DNA of 64,000 nt from Aquilaria yunnanensis. Taxonomy: Eukaryota > Streptophyta > Magnoliopsida > Malvales > Thymelaeaceae. This document shows, piece after piece, positions 1-64,000 of this stretch (position 1 is the first letter of the stretch; every line of letters starts with the position of its first letter). The DNA lies in NCBI GenBank assembly GCA_039654915.1, contig CM077593.1:40766501-40830500 (forward strand), written 5' to 3'. Made by a program: the position numbers and the translations under genes. Below the pieces are notes generated by a model. That model was not told where the DNA came from. It searched no databases and saw nothing but the letters and a program-made list of their open reading frames with translations.

Positions 1-1253
1 ATTGGTCCTTCAGTTCGAATGTGATCAGATTTTGGCCTTCTTATCCGGAGCTCCTCAGCTATCATGTGCTGCTCCGCCCTTCGGTAGAATTCTCCGAGGG
101 AGTCCAGGGGATCTTTGGAGAACTCATAGAAAAGCTGTGAGTCTCTCTGAAGTCCCCTAATCATTGCGAGGATACGGATCTTGGGCCGGAAGTCCAGGAC
201 ACTTAGGACTTCCTGATTAAACCTCTTGACATAGTCACGAATAGTTTCCCCATTCCTCTATGCTATGTCGAACATCTGGACGGGCATCTTTGCCGTCGGT
301 CTGCTTCTAATGAACTGCTGAATGAAGGCAGTGGACAACTCCTGGAAACCCATTATCGTTCCAGAGGCCAAGGAGTTATACCATGCTGTTGCCGGTCTAG
401 AGAGGGTGACCTCAAAGCATTTGCAGAGGGTGGCATCATCAGCACCATGTAGCACCATGCTACGTCTATACTTCGTGAGGTGGGCTTGGGGATTGCTACG
501 ACCATCGTATGTCTCCAAATGCGGTACTCGAAAGTCGCTTAGCATAGGTGCCTCGATTACCGCACGGACGAAGGGTGACTCTTTTCCGGTGAAGGTCTCC
601 GACAACCTTGACTAGATGGGCTTTTGAGAAATCTGCCTCTCTACGTTTTCCAAACATTCCAGGATCTTCTCCATGAGGGCGGTAGTACTGTTTTCTTCTC
701 GTTGCTTGGTGAATTCCGGCAACGAAGAGCGACGTCTCCTTTTTGGGGAGTAACTTCGTTGGCGTGGGGATTGTGACCTCTCATCTGGTGATGACCTCCA
801 CCAACGGGAAGTTTTTGGTACTTTTGACCCCATATCTCCAGCACGATGACCTCTAGGGGGTACGTCCTCTGTTGAGGACTCGTCGTTGAAGTCACCACTT
901 CCTGAACTCCGGTGAGTAGACTTTGGACTTCTCTCCCGGCGGGTAACTGGTGAAGCAGCCCTTCGGCCTGAAGGTGGTTGTGACCACCTTTGGTCAAGCT
1001 GTTGTGTCATCTCAGCCATAATAGAGCGCTGAAAGTCACACAGGAAGCTCATCATGACTATCAGAGGACGTTCGTCCTCAGGCAAAGAAGTCCCTACGGT
1101 GGGTTGTTCGATCGCCGGCTGAGTTTCCAGCGTGAACGAGGACTACGGGAGTCCTTTGTCCTTAGAACGTCGGGTCTCAATGACGGCGACTTGGGGGTGA
1201 GTTTCCACAGACGGCGCCAAATGATGCCCATTGACATCCTCATTGAATGACAT
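1..1253 (-). pseudogene. E1 gag, decayed, 3' part outside window
   Basis: Reads leftwards from an ATG at 1251-1253 that lies inside the LTR, through the PBS, into a Gag like that of A2. Recognisable blocks are the N-terminal segment with ETRRSKDKGLP, the SFLCDFQRS block, a serine/arginine-rich stretch, and the capsid-like block AHLTKYRRSMVLHGADDATL. Three in-frame stops are visible: near 1145 (where A2 has an Arg codon), at 612-614 (after QKPI) and at about 255-257. The frame otherwise holds well. Gag packages element RNA into particles; this copy cannot make a full one. Confidence 0.8.
1201..1221 (-). other. E1 primer-binding site
   Basis: Minus-strand TTTGGCGCCGTCTGTGG directly follows the LTR. 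The same site is found in A1, A2, B1 and B2. The first nine bases, TGGCGCCGT, fit the 3' end of a plant tRNA-Asp from memory, and later bases fit less well, so the primer tRNA is not settled. Confidence 0.75.
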
Positions 1254-2083
1254 GCTGGACTGGAGTTGGGACTTCCGGTGTGAAGGCGCCTGAAATACTC
1301 AAAAGAACAAGGGTTAGGAGCTCCCCGGAGTGTGTTTCCGAGGGAGGAGCCTCCGACGCCCAAGTCAGTATTTGGCAAGTAAGGAGTAGAGAGTAGAGAG
1401 TAAAAGAGTAGAGAGTTCTCTATCTTACCAAGGTTACTCCCAGGTATTTATAGGAGGGCGTAGGGAGGAGGCCGTTTGACACAGCCCACTCAGATCATGA
1501 CACGTGTATGGTCGGATGTAGTCTGTACCTTCGAAGATAGGTATCTCCAGCTGGTCATAGGTTGCTCTGGCCTGAGGTCAGGGCCATGTAGGAGTTTTGT
1601 GTCAAGGGCGTGTGCGAGGTCTCTGAGTCAGAGGCTCTTTAACCGTTTTTGTCGTATCCCCGCAAGACCTCTTCGAGGAGCTAGACCCCTTCGGAGCTTG
1701 AGACTTCTTCGGGGGAGTAGGACCCTGCGGACTGACGTTACCTCTAAGGAGCGGTAAAAGCGATCCCTCGGGAGATAGGGGCGCCTTTGGGAAAATTTTT
1801 CCTTTCCGAGGTCGGGAGTATATGCTTTACCCGAGGTCGGTCCAATCATATTTCGAAGGTGGTTGTTGACTGCAGAGGTCAGGGCTATGTCCCCACCGAG
1901 GGTGGTTTCTAACTATGTGATATGGGGATCTTGGAGGCATGGGCCCCTCGGTCATAGGATGGTGCTTATTCCGAGGATGGTGAGGACCCCTTAATTACCA
2001 AGGTTGGTCACACGTATTTTCGAGGTTGGTACTCATAAGGTTAGTTTAGGAATTCTCCAAGGGTGATAGCCGTTTGGCTATCA
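1222..2083 (-). repeat. E1 5' LTR (862 bp)
   Basis: Begins TGATGCCC and ends GGCTATCA in plus orientation, giving TG...CA ends. It directly abuts a PBS. On the minus strand it carries a CACGTG G-box (1501-1506), then a TATAAATA box (plus-strand TATTTATA at 1445-1452). Its U3 end is a perfect GATAGCC/GGCTATC inverted repeat (2064-2083). Confidence 0.85.
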
Positions 2084-2359
2084 ACTTGGACAACTTATTT
2101 CCAGCCATTTTGGCTAGGAAAATGACGGATTTTGGCCTCTTTTAACCTTGTCAAAAAATCATTTTAACTTTAGGCAAGAATGTGGTCACTTAAGCACTTT
2201 AGTTGGCATTATGCCATAATTGATCAACTTTGCATTTTTAAGCATTTTAGTCCCCAACGATATCCTTAATTCCATCCATGTCCTTTCTTCATAATTTCAT
2301 CCATGTCCTTCTTATAGTCATCTTTAGAATTTGTGCAATTGAGTACCCAACTTTTGTAA
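2084..2359. other. AT-rich DNA, no gene seen
   Basis: Low-GC sequence between E1 and element D with no ORF of note. It contains a short imperfect direct repeat of ATCCATGTCCTT near 2275-2315. Together with 5127-5330 it is the sequence into which D inserted; it may be host DNA or an older unrecognised element. Confidence 0.6.
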
Positions 2360-5121
2360 TGTAATGCCCGGACAATCCAAAGTGATTAGGTCCCGGGTTA
2401 AATGGATTTGGAGCATAAGAATTTTTCCTTAATTAGGAATTTAGCTCAATTAAATTGAGAAGACAATATGGCATGTGCATAATTGAGTGTTGAACATCTT
2501 AAAAATAAGCTTGGCTTAGGCCAAGAGAAATAGTAATGAAAATGGTGGTTTTTAAAGATGAGGGACTAAATTGAACAAAGGGATTTTTAGTGGTTGGGCT
2601 CAATTGCCCAAATTTAGAAAGTTGGAGGACTAAAGGGGGAATTATGCCATTTTAATGGCTTTGGATGCCTTAGCCAGCCATGCCCCTCCAATTCCCAATA
2701 TTTTATGTCACCTTCCTCCAAATCCTATTATTTTAATCCACCTCCCATCCTTAGTCATCACCTTGGATTCTTTCTTCACCTACTTTTGACTTTTTCTACC
2801 AAACTTACACAAAAGTCTTCCAATTAGTCTTCATCTCTTTTAATCTTGTCTCCCACCTTCCAAGCACATTATACACTCATTTTCCTTCCCATATGGCTGG
2901 CCATTACCTTCCCACACATTAAAACATAATCACTCCACTCATTCAAAGCCATTTGCTCTCAAACTCTCTCATTCTCTCTCCATTTTCTTCCATACCAAGT
3001 CTCATCATTCCAAACACATTTCCAACTCTTTTCTCATCCAAATATTCGTCCATAGCTAGAAATAATCATTCCTCAAATTAAAACCAAGTATTCTTGGTTG
3101 AATTCAAGCTCTAAGACCATAAAGAGCAAGAATCAGATGAAGAATTCAAAGAAAACCAAGGAGGAAAATTTGGCCATTTCCATTTCTTGGAGGTTTTAAG
3201 CTCTACTCAAGGAACTCTTTGTGTGATTGAGTTTCTAAGTTCATTAGAAGCAAGAAATCAAGAAGAAGCTTGAAGAACATCAAGCACAATAAATTGGCGT
3301 TACCTCTTCTGTGAGGTTCTGTAAGTGTACACCAAGTGTTCTTGGTATTTTGTGTTATTTGGGTTAATCACCAAGATTTCTTGGTATCTTATGGTTACTA
3401 ATAAAATTCGGCCCATCTTGGTTCTTATGCTAGAAAACAATTTCTAGAGTCAACAAGCAAGGAAAACGAAGGAAAATAAGCTTCTAAAGCTTTCGGTGTT
3501 GTGGGTAAGGATTCCTATACTCACTTTATTGCATGGCCTAGTTCCATGGATTTTTTGTGTGAGTATTCGGGCCCCTAGGTGATGGTCAAAGAACCATGTG
3601 ATCCTAGGAGTGCTAAGAGGGCTTAAGTTATGTTATTGCTTCGGCAATTCTGTTTTGCTCATGAGCTAAGTTAAGTAAGCAAGCATTATGGGCTAGGAGT
3701 TAAGGCGGCCACCTTAATTCCTATGCTAAGTGAGCTCTCCGAAAACATTAAGTATATGAAATTAATGAACTAAAACTTGAGGGATGCTTGCTGCCCTTCT
3801 GTGAACAAAGTGTTAAGTGGCGTGTGTTTGTGTGCTTCTTTGATTTGTTGTGCATGCTAACCCCCGATTATGATATTATTGCTATATGCATGTATCTTTT
3901 TGTTTTCTTTGTCTTTATGTTTTCTTTGCAGGAATAAGGATTATTTTGCCATTACATTCTTGGCATATGTTAGGCCTTGGAGGCCATAAGTTAGGCATTG
4001 GATGCCACGGAATCCTTATTGAGTTTTATAACTCACCCGCCCTACTCTACTTTTGTAGGTAAAGGTTTGCTTGAAAGATCAAGCTAAGAGTCTTGAGTAC
4101 TCTTTCTGTATTCTAAGGTTGGATTTGTGTATGGTATTGCTCAAAATATTCTAAGTATTCTAAGTATATAAGCTGCTTGTAAACAAGCTAAAAAAAATGT
4201 GGACTTTCTGTGCAGGACTTGAAGTCTTAGAATTGTGGGAACAAGGTCTATTAAGGTGGAAATTTGTGTTCCATGGCTTTGTGAATTTATGGGTTGCTTT
4301 TAAGCATGTTTTTGTTGGTCTAACTTTAGTGACCAAATTATGGACTTAGCTAAAATTTGGCCAAAACTTGGCTTTGGGCTTGTATTATGGACTTGGACAT
4401 TTTCGGGTATTTTTATTGCTTGGTGGACTTACCAAGGCCCATGCATGAATTTATGGGTTATGTTTTCATGAAATTTGAAGCATGTTGAAATTGGGCTTAA
4501 ATAAGAACTTAAAAATTTTGATTTTATTCTTGGTTAATTTTGGGCCATATGCATGTTAAGTACTAAAAGGCCCATAAGCCCATGTCTATGTTAAAAGCAT
4601 GCAATGTTTGGCTATGTATGCTCATTTAGTAAAGAACATGCAAGTAAACTTAGAAAAAGCATGAAATTGGATGCTTGTGTAAAGTTTGGCTAATAAGAAA
4701 TTTAAATGCACGTATGTGAATTAATACATGCCTAAGCATTAGTTGCATTTAAAGGCATTAAGTGATTATGTGCACTAGTGAACTCCAAAACGCATAAGCA
4801 TGCAAAGCATATGCATGAAAATAAGTTTTTAAACTTAAGTTGGTGTTTTAGTTGCCATGCATATTCTTGGCTAAGCTCGGTAAAGACCATGAAAATGAAC
4901 ACATGAAATCCACATAGGCACTAGCTTGTTTCTGAGAGCACATCAACTTAACCTTAATTAAAGTACTTAACGAGCTAGTACCGATAAGTATCCTGGGGTT
5001 CGTGCCCATAAGTCTTAGTGAGTTTTAAAAGCCCCTTCTGTGTAATGAAAACTTCCGCTGCATGTTTAAAAAAAAAAAAAAATCAGGCCCAAATGGGCCA
5101 GGGGCAGTTTAGGGCACGACA
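2360..5121. mobile_element. D: 2,762-bp element, probable solo LTR
   Basis: Starts TGTAATGCCC, ends GGGCACGACA, and is flanked on both sides by TGTAA (2355-2359 and 5122-5126). TG...CA ends with a perfect 5-bp TSD mark an LTR-retrotransposon insertion. No coding frame, PBS or internal repeat of its ends was found, so it is best read as a solo LTR left by LTR-LTR recombination. A 15-bp A-run sits about 40 bp before the right end. LTRs this long are typical of plant Del/Tekay chromoviruses, but that assignment is inference. A large non-coding (LARD-like) element is the alternative. Confidence 0.75.
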
Positions 5122-5126
5122 TGTAA

Positions 5127-5330
5127 CCTTACAATTTAGTCTATAGGTTACTTGAAAATTAAGCGATGTGCCAATGCTTTCTTAAGGACCAAGCTATGAT
5201 TGTTTTTGGCACTTAAGGGGGTGTATATTGAATACTTTACACTTCACAAATCATATACTATGGTGAAAATTAAAGCATATAAGTTTAGGTCCTTATGCTG
5301 TAATTTTCCCATTTTATGAAGGTGTAACAC
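5127..5330. other. AT-rich DNA between D and G1, no gene seen
   Basis: Continues the sequence of 2084-2359 after element D. It ends where recognisable G1 LTR begins, near CCCCCAAAT at about 5331. No ORF or structural feature was found. Confidence 0.55.
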
Positions 5331-5629
5331 CCCCAAATCTGGCCATCCACATGTATGGATCTTTTTTACTTGGGCAAAATGGTTTTCTCCGCAGCTTCCC
5401 TATATATACCTGTGAGGCTCCTAGGTAATACCATCTGGCCACATACGCATCCCTCTCTTTTGCTCTCTCATACTTAGCATACACATTCTAACTTAGGCGT
5501 CGAAGGTTCCTTCCTTGATAATACTCCGAGGAACCGCTTGACCCTTGTTCTTCACTGCTGCAAACACCACAAAAGCAAAGCACCTTCGAAGGCCAATAGG
5601 TCATATATAGAGGATGTCTTGGGGCATCA
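5331..5629 (+). repeat. G1 5' LTR, 5'-truncated
   Basis: Matches the last ~300 bp of the G1 3' LTR (about 30290-30589), including the TATATATA box (5401) and the stretch CTCTCTTTTGCTCTCTCATA. The U3 half is absent. It ends GGGGCATCA next to a degenerate PBS. Confidence 0.75.
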
Positions 5630-6113
5630 CTTGGTGCCATTTGTGGGAACCCATTCCCAGGTTGCTGTTGTGGAAACTCAACGTTCTAAGAACAAAGGAC
5701 TTCCTAAGTCTGAGTCTACACCTAAGCCTTAAGCAACAACAAATCAACCACCCCTGGAGCCTTCTTTGCCTGAGGACAAGCGTTATGTGACAATCATAAT
5801 AGGCTTCCTACACAACTTTCAGCGTTCCATTGTGGCTTAAATGACTCAGCAACTTGACCAATGGTGGTCACAAGCTCGTTCGCACACAAGGGCACCCTCC
5901 CTAAAAGCCCACCTGGAAAGAGGTCCCAGATCACCTCGCCAAAGCTTGGCCAGATAAGCCTTCATGATGAGTCCTTAACGGAGAACTTGCTGTCAAACGA
6001 GCACAACATGGCGAGGTCAAGATCAAGAGAGCAAAGGGTTTCACAACAACGGAGTCCTTTTCCCTAGGGGAAGACTCCATCTCCTCACCGGTTAAGCTAT
6101 TCACCCAGAAAGG
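5610..6113 (+). pseudogene. G1 gag fragment
   Basis: Reads EDVLGHHL across the LTR-PBS junction, then ETQRSKNKGLPKS, the counterpart of ETRRSKDKGLPRS in A2. Stops follow (TAA after ESTPKP near 5730, and one before MTQQLDQ near 5838), and later parts survive in pieces with a serine/arginine-rich tract. It is cut at 6113 by copia K1, at roughly residue 170 of the A2 Gag. It is non-functional. Confidence 0.7.
5630..5650 (+). other. G1 degenerate primer-binding site
   Basis: CTTGGTGCCATTTGTGGGAA follows the LTR end. It is the PBS of the other gypsy elements (TTTGGCGCCGTCTGTGGGAA) with four changes, three of them C to T or G to A type transitions. Confidence 0.7.
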
Positions 6114-7531
6114 TGTTGGGTTTCGGGAGCCAAATAGCTCAGCGGAATTTAACCGAAACCCTCTAGGATCCAAGTGAAATGAAGTAACCCGGATGTTTGA
6201 AAATTTTCATACCTAATTTTCGGTTAAGATCTCTCACTCAACTGTAGAGTCGAATCACAAAACCTGAACAGTTGACGTGTTCAGGCTCTCTATGGTATCT
6301 ACATGAGCCTCTCGGAATCACCACGCTTCCACCACGTCCCAGCAGATGCGTTTCTCTTGCGCTCGTAGTGCTAGCTTGCGTCCTCCAAGGAATTGCAAGA
6401 GAATAGTGCGGCTGTCCTTTTAGGAGGCTAGGGCAAGGAGACCTACAAATTTCTCACTAAAAGTTGTATTGATAGTGAGACTCAACTTCCAGGCCTAATG
6501 GGTTTCAAAGCCCCAATCCAATTAGGCTTTAATTTCGGGCTTAATAATGGCTCAACTCTTGGGTCCATTATTAATACGAAATTAAAGTGAAACCATAACC
6601 CAAATAATTAGCCCATGCACTCTAATGATCCAAATAGCTCTATGTGTGCAACCCAATAGGCTCTTGCCACGTTGGCAATGATCATAAATCACATTTATGA
6701 TCATAAGTAATGAGCGGTGTCTAGCAACACATCATTGCTACCCAAGTGACAAAATTGTCGATGATTCGACTAAACCTTTATGATCATCACCGATATATGC
6801 CATTGTCCCTTTATCCAAGATATCAAGACTAAGCACAAGACACGGAATGTGTTACTCTCGTATAGCCCAATCTTTGGTTTCTTGATTACCGAGTAGACCA
6901 ACTTAAACTGATGACATTGATATCGTATATCAACTCATCCGAGCATAGCCATGCATTTTTCTAAGTCTTACTCTATCAAGGGGCCCGAAGATATCACTCC
7001 CGTTACATAGGAGGGACAAATCCCATCTTGATCATACAAATCCTTCCGCATGATATGTGACATACCCAATGACCTCCTTCAAGTTCACTCAGTTACGAGC
7101 AACAAAGGAAAGTATCAAAGTATGTGACTCACACGTAGGGAACCTTGATGATCTTAGGTCGAAGAACTACGTATACCATGATCACTATGAGGATGACTTA
7201 TGACACTCATATAACGATCCATGAAGTGTTCTCATGGTGGGTCGGTCCAGTACACAAGTTCTCCAACTTGTACCCATATGTAGACTATATATCTCATATT
7301 AGTCTCCACATATGCTAGTCATTATGTATTATTGCAACCCGCTTCACAATAATACTAGACTATGGACATTTAAGAATATCATTATTCTAGGGTTACAATT
7401 ACGTTTATTACGTTACGCAGAAACAAAAAAAACAAACATAATTGCTGGATTAATGCCTTAGTAAAATATCATGACTCAATGTACAAAAATAAAATCATCT
7501 CATGATTGGCCTTTTGGGCACAACACTAACA
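6114..7531 (-). repeat. K1 3' LTR (1,418 bp)
   Basis: On the minus strand it runs TGTTAGTGTTGTGCCC ... AACCCAACA. It is the only complete copy of this copia LTR in the window; 25680-26750 and K2 are the other copies. Confidence 0.9.
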
Positions 7532-9079
7532 ATCTCCCACTTGCACTAAAAGCCAATCATTCATGTATCTAATACCGATGGACCTAGAATGGCTATCATG
7601 CTTCTGCTGCGGAAGGGGCTTTGTCAGTGGATCAGCAATGTTGCTATCTGTCGAAGTCCTGCATATCCTTACATCACCCCTCTCGATGATCTCCCTGATG
7701 AGATGATAGCATCGGAGTATGTGTTTGGATCACTGGTGAGATTGAAGTTCCTTAGCCTGTGCGATTGCTCCATTATTGTCACAATAGAGCTCTATCGGGT
7801 CGGCAACGCTTGGAACCACTCCAAGTTCAGTGATGAACTTCTTGATCCAAACTGCCTCCTTCGCAGCATCAGAGGCGGCAATGTACTCAGATTCTGTTGT
7901 AGAGTCAGCTACTGTCTCTTGCTTTGAACTCTTCCAGCTCACAGCACCACCACCAATACAAAACACATAACCAGATTGCAATCTAAAATCATCCTTATCG
8001 GATTGGAAGCTTGCATCGGTGTAACCCCTTACAACGAGCTCATCTTCACCTCCAAAGACCAAGAATGCATCCTTAGTCCTTCGTAAGTACTTAAGCATGT
8101 TCTTAACAGCTGTCCAGTGACTCTCACTGGGGTTCGATTGGTACCTACTCATCATGCTCAAAGCATATGAGACATTGGGATGAGTGCATATCATGGCATA
8201 CATGATAGATCCAATTGCTGAGGCATATGGAATCTTACTCATGCGCTCTCTCTCCTCGGTTGTACTCGGACATTGAGATCTAGAAAGAGTGATACCATGT
8301 GACATGGGCTAGAATCCTTTCTTGGAATCTTGCATGCCAAACCTGTTTAGCGCGTTGTCAATATATGTACTTTGACTCAGGCCAAGAAACTTTCTAGATC
8401 TATCTCTATAGATCCTGATGCCTAACACATAGGCTGCTTCACCTAAGTCCTTCATAGAGAAACATTTCCCTAGCCAAGTCTTCATAGACTGTAGCTCAGG
8501 AATGTCATTCCCGATGAATAGTATGTCATCTACATACAACACCAAGAAAACAATAACTCTCCCACTAACCTTCTTGTAGACACAAGGTTCATCTTCATTT
8601 TTGATAAAACCAAACTCTTTGATTGCATCATCAAAATGAAGATTCCAACTTCGAGAAGCTTGCTTCAGTCCATAAATAGACCTTTGCAACTTGCACACTT
8701 TATTGGCATTATCAGGAGTGACAAAACCCTCAGGTTGTGTCATGTACACATCCTCAAGTAGCTTTCCATTTAGGAATGCAGTTTTGACATCCATTTGCCA
8801 TATCTCATAATCATAGTGTGCAGCAATAGCAAACAAAATTTGGATGGATTTAAGCATAGCAACTGGTGAAGAAGTTTCATCATAATCAATACCATGAATT
8901 TGCTTGAAACCTTTTGCAACCAATCGTCCCTTAAAGGTAATCACATTACCATCAATGTCAGTTTTCTTCTTGTAAACCCATTTGCACCCTATGGGTTTTA
9001 CCCCTTCAAGTGGGTCAACCAAAGTCCATACTTGGTTTTCATACATGGATTCCATCTCGGATTTCAGGCCACTAGCCAC
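7526..9079 (-). pseudogene. K1 copia reverse transcriptase-RNase H
   Basis: The RT part (9079-8312) shows QMDVKTAFLNG, the YVDDILF active site and the copia thumb. The RNase H part (8305-7730) shows GYTDASF, ESEYIAASDAAKEAVW and LYCDNNGAI, which carry the catalytic acidic residues. Stops interrupt the frame at 8309-8311 (after KKGF) and at 7727-7729 (after QSHQ). Beyond the second stop the frame continues as SKHILRCYHLIREII to a normal C-terminus. At about 9075 the frame shifts by one base relative to the upstream hinge. In life this enzyme copies element RNA to cDNA; this copy is dead. Confidence 0.85.
7532..7543 (-). other. K1 polypurine tract
   Basis: Minus-strand CAAGTGGGAGAT lies directly before the LTR TG. 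It also encodes the last residues of pol, whose stop codon falls inside the LTR (7526-7528). Confidence 0.8.
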
Positions 9080-9080
9080 T

Positions 9081-10166
9081 TCTTAGAGTCAGGCCCCGAC
9101 ATAGCTTGTTGGTAGGTTGTGGGCTCATCCTGATCCATGATCATCACATCACCAGTGTGAGTCATGAGAAATCCATATCTCTCAGGCTCACGCCGAATCC
9201 TACCAGACCTACGTGGGCTCTGTGCTACAAGAACAGACTCTTGAACAACATCTTGCGGTGTCTATTCAGATTCCATTTCCGGTTCGATGTCTCCTTGTTG
9301 TTCTTGAATTTCTTCAAGTTCTACTTTCCTCCCACTAGTTCCTTTAGAGAGAAACTTTTTCTCCAAAAAGACACCAATTCAAGCAACAAACACTTTTTCC
9401 TCAGAAGGATTGTAGAAATAGTAACCCTTTGTTTCTTTGGGATACCCAACAAAAAGACATTTTTGAGAGTTGGGCCCTAGTTTGTTAGAGGATTGACATT
9501 TCACATAAGCGTCACAGCCCCAAATCTTCATAAAAGACAAATTGGGACGCCTCCCACTCCATATCTCATATGGTGTCTTTTGAACTGATTTAGATAGAAC
9601 TCGGTTTAGTGTAAAAGTGGTTGTCTCTAGAGCATGTCCCCAAAAGGAGTTTGGAAGGTCAACTTGACTCATCATAGAGCGAACCATGTTTAACAGAGTT
9701 CAATTTCTCCTTTCAGATACACCATTCCATTGAGGTGTACCTGGTGGAGTGAGTTGTGATACTATACCGCACTCCTTCAGATAGTCAAGGAATTTTCAAT
9801 CCAAGTACTCTCCACCTCGATCTGATCAAAGCACTTTAACACTCTTCCCGAGTTGATTCTCTACTTCATTCTTGAATTCTTTGAACTTTTCAAAGGATTC
9901 TGACTTGTGTCTCATAAGATACACATAGCCATATCTGTTGAAGTCATCAATGAAAGTAATGAAGTATTGGAAACCTCCTCTAGCTTGTGTAGACATAGGG
10001 CCACATACATCACTATGTATGAGTCCTAGTAAGTCATTAGCCCTTTCACTTTGCCCTGTGAATGGGGCTTTGGCCATCTTGCCCAACAAACATGACTCAC
10101 ATGTCTCATATGATTTCAAAATCAATTGAGTCCAAGAGTCCATCTTTATGGAGCTTGGATAGGTGG
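9081..10166 (-). pseudogene. K1 copia integrase, catalytic core and C-terminal part
   Basis: The minus strand reads the zinc-binding end (CESCLLGKMAKAPF), the first catalytic Asp in HSDVCGPM, IDDFNRYGYVYL, the second Asp in SDRGGEY and the Glu in NGVSERRN. It then gives the C-terminal KIWGCDAYVK region and the hinge to RT (SGRIRREPERYGF). Stops where Arg codons are expected sit at 9826-9828 (before SDRGGEY) and after RRN near 9695; both look like CGA to TGA changes. The 5' end of this block is interrupted by element A1 at 10167. Confidence 0.8.
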
Positions 10167-11033
10167 TGATAGCCAAAGGCTGTCGCCTCAATCTGGCCGA
10201 ATACCCTGCCACAACAACGGCCAGAAGAACTGGCGCTTCCCAGGAATAGGTGGAATCATGCACCTCGGGAGATAGCCTGAGAGCTCCGAGCCTCGGCACG
10301 CCAGTAAAACTTGAGGACTCCATTCGCCCCCCAAGGTTGTGAACAACGCGGCTTCGGAAAAGTGGCACCAGACATTGCTGCCCGAATATGATATCCCCGA
10401 AGGCGGAACCCCCTGGAACTGGGAACCCCCGAACTGAGGGTAGGCTTCCCGAAGAGGCTCTGTCCGAACTAGAGGACGACCTCGCCCAGGGACCTCGGGA
10501 GTACGGCAGGCGCATTTAAGGAAGCATTTAAGGAAGCCTCTGACACGTCCCACCACAGACGTAAAAAGTCGCCCTGACGCGCAGACGCCATCAGAATCAT
10601 ATCATGGCCCGTCTCAGCACAAGGCTCGAGGCCATCTAGTTACCAACTATCTGTCCCCTACGCCCAGACGTTCAGGAGCATCCGACCGCACACGTGTCAT
10701 GATCTGAACGGGCTAGGTATTCCTATATATACAGGAAATAAATACTTGACAGGAGGTTGGCAGGCCGGATATACAGCTCCCACACCCTGAGAAAATACCA
10801 GGCGAGACTTTTCTGCCTTTCTCTTTGAGCTAGTGACTTTCTCCTTCTTCCGGCCACCACTGACTTGGGTGTCGGAGGCTCCCCCCCCGGAAAAACACTC
10901 CGGGGGCCTCCTAACCCTGTTTACCAGCTTTTCAGGTACTCTCCTTGGGGAGATCCACCTTCCAGGCATTCTTCCTCCTAGAAGTCTCCTCAACAGTCAT
11001 CCTGACTCACAACGATGAGGCCTTAGGCCATCA
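10167..11033 (+). repeat. A1 5' LTR (867 bp)
   Basis: TGATAGCC...GGCCATCA ends. It carries a CACGTG G-box at 10691 and a TATATATA box at 10734-10741. The gag start codon present in other A LTRs is CTG here (11002-11004). Confidence 0.93.
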
Positions 11034-11317
11034 TTTGGCGCCGTCTGTGGGAACCCGCTCGCAGATTGCCGTCGTTGAGACTCGGCGTTCTAAGGACAAG
11101 GGACTCCCAAGGTCCTCGTCCGCGCCTGAGATACAACCGGCTGCTGAGCAAACACTCCCAGAGACTTCTACGCCCGAGGAGGACCGCCCTCTGGTAATCA
11201 CCATGAGCTTCTTGAGGGACTTTCAGCGCTCGGTCGTTGCTGAAATGACTCAGCAGATCGACCGAAGATGGCCACAGCAGTCACAGGCCCAGAAACCCTC
11301 CTCATCAACACGCCCTC
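11002..11317 (+). pseudogene. A1 gag fragment
   Basis: The first ~105 codons of Gag (THNDEALGHHLAPSVG, ETRRSKDKGLPRSSS, SFLRDFQRSVVAEMTQQ) run open from the LTR through the PBS and then straight into the 3' LTR at 11318. The start ATG has become CTG. No functional product is expected. Confidence 0.85.
11034..11054 (+). other. A1 primer-binding site
   Basis: TTTGGCGCCGTCTGTGGGAA follows the LTR, identical to the PBS of A2 and B1. Confidence 0.8.
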
Positions 11318-12184
11318 TGATAGCCAAAGGCTATCGCCTCAATCTGGCCGAATACCCTGCCACAACAACGGCCAGAAGAACTGGCGCTTCCCGGGAATAG
11401 GTGGAATCATGCACCTCGGGAGATAGCCTGAGAGCTCCGAGCCTCGGCACGCCAGTAAAACTTGAGGACTCCATTCGCCCCCCAAGGTTGTGAACAACGC
11501 GCCTTCGGAAAAGTGGCACCAGACATTGCTGCCCAAATATGATATCCCCGAAGGCGGAACCCCCTGGAACTGGGAACCCCCGAACTGAGGGTAGGCTTCC
11601 CAAAGAGGCTCTGTCCGAACTAGAGGACGACCTCGCCCAGGGACCTCGGGAGTACGGCAGGCGCATTTAAGGAAGCATTTAAGGAAGCCTCTGACACGTC
11701 CCACCACAGACGTAAAAAGTCGCCCTGACGCGCAGACGCCATCAGAATCATATCATGGCCCGTCTCAGGACAAGGCTCGAGGCCATCTAGTTACCAACTA
11801 TCTGTCCCCTACGCCCAGACGTTCAGGAGCATCCGACCGCACACGTGTCATGATCTGAACGGGCTAGGTATTCCTATATATACAGGAAATAAATACTTGA
11901 CAGGAGGTTGGCAGGCCGGATATACAGCTCCCACACCCTGAGAAAATACCAGGCGAGACTTTTCTGCCTTTCTCTTTGAGCTAGTGACTTTCTCCTTCTT
12001 CCGGCCACCACTGACTTGGGCGTCGGAGGCTCCCCCCCCGGAAAAACACTCCGTGGGCCTCCTAACCCTGTTTACCAGCTTTTCAGGTACTCTCCTTGGG
12101 GCGATCCACCTTCCAGGCGTTCTTCCTCCTAGAAGTCTCCTCAACAGTCATCATGACTCACAACGATGAGGCCTTAGGCCATCA
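11318..12184 (+). repeat. A1 3' LTR (867 bp)
   Basis: Same length and ends as the 5' LTR, with a perfect GATAGCCAAAGGCTATC inverted repeat at the start. It is followed by the TSD and then by the interrupted copia gene. No PPT precedes it; the joined sequence is gag (CACGCCCTC) directly against TGATAG. Confidence 0.93.
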
Positions 12185-12503
12185 GGTGGGTCTCATTTAT
12201 ATGGCCCAAGCGATAGTGCCAGAGATAGGTTGGGTTCAAATCATTTAATCTGACCTTCTTGGTATTCACATTATAGATTGGATCTTTGAGGTCTAGAACA
12301 TACAACCCATTGCTAAGTTGAGCACTACCATAAAAGATTTTATTCAAATAAATAGAACCACATTTGTCCTTTATTGTAAATGAAAAACCTTTCTTGTCCA
12401 AACAAGAAACAGAAATCAAATTTCTACTAATAGTAGGCACAAAGTAGCAGTTGTCTAATTCTAAAACTAATCCACTAGGTAAAGTGAGAACATAAGTCCC
12501 TAC
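12185..12503 (-). pseudogene. K1 copia protease-to-integrase segment (GAG-pre-integrase)
   Basis: A slice of the copia polyprotein between insertions A1 and B1. It reads DNCYFVPTISRNLISVSCL and then the GAG-pre-integrase motif LWHYRLGHIN. It continues the protease part at 23645-24663 and is itself continued at 10166. It has no internal stop but is physically separated from the rest of its gene. Confidence 0.85.
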
Positions 12504-13473
12504 TGATAGCCAAAGGCTAACGCCTCCTCGGTAGTAACTCCGCGCCAGAATATTGGCCGAGGAGTCTGACGTCACCCAAGAGAGGATCTTTTTACTGACC
12601 TCGGAAGGTGCGAAGTCAAACACTATGAGCTCGAGACTTCGGTAGCTCGTCAGGAATTTTGAGGACAACACCGTCTCCATCGAGGGGCTAAACTGACCAT
12701 ATTCGGGTAAGAGAGCCATCTCTCTGAAGCAAGGGAGAATCTCCCCGAAGGAAGAGGCCCCAAAGAGGTCTTCCCCGAAGAAGAAACACCTGAACAAGGG
12801 AATCCCCGAACTATGGATGTGAGTCCCGAAGAAGGTGTTCATCAAGGGCGCTCCCAGAATTATGGGACAGATCCCGAAGGAGGTGCTCGCACCGAAGGAC
12901 GGATAGAATCCGAAGAGGGTGCACGCACCGTAGGGCGACCTCGCCCAGGGGACCTCGGGAGTACGGTATGAGCATTTAAGGAGCCTCTGACATGTCGCCC
13001 ACAAGCCCTACACGTCACATCTGAACGGCGAAATGACACGCCGCAGCCGCCCCAGTCCTGACACAACCCGTCCGGGTCCAGGGCTAAAAGAGGCTGCAAA
13101 CGGCTGCCTGTCCCCTAGGTCCAAAGAGACAGATCAAATCCGACCGAACACGTGTCATGATCTGAACGGACCAGCTACTCCTATAAATACTAGGAAATGG
13201 GACTGGGCAAAGGATGGGCATTTTCCTCTCTCTGAGAAAACACAAAATAGGCAAGACACTTGATCCCTTAGTGTTCTTCCTCCACCTTCACTCAGAAAAC
13301 TGATTTGGGCGTCGGAGGGTCCTCCCCGGAAAAGCAAACCGGGGACCTCCTAACCTCTTCTTTGAGCTTTACAGGCACACTCAGCTGGGAAACCTGAGCT
13401 CCAGGCACTGGCCTCCGCAGGAAGTCTCTCCAGCTGTCAACATGACAGCAAACGAAGATGCCTTGGGGCATCA
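12504..13473 (+). repeat. B1 5' LTR (970 bp)
   Basis: TGATAGCC...GGGGCATCA. CACGTG at 13149 and TATAAATA at 13192-13199 place the promoter; the predicted transcript starts about 30 bp further on. The gag ATG (13442) lies inside the LTR. Confidence 0.93.
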
Positions 13474-16400
13474 TTTGGCGCCGTCTGTGGGAAACTACTC
13501 CCAGGTCGCTGTTGTCGAAACTCGGCGTTCGAAGGACAAAGGACTTCCGAAGTCCCCGTCCGCGCCTGAGACCCAACCAGCTACCGTACAAAGTCCCCCA
13601 GAGACTTCCTTGCCTAAAGAGGAACGCCCTCTTGTCATCACCATGGGTTTTTTAAGAGACTTTCAGAGGTCTGTTGTGGCTGAAATGACACAACAAATAG
13701 ACCGAAGATGGCCGCAACCAGCCCAGGCACAAAATCCCACTTCGTCAGCACGACCTTGGGGGAAAAGCCCAAGGGCAACCCGTCACAGCTCGGGAAGTGG
13801 GGAGCCACGGGAAGAGTCCTCCACAGATAACTTGCCCCTCGGGGCACGGATGGCGGAAAGAGCGAGCTCTAAACGAGCCGAAGTTCCATCCAGAAGAAGT
13901 TTGTCAGCAGAGGCAAGGTCTCACTCACCTCGGTCCCGAAGTCGCTCCCCGAAGAGAAGGCCCCAGGAAGAAGAGCCCCGTGCCACGCTGCTCCTGGAGA
14001 AAGTCTTGGCAAGACTGGAAAGAGTGGAACAACAGGTGGCACGCAAGCCTGTTTGGGGCAGGCTAACTGAAACTGTCTCTGGAGATGAAAGTCCTTTCGC
14101 CCGAACAGTGGTCGAGACGGCCATGCCAAGCGACTTCAGGCTACCTCGGCTAGAGACCTATGAGGGCCGGACTGATCCCCAGGCCCACCTAACGAAATAC
14201 AAACGCAGCATGGTGCTACACGGGGCTGATGATGCAACACTCTGCAAGTGCTTTGAAGTCACCCTCGCAGGACCAGCAACTGCCTGGTACAATTCCCTGC
14301 CTCCCGGAAACATCAGGGGGTTCCAGGAGCTGTCCACAGCATTCACCCAACAATTCATCGGGAGCAAGCCGACGGCGAAGATGCCCGTCCAGATGTTTGA
14401 CATAGCACAAAGAAACGGGGAAACCATCCGTGACTATGTCGAGAGGTTCAACAAAGAAGCCCTCAGTGTCCCGGACTTTCGTCCCGAGATCCGCATCCTC
14501 GCGATGACGAGGGGCCTCCGAAGGGATTCGCACTTGTTTTATGAATTCTCCAAAGATCCCCCGGACACGCTGGGAGAATTCTACCGAAGGGCTGAACAAC
14601 ATATGACAGCCGAAGAGCTGAGAATGACTAGGCCGAAGGCTGACCATATTCACGTTCGTGGCGAAGGGTCCAGCCAGCAAGCCTGGTGTCCAACGGAGCA
14701 GTCAGGCCGACCTCGGAGAATGCGAGTAGGAGGAAGGAAGCCCCAAAACTTTACACCTCTGAGCACCATGAGGGCGAACGTCCTTATGGCGTTGGAAAAA
14801 CAGGGGGCTCAAATCCAACGACCAAGGGGCATGACTGCTGACAACAGAAGGAACATGAAGAAGTTCTGTCAGTTCCACCGTGATCATGGTCATGACACCG
14901 AAGACTGCTTTCAGTTGAAAAAGTACATTTAATCACTGATAAAGCAGCGCCAGCTTCGGCGTTATTTGAGAATGCCTTCCCCGAAAGGGAAAAAAGAGGA
15001 GGAAGGAAAGCCCGATGATGAGGATTACGATTCGGACAGGCGAAGGAACCGAAGTCCGAGAAGGCGTCCTCCACCTTCGGCGGGAGTAATACAGACGATC
15101 ACAACCGGACTTCCATCCTCGGAAAGAAAAAGAAGGGCCAGAGAGATAGCGGTGATGGAATATCAGAGCCCAACGAAAAAATTGGCCCGCGAGGATGGCT
15201 CCACCATCGTATTTCCCCATGACGATCCATTGCTGATAATGGCGAGGATAGGAAACTGGGACGTCAAGAGGGTACTGCTGGATGATGGGTCAAACGCAGA
15301 TGTCTTGTTCTCACACTTGCTGCCAAGCTTGGGCGTATCCAGGAGTGACCTCAAGGCTGTTACTTCACCCACGTTCGGCGTAGGACCATCTGAGCTACCT
15401 GTCCTCGGGTGGATCGACCTCCCCTTGATGATGAAAGGAACTTCGGAGAAAGGAACTGCTGAGTTGTTCGCCTCTACCATGATAAGATTCATAGTCATGG
15501 ACGTTCCTTCGTCATACAACGCCATTCTCGGCAGACAGACACAGGGAAATTTGCACATTCGCCCTGATGTAAAGTACTTGACCGTCTCCTTCGCCATGAA
15601 AAAAGGAGACGCAAAGATCTTCATTGATCAAGGCGAGGTGAGAAAGGTGTTCGTCAGAGCATGAAAGGCTCCAGCAAGCAACTTAGCACATGCTGTAGAA
15701 GCAAAAAAGCTGGAAAGGGGCGAGGCGGAAGATTCCACAAAAGCAGAAACAGAAGAAGTAGAGCTTGTCCCAGGCCACAGTACCCGAATAGGGAAAAATA
15801 TGGCCGATGGAGACAAGGAAAAACTTGTATCTTTTCTGCTTGCAAATAAAGATCTGTTCGCCTACTCGCCGAAGGACATGCCAGGGGTAAACCCTCGCGT
15901 AATCCAGCATAGCCTTAAAGTGAGTCCGGAAGTAAAACCTGTCCGGCAAAAGAAACGGAGCATCTCAGCTCACAAAAGTGAATTCGTCAAAACCGAAGTC
16001 CAGCGTCTAATAGACGCTAGCGTTATTCGGGAGGTAAACTACCCCGAATGGCTAAGTAACGTGGTAATTGCCACAAAAGAAGGAAGTAGCAAGCTTCAGA
16101 TGTGCATCGACTCCAGAAATTTGAACGATGCTTGCCCAAAAGATTCATATCCTCTTCCACCAATAGACCAACTGGTAGATTCAACCGCCGAGTACGGGCT
16201 CTTAAGTTTCCTAGATGCCTTCAGTGGCTACCATCAGATAAGGATGGACCCCGGAGACGAAGAGAAGACTGCCTTCATCACTGAGGGAGGAACATATTGC
16301 TATATCAGAATGCCCTTCGGGCTAAAAAATGCAGGAGCCACCTACCAAAGGCTGATGAACAAGGTCTTCAAAGACCAAATGGGGAGGAACATGGAGGTAT

Positions 16401-18940
16401 ATGTTGATGATATGATAGTCAAGAGCAAACTGCCGGGCTACCACGTTGCAGATTTAGGGGAAACCTTCCAAAAGCTCAGAACCTTCGGGATCCGCCTTAA
16501 TCCAGAGAAGTGCATCTTCGGGGTGACCTCGGGAAAGTTCCTCGGGTACATGGTGTCCGAAAGAGGCATCGACGCTAACCCTGAGAAGATTAAGGCTTTG
16601 CTTGAATTCTGAACACCTACCACAGTCAAAGACGTGCAGAGACTCACCGGAAGAATAACCTCTCTGAGCAGGTTTATTTCCAGGTACGGAGATAGGTGTC
16701 GACCCTTCTTCAAAGTCCTCACAAAAGCGGCAAAAATGGAAGGCGACCTCGGAAGGGATGGCCATCCTTGGGCTGAAGATTGCCAAAAAGCCTGGGAAGA
16801 ACTCAAAGTCTACTTGGCCAGACTGCCGACTCTGCGGCAACCTCGGGAAGGAGAGCCCCTGGCACTATACCTCGCCGTCACGGAAAAAGCTGTGAGTTCG
16901 GTCCTCGTGAAAGAAGAAAGACCGAAACAGTGGCCGGTTTACTATGTCAGCAAGTCCTTGCATGGCGCCGAAGTCAGGTACCGTTTGCTTCAAAAAGCTA
17001 TATATGCCTTAGTGCTTGCAGGGAGAAGGCTGCGGCCATACTTTCAGGCTCACCCCATCATTGTCCGAAGTAGTCTGCCACTACGGGATGTCATGAAGAG
17101 AGTTGATCATTCGAGAAGGCTCTCCAAGTGGTGCATAGAGCTGGGCGAACACGAGATCACGTATGAGCCTCGGAAAGCCATAAAAGCTCAAGCGCTGGTA
17201 GATTTTATCGCCGAAATACCCACCACTGAGGAGAGCCATTCAGATCCAAAAGAGGGTGAGCCAGAATGGACCTTGCACGTTGACGGGGCCTCAGGATCCG
17301 AACACCAGGGAGTTGGAGTGATTATCAGAGGCCCCGAAGGCCTAGAAGTAATGAAGGCCATCAAGTTCAGTTTCAATGCCACCAACAATATGGCCGAGTA
17401 TGAGGCCCTCATAGCAGGATTACGCCTGGCCAGAAAAATTGGCGTAAGAAACTTGAAAGCCCATAGTGATTCCCAGCTGGTGGTCCGACAAATGGCAGGG
17501 GACTATGGTGCGAAAGACCCGACCTTGGCAAAATACCATGAGTTGGTAACAAAGCTTATTCGGGAGTTCGACGTCGTGAAAATCGAGAACGTACCCCGAC
17601 GAGAAAATGCTGAGGCAGACTGTCTGGCGAAGTCCAAAACTTGCACCAAAGTGCTAAGCCATCCCAGCATCGCGGTGTTAAGCATACAGACCTCGGGGAA
17701 AGGATGGAAAGAACCAATCAAAATGTATCTCGCAACCAACACACTCCCCGAAGACCCCAGCGAAGCCGCAAAAGTGCGAAGGCGCTTCGGACGTTTCTTC
17801 TTAATTGGAGAAGAACTATATTGGCAAGGATATGCAAATCCACTACAGAGGTGTGTTAGTGAAGAGGATACTGAAATGATCCTCGAAGAAGTTCACGAAG
17901 GTGCCTGTGGTTCGCACATCGGAACCGACACCCTAGCAGCAGTGATACTCCGCTAAGGATACTTCTGGCCTACCCTGAGAAGGGACGCCAAGCAGTTCGT
18001 CCAGAAATGTGGTAGTTGCCAGAGACATGCGAACATCCAAAGAACACCCTCAGAGTTCGTGAGTTCGGCAGACTATCCTTGGCCCTTCGCAGTTTGGGGC
18101 ATAGATCTAATTGGGCCACTCCCAACGGCGCCTGGAGGCGTAAAGTTCTGCGTGGTAGCAGTAGACTATTTTCTCTAAATGGGTCGAGGCAGAACCCCTG
18201 ACAACTATCTCGGCAAAAGAAGTGCAGAAGTTCGTATGGAAAAACATCGTATGCAGATTTGGCATACCGAGGGTACTCGTAGCGGACAATGGATCCCAGT
18301 TTGTAGACAAAGGATTCCGAGAATTCATTAGCGACCTTGGGACAAAAATGCACTTCGCCCCAATAGCTCACCCCCAGAGTAATGGGCAGGTGGAAGTATC
18401 TAACAGGACCATAAAAGATGGTCTGAAAAAGAGATTGGGAGAAGCAAAAGGGAAATGGCCAGGAGAACTCCAAAGCGTGTTATGGAGCTACCTAACGACA
18501 CCCCGAAGAGCCACAGGGGAAACGCCCTTTTCACTTGTCTTCGGCACAGAGGCCATCATCCCCGTCGAGATAGTACAACCGTCAATACGAGTCCAAGTGT
18601 TCGATGAAAAAGGAAATGACCTCGGCCTAAGAACCAAGCTCGACCTCGTCAGCGAACACAGAGAAATAGCCGAGCTGAGAAGAAAAGCTTTCCAGCAAAG
18701 AGTGGCAGCAGCCATAAACCTACGCGCCAGGCCAAAGGGAATAAAGCAGGGAGACCTCGTTCTCCGAAAGGCTGAATTTGTACCCCGAAAGCCGTCCCAC
18801 GGGGTACTTTGCGCAAATTGGGAAGGACCCTACCTGGTACTTGCCGAAGTACGAAAAGGAGTATATAAGCTCGGTGATGCCGAAGGCATAGAATTAAAAA
18901 TACTTGGCACTCAGAGGCCTTGAAGAAGTTCTATGCCTAA
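13442..18940 (+). pseudogene. B1 gag-pol, four stops and two indels
   Basis: The gag part (13442-14932) has an SR-rich region, the capsid-like block AHLTKYKRSMVLHGADDATL and the C-x2-H-x4-H-x4-C knuckle beginning CQFHRDHGH. Then come protease (LLDDGSNADVLF), RT (YVDD near 16400), a degenerate RNase H, a second RNase H (VDGASGS, AEYEAL, SDSQLV) and integrase (WGIDLIGP, DNGSQF, GQVEVSN). Stops lie at 14930-14932 (GAA to TAA), 15662-15664 and 16610-16612 (CGA to TGA) and 17954-17956 (CAA to TAA). One extra T near 18170 and one missing A near 18897 shift the frame, judged against B2 and A2. The integrase triad is intact. Confidence 0.92.
13474..13494 (+). other. B1 primer-binding site
   Basis: TTTGGCGCCGTCTGTGGGAA abuts the LTR. 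It is translated in the gag frame (HLAPSVG). Confidence 0.8.
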
Positions 18941-19029
18941 AAAGTTCGGTGGGAAAGTTGTATTCCACAAGTTGGAAAAATTTGTCTAAGAAAAAAGTTC
19001 TGAAGAAGCACAAGGCAAGAGTCTCACGA

Positions 19030-19265
19030 AAGCAATCGTCGAGTAAAGCAAGAGTAAGGCTTTCCAAAGTCTCTTGAGCGAATATGTTCGGGACAAAGGA
19101 AAGCAAGAGTAAGGCTTTCCCAAGTCTCTTGAGCGAATATGTTTGGGACAAAAGGAAAGCAAGAGTAAGGTTTTCCGAAGTCTCTCGAGCGAATATGTTC
19201 AGGACAAAGGAAAGCAACAGCATGGCTCTCCAAAGTCTCTCGAGCGAATTATGTTCGGGACAGGG
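19030..19265. repeat. B1 55-bp tandem array between pol and antisense gene
   Basis: Four copies with GAGCGAATATGTT at 19076, 19131, 19187 and 19242 (periods 55, 56, 55). Each holds the near-palindrome CGAATATGTTCG or a variant. The array lies between the 3' end of pol and the 3' end of the antisense gene. The same array occurs in B2, and the same core in A2 and A3. Confidence 0.9.
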
Positions 19266-19401
19266 AGAAACAAAAGAACCTGGCAAAAAACACTTAGCCG
19301 AAGTTGTATCTATTAAGCCAAAGAGCGCTTACAGAGAAGAAAGTTGCTGAAAGACTACAAAAAAAGAAGAAGAAAATGAAGACAAAAGGCCCTAGTACAA
19401 G

Positions 19402-21866
19402 CTAAGGAACCTCGGCGTCCTGAGAACTACCAGCCCCCGTACTTTTGTCAGTAGCCTTCGGCGCCGGGAGAGAAGGAGGCAGTCTCAAATGCTCGATTTT
19501 GGACCAAGTCCACCGAGGCTCTTTGGGGATGTTCATTGCTTCCAGGAAGGAGAGGTCGAAGTCTGGGAACTTCTGCAGAATCTGGTGCCGAGCGAGGCAG
19601 AAGCCATCTTGAAAGCCCAACTTCGTCATATTATCGGACTCCTGCTTCTTGACCTCCAAATCCTCATAGTCCTTCTCCAGATCAACGTAATCCTTCTCCA
19701 AATCCTTGACCTTTTTCTTCAGTGACTTCACCTTCTTCTTCTCTTCTGAAGGCTCCTTCAGAGATGCGACCTCGGCTTCGAGTTGAGCCTTCTCCTCGAG
19801 CGCCTTCGCAAGGATCGCGTCACTTTCTGACTTACCCTTTTGAATCGCCTCGACGGTCGAAGTCAGCTTCGCCATTCGAGAGCCGAGGTCGGAAAGCTTC
19901 TGGGAGGTGTCTTTCTGAAGTTCCTCTTTCTCTTTTTTGAACACCTCCCGAAGTTCAGCAACCTTCTTCTCCGCAGACTGCTTGAGATGAGCATTTTCGG
20001 CTACCAGGGCCGAACACTTGTCCTTCACCTTGGTATAATGATCCCAAAGTGCCGCCCTCTTCTCTGCCTCTCGCGCCACTCGAACACGGAGACACCCGGC
20101 ATACCCCATCAGCTGCAAAAAAGAGAGAGAAAAGCAAACAGAGGGAAAATAATGCTAAGTACTTGGACAAAAAGTCAAAGACAAATTTGCCACTGAGGAA
20201 AATAATGCTAAGCACCTGGGCAGCATGTTCAGTGATTTTGGCGGCCAAGGAGTTATCGCCTGGGTAAGCCGCTGTAATGGCCTTGTAAGATGCCTCAGTA
20301 AGCACCCCTTTGCACATTTGCCTAGCCATCTCGGGACAGTCCTCGGAGTACATATTCATGTCCTCCGTGAACGTCCAAAAGGGCTCTTTCGGCACTTTCC
20401 CTTCAGGAATTTTGGCATCCCGAAGGGCCCTCTTGCGGGCATGTTCGATAACCCAGCCAGGAGAGGCCACCTCCGCTGCGCAACAAGGCAGAAAAATTGG
20501 TTAAGGCCAGAAAAGTCTTAATGGTTTGCAAGAGACAAAAGGATGTTTGACAAAGTGCAAACCTGCTGGCACCTCGGTAACGTCGTCGTCAGGAACCGTC
20601 GTCACCTCAATAGAGATCCCCTTGCCTTTTATTTGGCGCCGCTCCTCGGCAGAAGGGGTCTCCTCCCCATCGCCCTCCAGAAGAGCATGCAAAGGCGTGG
20701 GGCTTTGAGGTGGGACGTCGGAAGAAGGGACGTCGGCAAAAGGCACCTCGGGCAAAGGGACAGCGCGGTCTTCGGCTTCCTCGCCTGCCTCCTCCGGAAT
20801 TTGCGGAAGAGAGGAAGAACCAGCCTTCCTGGCCCGTTTGGAATGAGGGCCCGCCGAAGTGTGCTTCCGCCTCCGAGAGGCGGCCTTTTTTGTCTGCTCG
20901 CCCCTCTCGGCCTGCCCGGTAAAAAGAGCCTTGTAAAAGGCAGCCGCGTCGTCACCCATCTCTGCAAAAGGAAAAAGAAGATCAGTGTAAGTCCAAGATG
21001 AAGTTATGAAGGAAAAAATGAGAAAGTAACTTACTCTCGTAAAAAGACTCATAAGTCTCTTTCCCCCGAAGGAGTTTTACGAGCCAGGAGTCCTTCCCCG
21101 AAGAAGCCGGTTTCGGCATATTGAGGTCTGTCTCATGCTCCTTTACCACCTTGAGTTCCCGAAGGACCTCTTCGGTCATGAGCCTCCAGTTGATCGGAAA
21201 GGGGTAAAGGGCACGAGGAGGGACCTCGGCAGCCCAGTCAGAGACGGCCCGGATGCGCCTGTCGAAGTCCTCAAAGATAGGTGCTACATCAGCGTCTAGC
21301 AGTATCTTCGGGTCAACAACATCCATCTTGAGCCTCCCCTGAGCCCACTTGGTCGGGACGCGTGACCAAGCCTCCGACTTCTTCAGGAAAAAGAATTTTT
21401 GTTGCCACCCTCGCCAGCTGTCTTTGGTGGCGAAGGTGAACGTATACTTTTTGCTCTCGGATCCCCGAGGCAGCATAAAGTAGAAGCCACCCTTTGGGAC
21501 CACGAAGAGCTTGTAGTACTGAAGAAAAACTACAAAGTGAGGTTTTATTTTGAAAACGCCGCACATACAGAGGAAGGCGTTGAAATAGCAGTACGAGTTC
21601 GGTGGGAGTTGGTTAACGGCAATGCCATGGAAGTTGCAGAACGCGCTAACCATCTCCGGGGGGGGATACCGAAGTCCGGCCTTCAGTTGGGCTTGGAAAA
21701 CGGTGATTTCATCACTACGGTTAGAGAAAGCAAATTGGTCAGGACGGGGCAACCTCGTCACAGAGTAAGAGGGTAAGAAAAACTTTTTCTTCCACTTCGC
21801 TAGCTTTGCCGCAGCAGTACAGCAGGGGTGAGAAAGAAGAGGTTGCCAACTCTCGGGAACAGGCAT
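19402..21866 (-). CDS. B1 antisense four-exon gene, 733 aa, open
   Basis: Predicted exons on the minus strand are 21866-21035, 20961-20563, 20475-20216 and 20112-19402. They are joined at GT-AG introns of 73, 87 and 103 bp, and all phases match (832+399+260+711 = 2,202 nt). The N-terminal ~277 residues (MPVPESWQPLLSHPCC..., NQLPPNSYCYFNAFLCMCG, DSWRGWQQKFFFLK) are of the type annotated 'putative gypsy type transposon' (Pfam Transposase_28, from memory). Exon 2 is charged and begins MGDDAAAFYKALF, with a basic KKAASRRRK cluster. Exon 3 holds ARKRALRDAKIPEGK. Exon 4 is a long coiled coil ending in a conserved QDGFCLARHQILQKFPDFDLSFLE block. Function is unknown; no catalytic motif was seen. No stop occurs, although the B1 pol is ruined. 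A TATA box lies about 225 bp upstream. Confidence 0.85.
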
Positions 21867-22089
21867 GATGAAAATGAGTTCGGGAAAAACAAAGAGGAAG
21901 CTTTGAAAAAAAAGCAAAAGGGACTAAAACCCACCAAAGGTATTGCCGGAATCTGGATTCCTGGAAGCCGTCGTGAAAAGTGGTCGGAAAAACACCTGAA
22001 AAAGGAGAACCGCCGCGGAAAATCGGGAGAGAACTAGAAGGCAAAAGAAAGCAAAAGCAGAAGAAGAAAGAGGGTTATGACAGGACTGA

Positions 22090-22097
22090 TATATATA
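22090..22097 (-). promoter_or_regulatory. TATA box for B1 antisense gene
   Basis: Minus-strand CCTATATATATC about 225 bp upstream of the antisense ATG, in the same position as TATAAATA in A2 and A3. A CACGTG lies farther upstream at 22257-22262. Confidence 0.6.
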
Positions 22098-22384
22098 GGC
22101 CCAGAAGGCCAGAACAACCGTCGCCATTAGTACCCCTCGGAAGGCGAAGCGTCGTCATAACTGCTAAGAGCACCTGAAAAGTCGCGCCTGCTGTACTCAG
22201 TGCATTCTTACCCAATAAAAAAGTGCCATGTGTCGGTCATCGCGCAGCAAACGTACCACGTGTCGTCCATCACGTCGAGCACGCCCTCTGACACCATTTG
22301 GTCTAGAGGCGCCGCCCTAGACTGACTCTGCTCGATACAGGACGCGACGCATGAGCAGACCTATAAAGGCAAAAAAGTAGGTTA

Positions 22385-22615
22385 CCTCGAAGACACCAAA
22401 AGACAGCCTGTGACTTCGGGCAAAAGGTCTATCTTCAGTACAAGGTTATCCTATTTCCCCTCGCCACGAAGACACCAAGAGATAGCCTGTGACTTCGGGC
22501 AGAAGGTGTATCTTCGGCACACGGACAGCCTATCTTCTCGCGCCTCGAGGACGCAAAAAGGACTGCCCATCGCTTCAGGCAGAAGAAGGCGTCTTCGGCG
22601 CAGATATCACAACCA
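22385..22615. repeat. B1 three ~79-bp repeats upstream of antisense promoter
   Basis: Three imperfect copies, marked by TGACTTCGGGC at 22411 and 22490 and a diverged CGCTTCAGGC at about 22571. They lie between the antisense TATA box and the PPT. B2 has the same three, and A2 and A3 have two related 80-bp copies. Confidence 0.8.
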
Positions 22616-22660
22616 CAGGACCCGAAAACCGATGAACCGAAGTTTCTCACTTCGCCTTTT

Positions 22661-22674
22661 CGGAGGGGGGCCTG
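22661..22674 (+). other. B1 polypurine tract
   Basis: CGGAGGGGGGCCTG lies immediately before the 3' LTR and would prime plus-strand DNA synthesis. Confidence 0.85.
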
Positions 22675-23644
22675 TGATAGCCAAAGGCTAACGCCTCCTC
22701 GGTAGTAACTCCGCGCCAGAATATTGGCCGAGGAGTCTGACGTCACCCAAGAGAGGATCTTTTTACTGACCTCGGAAGGTGCGAAGTCAAACACTATGAG
22801 CTCGAGAATTCGGTAGCTCGTCAGGAATTTCGAGGACAACACCGTCTCCATCGAGGGGCTAAACTGACCGTCTTCGGGTAAGAGAGCCATCTCTCTGAAG
22901 CAAGGGAGAATCTCCCCGAAGGAAGAGGCCCCAAAGAGGTCTTCCCCGAAGAAGAAACACCTGAACAAGGGAATCCCCGAACTATGGATGTGAGTCCCGA
23001 AGAAGGTGTTCATCAAGGGCGCTCCTAGAATTATGGGACAGATCCCGAAGGAGGTGCTCGCACCGAAGGATGGATAGAATCCGAAGAGGGTGCACGCACC
23101 GAAGGGCGACCTCGCCCAGGGGACCTCGGGAGTACGGTATGAGCATTTAAGGAGCCTCTGACATGTCACCCACAAGCCCTACACGTCACATCTGAACGGT
23201 GAAATGACACGCCGTAGCCGCCCCAGTCCTGACACAACCCGTCCGGGTCCAGGGCTAAAAGAGGCTGCAAACGCCTGCCTGTCCCCTAGGTCCAAAGAGA
23301 CAGATCAAATCCGACCAAACACGTGTCATGATCTGAACGGACCAGCTACTCCTATAAATACTAGGAAATGGGACTGGGCAAAGGATGGGCATTTTCCTTT
23401 CTCTGAGAAAACACAAAACAGGCAAGACACTTGATCCGTTAGTGTTCTTCCTCCACCTTCACTCAGAAAACTGACTTGGGCGTCGGAGGGTCCTCCCCGG
23501 AAAAGCAGACCGGGGACCTCCTAACCTCTTCTTTGAGCTTTACAGGCACACTCAGCTGGGAAACCTGAGCTCCAGGCACTGGCCTCCCCAGGAAGTCTCT
23601 CCAGCTGTCAACATGACAGCAAACGAAGATGCCTTGGGGCATCA
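22675..23644 (+). repeat. B1 3' LTR (970 bp)
   Basis: Same ends and length as the 5' LTR, followed by the TSD CCTAC and the resumed copia gene. Confidence 0.93.
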
Positions 23645-24663
23645 CCTACGGCTAAGGCAGTAACCCTTGCTCCATTTCCAACACGTAGGTCCACTTCACC
23701 TCGGGCCAATCTTCTACTTCTACTTAGATCCTGCACATTTGCACAAATGTGAGATCCACATCCAGTATCCAATACCCAAGATGAGGAAGTAGAAAAGTTA
23801 GCCTCTATAACAAAAATACCTGAAGTGGAAGTCTTACTTCCCTTTTCCTTTGCAAGTTCTTCAAGATAGAGCTTGCAGTTGCTCTTCCAGTGTCCAGGTT
23901 GCTTACATTGGAAGCACTCCCCTTCCTTTGTCACACCACCCTTTGGTTTCAGTGCAGCTGAAGAATAATTAGCATTGAACTTTCCATTAGCTTTATCCTT
24001 CTTCTTGTTGGCTTTTCCCTTTCCCTTGCCCTTTTGAACCATCAAAATGGGCTTAGCCTTCTTAAGGTTTTGCTCAGCAGTTCTCAACATATTGAGCAAT
24101 TCAGGGAGGGACTTGTCAAGGTCGTTCATGTTATAGTTCATGATGAACTGACTGTAGCTTTCAGGCAACGATTGCAAGACTACATCAATGGCCAACTCTT
24201 TCTGAAGAGAGAATCCCAAATTCTCAAGATTCTCAATGTACCCAATCATCTTGAGTACATGAGGACCCACGGGACTTCCCTCAGACATCTTGCACTGAAA
24301 CAATGCCTTGGAGGTCTCAAACCTCTCATGCCTGGCTTGCTCTTGGAAAAGCATTTTGAGATGTTCGATCATATCGAACGCCCCCATGTTCTCATGTTGC
24401 TTCTGAAGCTCAGATTCCATGGTAATAAGCATGAGGCATGCAACATCCAAAGCATCATCAGAATGCTTCTTGTGAGCATCCCTTTCAGCTCTTAGAACAG
24501 TGGCAGCAGGCTCATTCGGAATGGGCTGCTCTAGGACATAAGCCTTTCTCTCTTGTTTGAGGACCATCCTCAAGTTTCGGTACCATTTGAGAAAGTTGGT
24601 CCCATTTAGTTTTTCCTTCTCAAGGATCAATCGCAATGAAAGTGTCGATGTGTTTTGTTCCAT
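23645..24663 (-). pseudogene. K1 copia gag and protease start
   Basis: Begins with an ATG at 24661-24663 (MEQNTSTLSLRL) and runs about 340 codons without a stop until element B1. It has a UBN2-type gag region (GTNFLKWYRNLRMVL), a lysine-rich spacer, the zinc knuckle CFQCKQPGHWKSNC (C-x2-C-x4-H-x4-C) and the protease active site WVLDTGCGSHIC. The gag itself is intact, but the polyprotein is cut by B1 inside the protease domain (after RVTALAVG). Confidence 0.88.
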
Positions 24664-25679
24664 GGTTATCTACAACAGTAAATATGCAGTGTAAGAGTCA
24701 TGTATTTTAATTCATTTAATAAGGACTTTTATTAAACGATACTTCCACTATTTTCCTCAAAATAATAACCCTCGATATTATTTCGGAACATCTCGGCGCT
24801 AAGGTATTCTAGTGGGCCAAGATCCATATTTGACCACAACCTGAGTCAGCTTTGGCTTGTCTCTCAAGTTACAGTTATTTAGGTAGGCAACTCCTTGCCA
24901 ATTGCATCTTATGCAACTCTTGGATAGTTGGGTGAACAACATTTGTCCAAGCTCATCTCATGAGCTTAAGCCTAACTCTATGCCTCTATGTCCCTAATCC
25001 TATTAGGATGACTTAGTTAAGTCGGACCGAAAGTTAGCAATTTGGATATTACTATTATCCCATTGCGCCTTACCAAGATGAACATAGGTGCTTTGCTTTG
25101 GCAAAACCACCTAATGTTGATCAAATTCTTGATGAGTGCCAACATTTGGAAGGCATCACATTTAATGACTTAATATTTGTTTGAGGGATTTTTCGTTTGG
25201 TCTCACCAATTTGTTATCTCCGATTGTCTTATACATGCATCACATACAAATATAAAACATGCATCTCATGCGTACAAGAAAGTAAACGTGACATGGTTAT
25301 AGCCCAAACTATGCGATATTCTCAAGCCAATGAGAATATCATAAAAGCCTAAGAAAAGAAAAAAGTCTTCACAAGCTTCTTCTTTTCCTTTCTTGGTTGC
25401 CCTTTTGTTGTCACCTCCTTGGACATACCACCTTGGATGATCCCATAATGCACCATTACATTAGTAATAGAAACCTTGAGTTACATTCGAGAGGAGTAAG
25501 GTGAGAAGAGAATGTACAATTAGAGTGATAAGAAAAGGCACAACTCGCAAGCCGTATTTACAAGTACAACCAATCAAGGGCTATAACCATGCACCATGCT
25601 TCAAACACCAATCAGCATATCATGTAAAATCTCATTCAACAAAGATGCATGCCAATTTTCGCGTGTTGATTAACCAGTT
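24664..25679 (-). other. K1 copia leader, about 1 kb
   Basis: AT-rich non-coding DNA between the gag start and the truncated 5' LTR. No Ty1/copia-type PBS (the usual initiator-Met complement) was found at its LTR end, in keeping with a deletion there. Confidence 0.65.
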
Positions 25680-26750
25680 TTTATTTATGAGACTCAACTT
25701 CCATGCCTAACGGGTTTCAAAGCCCTAATCCAATTAGGCTTTAATTTTGGGCTTAATAATGGCTCAACTCTTGGGCCCATTATTAATACGAAATTTAAGT
25801 GAAACCATAACCCAAATAATTAGCCCATGCACTCTAATGATCCAAATAGCTCTATGTGTGCGACCCAATAGGCTCTTGCCACATTGGCAATGATCATAAA
25901 TCACATTTATGATCATAAGCAATGAGCGATGTCTAGCAACACATCATTGCTACCCAAGTGACAAGATTGTCGGTGATTCGACTAAACCTTTATGATCATC
26001 ACCGATATATGTCATTGTCCATTTGTCCAAGATATTAAGACTAAGCACGAGACATGGAATGTGTCACTCTCGTATAGCCCAATCTTTGGTTTCTTGAATA
26101 CCGAGTAGACTAACTTAAGCTGATGACATTGATATCGTATATCAACTCATCCGAGCATGGCCATGCATTTTCTAAGTCTTACTCTATCAAGGGGCTCGAA
26201 GATATCACTCCCGTTACATAAGAGGGACAAATCCCATCTTGATCATACAAATCCCTCCGCATGATATGTGACATACCCAATGACCTCCTTCAAGTTCACT
26301 CAGTTACGAGCAACAAAGGAAAGTATCAAAGTATGTGACTCACATGTAGGGAACCTTGATGATCTTTGGTCGAAGAACTACATATACCATGATCACTATG
26401 AGAATGAATTCTGACACTCATATAATGATCCATGAAGTGTTCTCATGGTGGGTCGGTCCAGTACACAAGTTCTCCAACTTGTACCCATATGTAGACTACA
26501 TAAGTCATATTAGTCTCCACATATGCTAGTCGTTATGTATTATTGCAACCTGCTCCACAATATTACTAGGCCAGGGACGTTTAAGAATATCATTATTCTA
26601 GGGTTACAATTATGTTTATTACGTTATGCAGAAACAAAACAACAAACATAATTGCTAGATTAATGCCTTAATAAAATATCATGACTCAATGTGCAAAAAA
26701 AAAAAAAAAACAATCATCTCATGATTAGCTTTTTGGGCACAACACTAACA
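25680..26750 (-). repeat. K1 5' LTR, truncated (~1,070 bp)
   Basis: Matches about 6480-7531 of the 3' LTR but lacks the ~350 bp at its downstream (U5) end along with the PBS. It ends (plus strand) AACACTAACA at 26750 and contains a long A-run near 26697-26711. Confidence 0.85.
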
Positions 26751-26990
26751 GGAAGTTGTACAGGTGCTAAGTGATAAAGTATTGTTCAAGCTGATGTGAT
26801 ATTTCAACACTTAGGTGAATTTCCATTCACTAGCAGTACTTAAAATTGTTCAAAGAAGGCAAACATATGTGCCTAACAAGTGTTATCATTATTCACTACA
26901 CCGAAGGAGAAAATATCTAAAAATTGAGCGAAGATACAAAATAGTATAAAACTAAAAGAAACAACATTTCATTGAGAGAGAATAAGAGTA
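26751..26990 (+). other. G1 remnant between K1 and the antisense-gene relic
   Basis: AT-rich sequence without an ORF. By position it should be the region downstream of G1 pol that carries repeat arrays in A and B, but no clear copy of the 55-bp unit was found. Confidence 0.5.
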
Positions 26991-26999
26991 CGTATGGCT

Positions 27000-29340
27000 A
27001 AAAAAAGGAGGGCCCTAAACTACTTCTCCGCATCCTCGCCCTAAGACTTTCCAGAAAGTTATTGATCTTTGGTTTCTGAAGGTTGTTGAGCTAAGCCTAA
27101 AAATTAGCTTTGCGACCATTCGAAAGAAGGGCCTTCGGGGATGTCGAGTGCCCGAAGAAAAGAGATGTCCATGTCTAGATAATGGGAAAGGACTTGGTGA
27201 CAAGCTAAAGAAAAGCCATCTTGGAAGGATCACTTTGTCATCTCATCGGCCTCCACCTTCTTCTTCACTAAAGTATCTATCTCCTTCTTCTTCTTCTTTC
27301 TCCATTTCTTCAGCTGCTCCACTTTGGCAAGGAGTTGTGCCTTGTCCTAAAGAGCCCAGGCTACCTCAGTATATAAGGACTCTCACTCTTTTTGGAGAGC
27401 CTTATTGGCCAATGTCTGCTCCACCAATGTTGCCCTAAAGTGGCCATCTAGGAAGAGTAATCTTCATACCATATTTGGGTACCCTCGGTAAGCTCCCAGC
27501 ATAGTCTTGCTCTCTCTTCCTTAGCTATTTTGCTTAATTCCCTATACTTATAATAGGTAGTTGCCATGGCTTCTTTGCCCTTTGCTAGATTCTCCTTTGT
27601 TTGGGTAAGACCCTTCATAGGCTAGCATCTACAAGGAAGAAGGACAAAAGATAAGTCAAATGGCCTAAGTGATGGCAAAAATTTCTAAGTTTCAAGAGAA
27701 TGTAATACCTGGGCAATATGCTCGGTAATCTGAGCAGCCTGAATCTCTTCATTTAGACATGACTCCGTTAGAGATTGGAAGGTGGAATCAGTCATTATCC
27801 CTCTCACCATTTAAAGGACCATTTTCTAGTAATCCTTTGAGAATAAATCCATGTTCTTGGTAAACTTCTATAAGGGCTCCCTCAGAACCTTCCCTAGAGG
27901 AATTTTAGCATTATGCCACTAATGCCTCCACTCGTGGTCAGTGATTCAATCCAGCTCCACCACTTCTTCTACAAGATCTCGCTAAAGTTCGATCACCATG
28001 TTAACCCTTAACCATTCATCTATAAAGTCTAAAATTCCAAAAAAGCCATAACTTATAGATAAAAGATCAAAGGATGAACCTAGAAAAGGAACTTGGGGTC
28101 CCCTATTTTAGAGTCACTTACCTCAAGGATGTCGGCAGGAACATCCTTTCCCTTCTGCTTCTTTCTTTCCTTGACCTCTTCAACTAAAAGCAAAGCTAGA
28201 GAAGTCCCTAAGGTCTCCACAGCAAAGTTCAAACTAACCAAGGTAGATGAAATGGTGACCACAGTCACCGAATCTCCCACCTCTTTGGTGACCTGGGAAG
28301 GAAGAGGGATAAGGTCCTCCTTATACTTTTTTTGTCTAGGTTCTCCCGAAGGCTGCACCTTTTTTCTCTTTGGGGCTTTCTTCTTTCCTTGTTCACCCTT
28401 CTCAGCTTGACCAAGGAAGAGGCTCTTGTAGAAGTCAACAAACTTATCACCCATCTCTGAAAAATGAAAAAACATCAATGTAAGTACAAATTGATCCAGT
28501 AAATAGTAGACGAAAGTAACTTACTCTACAAAAGGGCTCCATAAGAAAGCTCACTCTGAATGAGCATGACTATTAATGATTGTTTCCCATCTATACTCAA
28601 TTTTTCCATACCGAGGTCATTTGACTATTAGCGATTTTTTTCCATCTTTGCTTGATTTTGGCATACCAAGGTCATTTAGGTGTTCCTTGACCACGCCTAG
28701 CTCCCAAAGGACCTTTTCAATTATCAAGTTTCACAAGATGGGAAAGGGATAAGTGGATGCAAAGAAGCCTGACTGTGCCAGTCAACAACCTCCACGATGC
28801 GACTGTTAAACTTTTCAAACTGGGACTCTAGCTTTTCGGTCAAGAGCTTCAACAGATCCACAACGTCGATCACCAAAGTCCCAAAAGCTCACTTAATTGG
28901 CAAATTCTTCCACTCCTTTGGGACCTCCATGAAGAAATATTTCTTCTGGCACCTTTGCTAGTTATTCTTAGTGGCGAAGGTGAAGGTATACTTTTTGCTT
29001 CCAGTCCCCTGAGGTAGCAAAAAATATAAAAACCCTTTTGGAACTAGATGAAGGTTGTAGTATTACATGAAGAAGACAAAGTGGGGAACTATCTTAAAAA
29101 CCCCGCACATGCACAAAAAAGCATTAAAGTAGCAATAAAAGTTCAGAGGTAATTGATTAATGGCTATACTGTGGAACTTGCAAAAATTAGAGACCATCTT
29201 CAGGGGGATATCGGAGACTCGTTTTAAGCTGTGATCTAAAATTGGTGACTTCACCTTCCCAAGGGTGATAACTTGGTTCACCTTACTTGTGAACCCAAAC
29301 CTTAACATACAAGGGAAGGAAGAACTTCGACCGCCACTTT
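27000..29340 (-). pseudogene. G1 antisense-gene relic
   Basis: Minus-strand pieces match the antisense gene of B1 and A2 in order. Part of exon 1 is seen at about 29308-29063 (FCKFHSIAINQLP, YCYFNAFLCMCGVFKI). Exon 2 at about 28455-28122 starts MGDKFVDFYKSLFLGQAEKGEQGKKK. Traces of exons 3 and 4 follow down to about 27000. The exon 1-2 donor (GTAAGT) and acceptor (TTTTTCAG) and the exon 2 donor (GAG/GTAAGT) are still readable. Stops and frameshifts elsewhere make it non-functional. It shows that the antisense gene and its splicing predate the A/B/G1 split. Confidence 0.75.
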
Positions 29341-29980
29341 CCTACTTTCTCTGAAGTAGCATAGCTAAAATAAGCATTCAACAACCCTCTTCGGTGGTAC
29401 CAACCTCAGCACTTTAGTTTTCCATATGACCTATCTTGGGATTCTAGAATTCTACTTCGGACCAAGAAAAGAAAGAGAATGAGAGAAAAAACAACTCCAA
29501 ACAAGTCACCCACCTGAATATGTTTCAAAGAAGCTGAAGAACCACCACTAAAGGTTGTCAAAAATTGCTCCACCACAAAAAAAAAACCATAGGGGGAGAA
29601 AAGAAAATAGCAAGAGCAAGGAAGCGAACAAAGAGCAAAATGAGAAGTGAGGAACTTCTACTTTGAATGAAAGGACATATAGCCTGAGGAAGGCATGTGA
29701 AGAGGTGCCATAATGGCTCTCACCTATCGAAGAGACATAACTGACGTAACAAACGTGAAATGTAACAAACCAAACGGTGACACAGTGTGCAAACCAAGGG
29801 CACGCCGCCTAATGTGTCAGATCTATAACACATAGATCGAGGAAGCCAGTCCATCCACTCGTGAAATTGAAAATTTTGGTAATAATTGAACACCCCAACA
29901 AGTGAGAAAAAACCTTAAGGTAGAGACGCGTTCAACAAAGGATAAGCCTAGTCGAGCCAAAGGTGTAGCTTCACCTTCAT

Positions 29981-29994
29981 CGGAGGGGGGCATA
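29981..29994 (+). other. G1 polypurine tract
   Basis: CGGAGGGGGGCATA directly before the 3' LTR, nearly identical to that of B1. Confidence 0.75.
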
Positions 29995-30589
29995 TCATAG
30001 CTGAAAGGCTATCACCCAATGGACTATTGGGTAGAATAAGGTTTAACACCACCCTTGAATAGTAGCCTGGCCAACCTCGAAAAACCCACTCATCACCCTC
30101 GGCTACAAACATAACTCCCGAAAATGCTTAGGCCCCTAGAGAACCCCATATGGAGCTCAAAAGAACATGCCAAACACTCAGCCCCAGGGACCACTGGCAG
30201 AAACCACCCCCATGCCCATTGATTTAATGATAGAGCATAACTGCCTACTCCAACTAGGACGTCCCTCCCAAGGTATGGACCAAAGGTCCCCCAAATCCGG
30301 CCATCCACGTGTACGAATCTCTCTTACTCGGGCATAATGGCCTTCTCTGTAGCTCCCATATATATATGTAGGAGGCTCCTAGGTAATATCATTTGGCCAC
30401 ACATATATCCCTCTCTTTTGCTCTCTCATACTAAACATACAAATTCTAACTTGGGCATTGGAGGTTCCTTCCTCGATAATACTCCGGGGAATCCCGTAAC
30501 CCTCATTCTTCACTGCTGCAGACACCACTCAAGTGAAGCACCTCTGGAGGCCAACGTATCATGTATAAAGGATGTCTGGGAGCATCACT
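29995..30589 (+). repeat. G1 3' LTR (595 bp)
   Basis: Begins TCATAGCTGAAAGGCTATC, where the expected TG is TC, and ends GGGAGCATCA. It carries CACGTG (30306) and TATATATA (30359). Its 3' ~300 bp match the G1 5' LTR remnant. Confidence 0.8.
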
Positions 30590-30629
30590 ACCCATGAATG
30601 AAAATTATCACGCCAACACGCAAAGTATA
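30590..30629. other. Short unclassified DNA before K2
   Basis: Forty bases between G1 and K2; the last five, GTATA, are the K2 target duplication. Confidence 0.6.
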
Positions 30630-31702
30630 TGTTGGGTTTCGGGAGCCAAACAGCTCAGCGGAATTTAACCGAAACCCTCCAAGATCCAAGTGAAACGGGG
30701 TAAACCGGGTGTTCGAAAATTTTCATACCTAATTTTCGGTTGAGATCTCTCACTCAACTATTGAGTCGAATCACAAAACCTGAACAGTTGACCTGTTCAA
30801 GCTCTCTATGGTATCCCCACGAGCCTCTTGGGATCACCACGCTTCCACCACATCCCGGCAGATGCGTTTCTCTTGCGCTCGCAGTGCTAGCTTACGTCCT
30901 CCAAAGAATTGCAAGAGAAGAGTGCGGTTGTCCTTTTGAGAGGCTAGGGCAAGGAGACCTACGAATTTCTCACTTAAAAGTTATATTTATAGTGAGACTC
31001 AACTTCCATGCCTAATGGGTTTCAAAGCCCGAATCCAATTAGGATTTACTTTCAGGCTTAATAATGGCTCAACTCTTGGGCCCATTATTAATACGAAATT
31101 AAAGTGAAACCATGACCCAAATAATTAGCCCATGCACTCTAATGATCCAAATAGCTCTATGTGTGCGACCCAATAGGCTCTTCCCACGTTGGCAATGTTC
31201 ATAAATCACATTTATGATCATAAGCAATGAGCGGTGTCTAGCAACACATCATTGCTACCCAAGTGACAAGATTGTCGATGATTCGACTAAACCTTTATGA
31301 TCATCACCGATATATGTCATTGTCCCTTTGTCCAAGATATCAAGACTAAGCACGAGACATGGAATGTGTCACTCTCATATAGCCCAATCTTTGGTTTCTT
31401 GATTACCGAGTAGACCAACTTAAACTGATGACATTGATATCGTATATCAACTCATCCGAGCATGGCCATGCATTTTTCTAAGTCTTACTCTATCAAGGGG
31501 CCCGAAGATATCACTCCCGTTACATAGAAGGGACAAATCCCATCTTGATCATACAAATCCCTCTGCATGATATGTGACATACCCAATGACCTCCTTCAAG
31601 TTCACTCAGTTACAAGCAACAAAGGAAAGTATCAAAGTATGTGACTCACATGTAGGGAACCTTGATGATCTTAGGTCAAAGGACTATATATACCATGATC
31701 AC

Positions 31703-32675
31703 TGATAGCCAAAGGCTATTGCCTCCTCGGTAGTAACTCCCTGCCAGAATATTGGCCGAGGAGTCTGACGTCACCCAAGAGAGGATCTTTTCACTGACCT
31801 CGGAAGGTGCGAAGTCAAACACTATGAGCTCGAGACTTTGGTTAGTTCGTCAGGAATTCCGAGGACAACACCGTCTCCATCGAGGGGCCAAACTGACCTT
31901 CTTCGGGTAAGAGAGCCATCTCTCTGAAGCAAGGAAGAATCTCCCCGAAGGCAGAGGCCCCGAAGAGGATCTTCCCCGAACAAGAGACACCTGAACAAGG
32001 GAATCCCCTAACTATGGGTGTGAGTCCCGAAGAAGGTGTTCATCAAGGGAACTCCTAGAACTATGGGATAGATCCCGAAGGAGGTGCTCGCACCGAAGGG
32101 CGGATAGAATCCGAAGAGGGTGCACGTACCGAAGGGCGACCTCGCCCAGGGGACTTCAGGAGTACGGTATGAGCATTTAAGGAGCCTCTGACATGTCGCC
32201 CACAAGCCCTACACGTAACATCAGAACGGCGAACTGACACGCCGCAGCCGCCCCAGTCCTGACACAACCTGTCCGGGTCCAGGGCTAAAGGAGGCTGCAA
32301 ACGGCTGCCTGTCCCCTAGGTCCACAAGCACAGATCAAATCCGACCGAACACGTGTCATGATCTGAACGGACCAGCTACTCCCATAAATACTAGGAAAGG
32401 GGACTGAGGAAAGGATGGGCATTTTTCCTCCCTCTGAGAAAACACAAAACAGGCAAGACACTTGATCCCTTAGTGTTCTTCCTCCACTTTCACTCAGAAA
32501 ACTAACTTGGGCATCGGAGGGTCCTCCCCGGAAAAGCAAACCGGGGACCTCCTAACCTCTTCTTTGAGCTTTTCAGGCACACTCAGCTGGGAAACCAGAG
32601 CTCCAGGCGCTCGCCTCCTCAGGAAGTCTCTCCACCTGTCAACATGACAGCAAACGAAGATGCTTTGGGGCATCA
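31703..32675 (+). repeat. B2 5' LTR (973 bp)
   Basis: TGATAGCC...GGGGCATCA, abutting a PBS. The gag ATG (32644) is inside it. Confidence 0.93.
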
Positions 32676-35600
32676 TTTGGCGCCGTCTGTGGGAAACTAC
32701 TCCCAGGTAGCTGTTGTCGAAACTCGGCGTTCGAAGGACAAAGGACTCCCGAAGTCCCCGTCCGCGCCTGAGACCCAACCAGCTACCGAACAAAGTCCCC
32801 CAGAGACTTCCTTGCCTGAAGAGGAACGCCCTCTTGTCATCACCATGGGTTTTTTACGAGACTTTCAGAGGTCTGTTGTGGCTGAAATGACACAACAGAT
32901 AGATCGAAGGTGGCCGCAACTAGCCCAGGCGCAAAAACCCACTTCGCCAACACGACCTCGGGAGAAAAGGCCAAGGGCAACCCATCATAGCTCAGGAAGT
33001 GGGGAGCCACGGGAAGAGTCCTCGATAGATAACTTGCCCCTCGGAGCACGGCTGGAGGAGAGAGCGAGGTCTGAACGACCCGAAGTCCCGTCCAGAAGAA
33101 GTTTGTCGCCAGAGGCAAGGTCCCCCTCACCTCGGTACCGAAGTCGCTCCCCGAAGAAACAGCAACAGTCCTTTTACCGAAGAACCTCCAAGCACCAGGA
33201 AGAGGAGCCCAGTGCTACGCTCCTCCTGGAGAAAGTCTTGGCAAGACTGGAGAGAGTGGAACAGCAGGTGGCACGCAAACCTGTTTGGGCCAGGCTAACT
33301 GAAACCGTCTCTGGAGATGAAACTTCTTTCGCCCGAACAGTGGTCGAGGCGGCCATGCCAAGTGACTTCACGCTACCTCGGCTAAAGACCTATGAGGGTC
33401 GGACTGATCCCCAGGCCCACCTAACAAAGTACAAACGCAGCATGGTGCTACACGGGGCTGATGATGCTACACTCTGCAAGTGCTTTGAAGTCACCCTCGC
33501 AGGACCAGCAACTGCCTGGTACAATTCCCTGCCTCCCGGAAACATCAGGGGGTTCCAGGAGCTGTCCACAGCGTTCACCCAACAGTTCATTGGGAGCAAG
33601 CCGACGGCAAAGATGCCCGTCCAGATGTTTGACATAGCACAAAGAAATGGGGAGACCATCCGTGACTATGTCGAGAGGTTCAATAGAGAGGCCCTCAGTG
33701 TTCCGGACTTTCGTCCCGAAATCCGCATCCTATCCATGACGAGGGGCCTCCGGAGGGATTCGCACTTGTTTTATGAATTCTCCAAAGATCCCCCGGACAC
33801 GCGGGGAGAATTCTACCGAAGGGCTGAACAACATATGACAGCCGAAGAGCTGAGAATGGCTGGACCGAAGGCTGACCATATTCACGCTCGTGGCGAAGGG
33901 TCCAGCCAGCAAGCCCGGTGTCCAACGGAACAGTTAGGCCGACCTCGGAGAATGCGAGTAGGAGGAAGGAAGCCCCAAAACTTTACACCTCTGAGCACCA
34001 CGAGGGCTAACGTCCTCATGGCGTTGGAAAAACAGGGGGCTCAAATCCAACGACCGAGGGGCATGACTGCTGACAACAGAAGGAACATGAAGAAGTTCTG
34101 TCAGTTCCACCGTGATCACGGTCATGACACCGAAGACTGCTTTCAGTTGAAAAAGTACATTGAATCACTGATAAAGCAGCGCCAGCTTCGGCGTTATTTG
34201 AGAATGCCTTCCCCGAAGGGGAAAAAAGAGGAAGAAGGAAAGCCCGATGATGAGGATTACGATTCAGACAGGCGAAGGAACCGAAGTCCGAGAAGGCGTC
34301 CTCCACCTTCGGCAGGAGTAATACAGATGATCACAACCGGACTTCCATCCTCGTAAAGAAAAAGAAGGGCCAAAGAGATAACGGTGATGGAATATCAGAG
34401 CCCAACGAAAAAATTGGCCCGCGAGGATGGCTCCACCATCGTATTTCCCCATGACGATCCATTGCTGATAATGGCGAGGATAGGAAACTGGGACATTAAA
34501 AGGGTACTGCTGGACGATGGGTCAAACGCAGACGTCTTGTTCTCACATTTGCTGTCAAGCTTGGGCGTATCCAGGAGTGACCTCAAGGCTGTTACTTCAC
34601 CCACGTTCGGCGTAGGACCATCTGAGCTACCTGTCCTCGGGTGGATCGACCTCCCCTTGATGATGAAAGGAACCTCGGAGAAAAGAACTGCTGAGTTGTT
34701 CGCCTCTACCATGGCAAGATTCATAGTCATGGACGTTCCTTCGTCATACAACGCCATCCTCGGCAGACAGACACAGGGAAATTTGCACATTCGCCCTGAT
34801 GTAAAGTACTTGACCGTCACCTTCGCCACCAAAGAAGGAGACACAAAGATCTTCATTGATCAAGGCGAGGTGAGAAAGGTGTTCGCCAGAGCACGAAAGG
34901 CTCCAGCAAGCAACTTAGCACATGCTGTAGAAGCAAAAGAGTTGGAAAGGGGCGAGGCAGAAGATCCCACGAAAGCGGAAACAGAAGAAGTAGAGCTTGT
35001 CCCAGGCCATAGTACCCGAATAGGGAAAAGCATGGCTGAAGGAGACAAGGAAAAACTTGTATCTTTTCTGCTTGCAAATAAAGATCTGTTCGCCTACTCG
35101 CCGAAGGACATGCCAGGGGTAAACCTTCGCGTAATCCAGCATAGCCTCAAAGCGAGTCCGGAGATAAAACCTGTCCGGCTCACAAAAGTGACTTCGTCAA
35201 GACCGAAGTCCAGCGTCTGATAGACGCTAGCGTTATTCGGGAGGTAAACTACCCCGAATGGCTAAGCAACGTGGTAATTGCCACAAAAGAAGGATGTGCA
35301 TCGACTTCAGAAATTTGAACGATGCTTGCCCGAAAGATTCATATCCTCTTTCACCAATAGACGAACTGGTAGACTCAACTGCCGAGTACGGGCTCCTAAG
35401 TTTCCTGGACGCTTTCAGTGGGTATCATCAGATAAGGATGGACCCCGAAGATGAAGAGAAGACTGCCTTCATCACTGAGGGAGGAACATATTGCTATATC
35501 AGGATGCCCTTCGGACTCAAAAATGCAGGAGCCACCTACCAGAGGCTGATGAACAAGGCCTTCAAAGACCAAATAGGGAGGAACATGGAGGTGTATGTTG

Positions 35601-38132
35601 ATGATATGATAGTCAAAAGCAAACAGCCTGGCTACCACGTTGCAGATTTAGAGGAAACCTTCCAAAAACTCAGAGCCTTCGGGATCCGCCTTAATCCTGA
35701 GAAATGCATCTTCGGGGTGACCTCGGGAAAGTTCCTTGGGTACATGGTATCCGAAAGAGGCATCGATGCTAACCCCGAGAAGATTAAGGCTCTGCTTGAA
35801 TTCCGAACTCCTGCCACAGTCAAAGACGTGCAAAGACTCACCGGAAGAATAACCTCTCTGAGCAGGTTTATTTCCAGATACGGAGATAGGTGTCGACCCT
35901 TCTTCAAAGTGCTCACAAAGGCAGCAAAGATGGAAGGCGACCTCGGAAGGAATGGTCATCCTTGGGATGAAGATTGCCAAAAAGCCTGGGAAGAACTCAA
36001 AGTCTACTTGGCCAGCCTGCCCACTCTGCGGCAACCTCGGGAGGGAGAGCCCCTCGTGTTATACCTCGCCGTCACAAAAAAAGCTGTGAGCTCGGTCCTC
36101 ATGAAAGAAGAAGGGCCAAAGCAATGGCCGGTCTACTATGTCAGCAAGTCCCTACATGGCGCCGAAGTCAGGTACCCTTCGCTTCAAAAAGCTATATATG
36201 CCTTAGTGCTTGCAGGGAGAAGGCTGCGGCCATACTTTCAGGCTCACCCCATTATCGTCCGAAGTACCCTGCCTCTATGGGATGTTATGAGGAAAGTTGA
36301 TCACTCGAGAAGGCTTTCCAAGTGGTGTATAGAGCTTGGCGAACACGACATCACGTATGAACCCCGAAAAGCTATAAAAGCTCAAGCTTTGGCAGACTTC
36401 ATCGCCGAAGTACCAAACACCGAGGAGGGACATTCATTTTTGGGCGAAGACGAGCCAGAATGGACGTTATATGTTGACGGGGCCTCAAGATCCGAACACC
36501 AGGGAGCTGGAGTGATTATCAAAGGCCCCGAAGGCCTAGAAGTAATGAAGGCCATCAAGTTCAGTTTCAACGCCACCAACAATATGGCCGAGTATGAGGC
36601 CCTCATAGCAGGATTACGCCTGGCCAGAAAAATTGGCGTGAGAAACTTGAAAGCCCATAGTGATTCCCAGCTGGTGGTCCGGCAAATGGCAGGGGACTAT
36701 GGCGCGAAAGACCCGACCTTGGCGAAATACCATGAGTTGGTAACAAAGCTTATTCGGGAGTTCGACGTCGTGAAAATCAAGAACGTACCCCGACGAGAAA
36801 ATGCTGAGGCAGACTGTTTGGCGAAGTCCAAAACTTGCACCGAAGTGCTAAGCCACCCCAGCATCACGGTGGTAAGCATAGAGACCTCGGGTAAAGGATG
36901 GAAAGAACCAATCAAAACGTATCTCGCAACCAACACACTCCCCGAAGACCCCAGCGAAGCCGCAAAAGTGTGAAGGTGCTCTGGATGTTTCTTCTTAATT
37001 GGAGAAGAACTATATCGGCAAGGATATGCAAATCCACTACAGAGGTGTGTTAGTGAAGAGGATAGAAATGATCCTCGAAGAAGTTCACGAAGGTGCCTGT
37101 GGTTTGCACATCGGAACCGACGCCCTGGCAGCAGTGATACTTCGCCAAGGATACTTCTGGCCTACCCTGAGAAAGGACGCCAAGCAGTTCGTCCAGAAAT
37201 GTGGTAGTTGCCAAAGACATGCGAACATCCAAAGAACACCCTCAGAGTTCGTGACTTCGGCAGACTATCCTTGGCCCTTCGCAGTTTAGGGCATAGATCT
37301 CATTGGGCCACTCCCAACGGCGCCTGGAGGCGTAAAGTTCTGCGTAGTAGCAGTAGACTATTTCTCTAAGTGGGTCGAGGCAGAACCTCTGACAACTATC
37401 TCGGCAAAAGAAGTGCAGAAGTTCGTATGGAAAAACATCGTATGCAGATTTGGCATGCCGAGGGTACTCGTAGCGGACAATGGATCCCAGTTCATAGACA
37501 AAGGATTCCAAGAGTTCATTAGCGACCTCGGGAAAAAAATGCACTTCGCCCCAGTAGCTCACCCCCAAAGTAATGGGCAGGTGGAAGTATCTAACAGGAC
37601 CATAAAAGATGGTCTGAAAAATAGACTGAGGGAAGCAAAAGGGAAATGGCTGGGAGAACTCCAAAGCGTATTATGGAGTTACCGAACAACACCCCGAAGA
37701 GCCACAGGGGAAACGCCCTTTTCAGTCGTCTTCGGTACAGAGGCCATCATCCCTGTCGAGGTAGTACAACCGTCAATACGAGTCCAAGTGTTCGATGAAA
37801 AAGGAAATGACCTCAGCCTGAGAACCAAGCTCGACCTCGTCGGCGAACACAGAGAAGTAGTCGAGCTGAGAAGAAAAGCTTTCCAGCAAAGAGTGGCAGC
37901 AACCATAAACCTACGCGCCAGGCCAAAAGGAATAAAGAAGGGAGACCTCGTTCTCCGAAAGGCTGAATTTGCACCCCGAAAGCCGTCCCACGGGGTACTT
38001 CACGCAAATTGGGAAGGACCCTACCTGGTACTTGCCGAAGTATGAAAAGGAGTTTATAAGCTCGGTGATGCCGAAGGCATAGAATTAAAAAATACTTGGC
38101 ACTCAGAGGCCTTGAAAAAATTCTATGCCTAA
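32644..38132 (+). pseudogene. B2 gag-pol, four stops and three deletions
   Basis: Gag is open from 32644 for about 570 codons, up to a TAA at 34354-34356 just after the protease linker. Protease (LLDDGSNADVLF) follows. Near 35179 a 22-bp stretch and near 35294 a 16-bp stretch present in B1 are missing, shifting the frame at the start of RT. RT (YVDD near 35598), both RNase H domains and integrase follow. Further breaks are TGA at 36971-36973 (CGA to TGA), a 2-bp loss near 37064, TAG at 37287-37289 (a Trp codon in integrase) and TGA at 38043-38045 (CGA to TGA). The catalytic Asp of integrase after the third stop is still encoded. Confidence 0.9.
32676..32696 (+). other. B2 primer-binding site
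   Basis: TTTGGCGCCGTCTGTGGGAA, identical to the B1 site. Confidence 0.8.
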
Positions 38133-38224
38133 AAAATTTGGTGGGAAAGTTGTATTGCACAAGTTGGAAAAATTTGTCTAAAGTAAAAAGTTCTGAAGAA
38201 GTACAAAACAAGAGTCTCACGAAA

Positions 38225-38465
38225 GAAATCACCGAGGAAAGCAAAAGTAAGTTTTTCCAAAGTCTCTTGAGCGAATATGTTCGGGACAAGGGAAAGCAAA
38301 AGTAAGGTTTTCCGAAGTCTCTTGAGCGAATATGTTCGGGACAAAGGAAAGCAAGAGTATGGTTTTCCGAAGTCTCTTGAGCGAATATGTTCGGGACAAA
38401 GGAAAGCAAAAGTATGGTTTTCCGAAGTCTCTCGAGTGAATTATGTTCGGGACAGAGGGAAACAA
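38225..38465. repeat. B2 55-bp tandem array
   Basis: Four copies with GAGCGAATATGTT (or GAGTGAATTATGTT) at 38269, 38324, 38379 and 38434, a period of exactly 55. Same place and unit as in B1. Confidence 0.9.
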
Positions 38466-38592
38466 AGGAATCTGGCAAAAAATACTTAGCCAAATTTTTA
38501 TCTATTGAGCCAAAGAGTGCTTACAGAGAAGAAAGTTGCTGAAAGACTACAAAAAAGAAGAAGAAAATGAAGACAAAAGGCCCTAGTACAAA

Positions 38593-40908
38593 CTAAGGAA
38601 CCTCGGCGTCTTGAGAACTGCCAGCCTCTGTGCTTTTGTCGGTAGCCTTAGGCGCCGGGAGAGAAGGAGGCAGTTTCAAGTGCTCGATCTTGGACCAAGT
38701 CCACCGAGGCTCCTTGGGGATGTTCATGCCTTCCAGGAAGGAGAGGTCAAAATCTGGGAACTTCTGCAGAATTTGGTGCCGAACAAGACAGAAGCCGTCT
38801 TGAAAGCCCAACTTCGTCATATCATCGGACTCCCGCTTCTTGACCGCCAAATCTGCATAGTCCTTCTCTAGATCCGCGTAATCCTTCTCCAGATCCTTGA
38901 GCTTTCTCTTCAATGCCTTCATCTTCTTCTTCTCTTCTGAAGGCTTCTTCAGAGATGCGACCTCGGCTTCGAGCTGGGCCTTTTCCTCGAGCATCTTCGC
39001 AAGGATTGCGTCACTTTCTGACTTATCCTTTTGAATCGTTTCTACGATCGAAGTCAGCTCCGCCATCCGAGAGCCGATGTCGGAAAGTTTCTGGGAGGTG
39101 CCTTTCTCAAGTTCCTCTTTCTCTTTTATGAACCCCTCCCGAAGTTCAGCAATTTCCTTCTCTGAAGACTGCTTTAGCTGAGCATTGTCAGCAGCCAACG
39201 CCGAACACTGGGCCTTCGTCTTGGTGTAAAGGTCCCAGAGTGACGCCCTCCTTTCTGTCTCTCGCGCCACCCGAACACGGAGCAACCCGGCATACCCCAT
39301 CAGCTGCAAAAAAAAGCAAACAAAGGGAAAATGATGCTAAGTAAAAAGCAAAGGTGAAATTGGCACTGAGGAAACAGTGAAGCGTACCTGGGCGGCATGT
39401 TCAGTGAGTTTGGCGGCCAAAGAGATGTCGCCTGGGTAAGCCGCCGTAAGGGCCTTGTAAGAGGCCTCAGTAAACACCCCTTTGCATATTTGCCTGGCCA
39501 TCTCGGGACAATCCTCGGAGTGCATATTCATGTCCTCCGTGAACGTCCAGAAGGGCTCCTTCGGAACTTTCCCTGCTGGGACTTGGGCATCCCGAAGGGC
39601 CCTCTTGCGGGCGTGTTCGGCAACCCAGTCAGGAGCGGCCACCTCCGCTGCACAACAAGGCAGGAAAATTGGTTAAGGCCAGAAAACCCTTAAGGATTTA
39701 CAAGAGCGTGCACAACAAGGTTCTTCGACAAAGTACAAACCTGGTAGCACCTCGGTAACGTCGTCGTCAAGAATCGACGTCGCCTCAGTAGAGATCCCCT
39801 TGCCTTTTGTTTGGCGCCGTTCCTCGGCAGAAGGGGTCTCCTCCCCATTGCCCTCCAGAAGAGCATGCGAAGGCGTGGGGCTCTGAGGAAGGACGTCGGA
39901 AGAAGGGACGTCGACAGAAGGAACCTCGGGCAAAGGGGCAGCAAGGTCTTCGGGCTCCTCGCCTACCTCCTCCGGAATTTCTGGAAGAGAGGAAGGAGCA
40001 GCTTTCTTTGCCCGTTTGGAAGGAGGGCCGGCCGAAGTCTGCTTCCGCCTCCGAGAGGCGGCCTTCTTTGTCTGTTCGCCCCTCTCGGCCTACCCGGTAA
40101 AAAGAGCCTTGTAGAAGGCAGCCGCGTCGTCGCCCATCTCTGAAAAAAGAAAAAGAAGATCAGTGTAAGTCCAAGATGAAGTTATGAAGGAAAAAATGAG
40201 AAAGTAACTTACTCTCGTAAAAAGACTCATAAGTCTCTTTCCCCCGAAGTAGTTTCACGAGCCAGGAGTCCTTCCCCGAAGAAGCCGGTTTCGGCATGTT
40301 GAGGTCTGCCTCATGCTCCTTTACCACCTTGAGTTCCCGAAGGACCTCTTCGGTCATGAGCCTCCAGTTAATCGGAAAGGGGTAAAGGGCATGAGGAGAA
40401 ACCTCGGCAGCCCAGTCAGAGATAGCCCGGATGCGCCTGTCGAAGTCCTCAAAGATAGGTGCTACGTCGGCATCTAGCAGTATCTTCGGGTCAACAACAT
40501 CCATCTTGAGCCTCCCCTGAGCCCACTTGGTCGGGACGTGCGACCAAGTCTCCGACTTCTTCAGGAAAAAGAATTTTTGTTGCCACCCTCGCCAGCTGTC
40601 TTTGGTGGCGAAGGTGAACGTATACTTTTTGCTCCCGGATCCCCGAGGTAGCATAAAGTAGAAGCCACCCTTCGGGACCACGAAAAGCTTGTAGTACTAG
40701 AGAAAAACTGCAAAGTGAGGCTTTATTTTGAAAACGCCGCACATACAGAGGAAGGCGTTGAAATAGCAGTACGAGTTCGGTGGAAGTTGGTTAACGGCAA
40801 TGCCATGGAAGTTGCAGAACGCGCTAACCATCTCCGGGGGGGATACCGAAGTCCGGCCTTCAGATGGGCTCGGAAAACGGTGATTTCATCACTTCGGTTG
40901 GAGAAAGG
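38593..40908 (-). pseudogene. B2 antisense gene, main part
   Basis: Exon 1 continues here from 40903 to 40213 after the A2 insertion. Exon 2 is 40139-39741, exon 3 39647-39388 and exon 4 39303-38593, with exon 2-4 lengths equal to B1 (399, 260, 711). Breaks are the A2 insertion in exon 1, a one-base loss in a G-run near 40836-40842, TAG at about 40697 in exon 1 (where B1 has CAG, before YYKLF) and TAG near 40092 in exon 2 (CAG in B1, after ALFTG). Splice sites remain intact. Confidence 0.88.
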
Positions 40909-41775
40909 TGATGGCCTAAGGCCTCATCGTTGTGAGTCATGATGACTGTTGAGGAGACTTCTAGGAGGAAGAACGCCTGGAAGGTGGATCGCCTCAAGGA
41001 GAGTACCTGAAAAGCTGGTAAACAGGGTTAGGAGGCCCCCGGAGTGTTTTTCCTGGGGGGGAGCCTCCGACGCCCAAGTCAGTGGTGGCCGGAAGAAGGA
41101 GAAAGTCACTAGCTCAAAGAGAAAGGCAGAAAAGTCTCGCCTGGTATTTTCTCAGAGTGTGGGAGCTGTATATCCGGCCTGCCAACCTCCTGTCAAGTAT
41201 TTATTTCCTGTATATATAGGAATACCTAGCACGTTCAGATCATGACACGTGTGCGGTCGGATGCTCTTGAACGTCTGGGCGTAGGGGACAGATAGTTGGT
41301 AACTAGATGGCTTCGAGCCTTGTGCTGAGACGGGCCATGATATGATTCTGATGGCGTCTGCGCGTCAGGGCGACTTTTTACGTCTGTGGTGGGACGTGTC
41401 AGAGGCTTCCTTAAATGCTTCCTTAAATGCGCCTGCCGTACTCCCGAGGTCCCTGGGCGAGGTCGTCCTCTAGTTCGGACAGAGCCTCTTCGGGAAGCCT
41501 ACCCTCAGTTCAGGGGTTCCCAGTTCCAGGGGGTTCCGCCTTCGGGGATATCATATTCGGGCAGCAATGTCTGGTGCCACTTTTCCGAAGGCGCGCTGTT
41601 CACAACCTTGGGGGGCGAATAGAGTCCTCAAGTTTTACTGGCGTGCCGAGGCTCGGAGCTCTCCGGCTATCTCCCGAGGTGCATGATTCCACCTGTTCCC
41701 GGGAAGCGCCAGTTCTTCTGGCCATTGTTGTGGCAGGGTGTTCGGCCAGATTGAGGCGATAGCCTTTGGCTATCA
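40909..41775 (-). repeat. A2 3' LTR (867 bp)
   Basis: In plus orientation TGATGGCC...GGCTATCA. Nearly identical to 51198-52064 and to the A1 and A3 LTRs. Confidence 0.95.
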
Positions 41776-41788
41776 CATGCCCCCCTCT
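41776..41788 (-). other. A2 polypurine tract
   Basis: Minus-strand AGAGGGGGGCATG lies directly before the 3' LTR. Confidence 0.85.
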
Positions 41789-41869
41789 GGAAAGCCGAAG
41801 TGAAGACTTCGGTTTGCATCTCTTTCCGAGGTTGTCGTTGGGAGTCTCGTTGGGAAGCATAACCTGTTC

Positions 41870-42030
41870 CGAGGTCGCACCTTTTGCCCGAGGGTCTGGG
41901 CTGTTCGGTCTTGGCCTATTCTTTGGTGTCTCCGAGGCAAAGCCTGTACCGAAGATACACCTCTTGCCCAAAAGTCATGGGCTGTTCAGCCATAGCCTGT
42001 CTCTTGGTGTGCTCGAGGTGGCCTGCTTTT
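41870..42030. repeat. A2 two 80-bp repeats upstream of antisense promoter
   Basis: Two imperfect copies marked by TTGCCC at 41884 and 41964 (80-bp period), each followed by GGGCTGTTC and TCTTTGGTGTC or TCTTGGTGTG. Related to the 79-bp repeats of B1 and B2. Confidence 0.75.
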
Positions 42031-42319
42031 TATTTCTGCAGGTCTGATGGCCAAGCGTGTCAGACTGAGCGGCGCGTCTCCATTTCTCAGGGATGTCAAA
42101 CGACGTGTCCCAATCAGGAGGCGTGTCCCGGTTTTCCAGGCACGTTTGGGGAGGCAGGTCCCCCATTTCTGCGCAGCGGTTGACACGTGGCTTCTTGCCA
42201 TTGGAGGAGAGGCGCGTCATTTATAGAGGGCGCGCCTTTTCGGGTGCAGCGGGCAGTCACGGCGACGGTTCGCCTCCAATGGGTACTTATGATGTTCTTT
42301 CGGTTACCCACCTTTGGCC

Positions 42320-42327
42320 TATAAATA
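42320..42327 (+). promoter_or_regulatory. TATA box for A2 antisense gene
   Basis: TATAAATA within GGCCTATAAATAGCCC, 306 bp upstream of the antisense ATG; the same sequence occurs in A3. A CACGTG lies at 42184-42189. The position implies transcription that starts inside the element and is independent of the LTR. Confidence 0.65.
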
Positions 42328-42625
42328 GCCCATTCCATCATAAGTCCCACTTACTGTTTTTCTGCTCTTTTTCTGCTCTCTCTCTGCTTTGCCCTCTGTT
42401 CTTGCGTTTTATCTTGCTTTCTGTGGCGGAGCTTCTTTAATCAGAGCTTTTCCTACCAACTTTCACGACGGCGTCCTCAGGCAAATCTTTTGGTGGGTTT
42501 TGATTTTCAGAGTACTCTGATTCCTCTATTTTTCTGAGTTTTTCTGGAAAACTGTTGTTTTTTCCAAACTCGTCTTCTGAGTTTTTTCTGGAAACTATTT
42601 TCTTTTCCATCTCAAACTCTTTTTC

Positions 42626-44974
42626 ATGTCTGCGATGCCTGTTCCCGAGAGCTGGAAACCTCTTCTGGCCCATCCTTGCTGTACCACCCCCGAAAAACTA
42701 GAGAGGTGGAAGAAAAAATTCTTTCTTCCGTCTTACGCTGTGACCAGACTGCCTCGTTCTAGCCATTTTGCTTTTTCAAACCGTGGCGACGAGGTTACTG
42801 TCTTCCGAGCCCAACTGAAGGCCGGACTTCGGTATCCTCCCCCGAAGGTGGTTTGTGAGTTCTGCCAATTCCATGGCATTGCTGTGAACCAGCTTCCCCC
42901 GAACGCGTACTGCTATTTTAACGCCTACCTCTGCATGTGTGGCGTGTTCGGGATAGACCCCCACTTCATCATTTTCATGCAGTACTACAAGCTCTATGTG
43001 GTCCCGAAGGGTGGCTTCTATTTCCTGCTGCCTCGGGGATCCGGGAGCAAAAAATTCACCTTCACCTTCGACACGAAGGATAGCTGGCGGGGGTGGCAGC
43101 CTAAGTTCTTTTTCCTCAAGGTGGATAAGAACTGGTCTGATGTCCCGACCAGGTGGGCTCAGGGAGTGCTGAACGCAGACGTCGTTGATCCGAGGATGCT
43201 GCTGACCCCACCGTTGGCTTCCGTGTTTGCGGATTTCGACGCCCGCATTCGGGCAGTCGCTGACTGGGCTCCCGAGGTCTCTCCTCGTGCTCTTTACCCC
43301 TTTCCTATCAACTGGAGGTTGATGACCGAAGAAGTCCTTCGGGAGCTGAAAGTGGTTAAGGAGCATGTGACTGACCTCAATATGCCCGCTCCTGCCATCG
43401 CCGGGAAAGACTCCTGGCTGGTCAAGCTCCTTAAGGGGGAGACTTCTTTCGAAACTTTTGCCGAAAGTGAGTAATCTTCCATCCCTTTATACTTTTTCCT
43501 CGGACTTACGCTGATATTTCTTCTCTTTTTCAGAGATGGGCGATGGGGCTGCCGCTTATTACAAGGCCCTCTTTTCTGGCCAAGTGGAGAAGGGGGAGCA
43601 GACAAAGAAGGCGGCTTCCCGAAGAAGGAAGACGACAGGGGCGGGACCCTCGGCGAAGCGAGCTAGGAAGGCTCTCCAGCCTTCTCAGCCAGAGCTTTTG
43701 GAAGAAGAAGCTGGCGAAGACGCTGGTCTTGTTGAAATTCCACCGGCCGAGGTCCCCGCTACTTCCGCCGAGGTGCCTCCTCTCGACCTCGAGGCCCCCA
43801 GAAACACTGTAGTGGTAGAAGTACCCACCGCCGAGGAGCGGTACCGGCAAAAGGGTAAGGGTCTTTCTTCCGAGGGGCCCGAGGATCCCGAGGACACTGT
43901 CTCCGAGGTTCTTCCAGGTATGCCTTTAGGCGAAGTTCAGCTCCTTTTCCTTTCGCGAATTTTTCTTCTGCTCCTAACTTCCTTCCTAATTTCAGAGGAG
44001 CCCCTTGCTGCTGGCTGGAGGGCCATTCATGAGAGGAAACGAGCCCTCCGCGATGCCTTAATCCCTGAGGGGAAGATCCCCTTGGAGCCCTTTTGGACAA
44101 TCACGGAGGATATGAATTTGCTCTCCGACGATTGTCCAAAAATGACAAAGGAGATTTGGAAGGGGATCACCACTGACGCCTCCTTCCGGGCCATTGCGGC
44201 GGCTCACCCGGGGGATAATACCCTCGCCGCAAAAGTCACCGAGCATGCTGCTCAGGTATAGTCTTTACACTTTTTTCCTCAATTTTCTAAGTGTTTAGAC
44301 TTGTACTAACCTGGACTTTTGCCTTGCCGTAGCTGCTGGAGTACGCTGGTTATCTCCGAGTTCGGGTGGCCAGACAGGCTGCCTCCAAGGATGCGACTTC
44401 GCGGGAACTCAGTGAAGCGAAGGCTTCGCTTGCGAAGGTGATCGCTAGCAACCAGCAGCTGACAGCGGATTGTTCTCAGCAACTTGCTGCCGTTCGGGAG
44501 GAGTTCTCGAAGAAAAGAGAAGAACTTGAAAAGGACTCCTCCCGGAAGATTGCCGACCTCGGCGACCAAGTAAAGGGGCTGCTCGCCGCCAACAAAGATC
44601 TTGTCAAGGACAAGGCTGTTTCTGACAGTCTTGCGTCGAGGTTGACGGACGAGAACAATGCTCTTCAAGCCGAGGTCGAGGCTCTGAAGAAGGAGTCCGG
44701 AGAGACGCTGGGGATAAGCGAGCTCGAAGAGGAAGTTGCTGAGCTGAGGGACGAGGTCAATGTCCTTGGCGTTCAAAAACGTAGTTCTGATAACATGGCC
44801 AAGGTCGCCTTTCAGGACGGCTTCTGCCTCGCTCGGCACCAGGTGCTGCAGAGGTTCCCAGATTTGGACCTCTCTTTTCTGGAGGGCCTAAATATTCCTG
44901 AGGGACCTCGGTGGCAGTGGTCCAAGGTCGAGCATCTGAAGCTTCCTGGTCTTCGTCCGCCCGGCTCTCCCTAG
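42626..44974 (+). CDS. A2 antisense four-exon gene, 708 aa, intact
   Basis: Exons 42626-43466, 43534-43917, 43996-44255 and 44333-44974; introns of 67, 78 and 77 bp with GT-AG borders and a CTAAC branch-site match at 44306. Joined length is 2,127 nt with phases conserved. Residues 1-280 are a compact domain (PESWKPLLAHPCC, NQLPPNAYCYFNAYLCMCG, KDSWRGWQPKFFFLK) of the 'putative gypsy type transposon' family (Transposase_28, from memory). Residues ~282-408 are charged, with a bipartite basic cluster at ~305-326 resembling an NLS. Residues 409-495 contain ERKRALRDALIPEGK. Residues ~510-640 form a coiled coil, followed by QDGFCLARHQVLQRFPDLDL. The gene converges on gag-pol with 756 bp between stop codons. 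Function is unknown; the family name does not imply a shown transposase, and no DDE motif is visible. A spliced transcript is predicted, not observed. Confidence 0.88.
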
Positions 44975-45104
44975 TTTGTTTTAGGGCTCCTCTTATTTTT
45001 CTCCTTCGTGCTCCTTCTTTGGACACTTCTTTTGTAAGGCAGCGTTTGCTCTAAATGAACAATCTTTTCGGCTAAGTCCTTTCTTGCAAGTTTCTTTATA
45101 TCCA

Positions 45105-45605
45105 CTGTCCCGAACACGTTTGGTCAAGAGACTTTCGGAAAACCTGTAACCAAAGAAACTTTTTACCTTCCTTTGTCCCGAGTGTGCTCACTCAAGAGAC
45201 TTTCTGGAAAGTTTGCAAAAATTTGGCTAAGTCTTTTGCAGGCTTTTTGTTTCCTTTTATCCCGAACATGTTTGCTCAAGGGACTTCGGAAAAGTTTTAG
45301 CCAAATTTTTCTGTCTTCCTATTGTCCCGAGCATATTTGCTCAAGGGACTTAGGAAAATTCTCACGAGATTGCTCATTTCCCTCTTTCCCGAGCATGTAC
45401 GCTCAAGGGTGTTTGGAAATTATCTCTGCTTTTGTTTTGGCGTGCACTATTACGAGATTCTTGCTTTCCCTTTTTTCCGAGCATGTACGCTCAAGGGTGT
45501 TCGGAAAATTTTCTCTGCACTGATTATGCCGAGTACCTTTGCAAGATTCTTGTTTCCCATTTTTCCCGAGAATAGTGGCTCAAGGGCCTTCGGGAAGTCA
45601 CATCT
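45105..45605. repeat. A2 palindrome-containing repeat array between convergent genes
   Basis: Seven copies of a ~25-bp core, CCCGAGCATGTNYGCTCAAG, start at about 45109, 45177, 45261, 45326, 45388, 45476 and 45565 (spacing 62-88 bp). The core pairs GAGC with GCTC, and CCC with GGG around a short loop. A3 has seven copies with the same spacing; B1 and B2 carry the same core in reverse as 55-bp tandem repeats. Confidence 0.85.
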
Positions 45606-45730
45606 GCTTTTTTTGTGGCGAGCACCTTCGCGGAATTCTGTCTTGGACAATTTGGTATACTTAAGAATTTTTCTCAAGACCATTCTGTACTTAGAATATT
45701 TCTTGTACAATATATCTCTTCCGCTCAACC

Positions 45731-48700
45731 TTAGGCGTAGAATTTTTTCAAGGCGTCTGAATGCCAAGTGTTTTTCAATTCTACGCCTTCGGCGTCGCCA
45801 AGCCTATACACGCCTTTCCGTACTTCGGCGAGAACCAGATAAGGTCCTTCCCAATTTGCGCGAAGTACGCCGTGAGATGGCCTTCGGGGTGCAAAGTCGG
45901 CCTTTCGGAGAACGAGGTCTCCTTTTTTGATTTCTTTTGGCCTGGCTTTTAGGTTGATAGCCGCGGCCACTCTTTGCTGGAAAGCTTTTCTTCTCAGCCC
46001 GGCTATTTCTCTGTGTTCGGTCACAAGGTCGAGCTTAGTTCTCAGACCGAGGTCGTTTCCACCTTCATCAAATACTTGCACCCGTATTGAAGGCTGAACT
46101 ATCTCTATTGGGATAATGTTCTCTATTCCAAAGACGAGTGAGAAGGGAGTTTCCCCTGTGGCTCTTCGTGGCATCGTTCGGTAGCTCCACAATACACTTT
46201 GGAGTTCTCCTGGCCATTTCCCCTTGGCTTCCCCAAGTCTCTTTTTCAGGCCATCTTTTATGGTCCTGTTTGATACTTCCACCTGCCCATTGCTTTGGGG
46301 GTGAGCTACTGGGGCGAAGTGCATCTTTATTCCGAGGTCGCTGATGAATTCCTGGAATCCTTTGTCTATGAACTGGGATCCATTGTCAGCTACTAGTACC
46401 CTCGGTATGCCAAATCTGCATACGATGTTTTTCCATACGAACTTTTGCACTTCTTTTGCCGAGATAGTTGCTAGTGGTTCTGCCTCTACCCACTTTGAGA
46501 AATAGTCCACTGCTACCACGCAGAATTTCACGCCTCCCGGTGCTGTGGGGAGTGGCCCAATGAGGTTTATACCCCAGACTGCGAAGGGCCAAGGATAGTC
46601 TGCCGACGTTACCATTTCCGAGGGTATCCTCTGGATTTTTGCATGTCTCTGGCAACTACCGCACTTCTGGACGAACTGCCTTGCGTCCTTTCTCAGGGTA
46701 GGCCAGAAGTATCCTTGGCGGAGTATCACTGCTGCAAGGGCATCAGTTCCAATGTGCGAGCCGCACATGCCTTCGTGAACTTCTTCGAGAACCATCTCAG
46801 TATCCTCTTCGCCCACACATCTCTGCAGCGGATTTGCATATCCTTGCCGATATAACTCTTCACCAATCAGGAAGAATCTTCCGGCACGTCTTCGCAGTCT
46901 TGCAGCATTGCCAGCGTCTTCGGGAAGCTCATTCTCTGCGAGGTATTTCTTTATGGGGTCCTTCCACCCTGTTCCCGAGGACGTTACGCTTAGCACGGAG
47001 ATGCTTGGATGGTCTAGCACCTCGGTGTATGTTTTGGACTTCGCTAAGCAATCTGCCTCAGTGTTATTCCGCCGGGGTACATTTTCGATCCGCACGGCGT
47101 CAAACTCTTGGATGAGTTTTGTTACCAGCTCGTGGTATTTTGCCAAGATTGGGTCCTTCACCCCATAATCTCCTGCCGTCTGCCGAACTACCAGCTGGGA
47201 ATCGCTGTGAGCCCTTAAGTTTCTCACGCCAATCTTTCTGGCCAAGCGTAATCCCGCTATGAGGGCTTCATACTCAGCCACATTATTGGTGACGTTGAAG
47301 CTGAACTTGATAGCCTTCATCACCTCTAGGCCTTCGGGTCCTCTGATAACTATTCCAGCTCCCTGGTGTACGGACCCCGAGGCTCCATCAACATGCAAGG
47401 TCCATTCTGGCTCACCTTCTTTCGGATCTGAGTGGTTCTCCTCAGTGGTGGGTATTTCGGCGATAAAATCTGCCAATACTTGGGCTTTTATGGCCTTCCG
47501 AGGCTCATAGGTCATTTCATGTTCGCCAAGCTCTATGCACCACTTGGAGAGCCTTCCCGAATGATCAACTCTCTTCATAACATCCCGTAGTGGTAGACTA
47601 CTTCGGACGATGATGGGGTGAGCCTGGAAATATGGTCGCAGTCTTCTTCCTGCAAGCACCAAGGCGTATATAGCTTTTTGAAGCAAAGGGTACCTGACTT
47701 CGGCGCCATGCAGGGACTTGCTGACGTAGTAGACCGGCCATTGTTTCGGCCCTTCTTCTTTTATCAGGACCGAGCTCACGGCCTTTTCTGTGACGGCGAG
47801 GTACAGTACGAGGGGTTCTCCCTCCCGAGGTTGTCGCAGAGTCGGCAGGCTGGCCAGGTAGACTTTGTGTTCTTCCCAGGCCTTTTGGCAATCTTCATCC
47901 CAGGGATGATTGTTTCTTCCGAGGTCGCCTTCCATCTTTGCTGCCTTTGTGAGGAATTTGAAGAAAGGTCTACACCTATCTCCGTACCTGGAAATAAACC
48001 TGCTCAGAGAGGTTATTCTTCCGGTTAGTCTCTGCACGTCTTTGACTGTGGCAGGAGTTTGGAACTCAAGCAGAGCCTTAATCTTCTCAGGATTGGCGTC
48101 GATGCCTCTTTCGGATACCATGTACCCAAGGAATTTTCCCGACGTCACCCCGAAGATACACTTCTCGGGGTTAAGGCGAATCCCGAAGGCTCTGAGCTTT
48201 TGGAAGGTTTCCTCCAAATCTGCAACGTGGTAGCCGGGCAGCTTGCTTTTTACTATCATATCATCAACATATACTTCCATGTTTCTCCCCATTTGGTCCT
48301 TAAAGACCTTGTTCATCAGTCTCTGGTAGGTGGCTCCTGCATTTTTCAGCCCGAAGGGCATTCTGATATAGCAGTACGTTCCTCCCTCGGTGATGAAGGC
48401 AGTTTTCTCTTCATCTTCGGGGTCCATCCTTATCTGATGGTAGCCGCTGAAGGCATCTAGGAAGCTCAGGAGCCCGTATTCGGCCGTTGAATCTACCAGT
48501 TGATCTATTGGCGGGAGGGGAAATGAGTCTTTCGGGCAAGCATCGTTCAAGTTTCTGAAATCAATGCACATCCGGAGTTTGCTGCTACCTTCTTTTGTGG
48601 CAATGACCACGTTGCTTAACCATTCGGGGTATTTGACCTCCCTGATAACTTCAGCATCCAATAGGCGCTGGACTTCGGTTCTCACGAAGTTGCTTTTGTG

Positions 48701-51229
48701 GGCTGAGATGCTTCGTTTCTTTTGCCTGATAGGTTTTGCTTCCGGGCTTACTTTGAGGCTGTGCTGTATTATGCCAGGGTTCACTCCTGGCATGTCTTTC
48801 GGCGAGTAGGCAAACAGATCTTTATTTTTCAGCAGAAAGGATACAAGAATTTCCTTATCACCTTTGGCCAAGCTATTCCCTATTCGGGTAGATTGTCCTG
48901 GGACAAGATCTACTGCTTCCATTTCTGCTTCTGCGGGATCTCTTTCTTTGCCTTTCTCCTGCACCTTTGCCTCCACTATTTGTGTAGAGTTGTCTGCCGG
49001 AGCCTTTCGTGCTTTTACAAACACCTTTCTTACCTCGGCTTGGTCGATAAAGACCTCTGCATCTCCATCCTTGGTGGCGAATGTGACAGTCAAGTACTTC
49101 ACATCGGGGCGAATGTGCAGGTTCCCCTGAGTCTTCCTTCCAAGGATGGCGTTGTACGAAGACGGGACCTCCATGACGATGAATCTTGCCATTGTGGACG
49201 CGTACAACTCAGCCGCTCCGTCTACCGAAGTGCCTTTTATCATTAAAGGGAGGTCGATCCATCCGAGGACGGGTAGTTCCGATGGTCCAACGCCGAAGGT
49301 GGGCGTGGTGACAGGTTTAAGTTCGCTGCTGGAGATGCCCAAGCTCGGCAGTAAGTGCGAGAACAGGACGTCAGTATTTGAGCCATCATCGAGCAACACT
49401 CTTTTGACGTCCCAGTTCCCTATTCTCGCCATTATCAGCAGCGGGTCGTCGTGGGGGAAGACGACGCTGGAGCCATCTTTGCGAGCCAATTTCTTTGATG
49501 GACTTTGATACTCCATAACCGCAATTTCTCTGGCCTTCCGCTTTCTTTCCGAGGATGGGAGCCCCGTGGTAATGGTTTGGATGACCCCTACTGGAGGTGG
49601 AAGGCGCCTTTTTGGACTTCTGTTTCTCCGCCTGTCTGAGTCATAGTCCTCGTTTTCGGCCCTTTCTTCCTCCTCTTTTCTACCTTTTGGGGAGGGCATC
49701 CGCAGGTATTTGCGAAGCTGGCCCTGTTTGATCAGCGACTCTATGTACTTCTTCAGCTGGAAGCAGTCTTCGGTGTCATGACCGTGGTCGCGATGAAACT
49801 GGCAGAACTTCTTGGCATTCTTCTTATTATCGGCGGCCATGGCCTTTGGCCGCCGAATCTGCGTCCCTTGCCTTTCCAGCGCCATGAGAATGTTGGTCCG
49901 TGTCGTGCTCAAGGGTGTGAAACTTTGAGGTTTCTTTCCTCGCATTCGCCGTGGTCGACCTGTGTGTTCAGAAAGATGCCGAGCTTGCTGGCTGGACCCT
50001 TCGGCGCGGTGATGATCAGACTTCGGCCCCGCCATCCTCAATTCCTCGGCTGTCATGTGCTGCTCTGCCCTTCGGTAAAATTCTCCGAGGGTCTCCGGGG
50101 GGTCCTTTGAGAACTCGTAGAACAGCTGTGAGTCACGCCGAAGGCCCCGTGTCATAGCGAGGATGCGGATTTCGGGCCAGAAGTCCGGGACGCTGAGTGC
50201 TTCCCTGTTGAATCGTTCGACATAGTCTCGGATCGTCTCTCCGTTTCTCTGCTCTATGTCGAACATCTGCACAGGCATTTTGGCCGTCGGCCTGCTCCCA
50301 ATGAACTGCTGGGTAAAGGCTGTGGACAACTCCTGAAACTCAGTGATAGTCCCTGGGGGCAAGGAATTGTACCATGCTGTTGCTGGGCCCGTGAGGGTGA
50401 CTTCAAAGCATTTGCACATGGTAGCGTCATCAGCTCCGTGCATTATCATGCTCCGCCTGTACTTCGTCAGATGGGCCTGTGGATCAGTCCAGCCATCATA
50501 GATCTCCAGCCTAGGCACTCTGAAGTCGCCTGGCATAGCTGCCTCAACGACGGTGCGAATAAATGGGGAGCCATCTTTGCATAATGCCCCCGACAGCCTG
50601 TCCCAAACGGGTTTTCTGGTCACTTGCTTCTCCACTCTGTCCAGCCGTGCCAATATCCTTTCCATAAGCGCAGTGGCGCTAGGACCATTTTCGCGGGAGG
50701 GAGATCGACGGCGCCTTTTCGGGGAGCGAGTTCGGCGCGGAGGGGTCAGGGACTTCGCCTCGGGCGACGAACTGCTTCGCTGTGAGACTCTCGGTCGCTT
50801 GGACCCGGTTTGTCCCACAGGCCGTTTCCCGAGGGCTATATCTTCTGTGGATGATTCTCCGCGAGGCTCTTCACTTCCTGAACTGCGGTGTGTAGACTTG
50901 GGGCTTCTCTCCCGAGGGCATGCTGATGAGGAGGGTTTCTGGGCCCGTGACTGCTGTGGCCATCTTCGGTCGATTTGCTGAGTCATTTCAGCAACGACCG
51001 AGCGCTGAAAGTCCCTCAAGAAGCTCATGGTGATTACCAGAGGGCGGTCCTCCTCGGGCGTAGAAGTCTCTGGGAGTGTCTGCTCAGCAGCCGGTTGTAT
51101 CTCAGGCGCGGACGAGGACCTTGGGAGTCCCTTGTCCTTAGAACGCCGAGTCTCAACGACGGCAATCTGCGAGCGGGTTCCCACAGACGGCGCCAAATGA
51201 TGGCCTAAGGCCTCATCGTTGTGAGTCAT
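45731..51229 (-). CDS. A2 gag-pol polyprotein, 1,832 aa, uninterrupted; integrase D to N
   Basis: The start is the ATG at 51227-51229 inside the 5' LTR; the frame opens upstream only at non-ATG codons. Order (approximate residues): Gag with SR-rich region, capsid-like AHLTKYRRSMIMHGADDATM block and a C-x2-H-x4-H-x4-C knuckle (CQFHRDHGHDTEDC); protease DDGS at 614; RT with YVDD at 987-990; an RNase H lacking its acidic residues (YLAVTEKAVSSVL); a second RNase H with D, E, D, D in VDGAS, AEYEAL, SDSQL and EADCLA; integrase with the HEGMCGSH...CGSC zinc site, then N1555, D1615 and E1651 (35 residues between the last two); a C-terminal GPYLVLAEV module. Position 1555 (codon AAC, 46565-46567, in WGINLIGP) is Asp in B1 and B2. 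Gag and Pol are one frame, so a protease-cleaved polyprotein is expected. Confidence 0.95.
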   Translation of the reverse strand: MTHNDEALGHHLAPSVGTRSQIAVVETRRSKDKGLPRSSSAPEIQPAAEQTLPETSTPEEDRPLVITMSFLRDFQRSVVAEMTQQIDRRWPQQSRAQKPSSSACPRERSPKSTHRSSGSEEPRGESSTEDIALGKRPVGQTGSKRPRVSQRSSSSPEAKSLTPPRRTRSPKRRRRSPSRENGPSATALMERILARLDRVEKQVTRKPVWDRLSGALCKDGSPFIRTVVEAAMPGDFRVPRLEIYDGWTDPQAHLTKYRRSMIMHGADDATMCKCFEVTLTGPATAWYNSLPPGTITEFQELSTAFTQQFIGSRPTAKMPVQMFDIEQRNGETIRDYVERFNREALSVPDFWPEIRILAMTRGLRRDSQLFYEFSKDPPETLGEFYRRAEQHMTAEELRMAGPKSDHHRAEGSSQQARHLSEHTGRPRRMRGKKPQSFTPLSTTRTNILMALERQGTQIRRPKAMAADNKKNAKKFCQFHRDHGHDTEDCFQLKKYIESLIKQGQLRKYLRMPSPKGRKEEEERAENEDYDSDRRRNRSPKRRLPPPVGVIQTITTGLPSSERKRKAREIAVMEYQSPSKKLARKDGSSVVFPHDDPLLIMARIGNWDVKRVLLDDGSNTDVLFSHLLPSLGISSSELKPVTTPTFGVGPSELPVLGWIDLPLMIKGTSVDGAAELYASTMARFIVMEVPSSYNAILGRKTQGNLHIRPDVKYLTVTFATKDGDAEVFIDQAEVRKVFVKARKAPADNSTQIVEAKVQEKGKERDPAEAEMEAVDLVPGQSTRIGNSLAKGDKEILVSFLLKNKDLFAYSPKDMPGVNPGIIQHSLKVSPEAKPIRQKKRSISAHKSNFVRTEVQRLLDAEVIREVKYPEWLSNVVIATKEGSSKLRMCIDFRNLNDACPKDSFPLPPIDQLVDSTAEYGLLSFLDAFSGYHQIRMDPEDEEKTAFITEGGTYCYIRMPFGLKNAGATYQRLMNKVFKDQMGRNMEVYVDDMIVKSKLPGYHVADLEETFQKLRAFGIRLNPEKCIFGVTSGKFLGYMVSERGIDANPEKIKALLEFQTPATVKDVQRLTGRITSLSRFISRYGDRCRPFFKFLTKAAKMEGDLGRNNHPWDEDCQKAWEEHKVYLASLPTLRQPREGEPLVLYLAVTEKAVSSVLIKEEGPKQWPVYYVSKSLHGAEVRYPLLQKAIYALVLAGRRLRPYFQAHPIIVRSSLPLRDVMKRVDHSGRLSKWCIELGEHEMTYEPRKAIKAQVLADFIAEIPTTEENHSDPKEGEPEWTLHVDGASGSVHQGAGIVIRGPEGLEVMKAIKFSFNVTNNVAEYEALIAGLRLARKIGVRNLRAHSDSQLVVRQTAGDYGVKDPILAKYHELVTKLIQEFDAVRIENVPRRNNTEADCLAKSKTYTEVLDHPSISVLSVTSSGTGWKDPIKKYLAENELPEDAGNAARLRRRAGRFFLIGEELYRQGYANPLQRCVGEEDTEMVLEEVHEGMCGSHIGTDALAAVILRQGYFWPTLRKDARQFVQKCGSCQRHAKIQRIPSEMVTSADYPWPFAVWGINLIGPLPTAPGGVKFCVVAVDYFSKWVEAEPLATISAKEVQKFVWKNIVCRFGIPRVLVADNGSQFIDKGFQEFISDLGIKMHFAPVAHPQSNGQVEVSNRTIKDGLKKRLGEAKGKWPGELQSVLWSYRTMPRRATGETPFSLVFGIENIIPIEIVQPSIRVQVFDEGGNDLGLRTKLDLVTEHREIAGLRRKAFQQRVAAAINLKARPKEIKKGDLVLRKADFAPRRPSHGVLRANWEGPYLVLAEVRKGVYRLGDAEGVELKNTWHSDALKKFYA
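51177..51197 (-). other. A2 primer-binding site
   Basis: Minus-strand TTTGGCGCCGTCTGTGGGAA abuts the 5' LTR and is read in the gag frame as HLAPSVG. Confidence 0.82.
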
Positions 51230-52064
51230 GATGACTGTTGAGGAGACTTCTAGGAGGAAGAACGCCTGGAAGGTGGATCGCCCCAAGGAGAGTACCTGAA
51301 AAGCTGGTAAACAGGGTTAGGAGGCCCCCGGAGTGTTTTTCCGGGGGGGGAGCCTCCGACGCCCAAGTCAGTGGTGGCCGGAAGAAGGAGAAAGTCACTA
51401 GCTCAAAGAGAAAGGCAGAAAAGTCTCGCCTGGTATTTTCTCAGAGTGTGGGAGCTGTATATCCGGCCTGCCAACCTCCTGTCAAGTATTTATTTCCTGT
51501 ATATATAGGAATACCTAGCCCGTTCAGATCATGACACGTGTGCGGTCGGATGCTCCTGAACGTCTGGGCGTAGGGGACAGATAGTTGGTAACTAGATGGC
51601 CTCGAGCCTTGTGCTGAGATGGGCCATGATATGATTCTGATGGCATCTGCGCGTCAGGGCGACTTTTTACGTCTGTGGTGGGACGTGTCAGAGGCTTCCT
51701 TAAATGCTTCCTTAAATGCGCCTGCCGTACTCTCGAGGTCCCTGGGCGAGGTCATCCTCTAGTTCGAACAGAGCCTCTTCGGGAAGCCTACCCTCAGTTC
51801 GGGGGTTCCCAGTTCCAGGGGGTTCCGCCTTCGGGGATATCATATTCGGGCAGCAATGTCTGGTGCCACTTTTCCGAAGGCGCGCTGTTCACAACCTTGG
51901 GGGGCGAATAGAGTCCTCAAGTTTTACTGGAGTGCCGAGGCTCGGAGCTCTCCGGCTATCTCCCGAGGTGCATGATTCCACCTGTTCCCGGGAAGCGCCA
52001 GTTCTTCTGGCCATTGTTGTGGCAGGGTGTTCGGCCAGATTGAGGCGATAGCCTTTGGCTATCA
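51198..52064 (-). repeat. A2 5' LTR (867 bp)
   Basis: Carries the promoter: minus-strand CACGTG and, 43 bp downstream, a TATATATA box near 51501. It also carries the gag start codon (51229). Confidence 0.95.
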
Positions 52065-52204
52065 AAAGGAAATTGGTCAGGACGGGGCAACCTCGTCACA
52101 GAGTAAGAGGGTAAGAAAAACTTTTTCTTCCACTTCGCTAGTTTTGCCGGAGTAGTGCAACAGGGGTGAGAAAGAAGAGGTTGCCAACTCTCGGGAACAG
52201 GCAT
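52065..52204 (-). pseudogene. B2 antisense gene, first part of exon 1
   Basis: Starts with the ATG at 52202-52204 (MPVPESWQPLLSHPCC) and runs about 45 codons to the A2 insertion; it resumes at 40903. The frame is open here. Confidence 0.85.
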
Positions 52205-52439
52205 GATGAAAACGAGTTCAGGGAAAACAAGGAAAACGAGTTTGGCAAAAACAAAGAAGAAGCTTTGAAAAAAGCAAAAGGACTAAAACCCACCAAAAGA
52301 AGAAGCTTTGAAAAAAGCCGTCGTGAAAAATGGTCGGAAAAACGCGTGAAAAAGGAGAACCGCCGCGGAAAATCGGGAGAGAATTAGAAGGCAGAAGAAA
52401 GCAAAAGCAGAAGCAAAAAGAGGGTTATGACAGGGCTGG

Positions 52440-52447
52440 TATATATA
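52440..52447 (-). promoter_or_regulatory. TATA box for B2 antisense gene
   Basis: Minus-strand CCTATATATACC, about 235 bp upstream of the ATG, at the same position as in B1. Confidence 0.55.
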
Positions 52448-52734
52448 GGCCGAGAAGGCCAGGTGAACCGTCGTCATTAGTACCCCTCGGAAGGCGAAGC
52501 ATCACCATAACTGCTAAATGCGCCTGAAAAGTCGCGCCCGCCGTACTCAGTGCATTCCCACCCAATAATAGTGTGCCATGTGTCGGTCATCGCGCAGTAA
52601 ACGTGCCACGTGTCGTCCATCACGTCGAGCACGCCCTCTGACACCATTTGGTCTAGAGGCGCCGCCCTAGACTGACTCTGCTGAACACAGGACGCGACGC
52701 ATGAGCAGACCTATAAAGGCAAAAAAGTAGGTTA

Positions 52735-52965
52735 CCTCGAAGACACCAAAAGACAGCCTGTGACTTCGGGCAAAAGGTCTATCTTCGGTACAAGGTTATC
52801 CTATTTTCCCTCGCCACGAGGACACCAAGAGACAGCCTGTGACTTCGGGCAGAAGGTGTATCTTTGGCACAGGGACAACCTATCTTCTCGCGCCTCGAGG
52901 ACGCAAAAAGGGCTGCCCATCGCTTCAGGCAGAAGAAGGCGTCTTCGGCGCAGATATCACAACCA
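52735..52965. repeat. B2 three ~79-bp repeats upstream of antisense promoter
   Basis: Copies marked by TGACTTCGGGC at 52761 and 52840 and a diverged copy near 52921; same arrangement as in B1. Confidence 0.8.
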
Positions 52966-53010
52966 TAGGACCCGAAAACCGATGAACCGAAGTTTCTCAC
53001 TTCAGCTTTT

Positions 53011-53024
53011 CGGAGGGGGGCCTG
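53011..53024 (+). other. B2 polypurine tract
   Basis: CGGAGGGGGGCCTG directly before the 3' LTR. Confidence 0.85.
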
Positions 53025-53997
53025 TGATAGCCAAAGGCTATTGCCTCCTCGGTAGTAACTCCCTGCCAGAATATTGGCCGAGGAGTCTGACGTCACCCAA
53101 GAGAGGATCTTTTCACTGACCTTGGAAGGTGCGAAGTCAAACACTATGAGCTCGAGACTTTGGTTAGCTCGTCAGGAATTCCGAGGACAACACCGTCTCC
53201 ATCGAGGGGCCAAACGGACCGTCTTCGGGTAAGAGAGCCATCTCTCTGAAGCAAGGAAGAATCTCCCCGAAGGCAGAGGCCCCGAAGAGGATCTTCCCCG
53301 AACAAGAAACACCTGAACAAGGGAATCCCCTAACTATGGGTGTGAGTCCCGAAGAAGGTGTTCATCAAGGGAACTCCCAGAACTATGGGATAGATCCCGA
53401 AGGAGGTGCTCGCACCGAAGGGCGGATAGAATCCGAAGATGGTGCACGCACCGAAGGGCGACCTCGCCCAAGGGACCTCGGGAGTACGGTATGAGCATTT
53501 AAGGAGCCTCTGACATGTCACCCACAAGCCCTACACGTTACATCAGAACGGCGAACTGACACGCCGCAGCCGCCCCAGTCCTGACACAACCTGTCCGGGT
53601 CCAGGGCTAAAGGAGGCTGCAAACGGCTGCCTGTCCCCTAGGTCCAAAAGCACAGATCAAATCTGACCGAACACGTGTCATGATCTGAATGGACCAGCTA
53701 CTCCCATAAATACTAGGAAAGGGGACTGGGCAAAGGATGGGCATTTTTCCTCCCTCTAAGAAAACACAAAACAGGCAAGACACTTGATCCCTTAGTGTTC
53801 TTCCTCCACTTTCACTCAGAAAACTGACTTGGGCGTCGGAGGGTCCTCCCCAGAAAAGCAAACCGGGGAACTCCTAACCTCTTCTTTGAGCTTTTCAGGC
53901 ACACTCAGCTGGGAAACCAGAGCTCCAGGCGCTCGCCTCCTCAGGAAGTCTCTCCACCTGTCAACATGACAGCAAACGAAGATGCTTTGGGGCATCA
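53025..53997 (+). repeat. B2 3' LTR (973 bp)
   Basis: Pairs with 31703-32675 and is followed by the TSD ATCAC, after which copia K2 resumes. Confidence 0.93.
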
Positions 53998-54314
53998 ATC
54001 ACTATAAGAATGACTTATGACACTCATATAACGATCCATGTAATGTTCTCATGGTGGGTCGGTCCAGTACTACATATCTCATATTAGTCTCCACATATGC
54101 TAGTCGTTATGTATTATTGCAACCCGCTCCACAATAATACTAGACCAGGGACGTTTAAGAATATCATTATTCTAGGGTTACAATTATGTTTGTTAAGTTA
54201 CGCAGAAACAAAACAACAAACATAATTGCTGGATTAATGCCTTAATAAAATATCATGACTCAATGTGCAAAAATACAATCATCTCATGATTTGCTTTTGG
54301 GCACAACTCTAACA
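53998..54314 (-). repeat. K2 copia solo LTR, right part
   Basis: Continues 30630-31702 after B2 and ends CTCTAACA. The five bases after it (GTATA) match those before 30630. Confidence 0.9.
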
Positions 54315-54389
54315 GTATATTCTATAAGCATGCCTAAATGAGATGAGCCTAGATAGTAGTCATCTAAGTATGTCTTCATATATAACTAT
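54315..54389. other. Short unclassified AT-rich DNA
   Basis: Seventy-five bases between K2 and C. Joined to 30590-30629 they are the only unassigned DNA in this half of the window. ACTAT (54385-54389) should be the C target duplication. Confidence 0.55.
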
Positions 54390-55243
54390 TGATGACCTGA
54401 GACATCTTCACTGGAAGGCATGGTGACTTCCGGGAGGACTTCCTATGAGGGAGAGCGTCTGGAGTTGAGGTTTCCCAGGGGAATGTGCCTGAAAAGCTCA
54501 GAGAAGAGGGTTAGGAGGTCCCTGGAGTGCTTTTCCGGGGAGGAGCCTCCGACGCCCAAGTCAGTTTCCTGAGAATGTAAGGGGGAAGCACTAGAGTTTT
54601 TAGTGGGCTTGCCTGTATTTTCTCGAGGAGGAGGAGTCGAACCGTTTGCCAGGGTCTGTTCCCTGGTATTTATAGAGATGCCCAGCCCATTCAGATGATG
54701 GCACGTGTTCGGTCGGATGTTCTCTGAGTTTCTGGGCGTAGGGGGCGAGTAGCCGGTGACAGGCTCCTTGAGTCTTGAACCGAGACAGGTCGTGACAAGA
54801 CCTGGACGGCGTCGGTGTGTCAAATCGCCGTTTGAGGTGACATGTAGCGTCTGTGGGCGGCATGTTAGAGGCTCCTTAAATGCTCATGCCGTACTCCCGA
54901 CGTCCTCTGGGCGAGGTCGTTCTTTGACACGGTCGCCCTTCTTCGGGAGTTATGCTCGTGCTTTTGGGGGGTTCCCTTGTTCGGAGGTTCCACCTTCGGG
55001 GAGATTCCCTTCTATTTGTGATAGCTAATTCTCTGCATCCGAAGGCGATCCATTCGGTCCCCCGACGGAGCGGGCACCATCTTTGCGATCCCTAGCATTC
55101 TTGCCAAAGTTCCAAGTTCGGGGTGCTTGGCTTCGTTCCTTCTGAGGTCAATGATGGTGTCTCTTTCGGGTGACGCCAGGCTTCCTGATCATACTTTTGG
55201 CAGGAAGTACACACCGGGAGAGGAGATAGTCCTTCGGCTATCA
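54390..55243 (-). repeat. C 3' LTR (854 bp)
   Basis: In plus orientation TGATGACC...GGCTATCA. On the minus strand CACGTG (54702-54707) precedes TATAAATA (plus-strand TATTTATA at 54667-54674). The U5 end encodes MPSSEDVSGHH in the usual gag frame. Confidence 0.85.
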
Positions 55244-55256
55244 CAAGCCCCCCTCC
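55244..55256 (-). other. C polypurine tract
   Basis: Minus-strand GGAGGGGGGCTTG before the LTR. Confidence 0.75.
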
Positions 55257-55654
55257 AGAAAGCCGAAGTGGGAACTCCGATTTGGCAGCTTTCAAAGGGA
55301 GTACTTCGGGCCCTTTGGTATAGCACTCTTGCCGAAGGTGCACCTTTTGTCCGAAGACACGGGTTGTTCAAACATAGCCCGTCTTTTGGTGTCCCCGGGG
55401 TAACCTACTTCTTTACTTTTGTAGGTTTGTGAAACGTTGTGTCTTATAACCAGACGTGTCAGTCTGGAGCGGCGTGCCGTCTATCAGAAGGCGTGTCCCC
55501 CTTTTGGCGTGATGGCTGATACGTGGCAGCTTTTTATTGGCTGGGGTTGCAACGGTTACAGCGGGCGTGCCTTTTTATGCTTAGTAAGCAGTTATGGCGA
55601 CACCTTACCTTCGCGCAGCATTTATGACGCCGTTTCGCTTATCCCCCCTCGGCC

Positions 55655-55662
55655 TATATATA
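55655..55662 (+). promoter_or_regulatory. TATA box for C antisense gene
   Basis: TATATATA in CGGCCTATATATACTT, 268 bp upstream of the antisense ATG. Confidence 0.55.
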
Positions 55663-55922
55663 CTTTTGTTCCTTCATAACCCCTTTCGCTTCTCCTTTTG
55701 CTCTCCTCTGTCTTTCAAGTGCTCCTGCCTTCTTCCTTGCTTTTTGCAGCGGTACTGTTTAACGGGGTTTTTTCCGGCCACCTTTCACGACGGCGTTTTC
55801 AAATCCATATTTTGGCAAATCATTCGGTGGGTTTTTGATCTCCAGAGTCCTCTGATTTTTTCTTTTTCAAGCTTTTCCGAACTCATTTTTTGCCTTTTTC
55901 GGAACTCATTTTTCAGCCAATC

Positions 55923-58319
55923 ATGCCTATCCCTGAGAGCTGGCAGCCTCTTCTTTCTCACCCTTGTTGCACCACTCCTGCAAAACTAGAGAAATGGAAG
56001 AAGAAGTTCTTCCTTCCCTCCTATGCCACTACGAGGTTGCCACGTTCTGACCAATTCAGTTTTTCAAACCGTAGTGACGAGGTTACCGTTTTCCGAGCCC
56101 AGCTGAAGGCCAGACTTCGGTATCCTCCGTCGAAGATGGTTTGCGAGTTTTGCGATTTCCATGGCTTTGCCGTAAACCAACTTCCACCGAACTCGTACTG
56201 CTACTTCAACGCCTTTCTTTGTATGTGTGGCATTTTCAAAATAGAACCCCACTTCATTCTTTTTCTGCAGTACTATAAGCTCTTCGTGGTCTCGAAGGGT
56301 GGCTTATACTTTATGCTACCTCGGGGATCAGGGAGCAAAAAATATAAGTTCACCTTTGCCAACAAGGATAGCTAGTGAGGGTGGCAACAAAAGTTCTTTT
56401 TTCTGAAGAAGGAGGAGGCCTGGTCGCATGTTCCGACCAAATGGGCTCGGGGAAAGCTGAAGATGGACGTCGTTGACCCGAGGATATTGCTGACTCCCGA
56501 GTTGGCACCTATCTTCACGGACTTCGACAGACGGATCTGAGCAGTCTCCGACTGGGATTCCGAGGTCCTTTTGCGCCCTCTTTACCCCTTTCCCATTAAC
56601 TGGAAGTTGATGACCGAATAGGTCGTTCGGGAGCTAAAGGTGGTAAAGGAGCACAAGACGGACCTCGAGATGCTGGCTCCTGCCATTGCCGGGAAAGACT
56701 CCTGGCTGGTGAAGCTTCTTCGGAAGGAAGAGTCTTACGAAAGTTTTTATGAAAGTAAGTTATCTCCAAAATTTTCACCCTGGACTCACACTGATGTCTT
56801 CTTTCCTTTTCAGAGATAGGCGACGACACTACTGCCTTCTACAAATCACTTTTCCTCGAGCAATCCGAGAAAGGTGAGCAGATGAAGAAGGCCCTCTCCC
56901 GAAGATGGAAAATGTCTGGGGCTGGGCCATCTGTGGCCAAACAGGCGAAGAAGGATGTGCCCCCTCATCTCCCAGAGATTCCCGAGGAGGTGGGCGAAGA
57001 GCCCGAGGCTGCTGCTGTCCCGTCGGCCGAGGTCGTTGCTGACCTCACTGCTCAGAGTCCCACTCCTTCGGCGACTCTTCTAGATGCTTTGGTAGAGGCC
57101 CCTTTTGCCGAAGAGCGACGTAAATTCAAGGGCAAGGGGATTTCTACCGAGGAGGCTTCCGACGACGACGTCACCGAGGTGCCAGCAAGTTTATTTTTCT
57201 AACAAACTGTGGTGCCTTCTTTTTTGTGGGCTTTGAGATTTTCTTGCCTTGACCAGTTTTTTGTTTTTGCCATGCAGGGGAGATATCATCTCCGGGTTGG
57301 GTGGCTGAGCACGCCTGAAAGCGGGCCCTTCGGGATGCCCATATCCCGAAGGGGAAGGTCCCGAAGGAGCCTTTCTGGACGTTTACGGAGGACATGAATT
57401 TGTACTCCGGAGACTGCCAGCAAATGGCTAAGGAGATCTCAAAGGGGGTGCTTACTGAGGACTCTTTCAAGGCCATCGCGGAGGCTCACCCTGACGATGA
57501 CTCCCTTGCCGCAAAGGTCTCTGAGCACGTTGCCCAGGTACGCCTCTCGGCTCTGTGTTTTTCCTTTTGATTTCCTCTAAATGTCTGCCTCTTCTTCTTT
57601 GCCTTACTAACTTTGTCTTTGTTTCTCTGCAGCTGCTGGGGTATGCCGGTTTCCTCAGAGTTCGGGTGGCGAGGCAGGCGCTGTTTTGAGCCTCGACCTT
57701 AGGCACCATAGACCAATATAAGGCCAAGTGCTCGGAACTGGCCACACAGAATGCGCAGCTGGCTCAAGCTGCAGAAAAGGAGGTTGCTGCCGTTCGGGAG
57801 GAGTTCCTGAAGGAAAAGGAAGAACTTTTGAAGGACTCCTCCCAGAAGATTTCTGACCTCGGCTCCCAGGTGGCGGAGCTGATTTCGGTGAACGAGGCAG
57901 TTCAAAAGGAGAAGTCAGAATCTGAGGCTCTCCTGGCGAAGGTGCTTGAGGAGAAGGCCACGCTTCAAGCCGAGGTCGAGTCTTTGAAGAAGGAGCCGGA
58001 GAAGAAGAAGATGAAGGCGCTGAAGAAGAAGGTCACGGATCTGATGGAGGATCTTGAAGACCTCGGTGTCGAGAAGGTCAAATCTGACCAGATGACCAAA
58101 GTTGGTTTTCAGGACGGGTTTTGCCTCGCTCGGTATCAAGTTCTTCAAAGGTTCCCAGACTTGGACCTTTCTTTTTTGGAGGCTTTGAACATTCCCGAGG
58201 GGCCTCGGTGGTCTTGGTCCAAGATTGAGCATCTGAACCTGCCTCCTTCGCTTTCGGCGCCGAAGGTTGTGGAAAAGGATGCAGGAGCAGGTGGCTCCCG
58301 AGACGCCGAGAATCCTTAG
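55923..58319 (+). pseudogene. C antisense gene, decayed
   Basis: Same four-exon plan: 55923-56754, 56814-57188, 57278-57537 and 57633-58319 (832, 375, 260 and 687 nt, phases still compatible). Exon 1 has two adjacent stops after NKDS (TAG TGA near 56373, for Trp-Arg), TGA after RRI near 56537 and TAG near 56618. Exon 2 has ATA for the first Met and a donor with A at -1. Exon 3 has TGA after EHA, and exon 4 has TGA after RQALF. The coiled-coil part of exon 4 (57828-58319) is open. Several stops are CGA to TGA. Non-functional. Confidence 0.88.
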
Positions 58320-58406
58320 TTTGTTCTAGGGCCCTTTGCCTTATTTTCCTTTTCTCTTGTACTTCTTCTTCTGGCAATCTTCCTTCTTTGTAAGCAAATT
58401 TATCTT

Positions 58407-58412
58407 AATAAA
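58407..58412 (+). terminator. Possible poly(A) signal of C antisense gene
   Basis: AATAAA, 88 bp after the stop codon. Not seen at the same spot in A2 or A3. Confidence 0.4.
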
Positions 58413-58442
58413 AGACTTTTTTAGAAAATTTGGCTAAGTATC

Positions 58443-58631
58443 TGATGTCCTGAGACATCTTCGCTGGAGGACATGGTGGTTTCTGGAGGGACTTCCTGAG
58501 GAGGAGAACGCCCGGAGTGGAGGTTTCCCAGGGAGAGGTACCTGAAGAGCCCAAAAGGAAAGGTTAGGAGGTCCCCGGGATGTTTTTCCGGGGAGGAGCC
58601 TCCGACGCCCAAGTCAGTTTTCTGAGAGGAA
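58443..58631 (-). repeat. C 5' LTR fragment
   Basis: TGATGTCCTGAGACATCTTC... matches the first ~190 bp of 54390-55243, then A3 begins. No PBS precedes it; the left neighbour is AAATTTGGCTAAG, a sequence found at the start of the A2 repeat array. Confidence 0.8.
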
Positions 58632-59498
58632 TGATAGCCCAGGGCCTCATCGTTGTGAGTCATGATGACTGTTGAGGAGACTTCTAGGAGGAAGAACGCC
58701 TGGAAGGTGGATCGCCTCTAGGAGAGTACCTGGAAAACTGAGAAACAGGGTTAGGAGGCCCCCGGAGTGTTTTTCCGGGGGGGGAGCCTCCGACGCCCAA
58801 GTCAGTGGTGGCCGGAAGAAGGAGAAAGTCACTAGCTCAAAGAGAAAGGCAGAAAAGTCTCGCCTGGTCTTTTCTCAGAGTATGGGAGCTGTATCTCCGG
58901 CCTGCCAACCTCCTGTCAAGTATTTATTTCCTGTATATATAGGAATACCTAGCCCGTTCAGATCATGACACGTGTGCGGTCGGATGCTCCTGAACGTCTG
59001 GGCGTAGGGGACAGATAGTTGGTAGCTAGATGGCCTCGAGCCTTGTGCTGAGACGGGCCATGATATGATTCTGATGGCGTCTGCGCGTCAGGGCGACTTT
59101 TTACGTCTGTGGTGGGACGTGTCAGAGGCTTCCTTAAATGCTTCCTTAAATGCGCCTGCCGTACTCCCGAGGTCCCTGGGCGAGGTCGTTCTCTAGTTCG
59201 GACAGAGCCTCTTCGGGAAGCCTACCCTCAGTTCGGGGGTTCCCAGTTCCAGGGGGTTCCGCCTTCGGGGATATCATGTTCGGGCAGCAATGTCTGGTGC
59301 CACTTTTCCGAAGGCGCGTTGTTCACAACCTTGGGGGGCGAATGGAGTCCTCAAGTTTTACTGGCGTGCCGAGGCTCGGAGCTCTCAGGCTATCTCCCGA
59401 GGTGCATGATTCCACCTATTCCCGGGAAGCGCCAGTTCTTCCGGCCGTTGTTGTGGCAGGGTATTCGGCCAGATTGAGGCGGCAGCCTTTGGCTATCA
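58632..59498 (-). repeat. A3 3' LTR (867 bp)
   Basis: In plus orientation TGATAGCC...GGCTATCA, nearly identical to the A2 LTRs. The right inverted-repeat arm is altered (GGCTGCC on the minus strand). Confidence 0.93.
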
Positions 59499-59511
59499 CA
59501 TGCCCCCCTCT
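59499..59511 (-). other. A3 polypurine tract
   Basis: Minus-strand AGAGGGGGGCATG, identical to that of A2. Confidence 0.85.
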
Positions 59512-59594
59512 GGAAAGCCGAAGTGAAGACTTCGGTTTGCATCTCTTTCCGAGGTTGCCGTTGGGAGTCTCGTTGGGAAGCATAACCTGTTCCG

Positions 59595-59745
59595 AGGTCG
59601 CACCTTTTGCCCGAGGGTCTGGGCTGTTCGGCCTTGGCCTTTTCTTTGGTGTCTCCGAGGCAAAGCCTGTACCGAAGATACACCTCTTGCCCAAAAGTCA
59701 TGGGCTGTTCAGCCATAGCCTGTCTCTTGGTGTCCTCGAGGTGGC
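59595..59745. repeat. A3 two 80-bp repeats upstream of antisense promoter
   Basis: TTGCCC at 59607 and 59687 mark the two copies, as in A2. Confidence 0.75.
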
Positions 59746-60043
59746 CTGCTTTTTTATTTCTGCAGGTCTGATGGCCAAGCGTGTCAGACTGAGCGGCGCG
59801 TCTCCATTTCTCAGGGATGTCAAACGACGTGTCCCAATCAGGAGGCGTGTCCCGGTTTTCCAGGCACGTTTGGGGAGGCACGTCCCCCATTTCTGCGCAG
59901 CGGTTGACACGTGGCTTCTTGCCATTGGAGGAGAGGCGCGTCATTTACAGAGGGCGCGCCTTTTCGGGTGCAGCGGGCAGTTACGGCGACGGTTCGCCTC
60001 CAATGGGTACTTATGATGTTTTTTCGGTTACCCACCTTTGGCC

Positions 60044-60051
60044 TATAAATA
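60044..60051 (+). promoter_or_regulatory. TATA box for A3 antisense gene
   Basis: TATAAATA within GGCCTATAAATAGCCC, 295 bp upstream of the antisense ATG. Confidence 0.65.
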
Positions 60052-60338
60052 GCCCATTCTATCATAAGTCCCACTTACTGTTTTTCTGCTCTTTTTCTGC
60101 TCTGCCCTCTGTTCTTGCGTTTTATCTTGCTTTCTGTGGCGGAGCTTCTTTAATCAGAGCTTTTTCCAACCAACTTTCACGACGGCGTCCTCCGGCAAAT
60201 CTTTTGGTGGGTTTTGATTTCCAGAGTACTTGATTCCTCTGTTTTTCTGAGTTTTTCTGGAAAACTGCTGTTTTTTCCAAACTCGTCTTCTGAGTTTTTT
60301 CTGGAAACTATTTTCTTTTCCATCTCAAACTCTTTTTC

Positions 60339-62687
60339 ATGTCTGCGATGCCTGTTCCCGAGAGCTGGAAACCTCTTCTGGCCCATCCTTGCTGTACCAC
60401 CCCCGAAAAACTAGAGAGGTGGAAGAAAAAATTCTTTCTTCCGTCTTACGCTGTAACCAGACTGCCTCGTTCTAGCCATTTTGCTTTTTCAAACCGTGGC
60501 GACGAGGTTACCGTCTTCCGAGCCCAACTGAAGGCCGGTCTTCGGTATCCTCCCCCGAAGGTGGTTTGCGAGTTCTGCCAATTCCATGGCATTGCTGTGA
60601 ACCAGCTTCCCCCGAACGCGTACTGCTACTTTAACGCCTACCTCTGCATGTGTGGCGTGTTCGGGATAGAGCCCCACTTCATCATTTTCATGCAGTACTA
60701 CAAGCTCTATGTGGTCCCGAAGGGTGGCTTCTATTTCCTGCTACCTCGAGGATCCGGGAGCAAAAAATTCACCTTCACCTTCGACACGAAGGACAGCTGG
60801 CGGGGGTGGCAGCCTAAGTTCTTTTTCCTCAAGGTGGATAAGAACTGGTCTGATGTCCCGACCAGGTGGGCTCAGGGAGTGCTGAACGCAGACGTCGTCG
60901 ATCCGAGGATGCTGCTGACCCCACCGTTGGCTTCCGTGTTCGCGGATTTCGACGCCCGCATTCGGGCAGTCGCTGACTGGGCTCCCGAGGTCTCTCCTCG
61001 TGCTCTTTACCCCTTTCCTATCAACTGGAGGTTGATGACCGAAGAAGTCCTTCGGGAGCTGAAAGTTGTTAAGGAGCACGTGACTGACCTCAATATGCCT
61101 GCTCCCGCCATCGCCGGGAAAGACTCCTGGCTGGTCAAGCTCCTTAAGGGGGAGACTTCTTTCGAAACTTTTGCCGAAAGTGAGTAATCTTCCATCCCTT
61201 TATACTTTTTCCTCGGACTTACGCTGATATTTCTTCTCTTTTTCAGAGATGGGCGATGGGGCTGCCGCTTATTACAAGGCCCTCTTTTCTGGCCAGGTGG
61301 AGAAGGGGGAGCAAACAAAGAAGGCGGCTTCCCGAAGAAGGAAGACGACAGGGGCGGGACCCTCGGCGAAGCGAGTTAGGAAAACTCTCCAGTCTCCTCA
61401 GCCAGAGCTTTTGGAAGAAGAAGCTGGCGAAGACGCTGGTCTTGTTGAAATTCCACCGGCCGAGGTCCCCGCTACTTCCGCCGAGGTGCCTCTTCCCGAC
61501 CTCGAGGCCCCCAGAAACACTGTAGTGGTAGAAGTACCCACCGCCGAGGAGCGCTACCGGCAGAAGGGTAAGGGTCTTTCTTCCGAGGGGCCCGAGGATT
61601 CCGAGGACACTGTCTCCGAGGTTCCTCCAGGTATGTCTTTAGCCGAAGTTCAGCTCCTTTTCTTTTCGCGAATTTTTCTTTTGCTCCTAACTTCCTTCTC
61701 ACTTTCAGGGGAATCTCTTACTGTTGGCTGGAGGGCCATTCATGAGAGGAAACGGGCCCTTCGTGATGCCACAATCCCTGAGGGGAAGATCCCCTTGGAG
61801 CCCTTTTGGACAATTACGGAGGATATGAATCTGTTCTCCGACGATTGTCCGAAGATGACCAAAGAGATTTGGAAGGGGATGACCACTGATGCCTCCTTCC
61901 GGGCCATTGCGGCGGCTCACCCGGGGGATAATACCCTCGCCGCAAAAGTCACCGAGCATGCTGCTCAGGTATAGTCTTTACACTTTTTTCCTCAATTTTC
62001 TAAGTGTTTAGACTTGTACTAACCTGGACTTTTGCCTTGCTGTAGCTGCTGGAGTACGCTGGTTATCTCCGAGTTCGGGTGGCCAGACAGGCTGCCTCCA
62101 AGGATGCGACTTCGCGGGAACTCACTGAAGCGAAGGCTTCTCTTGCGAAGGTGATCGCCAGCAACCAGCAGCTGACAGCGGATTGTTCTCAGCAACTTGC
62201 TGCCGTTCGGGAGGAGTTCTCGAAGAAAAGAGAAGAACTTGAAAAGGACTCCTCCCGGAAGATTTCCGACCTCGGCGACCAAGTAAAGGAGCTGCTTGCC
62301 GCCAATGAAGATCTTGTCAAGGACAAGGCTGTTTCCGACAGTCTTGCGTCGAGTTTGACGGACGAGAACGCTGCTCTTCAAGCCGAGGTCGAGGCTCTGA
62401 AGAAGGAGTCCGGAGAGATGCTGGGGATAAGTGAGCTCGAGGAGGAGGTTGCTGAGCTGAGGGACGAGGTCAATGTCCTTGGCATTCAAAAACGTACTTC
62501 TGACGACATGGCCAAGGTCGCCTTTCAGGACGGCTTCTGCCTCGCTCGGCACCAGGTGCTGCAGAGGTTCCCAGATTTGGACCTCTCTTTTCTGGAGGGC
62601 CTAAATTTTCCTGAGGGACCTCGGTGGCAGTGGTCCAGGGTCGAGCATCTGAAGCTTCCTGGTCTTCGTCCACCCGGCTCTCCCTAG
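60339..62687 (+). CDS. A3 antisense four-exon gene, 708 aa, intact
   Basis: Exons 60339-61179, 61247-61630, 61709-61968 and 62046-62687 (841, 384, 260 and 642 nt), identical in length and phase to A2, with GT-AG introns of 67, 78 and 77 bp. Exon 1 differs from A2 by one residue (Glu for Asp in FGIEPHF) but by 14 silent changes. Exons 2 and 3 vary more, with about six changes in the charged linker and about seven in exon 3, some by intron-adjacent drift. The coiled coil and the QDGFCLARHQVLQRFPDLDL end are kept. Function is unknown, as for A2. Confidence 0.88.
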
Positions 62688-62817
62688 TTTGCTTTAGGGC
62701 TCCTCTTATTTTTCTCCTTCGTACTCCTTCTTTGGACACTTCTTTTGTAAGGCAGCTTTTGCTCTAAATGAACAATCTTTTCGGCTAAGTCCTTTCTTGC
62801 AAGTTTCTTTATTTCCA

Positions 62818-63320
62818 TTGTCCCGAACACGTTCGCTCCAAGAGACTTTCGGAAAACCTGCAACCAAAGAAACTTTTTACCTTCCTTTGTCCCGAGCAGG
62901 CTCGCTCAAGAGACTTTCTGGAAAATTTGCAAAAATTTGGCTAAGTCTTTTGCAGGCTTTTTGTTTCCTTTTATCCCGAACATGTTCGCTCAAGGGCCTT
63001 CGGAAAATCTTTAGCCAAATTTTTCTGTCTTCCTATTGTCCCGAGCGTATTTGCTCAAAAGGACTTAGGAAAATCTTCACGAGATTGCTCATTCCCTTTT
63101 TCCCGAGCACGTTCGCTCAAGGGTGTTCGGAAATTACCTCTGCTTTTGTTTTGGCGTGTATTTTTGCGAGATTCTTGCTTTCCCTTTCTCCCGAGCATGT
63201 TCGCTCAAGGGTGTTCGGAAAATTTTCTCTGCACTGATTATGCTGAGTACCTTTGCAAGATTCTTGTTTCCCATTTTTCCCGAGCATAGTGGCTCAAGGG
63301 GCTTCGGGAAGTTACAACCG
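62818..63320. repeat. A3 palindrome-containing repeat array
   Basis: Seven cores start at 62822, 62891, 62975, 63040, 63102, 63190 and 63279. The third contains the perfect 12-bp palindrome CGAACATGTTCG (62977-62988); others have CGAACACGTTCG or GAGCATGTTCGCTC. Spacing matches A2 almost base for base. Confidence 0.85.
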
Positions 63321-63445
63321 CTTTTTTCGTGGCGAGCACCTTCGCGGAAATCTGTCTTGGACAATTTTGGTATACTTGAAAATTTTTCTCAAGACCATTC
63401 TGTACTTAGAATATTTCTTGTACAACATACTTCTTCCGCTCACCC

Positions 63446-64000
63446 TTAGGCGTAGAATTTTTTCAAGGCATCTGAATGCCAAGTGTTTTTCAATTCTACG
63501 CCTTCGGCGTCGCCAAGCTTGTACACGCCTTTTCGTACTTCGGCGAGGACCAGATAAGGTCCTTCCCAATTTGCGCGAAGTACTCCGTGAGATGGCCTTC
63601 GGGGTGCGAAGTCGGCCTTTCGGAGAACGAGGTCTCCTTTTTTGATTTCTTTTGGCCTGGCTTTTAAGTTGATAGCCGCGGCCACTCTTTGCTGGAAAGC
63701 TTTTCTTCTCAGCTCGGCTATTTCTCTGTGTTCGGCCACAAGGTCGAGCTTAGTTCTCAGACCGAGGTCGTTTCCGCCTTCATCAAATACTTGCACCCGT
63801 ATTGAAGGCTGAACTATCTCTATTGGGATAATGGCCTCTGTTCCGAAGACGAGTGAGAAGGGAGTTTCCCCTGTGGCTCTTCGTGGCGTCGTTCGGTAGC
63901 TCCACAATACACTTTGGAGTTCTCCTGGCCATTTCCCCTTGGCTTCCCCAAGTCTCTTTCTCAGGCCGTCTTTTATGGTCCTGTTTGATACTTCCACCTG
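63446..64000 (-). CDS. A3 gag-pol, C-terminal part of integrase (partial)
   Basis: The minus-strand frame enters from beyond the window and ends at the stop at 63446-63448. It covers the last ~184 residues of integrase: the region just after the catalytic Glu (QVEVSNRTIKDGL), ETPFSLVFGTEAIIP and the C-terminal GPYLVLAEVRKGVYKLGD module. No stop or frameshift is visible. Whether the whole A3 polyprotein is intact cannot be judged here. Confidence 0.88.
   Translation of the reverse strand, partial: QVEVSNRTIKDGLRKRLGEAKGKWPGELQSVLWSYRTTPRRATGETPFSLVFGTEAIIPIEIVQPSIRVQVFDEGGNDLGLRTKLDLVAEHREIAELRRKAFQQRVAAAINLKARPKEIKKGDLVLRKADFAPRRPSHGVLRANWEGPYLVLAEVRKGVYKLGDAEGVELKNTWHSDALKKFYA

Follow-up and report, generated by a model that had tools for sequence, protein, structure and literature searches.

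We found a four-exon gene running antisense to gag-pol in element A2 of the 64-kb window (the whole stretch of DNA that we analysed). It is quite probably a complete Pol II protein gene of a Retand-type (Tat-lineage) Ty3/gypsy retrotransposon, in which it is situated between pol and the 3' LTR. The gene lies at 42626–44974 on the plus strand, as a sequence-only reading of the window had proposed; the proposed junctions (43466/43534, 43917/43996 and 44255/44333) were exact, and the joined frame reads through. Exons of 841, 384, 260 and 642 nt yield 708 codons without a stop, and the three introns (67, 78 and 77 nt) are all GT..AG. The expected intron phases of 1, 1 and 0 were confirmed in A2 and are constant among aligned copies. 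The terms spliced and self-promoted, as we use them for this gene, stand for putative introns and a candidate promoter that we infer from the genomic sequence.

Gene structure in element A2 and its relatives

All parts of the gene are given here on the plus strand. Exon 1 (42626–43466) encodes a Transposase_28 domain (PF04195) at residues 60–124 and is followed by intron 1 (43467–43533, phase 1). Exon 2 (43534–43917) encodes a conserved basic, NLS-like cluster and an acidic/proline linker, and intron 2 (43918–43995, phase 1), 78 nt long in A2, is open in frame there. Exon 3 (43996–44255) encodes a conserved 86-aa block (EPFWTxTEDMN), and after intron 3 (44256–44332, phase 0), exon 4 (44333–44974) encodes a coiled coil, assigned by eye, and a conserved C-terminal block (FQDGFCLARHQ).

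The host element A2 spans 40909–52064, with the target site duplication AAAGG on both sides (40904–40908 and 52065–52069). Its 3' LTR (40909–41776, minus strand) and 5' LTR (51198–52064, minus strand) are 868 and 867 bp long and 98.6% identical. The gag-pol frame (45731–51316, minus strand) is open over 1861 aa, with Pfam matches to gag, RVT_1, RNase H and integrase; it was counted from stop to stop, and its upstream end extends into the LTR. The insertion site of A2, marked by the AAAGG duplication, lies in a second element, B2 (about 31703–54044), within exon 1 of its antisense gene; this minus-strand gene is consequently split (52204–52055 and 40905–38668).

The same gene had been claimed for six elements of the window, and we located it in all six, with a joined frame that is open only in A2, A3 (60339–62684) and B1 (21866–19477, minus strand). 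The copy in C (55923–58244) contains stops, the B2 copy is disrupted, and a degenerate copy at 29381–27110 (minus strand), which we took as the element earlier labelled G1, has decayed, though it retains the intron 1 boundaries. Exon 3 measures 260 nt in A2, A3, B1, B2 and C, in agreement with the earlier measurement. Elsewhere in the window, two A-type LTRs (10166–11033 and 11318–12184) are separated by 284 bp only, and this closely spaced pair at 10166–12184 possibly represents the remains of an internally deleted element.

Copies in the genome

The genome searched comprised 842 Mb in 345 contigs, and all copies compared come from this one genome. For PF04195, 150 of 10,290 candidate places were considered, and 40 loci without stops inside the match were selected, of which 20 were retrieved (12 of clade I, five of clade II and three of clade III). 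The A2-family loci (L059–L078) come from the top of a ranking of exon-4 matches in which 150 of 12,743 candidates were scored, and the intactness of this family in our sample is therefore not representative. Among these 20 loci, nine were open over 708 codons, nine had a premature stop (one of them having also lost an acceptor), one was without its stop, and one carried a 186-nt in-frame deletion. To five window copies and these 20 A2-family loci, the alignment added 11 divergent members of the same clade, giving 36 rows that were grouped as 22 A2-family and 14 divergent; G1 and the truncated clade I locus L053 were left out, and L001–L038 were not taken singly. The unspliced A2-type boundary between exon 3 and intron 3 occurred at 2,736 genomic places (≤3 mismatches), by which the A2-type family is very abundant in the genome.

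A match to pol was present in 17 of 40 loci, and in all 17 pol lay on the strand opposite to the gene, although the pol piece in L055 and L057 may come from another insertion. Between A2 and A3, exon 3 (43996–44255 vs. 61709–61968) had a dS of 0.24, with values of 0.05–0.07 in the other exons, and two types can be told apart among the sampled loci where intron 2 ends, a pattern resembling recombination between two subfamilies.

Conservation of introns and reading frame

The structure of the gene, the constraint on it and the lack of retro-processed matches could be established at the sequence level. Intron 1 had GT..AG ends in 36/36 aligned copies, with a length of 59–73 nt, while these ends were present in 32/36 copies for intron 2 and in 31/36 for intron 3; among the 14 divergent rows, splice ends were missing in four for intron 2 and in four for intron 3. 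A frame break or an in-frame stop was found in every row that kept the ends of intron 1 (36/36) or intron 3 (31/31). Intron 2 contained an in-frame stop in 9 of the 10 divergent rows with both ends, its length also breaking the frame in four of the 10. Within the A2 family, intron 2 was a multiple of three and open in 21 of 22 rows, with a stop or frame break in one. It was also open and in frame in the divergent locus L054. Given that retention of intron 2 in those 21 rows would leave the protein unbroken, this intron may be optional in the A2 family.

Exon 3 was 260 nt long in 33/36 copies, and exon lengths kept the frame in all 22 A2-family rows; for the 14 divergent rows, this was the case in 9 for exon 1, 12 for exon 2, 12 for exon 3 and 11 for exon 4. 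Introns 2 and 3 were less similar than both of their flanking exons in 6/6 pairs. Intron 1 was less similar than exon 1 in five of six pairs and equal in one, but it exceeded exon 2 in similarity in every pair.

The genome contained no match to spliced junction 3 (degenerate pattern, A2-like sequence) or to spliced junction 1 of the A2 type, an outcome that does not by itself prove rarity. These searches covered junctions 1 and 3 in A2-like sequence, with the 2,736 unspliced exon 3/intron 3 boundaries as the only positive control. In sense genomic RNA, these introns have the wrong polarity to be spliced and can thus pass through reverse transcription.

The gene has more distant counterparts. 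In clade II (L039, L040, L041, L043 and L056), the matched part of the TRP28 exon had 23–25% identity to A2 in three loci, and the other two loci gave no tblastn match to the A2 TRP28 exon. The clade II gene was antisense to pol in the four loci in which pol was placed (L039, L041, L043 and L056). Inspected by eye, it shows two introns, one in phase 1 that follows the TRP28 exon and one in phase 0 that precedes the coiled coil; the inspection revealed no counterpart of intron 2. Clade III (L044, L045 and L047) was heavily decayed and displayed only acceptor-like places.

Selection on the protein and its domains

Across all four exons, dN/dS ranged from 0.16 to 0.26 in 11 pairs from 8 of the 36 rows, computed without codons holding stops or gaps, and was 0.22 for A2 and A3, the only one of the 11 pairs inside the A2 family. 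These values are to be read with dS exceeding 1 in many pairs and with some per-exon values saturated; per-exon dN/dS reached 0.56 (A2–A3, exon 2). The differences between A2 and B1 fell on first, second and third codon positions in 195, 149 and 335 cases (702 codons). For pol, dN/dS was 0.11 in two pairs (A2 vs. B1 and A2 vs. B2). The low dN/dS indicates that the exons evolve as protein-coding sequence, held less strictly than pol.

The first domain had been likened to the gypsy-type transposon family, and exon 1 indeed matched Transposase_28 (PF04195) with 28.7 bits; matches to this family were weak (26.8–28.7 bits, with a cut-off of 26.2), and they were obtained for 6/6 members of sequence set A1. 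Of the NLS-like cluster and coiled coil proposed earlier, the basic cluster was borne out by its conservation, while the coil was recognized by eye only, its Pfam coil matches being below cut-off. Conserved blocks comprised the TRP28 exon, the basic cluster of exon 2, the 86-aa block of exon 3, and the coil stretch and C-terminal block of exon 4. AlphaFold models had a mean pLDDT of 33 for exon 1 and 48 for exon 3 and were unusable.

Three exon-1 fragments in the protein database were matched, and the joined protein had no match among the best 7,997 candidates scored. One of the fragments, P0003, is 98% identical to exon 1 and is filed under Agrobacterium sp. ST15.13.040; it is probably plant DNA inside a bacterial assembly. 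Scans of viral contigs and genome contigs with set A1 gave 182 and 118 pattern matches, respectively, with no relatives by tblastn, and a search of solved structures with the same set gave no match up to an E value of 5.

Start and end signals

The candidate TATA box of the antisense gene, TATAAATA, lies at 42320–42327 on the plus strand. An upstream TATA box had been predicted for A2, A3, B1, B2 and C, and we found it in these five copies at 231–315 nt before the inner ATG (MPVPESW). By a strict pattern, it was present in 18 of the 20 sampled A2-family loci and absent in L060 and L074. By a looser pattern, and with starts placed by tblastn, TATATAA occurred at -261 to -316 in 10/11 divergent loci, and clade II had TCTATAAAAGG at the matching upstream place in 5/5 loci. 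Upstream of the antisense promoter in B1 (22388–22533) and B2 (52738–52910), a 79-bp unit is repeated about twice.

Downstream of the stop in A2, a poly(A)-signal-like pair at 45030–45059 (plus strand) consists of TTTTGTAA and AATGAA (45054–45059). Among 13 copies examined, AATGAA, AATAGA or AATAAA occurred in 11, at 79–169 nt after the stop or after the start chosen for the stretch; no such hexamer was found in L051 and L054. A TTGTAA-like motif was present in 10 of the 13. Taken together, the TATA box and the end signal would equip the gene as a complete Pol II transcription unit.

Hairpin array between the gene and pol

Between the end signal of the antisense gene and pol, a 26-nt hairpin occurs in six copies, at 45107, 45259, 45324, 45386, 45474 and 45563, with a weaker one at 45176 (span 45107–45588, minus strand, which is the genomic-RNA strand). 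Similar arrays were found in A3 (62890–63302), B1 (19069–19205) and B2 (38262–38451), and at the threshold used, A2 had six hairpins, A3 had five, B1 had three and B2 had four. Every one of the 20 A2-family loci had five to seven hairpins, and seven divergent loci (L042, L046, L048, L049, L051, L052 and L058) had one or two each. None was found in C, in L050, L054, L055 or L057, or in any of the eight loci of clades II and III. The spacing of the hairpin varies by family (about 55 to 89 nt), with the core kept.

Pairs were counted in 22 rows (20 distinct) hand-picked from 145 instances; these rows are related by descent, which the shuffles ignore. In the 20 distinct rows, 90% of cells were paired and the covariation score was 0.225, each exceeding all 500 shuffles, and columns 10 and 19 combined as G-C, C-G, G-U and U-A. 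The count of pairs changed on both sides was reached by 126 of 500 shuffles and that of further pair types by 47 of 500. The helix favoured by RNAalifold was shifted and had a covariation term of only -0.36. Pairing was found in 162/180 cells on the genomic-RNA strand vs. 150/180 on the antisense strand, although several individual copies adopt a different fold or fold better on the antisense strand. We also considered the hairpin as part of the antisense mRNA and rejected this assignment, given that the poly(A) signal is predicted to lie ahead of the first hairpin and that the set pairs better on the genomic strand. A search of Rfam with 41700–45800 gave two matches, both below gathering scores, and the better one (E value 0.0013), to a bacterial leader family, was taken as chance. 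The hairpin, with some covariation, is a lead on a possible target of the protein, though no proof of it.

Relation to known systems

Among clusters of recently active Retand elements, 97% were reported to have antisense TRP28 ORFs, with tandem repeats beside them and a TRP28 domain seemingly confined to flowering-plant proteins (PMC11963269; Vicient, 2025). By this element type, the host would be a flowering plant. In Table 1 of that survey, TRP28 is still kept by clusters without GAG or RH/INT. An earlier survey, in its accessible part, gave the domain in 23% of Retand elements (PMC6317226). The A2 gene shares with the Retand TRP28 ORF its antisense position between pol and the 3' LTR, PF04195 and tandem repeats in the region, and the lengths of A2 (LTR 868, internal region 9421 and pol to 3' LTR 3954 bp) are within published Retand ranges. 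The sole departure is that the Retand ORF is unspliced by its ORF-finder description, whereas the A2 gene has four exons; the words "intron" and "splicing" are absent from the text of PMC11963269, and "spliced" and "exon" appear in its reference list only.

The gene had also been likened to the antisense ORFs of Grande and other Tat-lineage elements, and this likeness held. In the accessible part of PMC7264820, gene23 of Grande is an antisense accessory gene with its own promoter and a nuclear protein, features for which the conserved TATA box and the conserved basic cluster would be candidate counterparts here.

A bZIP domain was not detected in the A2 protein, with bZIP_2 scoring 15.2 bits, below its cut-off of 22.3. 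HBZ of HTLV-1 is spliced and is a bZIP protein with a leucine zipper. Named in PMC11963269, HBZ can be likened to the A2 gene by description as an antisense gene for a nuclear protein, but it starts in the 3' LTR according to the accessible part of PMC7264820, whereas the A2 gene starts inside the element. CERV of the Ty3/gypsy element Cer1 of C. elegans is similar by description as a nuclear accessory protein that is made from a spliced mRNA and for which leucine zippers are predicted, although its gene is apparently not antisense according to the accessible part of PMC10309623. Introns in plant LTR retrotransposons are shared with Ogre and EVADE, but there they concern gag-pol or subgenomic sense RNAs (PMC12786077, PMC6317226; accessible parts); the accessible part of PMC12786077 calls introns of this type notable exceptions and names no antisense case.

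No description of introns in the antisense gene of such elements was present among the literature matches listed, which were mostly judged by title or abstract start and did not extend to subscription papers. Antisense TRP28 genes that have a promoter of their own had been published (Grande gene23, Retand lineage); the spliced four-exon form would be new among these matches. The spliceosomal introns make entry of the gene as a processed antisense RNA unlikely, and capture as DNA or within a sense transcript would be likelier.

Proposed role and alternative explanations

We infer that the gene is expressed, spliced and regulatory. Antisense transcription would start about 30 nt past the TATA box at 42320, opposing gag-pol, and would end near 45070–45090. 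The three short introns would be spliced out, the second perhaps optionally in the A2 family, and the mRNA would give a protein of about 708 aa with Transposase_28, the NLS-like cluster, the 86-aa block, the coiled coil and the C-terminal block. The template of replication would be the sense RNA and not the spliced antisense mRNA, and the introns would persist because the element copies itself via sense RNA, where the splice signals are on the wrong strand. The protein would enter the nucleus, pair via its coiled coil and regulate the element through promoter or chromatin, or through the genomic RNA. The protein most likely serves to regulate the element, as suggested by analogy with the nuclear Grande protein (PMC7264820, accessible part) and by a proposal in PMC11963269. 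The sequence-only reading had also envisaged help in trans to defective relatives. On this point, the published survey in part suggests the opposite, as the retention of TRP28 by clusters lacking GAG or RH/INT would suit a gene aiding its own copy (PMC11963269).

It is extremely unlikely that the putative introns are plain spacers and that the element has several separate, unspliced antisense ORFs. Such an arrangement would fit the 104 antisense ORFs of 63 cluster representatives that PMC11963269 gives singly, and in A2, exon 1, exons 2–3 and exon 4 each lie within a stop-to-stop open frame of >600 nt. Moreover, exon 2 opens with an ATG codon in 33/36 copies, so that a separate protein could start there, and intron 2 is open in 21/22 A2-family rows. 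However, separate ORFs would leave unexplained why GT..AG ends stand at constant places and with constant phases in 31–36 of 36 copies, why introns 1 and 3 are frame-breaking or contain a stop in all rows keeping their ends, and why two of the introns have clade II counterparts. Exon 4 also argues against a start of its own, as its first Met falls at codon 2 to 155 in seven copies, with no fixed early position, despite conservation from the first codons onward in the alignments. A function of the antisense transcript as RNA, through double-stranded RNA or small RNAs and with the protein secondary, was already proposed in PMC7264820 (accessible part), but we consider it very unlikely here. The amino acids are under purifying selection in each of the four exons and the splice ends are conserved, both of which speak against it, as does the predicted mRNA end at about 45090, which stays outside pol (ending at 45731).

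Two further alternatives accept the four-exon protein and differ in what it would do. VANC proteins of VANDAL DNA transposons counteract host silencing. By likeness of description, the protein studied here could counter the silencing of its own copy and be selected in cis despite the loss of gag-pol, which we regard as possible, if rather unlikely. The basic cluster is conserved, a repeated motif array adjoins the gene, TRP28 is retained in clusters without GAG or RH/INT (PMC11963269, Table 1), and an extra ORF of Vandal protects from silencing (PMC11728184, accessible part). No similarity to any such protein emerged from the searches run here. Alternatively, the protein could bind the genomic-RNA hairpin and aid nuclear export or packaging, as in Rev/RRE or CERV of Cer1, a reading that we hold to be unlikely. 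The 90% paired cells, the covariation score above all 500 shuffles and the larger number of pairs on the genomic-RNA strand are consistent with it, and CERV, from a spliced mRNA of a Ty3/gypsy element, is nuclear and needed for gRNA export (PMC10309623, accessible part). On the other hand, binding is hypothetical, the hairpin rows are related by descent, double-sided changes were equalled by 126 of 500 shuffles, and RNAalifold shifted the helix (-0.36). Several copies also fold otherwise or better on the antisense strand, and the hairpin was not found in C, in four divergent loci or in the eight loci of clades II and III.

Implications

Regulation of the element by its own nuclear protein remains our preferred role for the gene. 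A more far-reaching combination, which we judge quite unlikely, would be a self-contained control module. Its antisense gene, with introns, would encode a nuclear protein that forms dimers, and this protein would bind the neighbouring hairpin of the genomic RNA and so promote export or packaging of the element's own RNA. If true, plants would have in this module a counterpart of Rev/RRE, but with the gene of the protein in antisense orientation, which lets its introns outlast reverse transcription.

For Retand-type elements more generally, antisense ORFs that are now catalogued separately may be exons of one gene. If so, ORF-finder surveys would fragment the protein, a TRP28 ORF and a "Smc-like" ORF could be its two ends, and a single cloned ORF would represent a fragment only.
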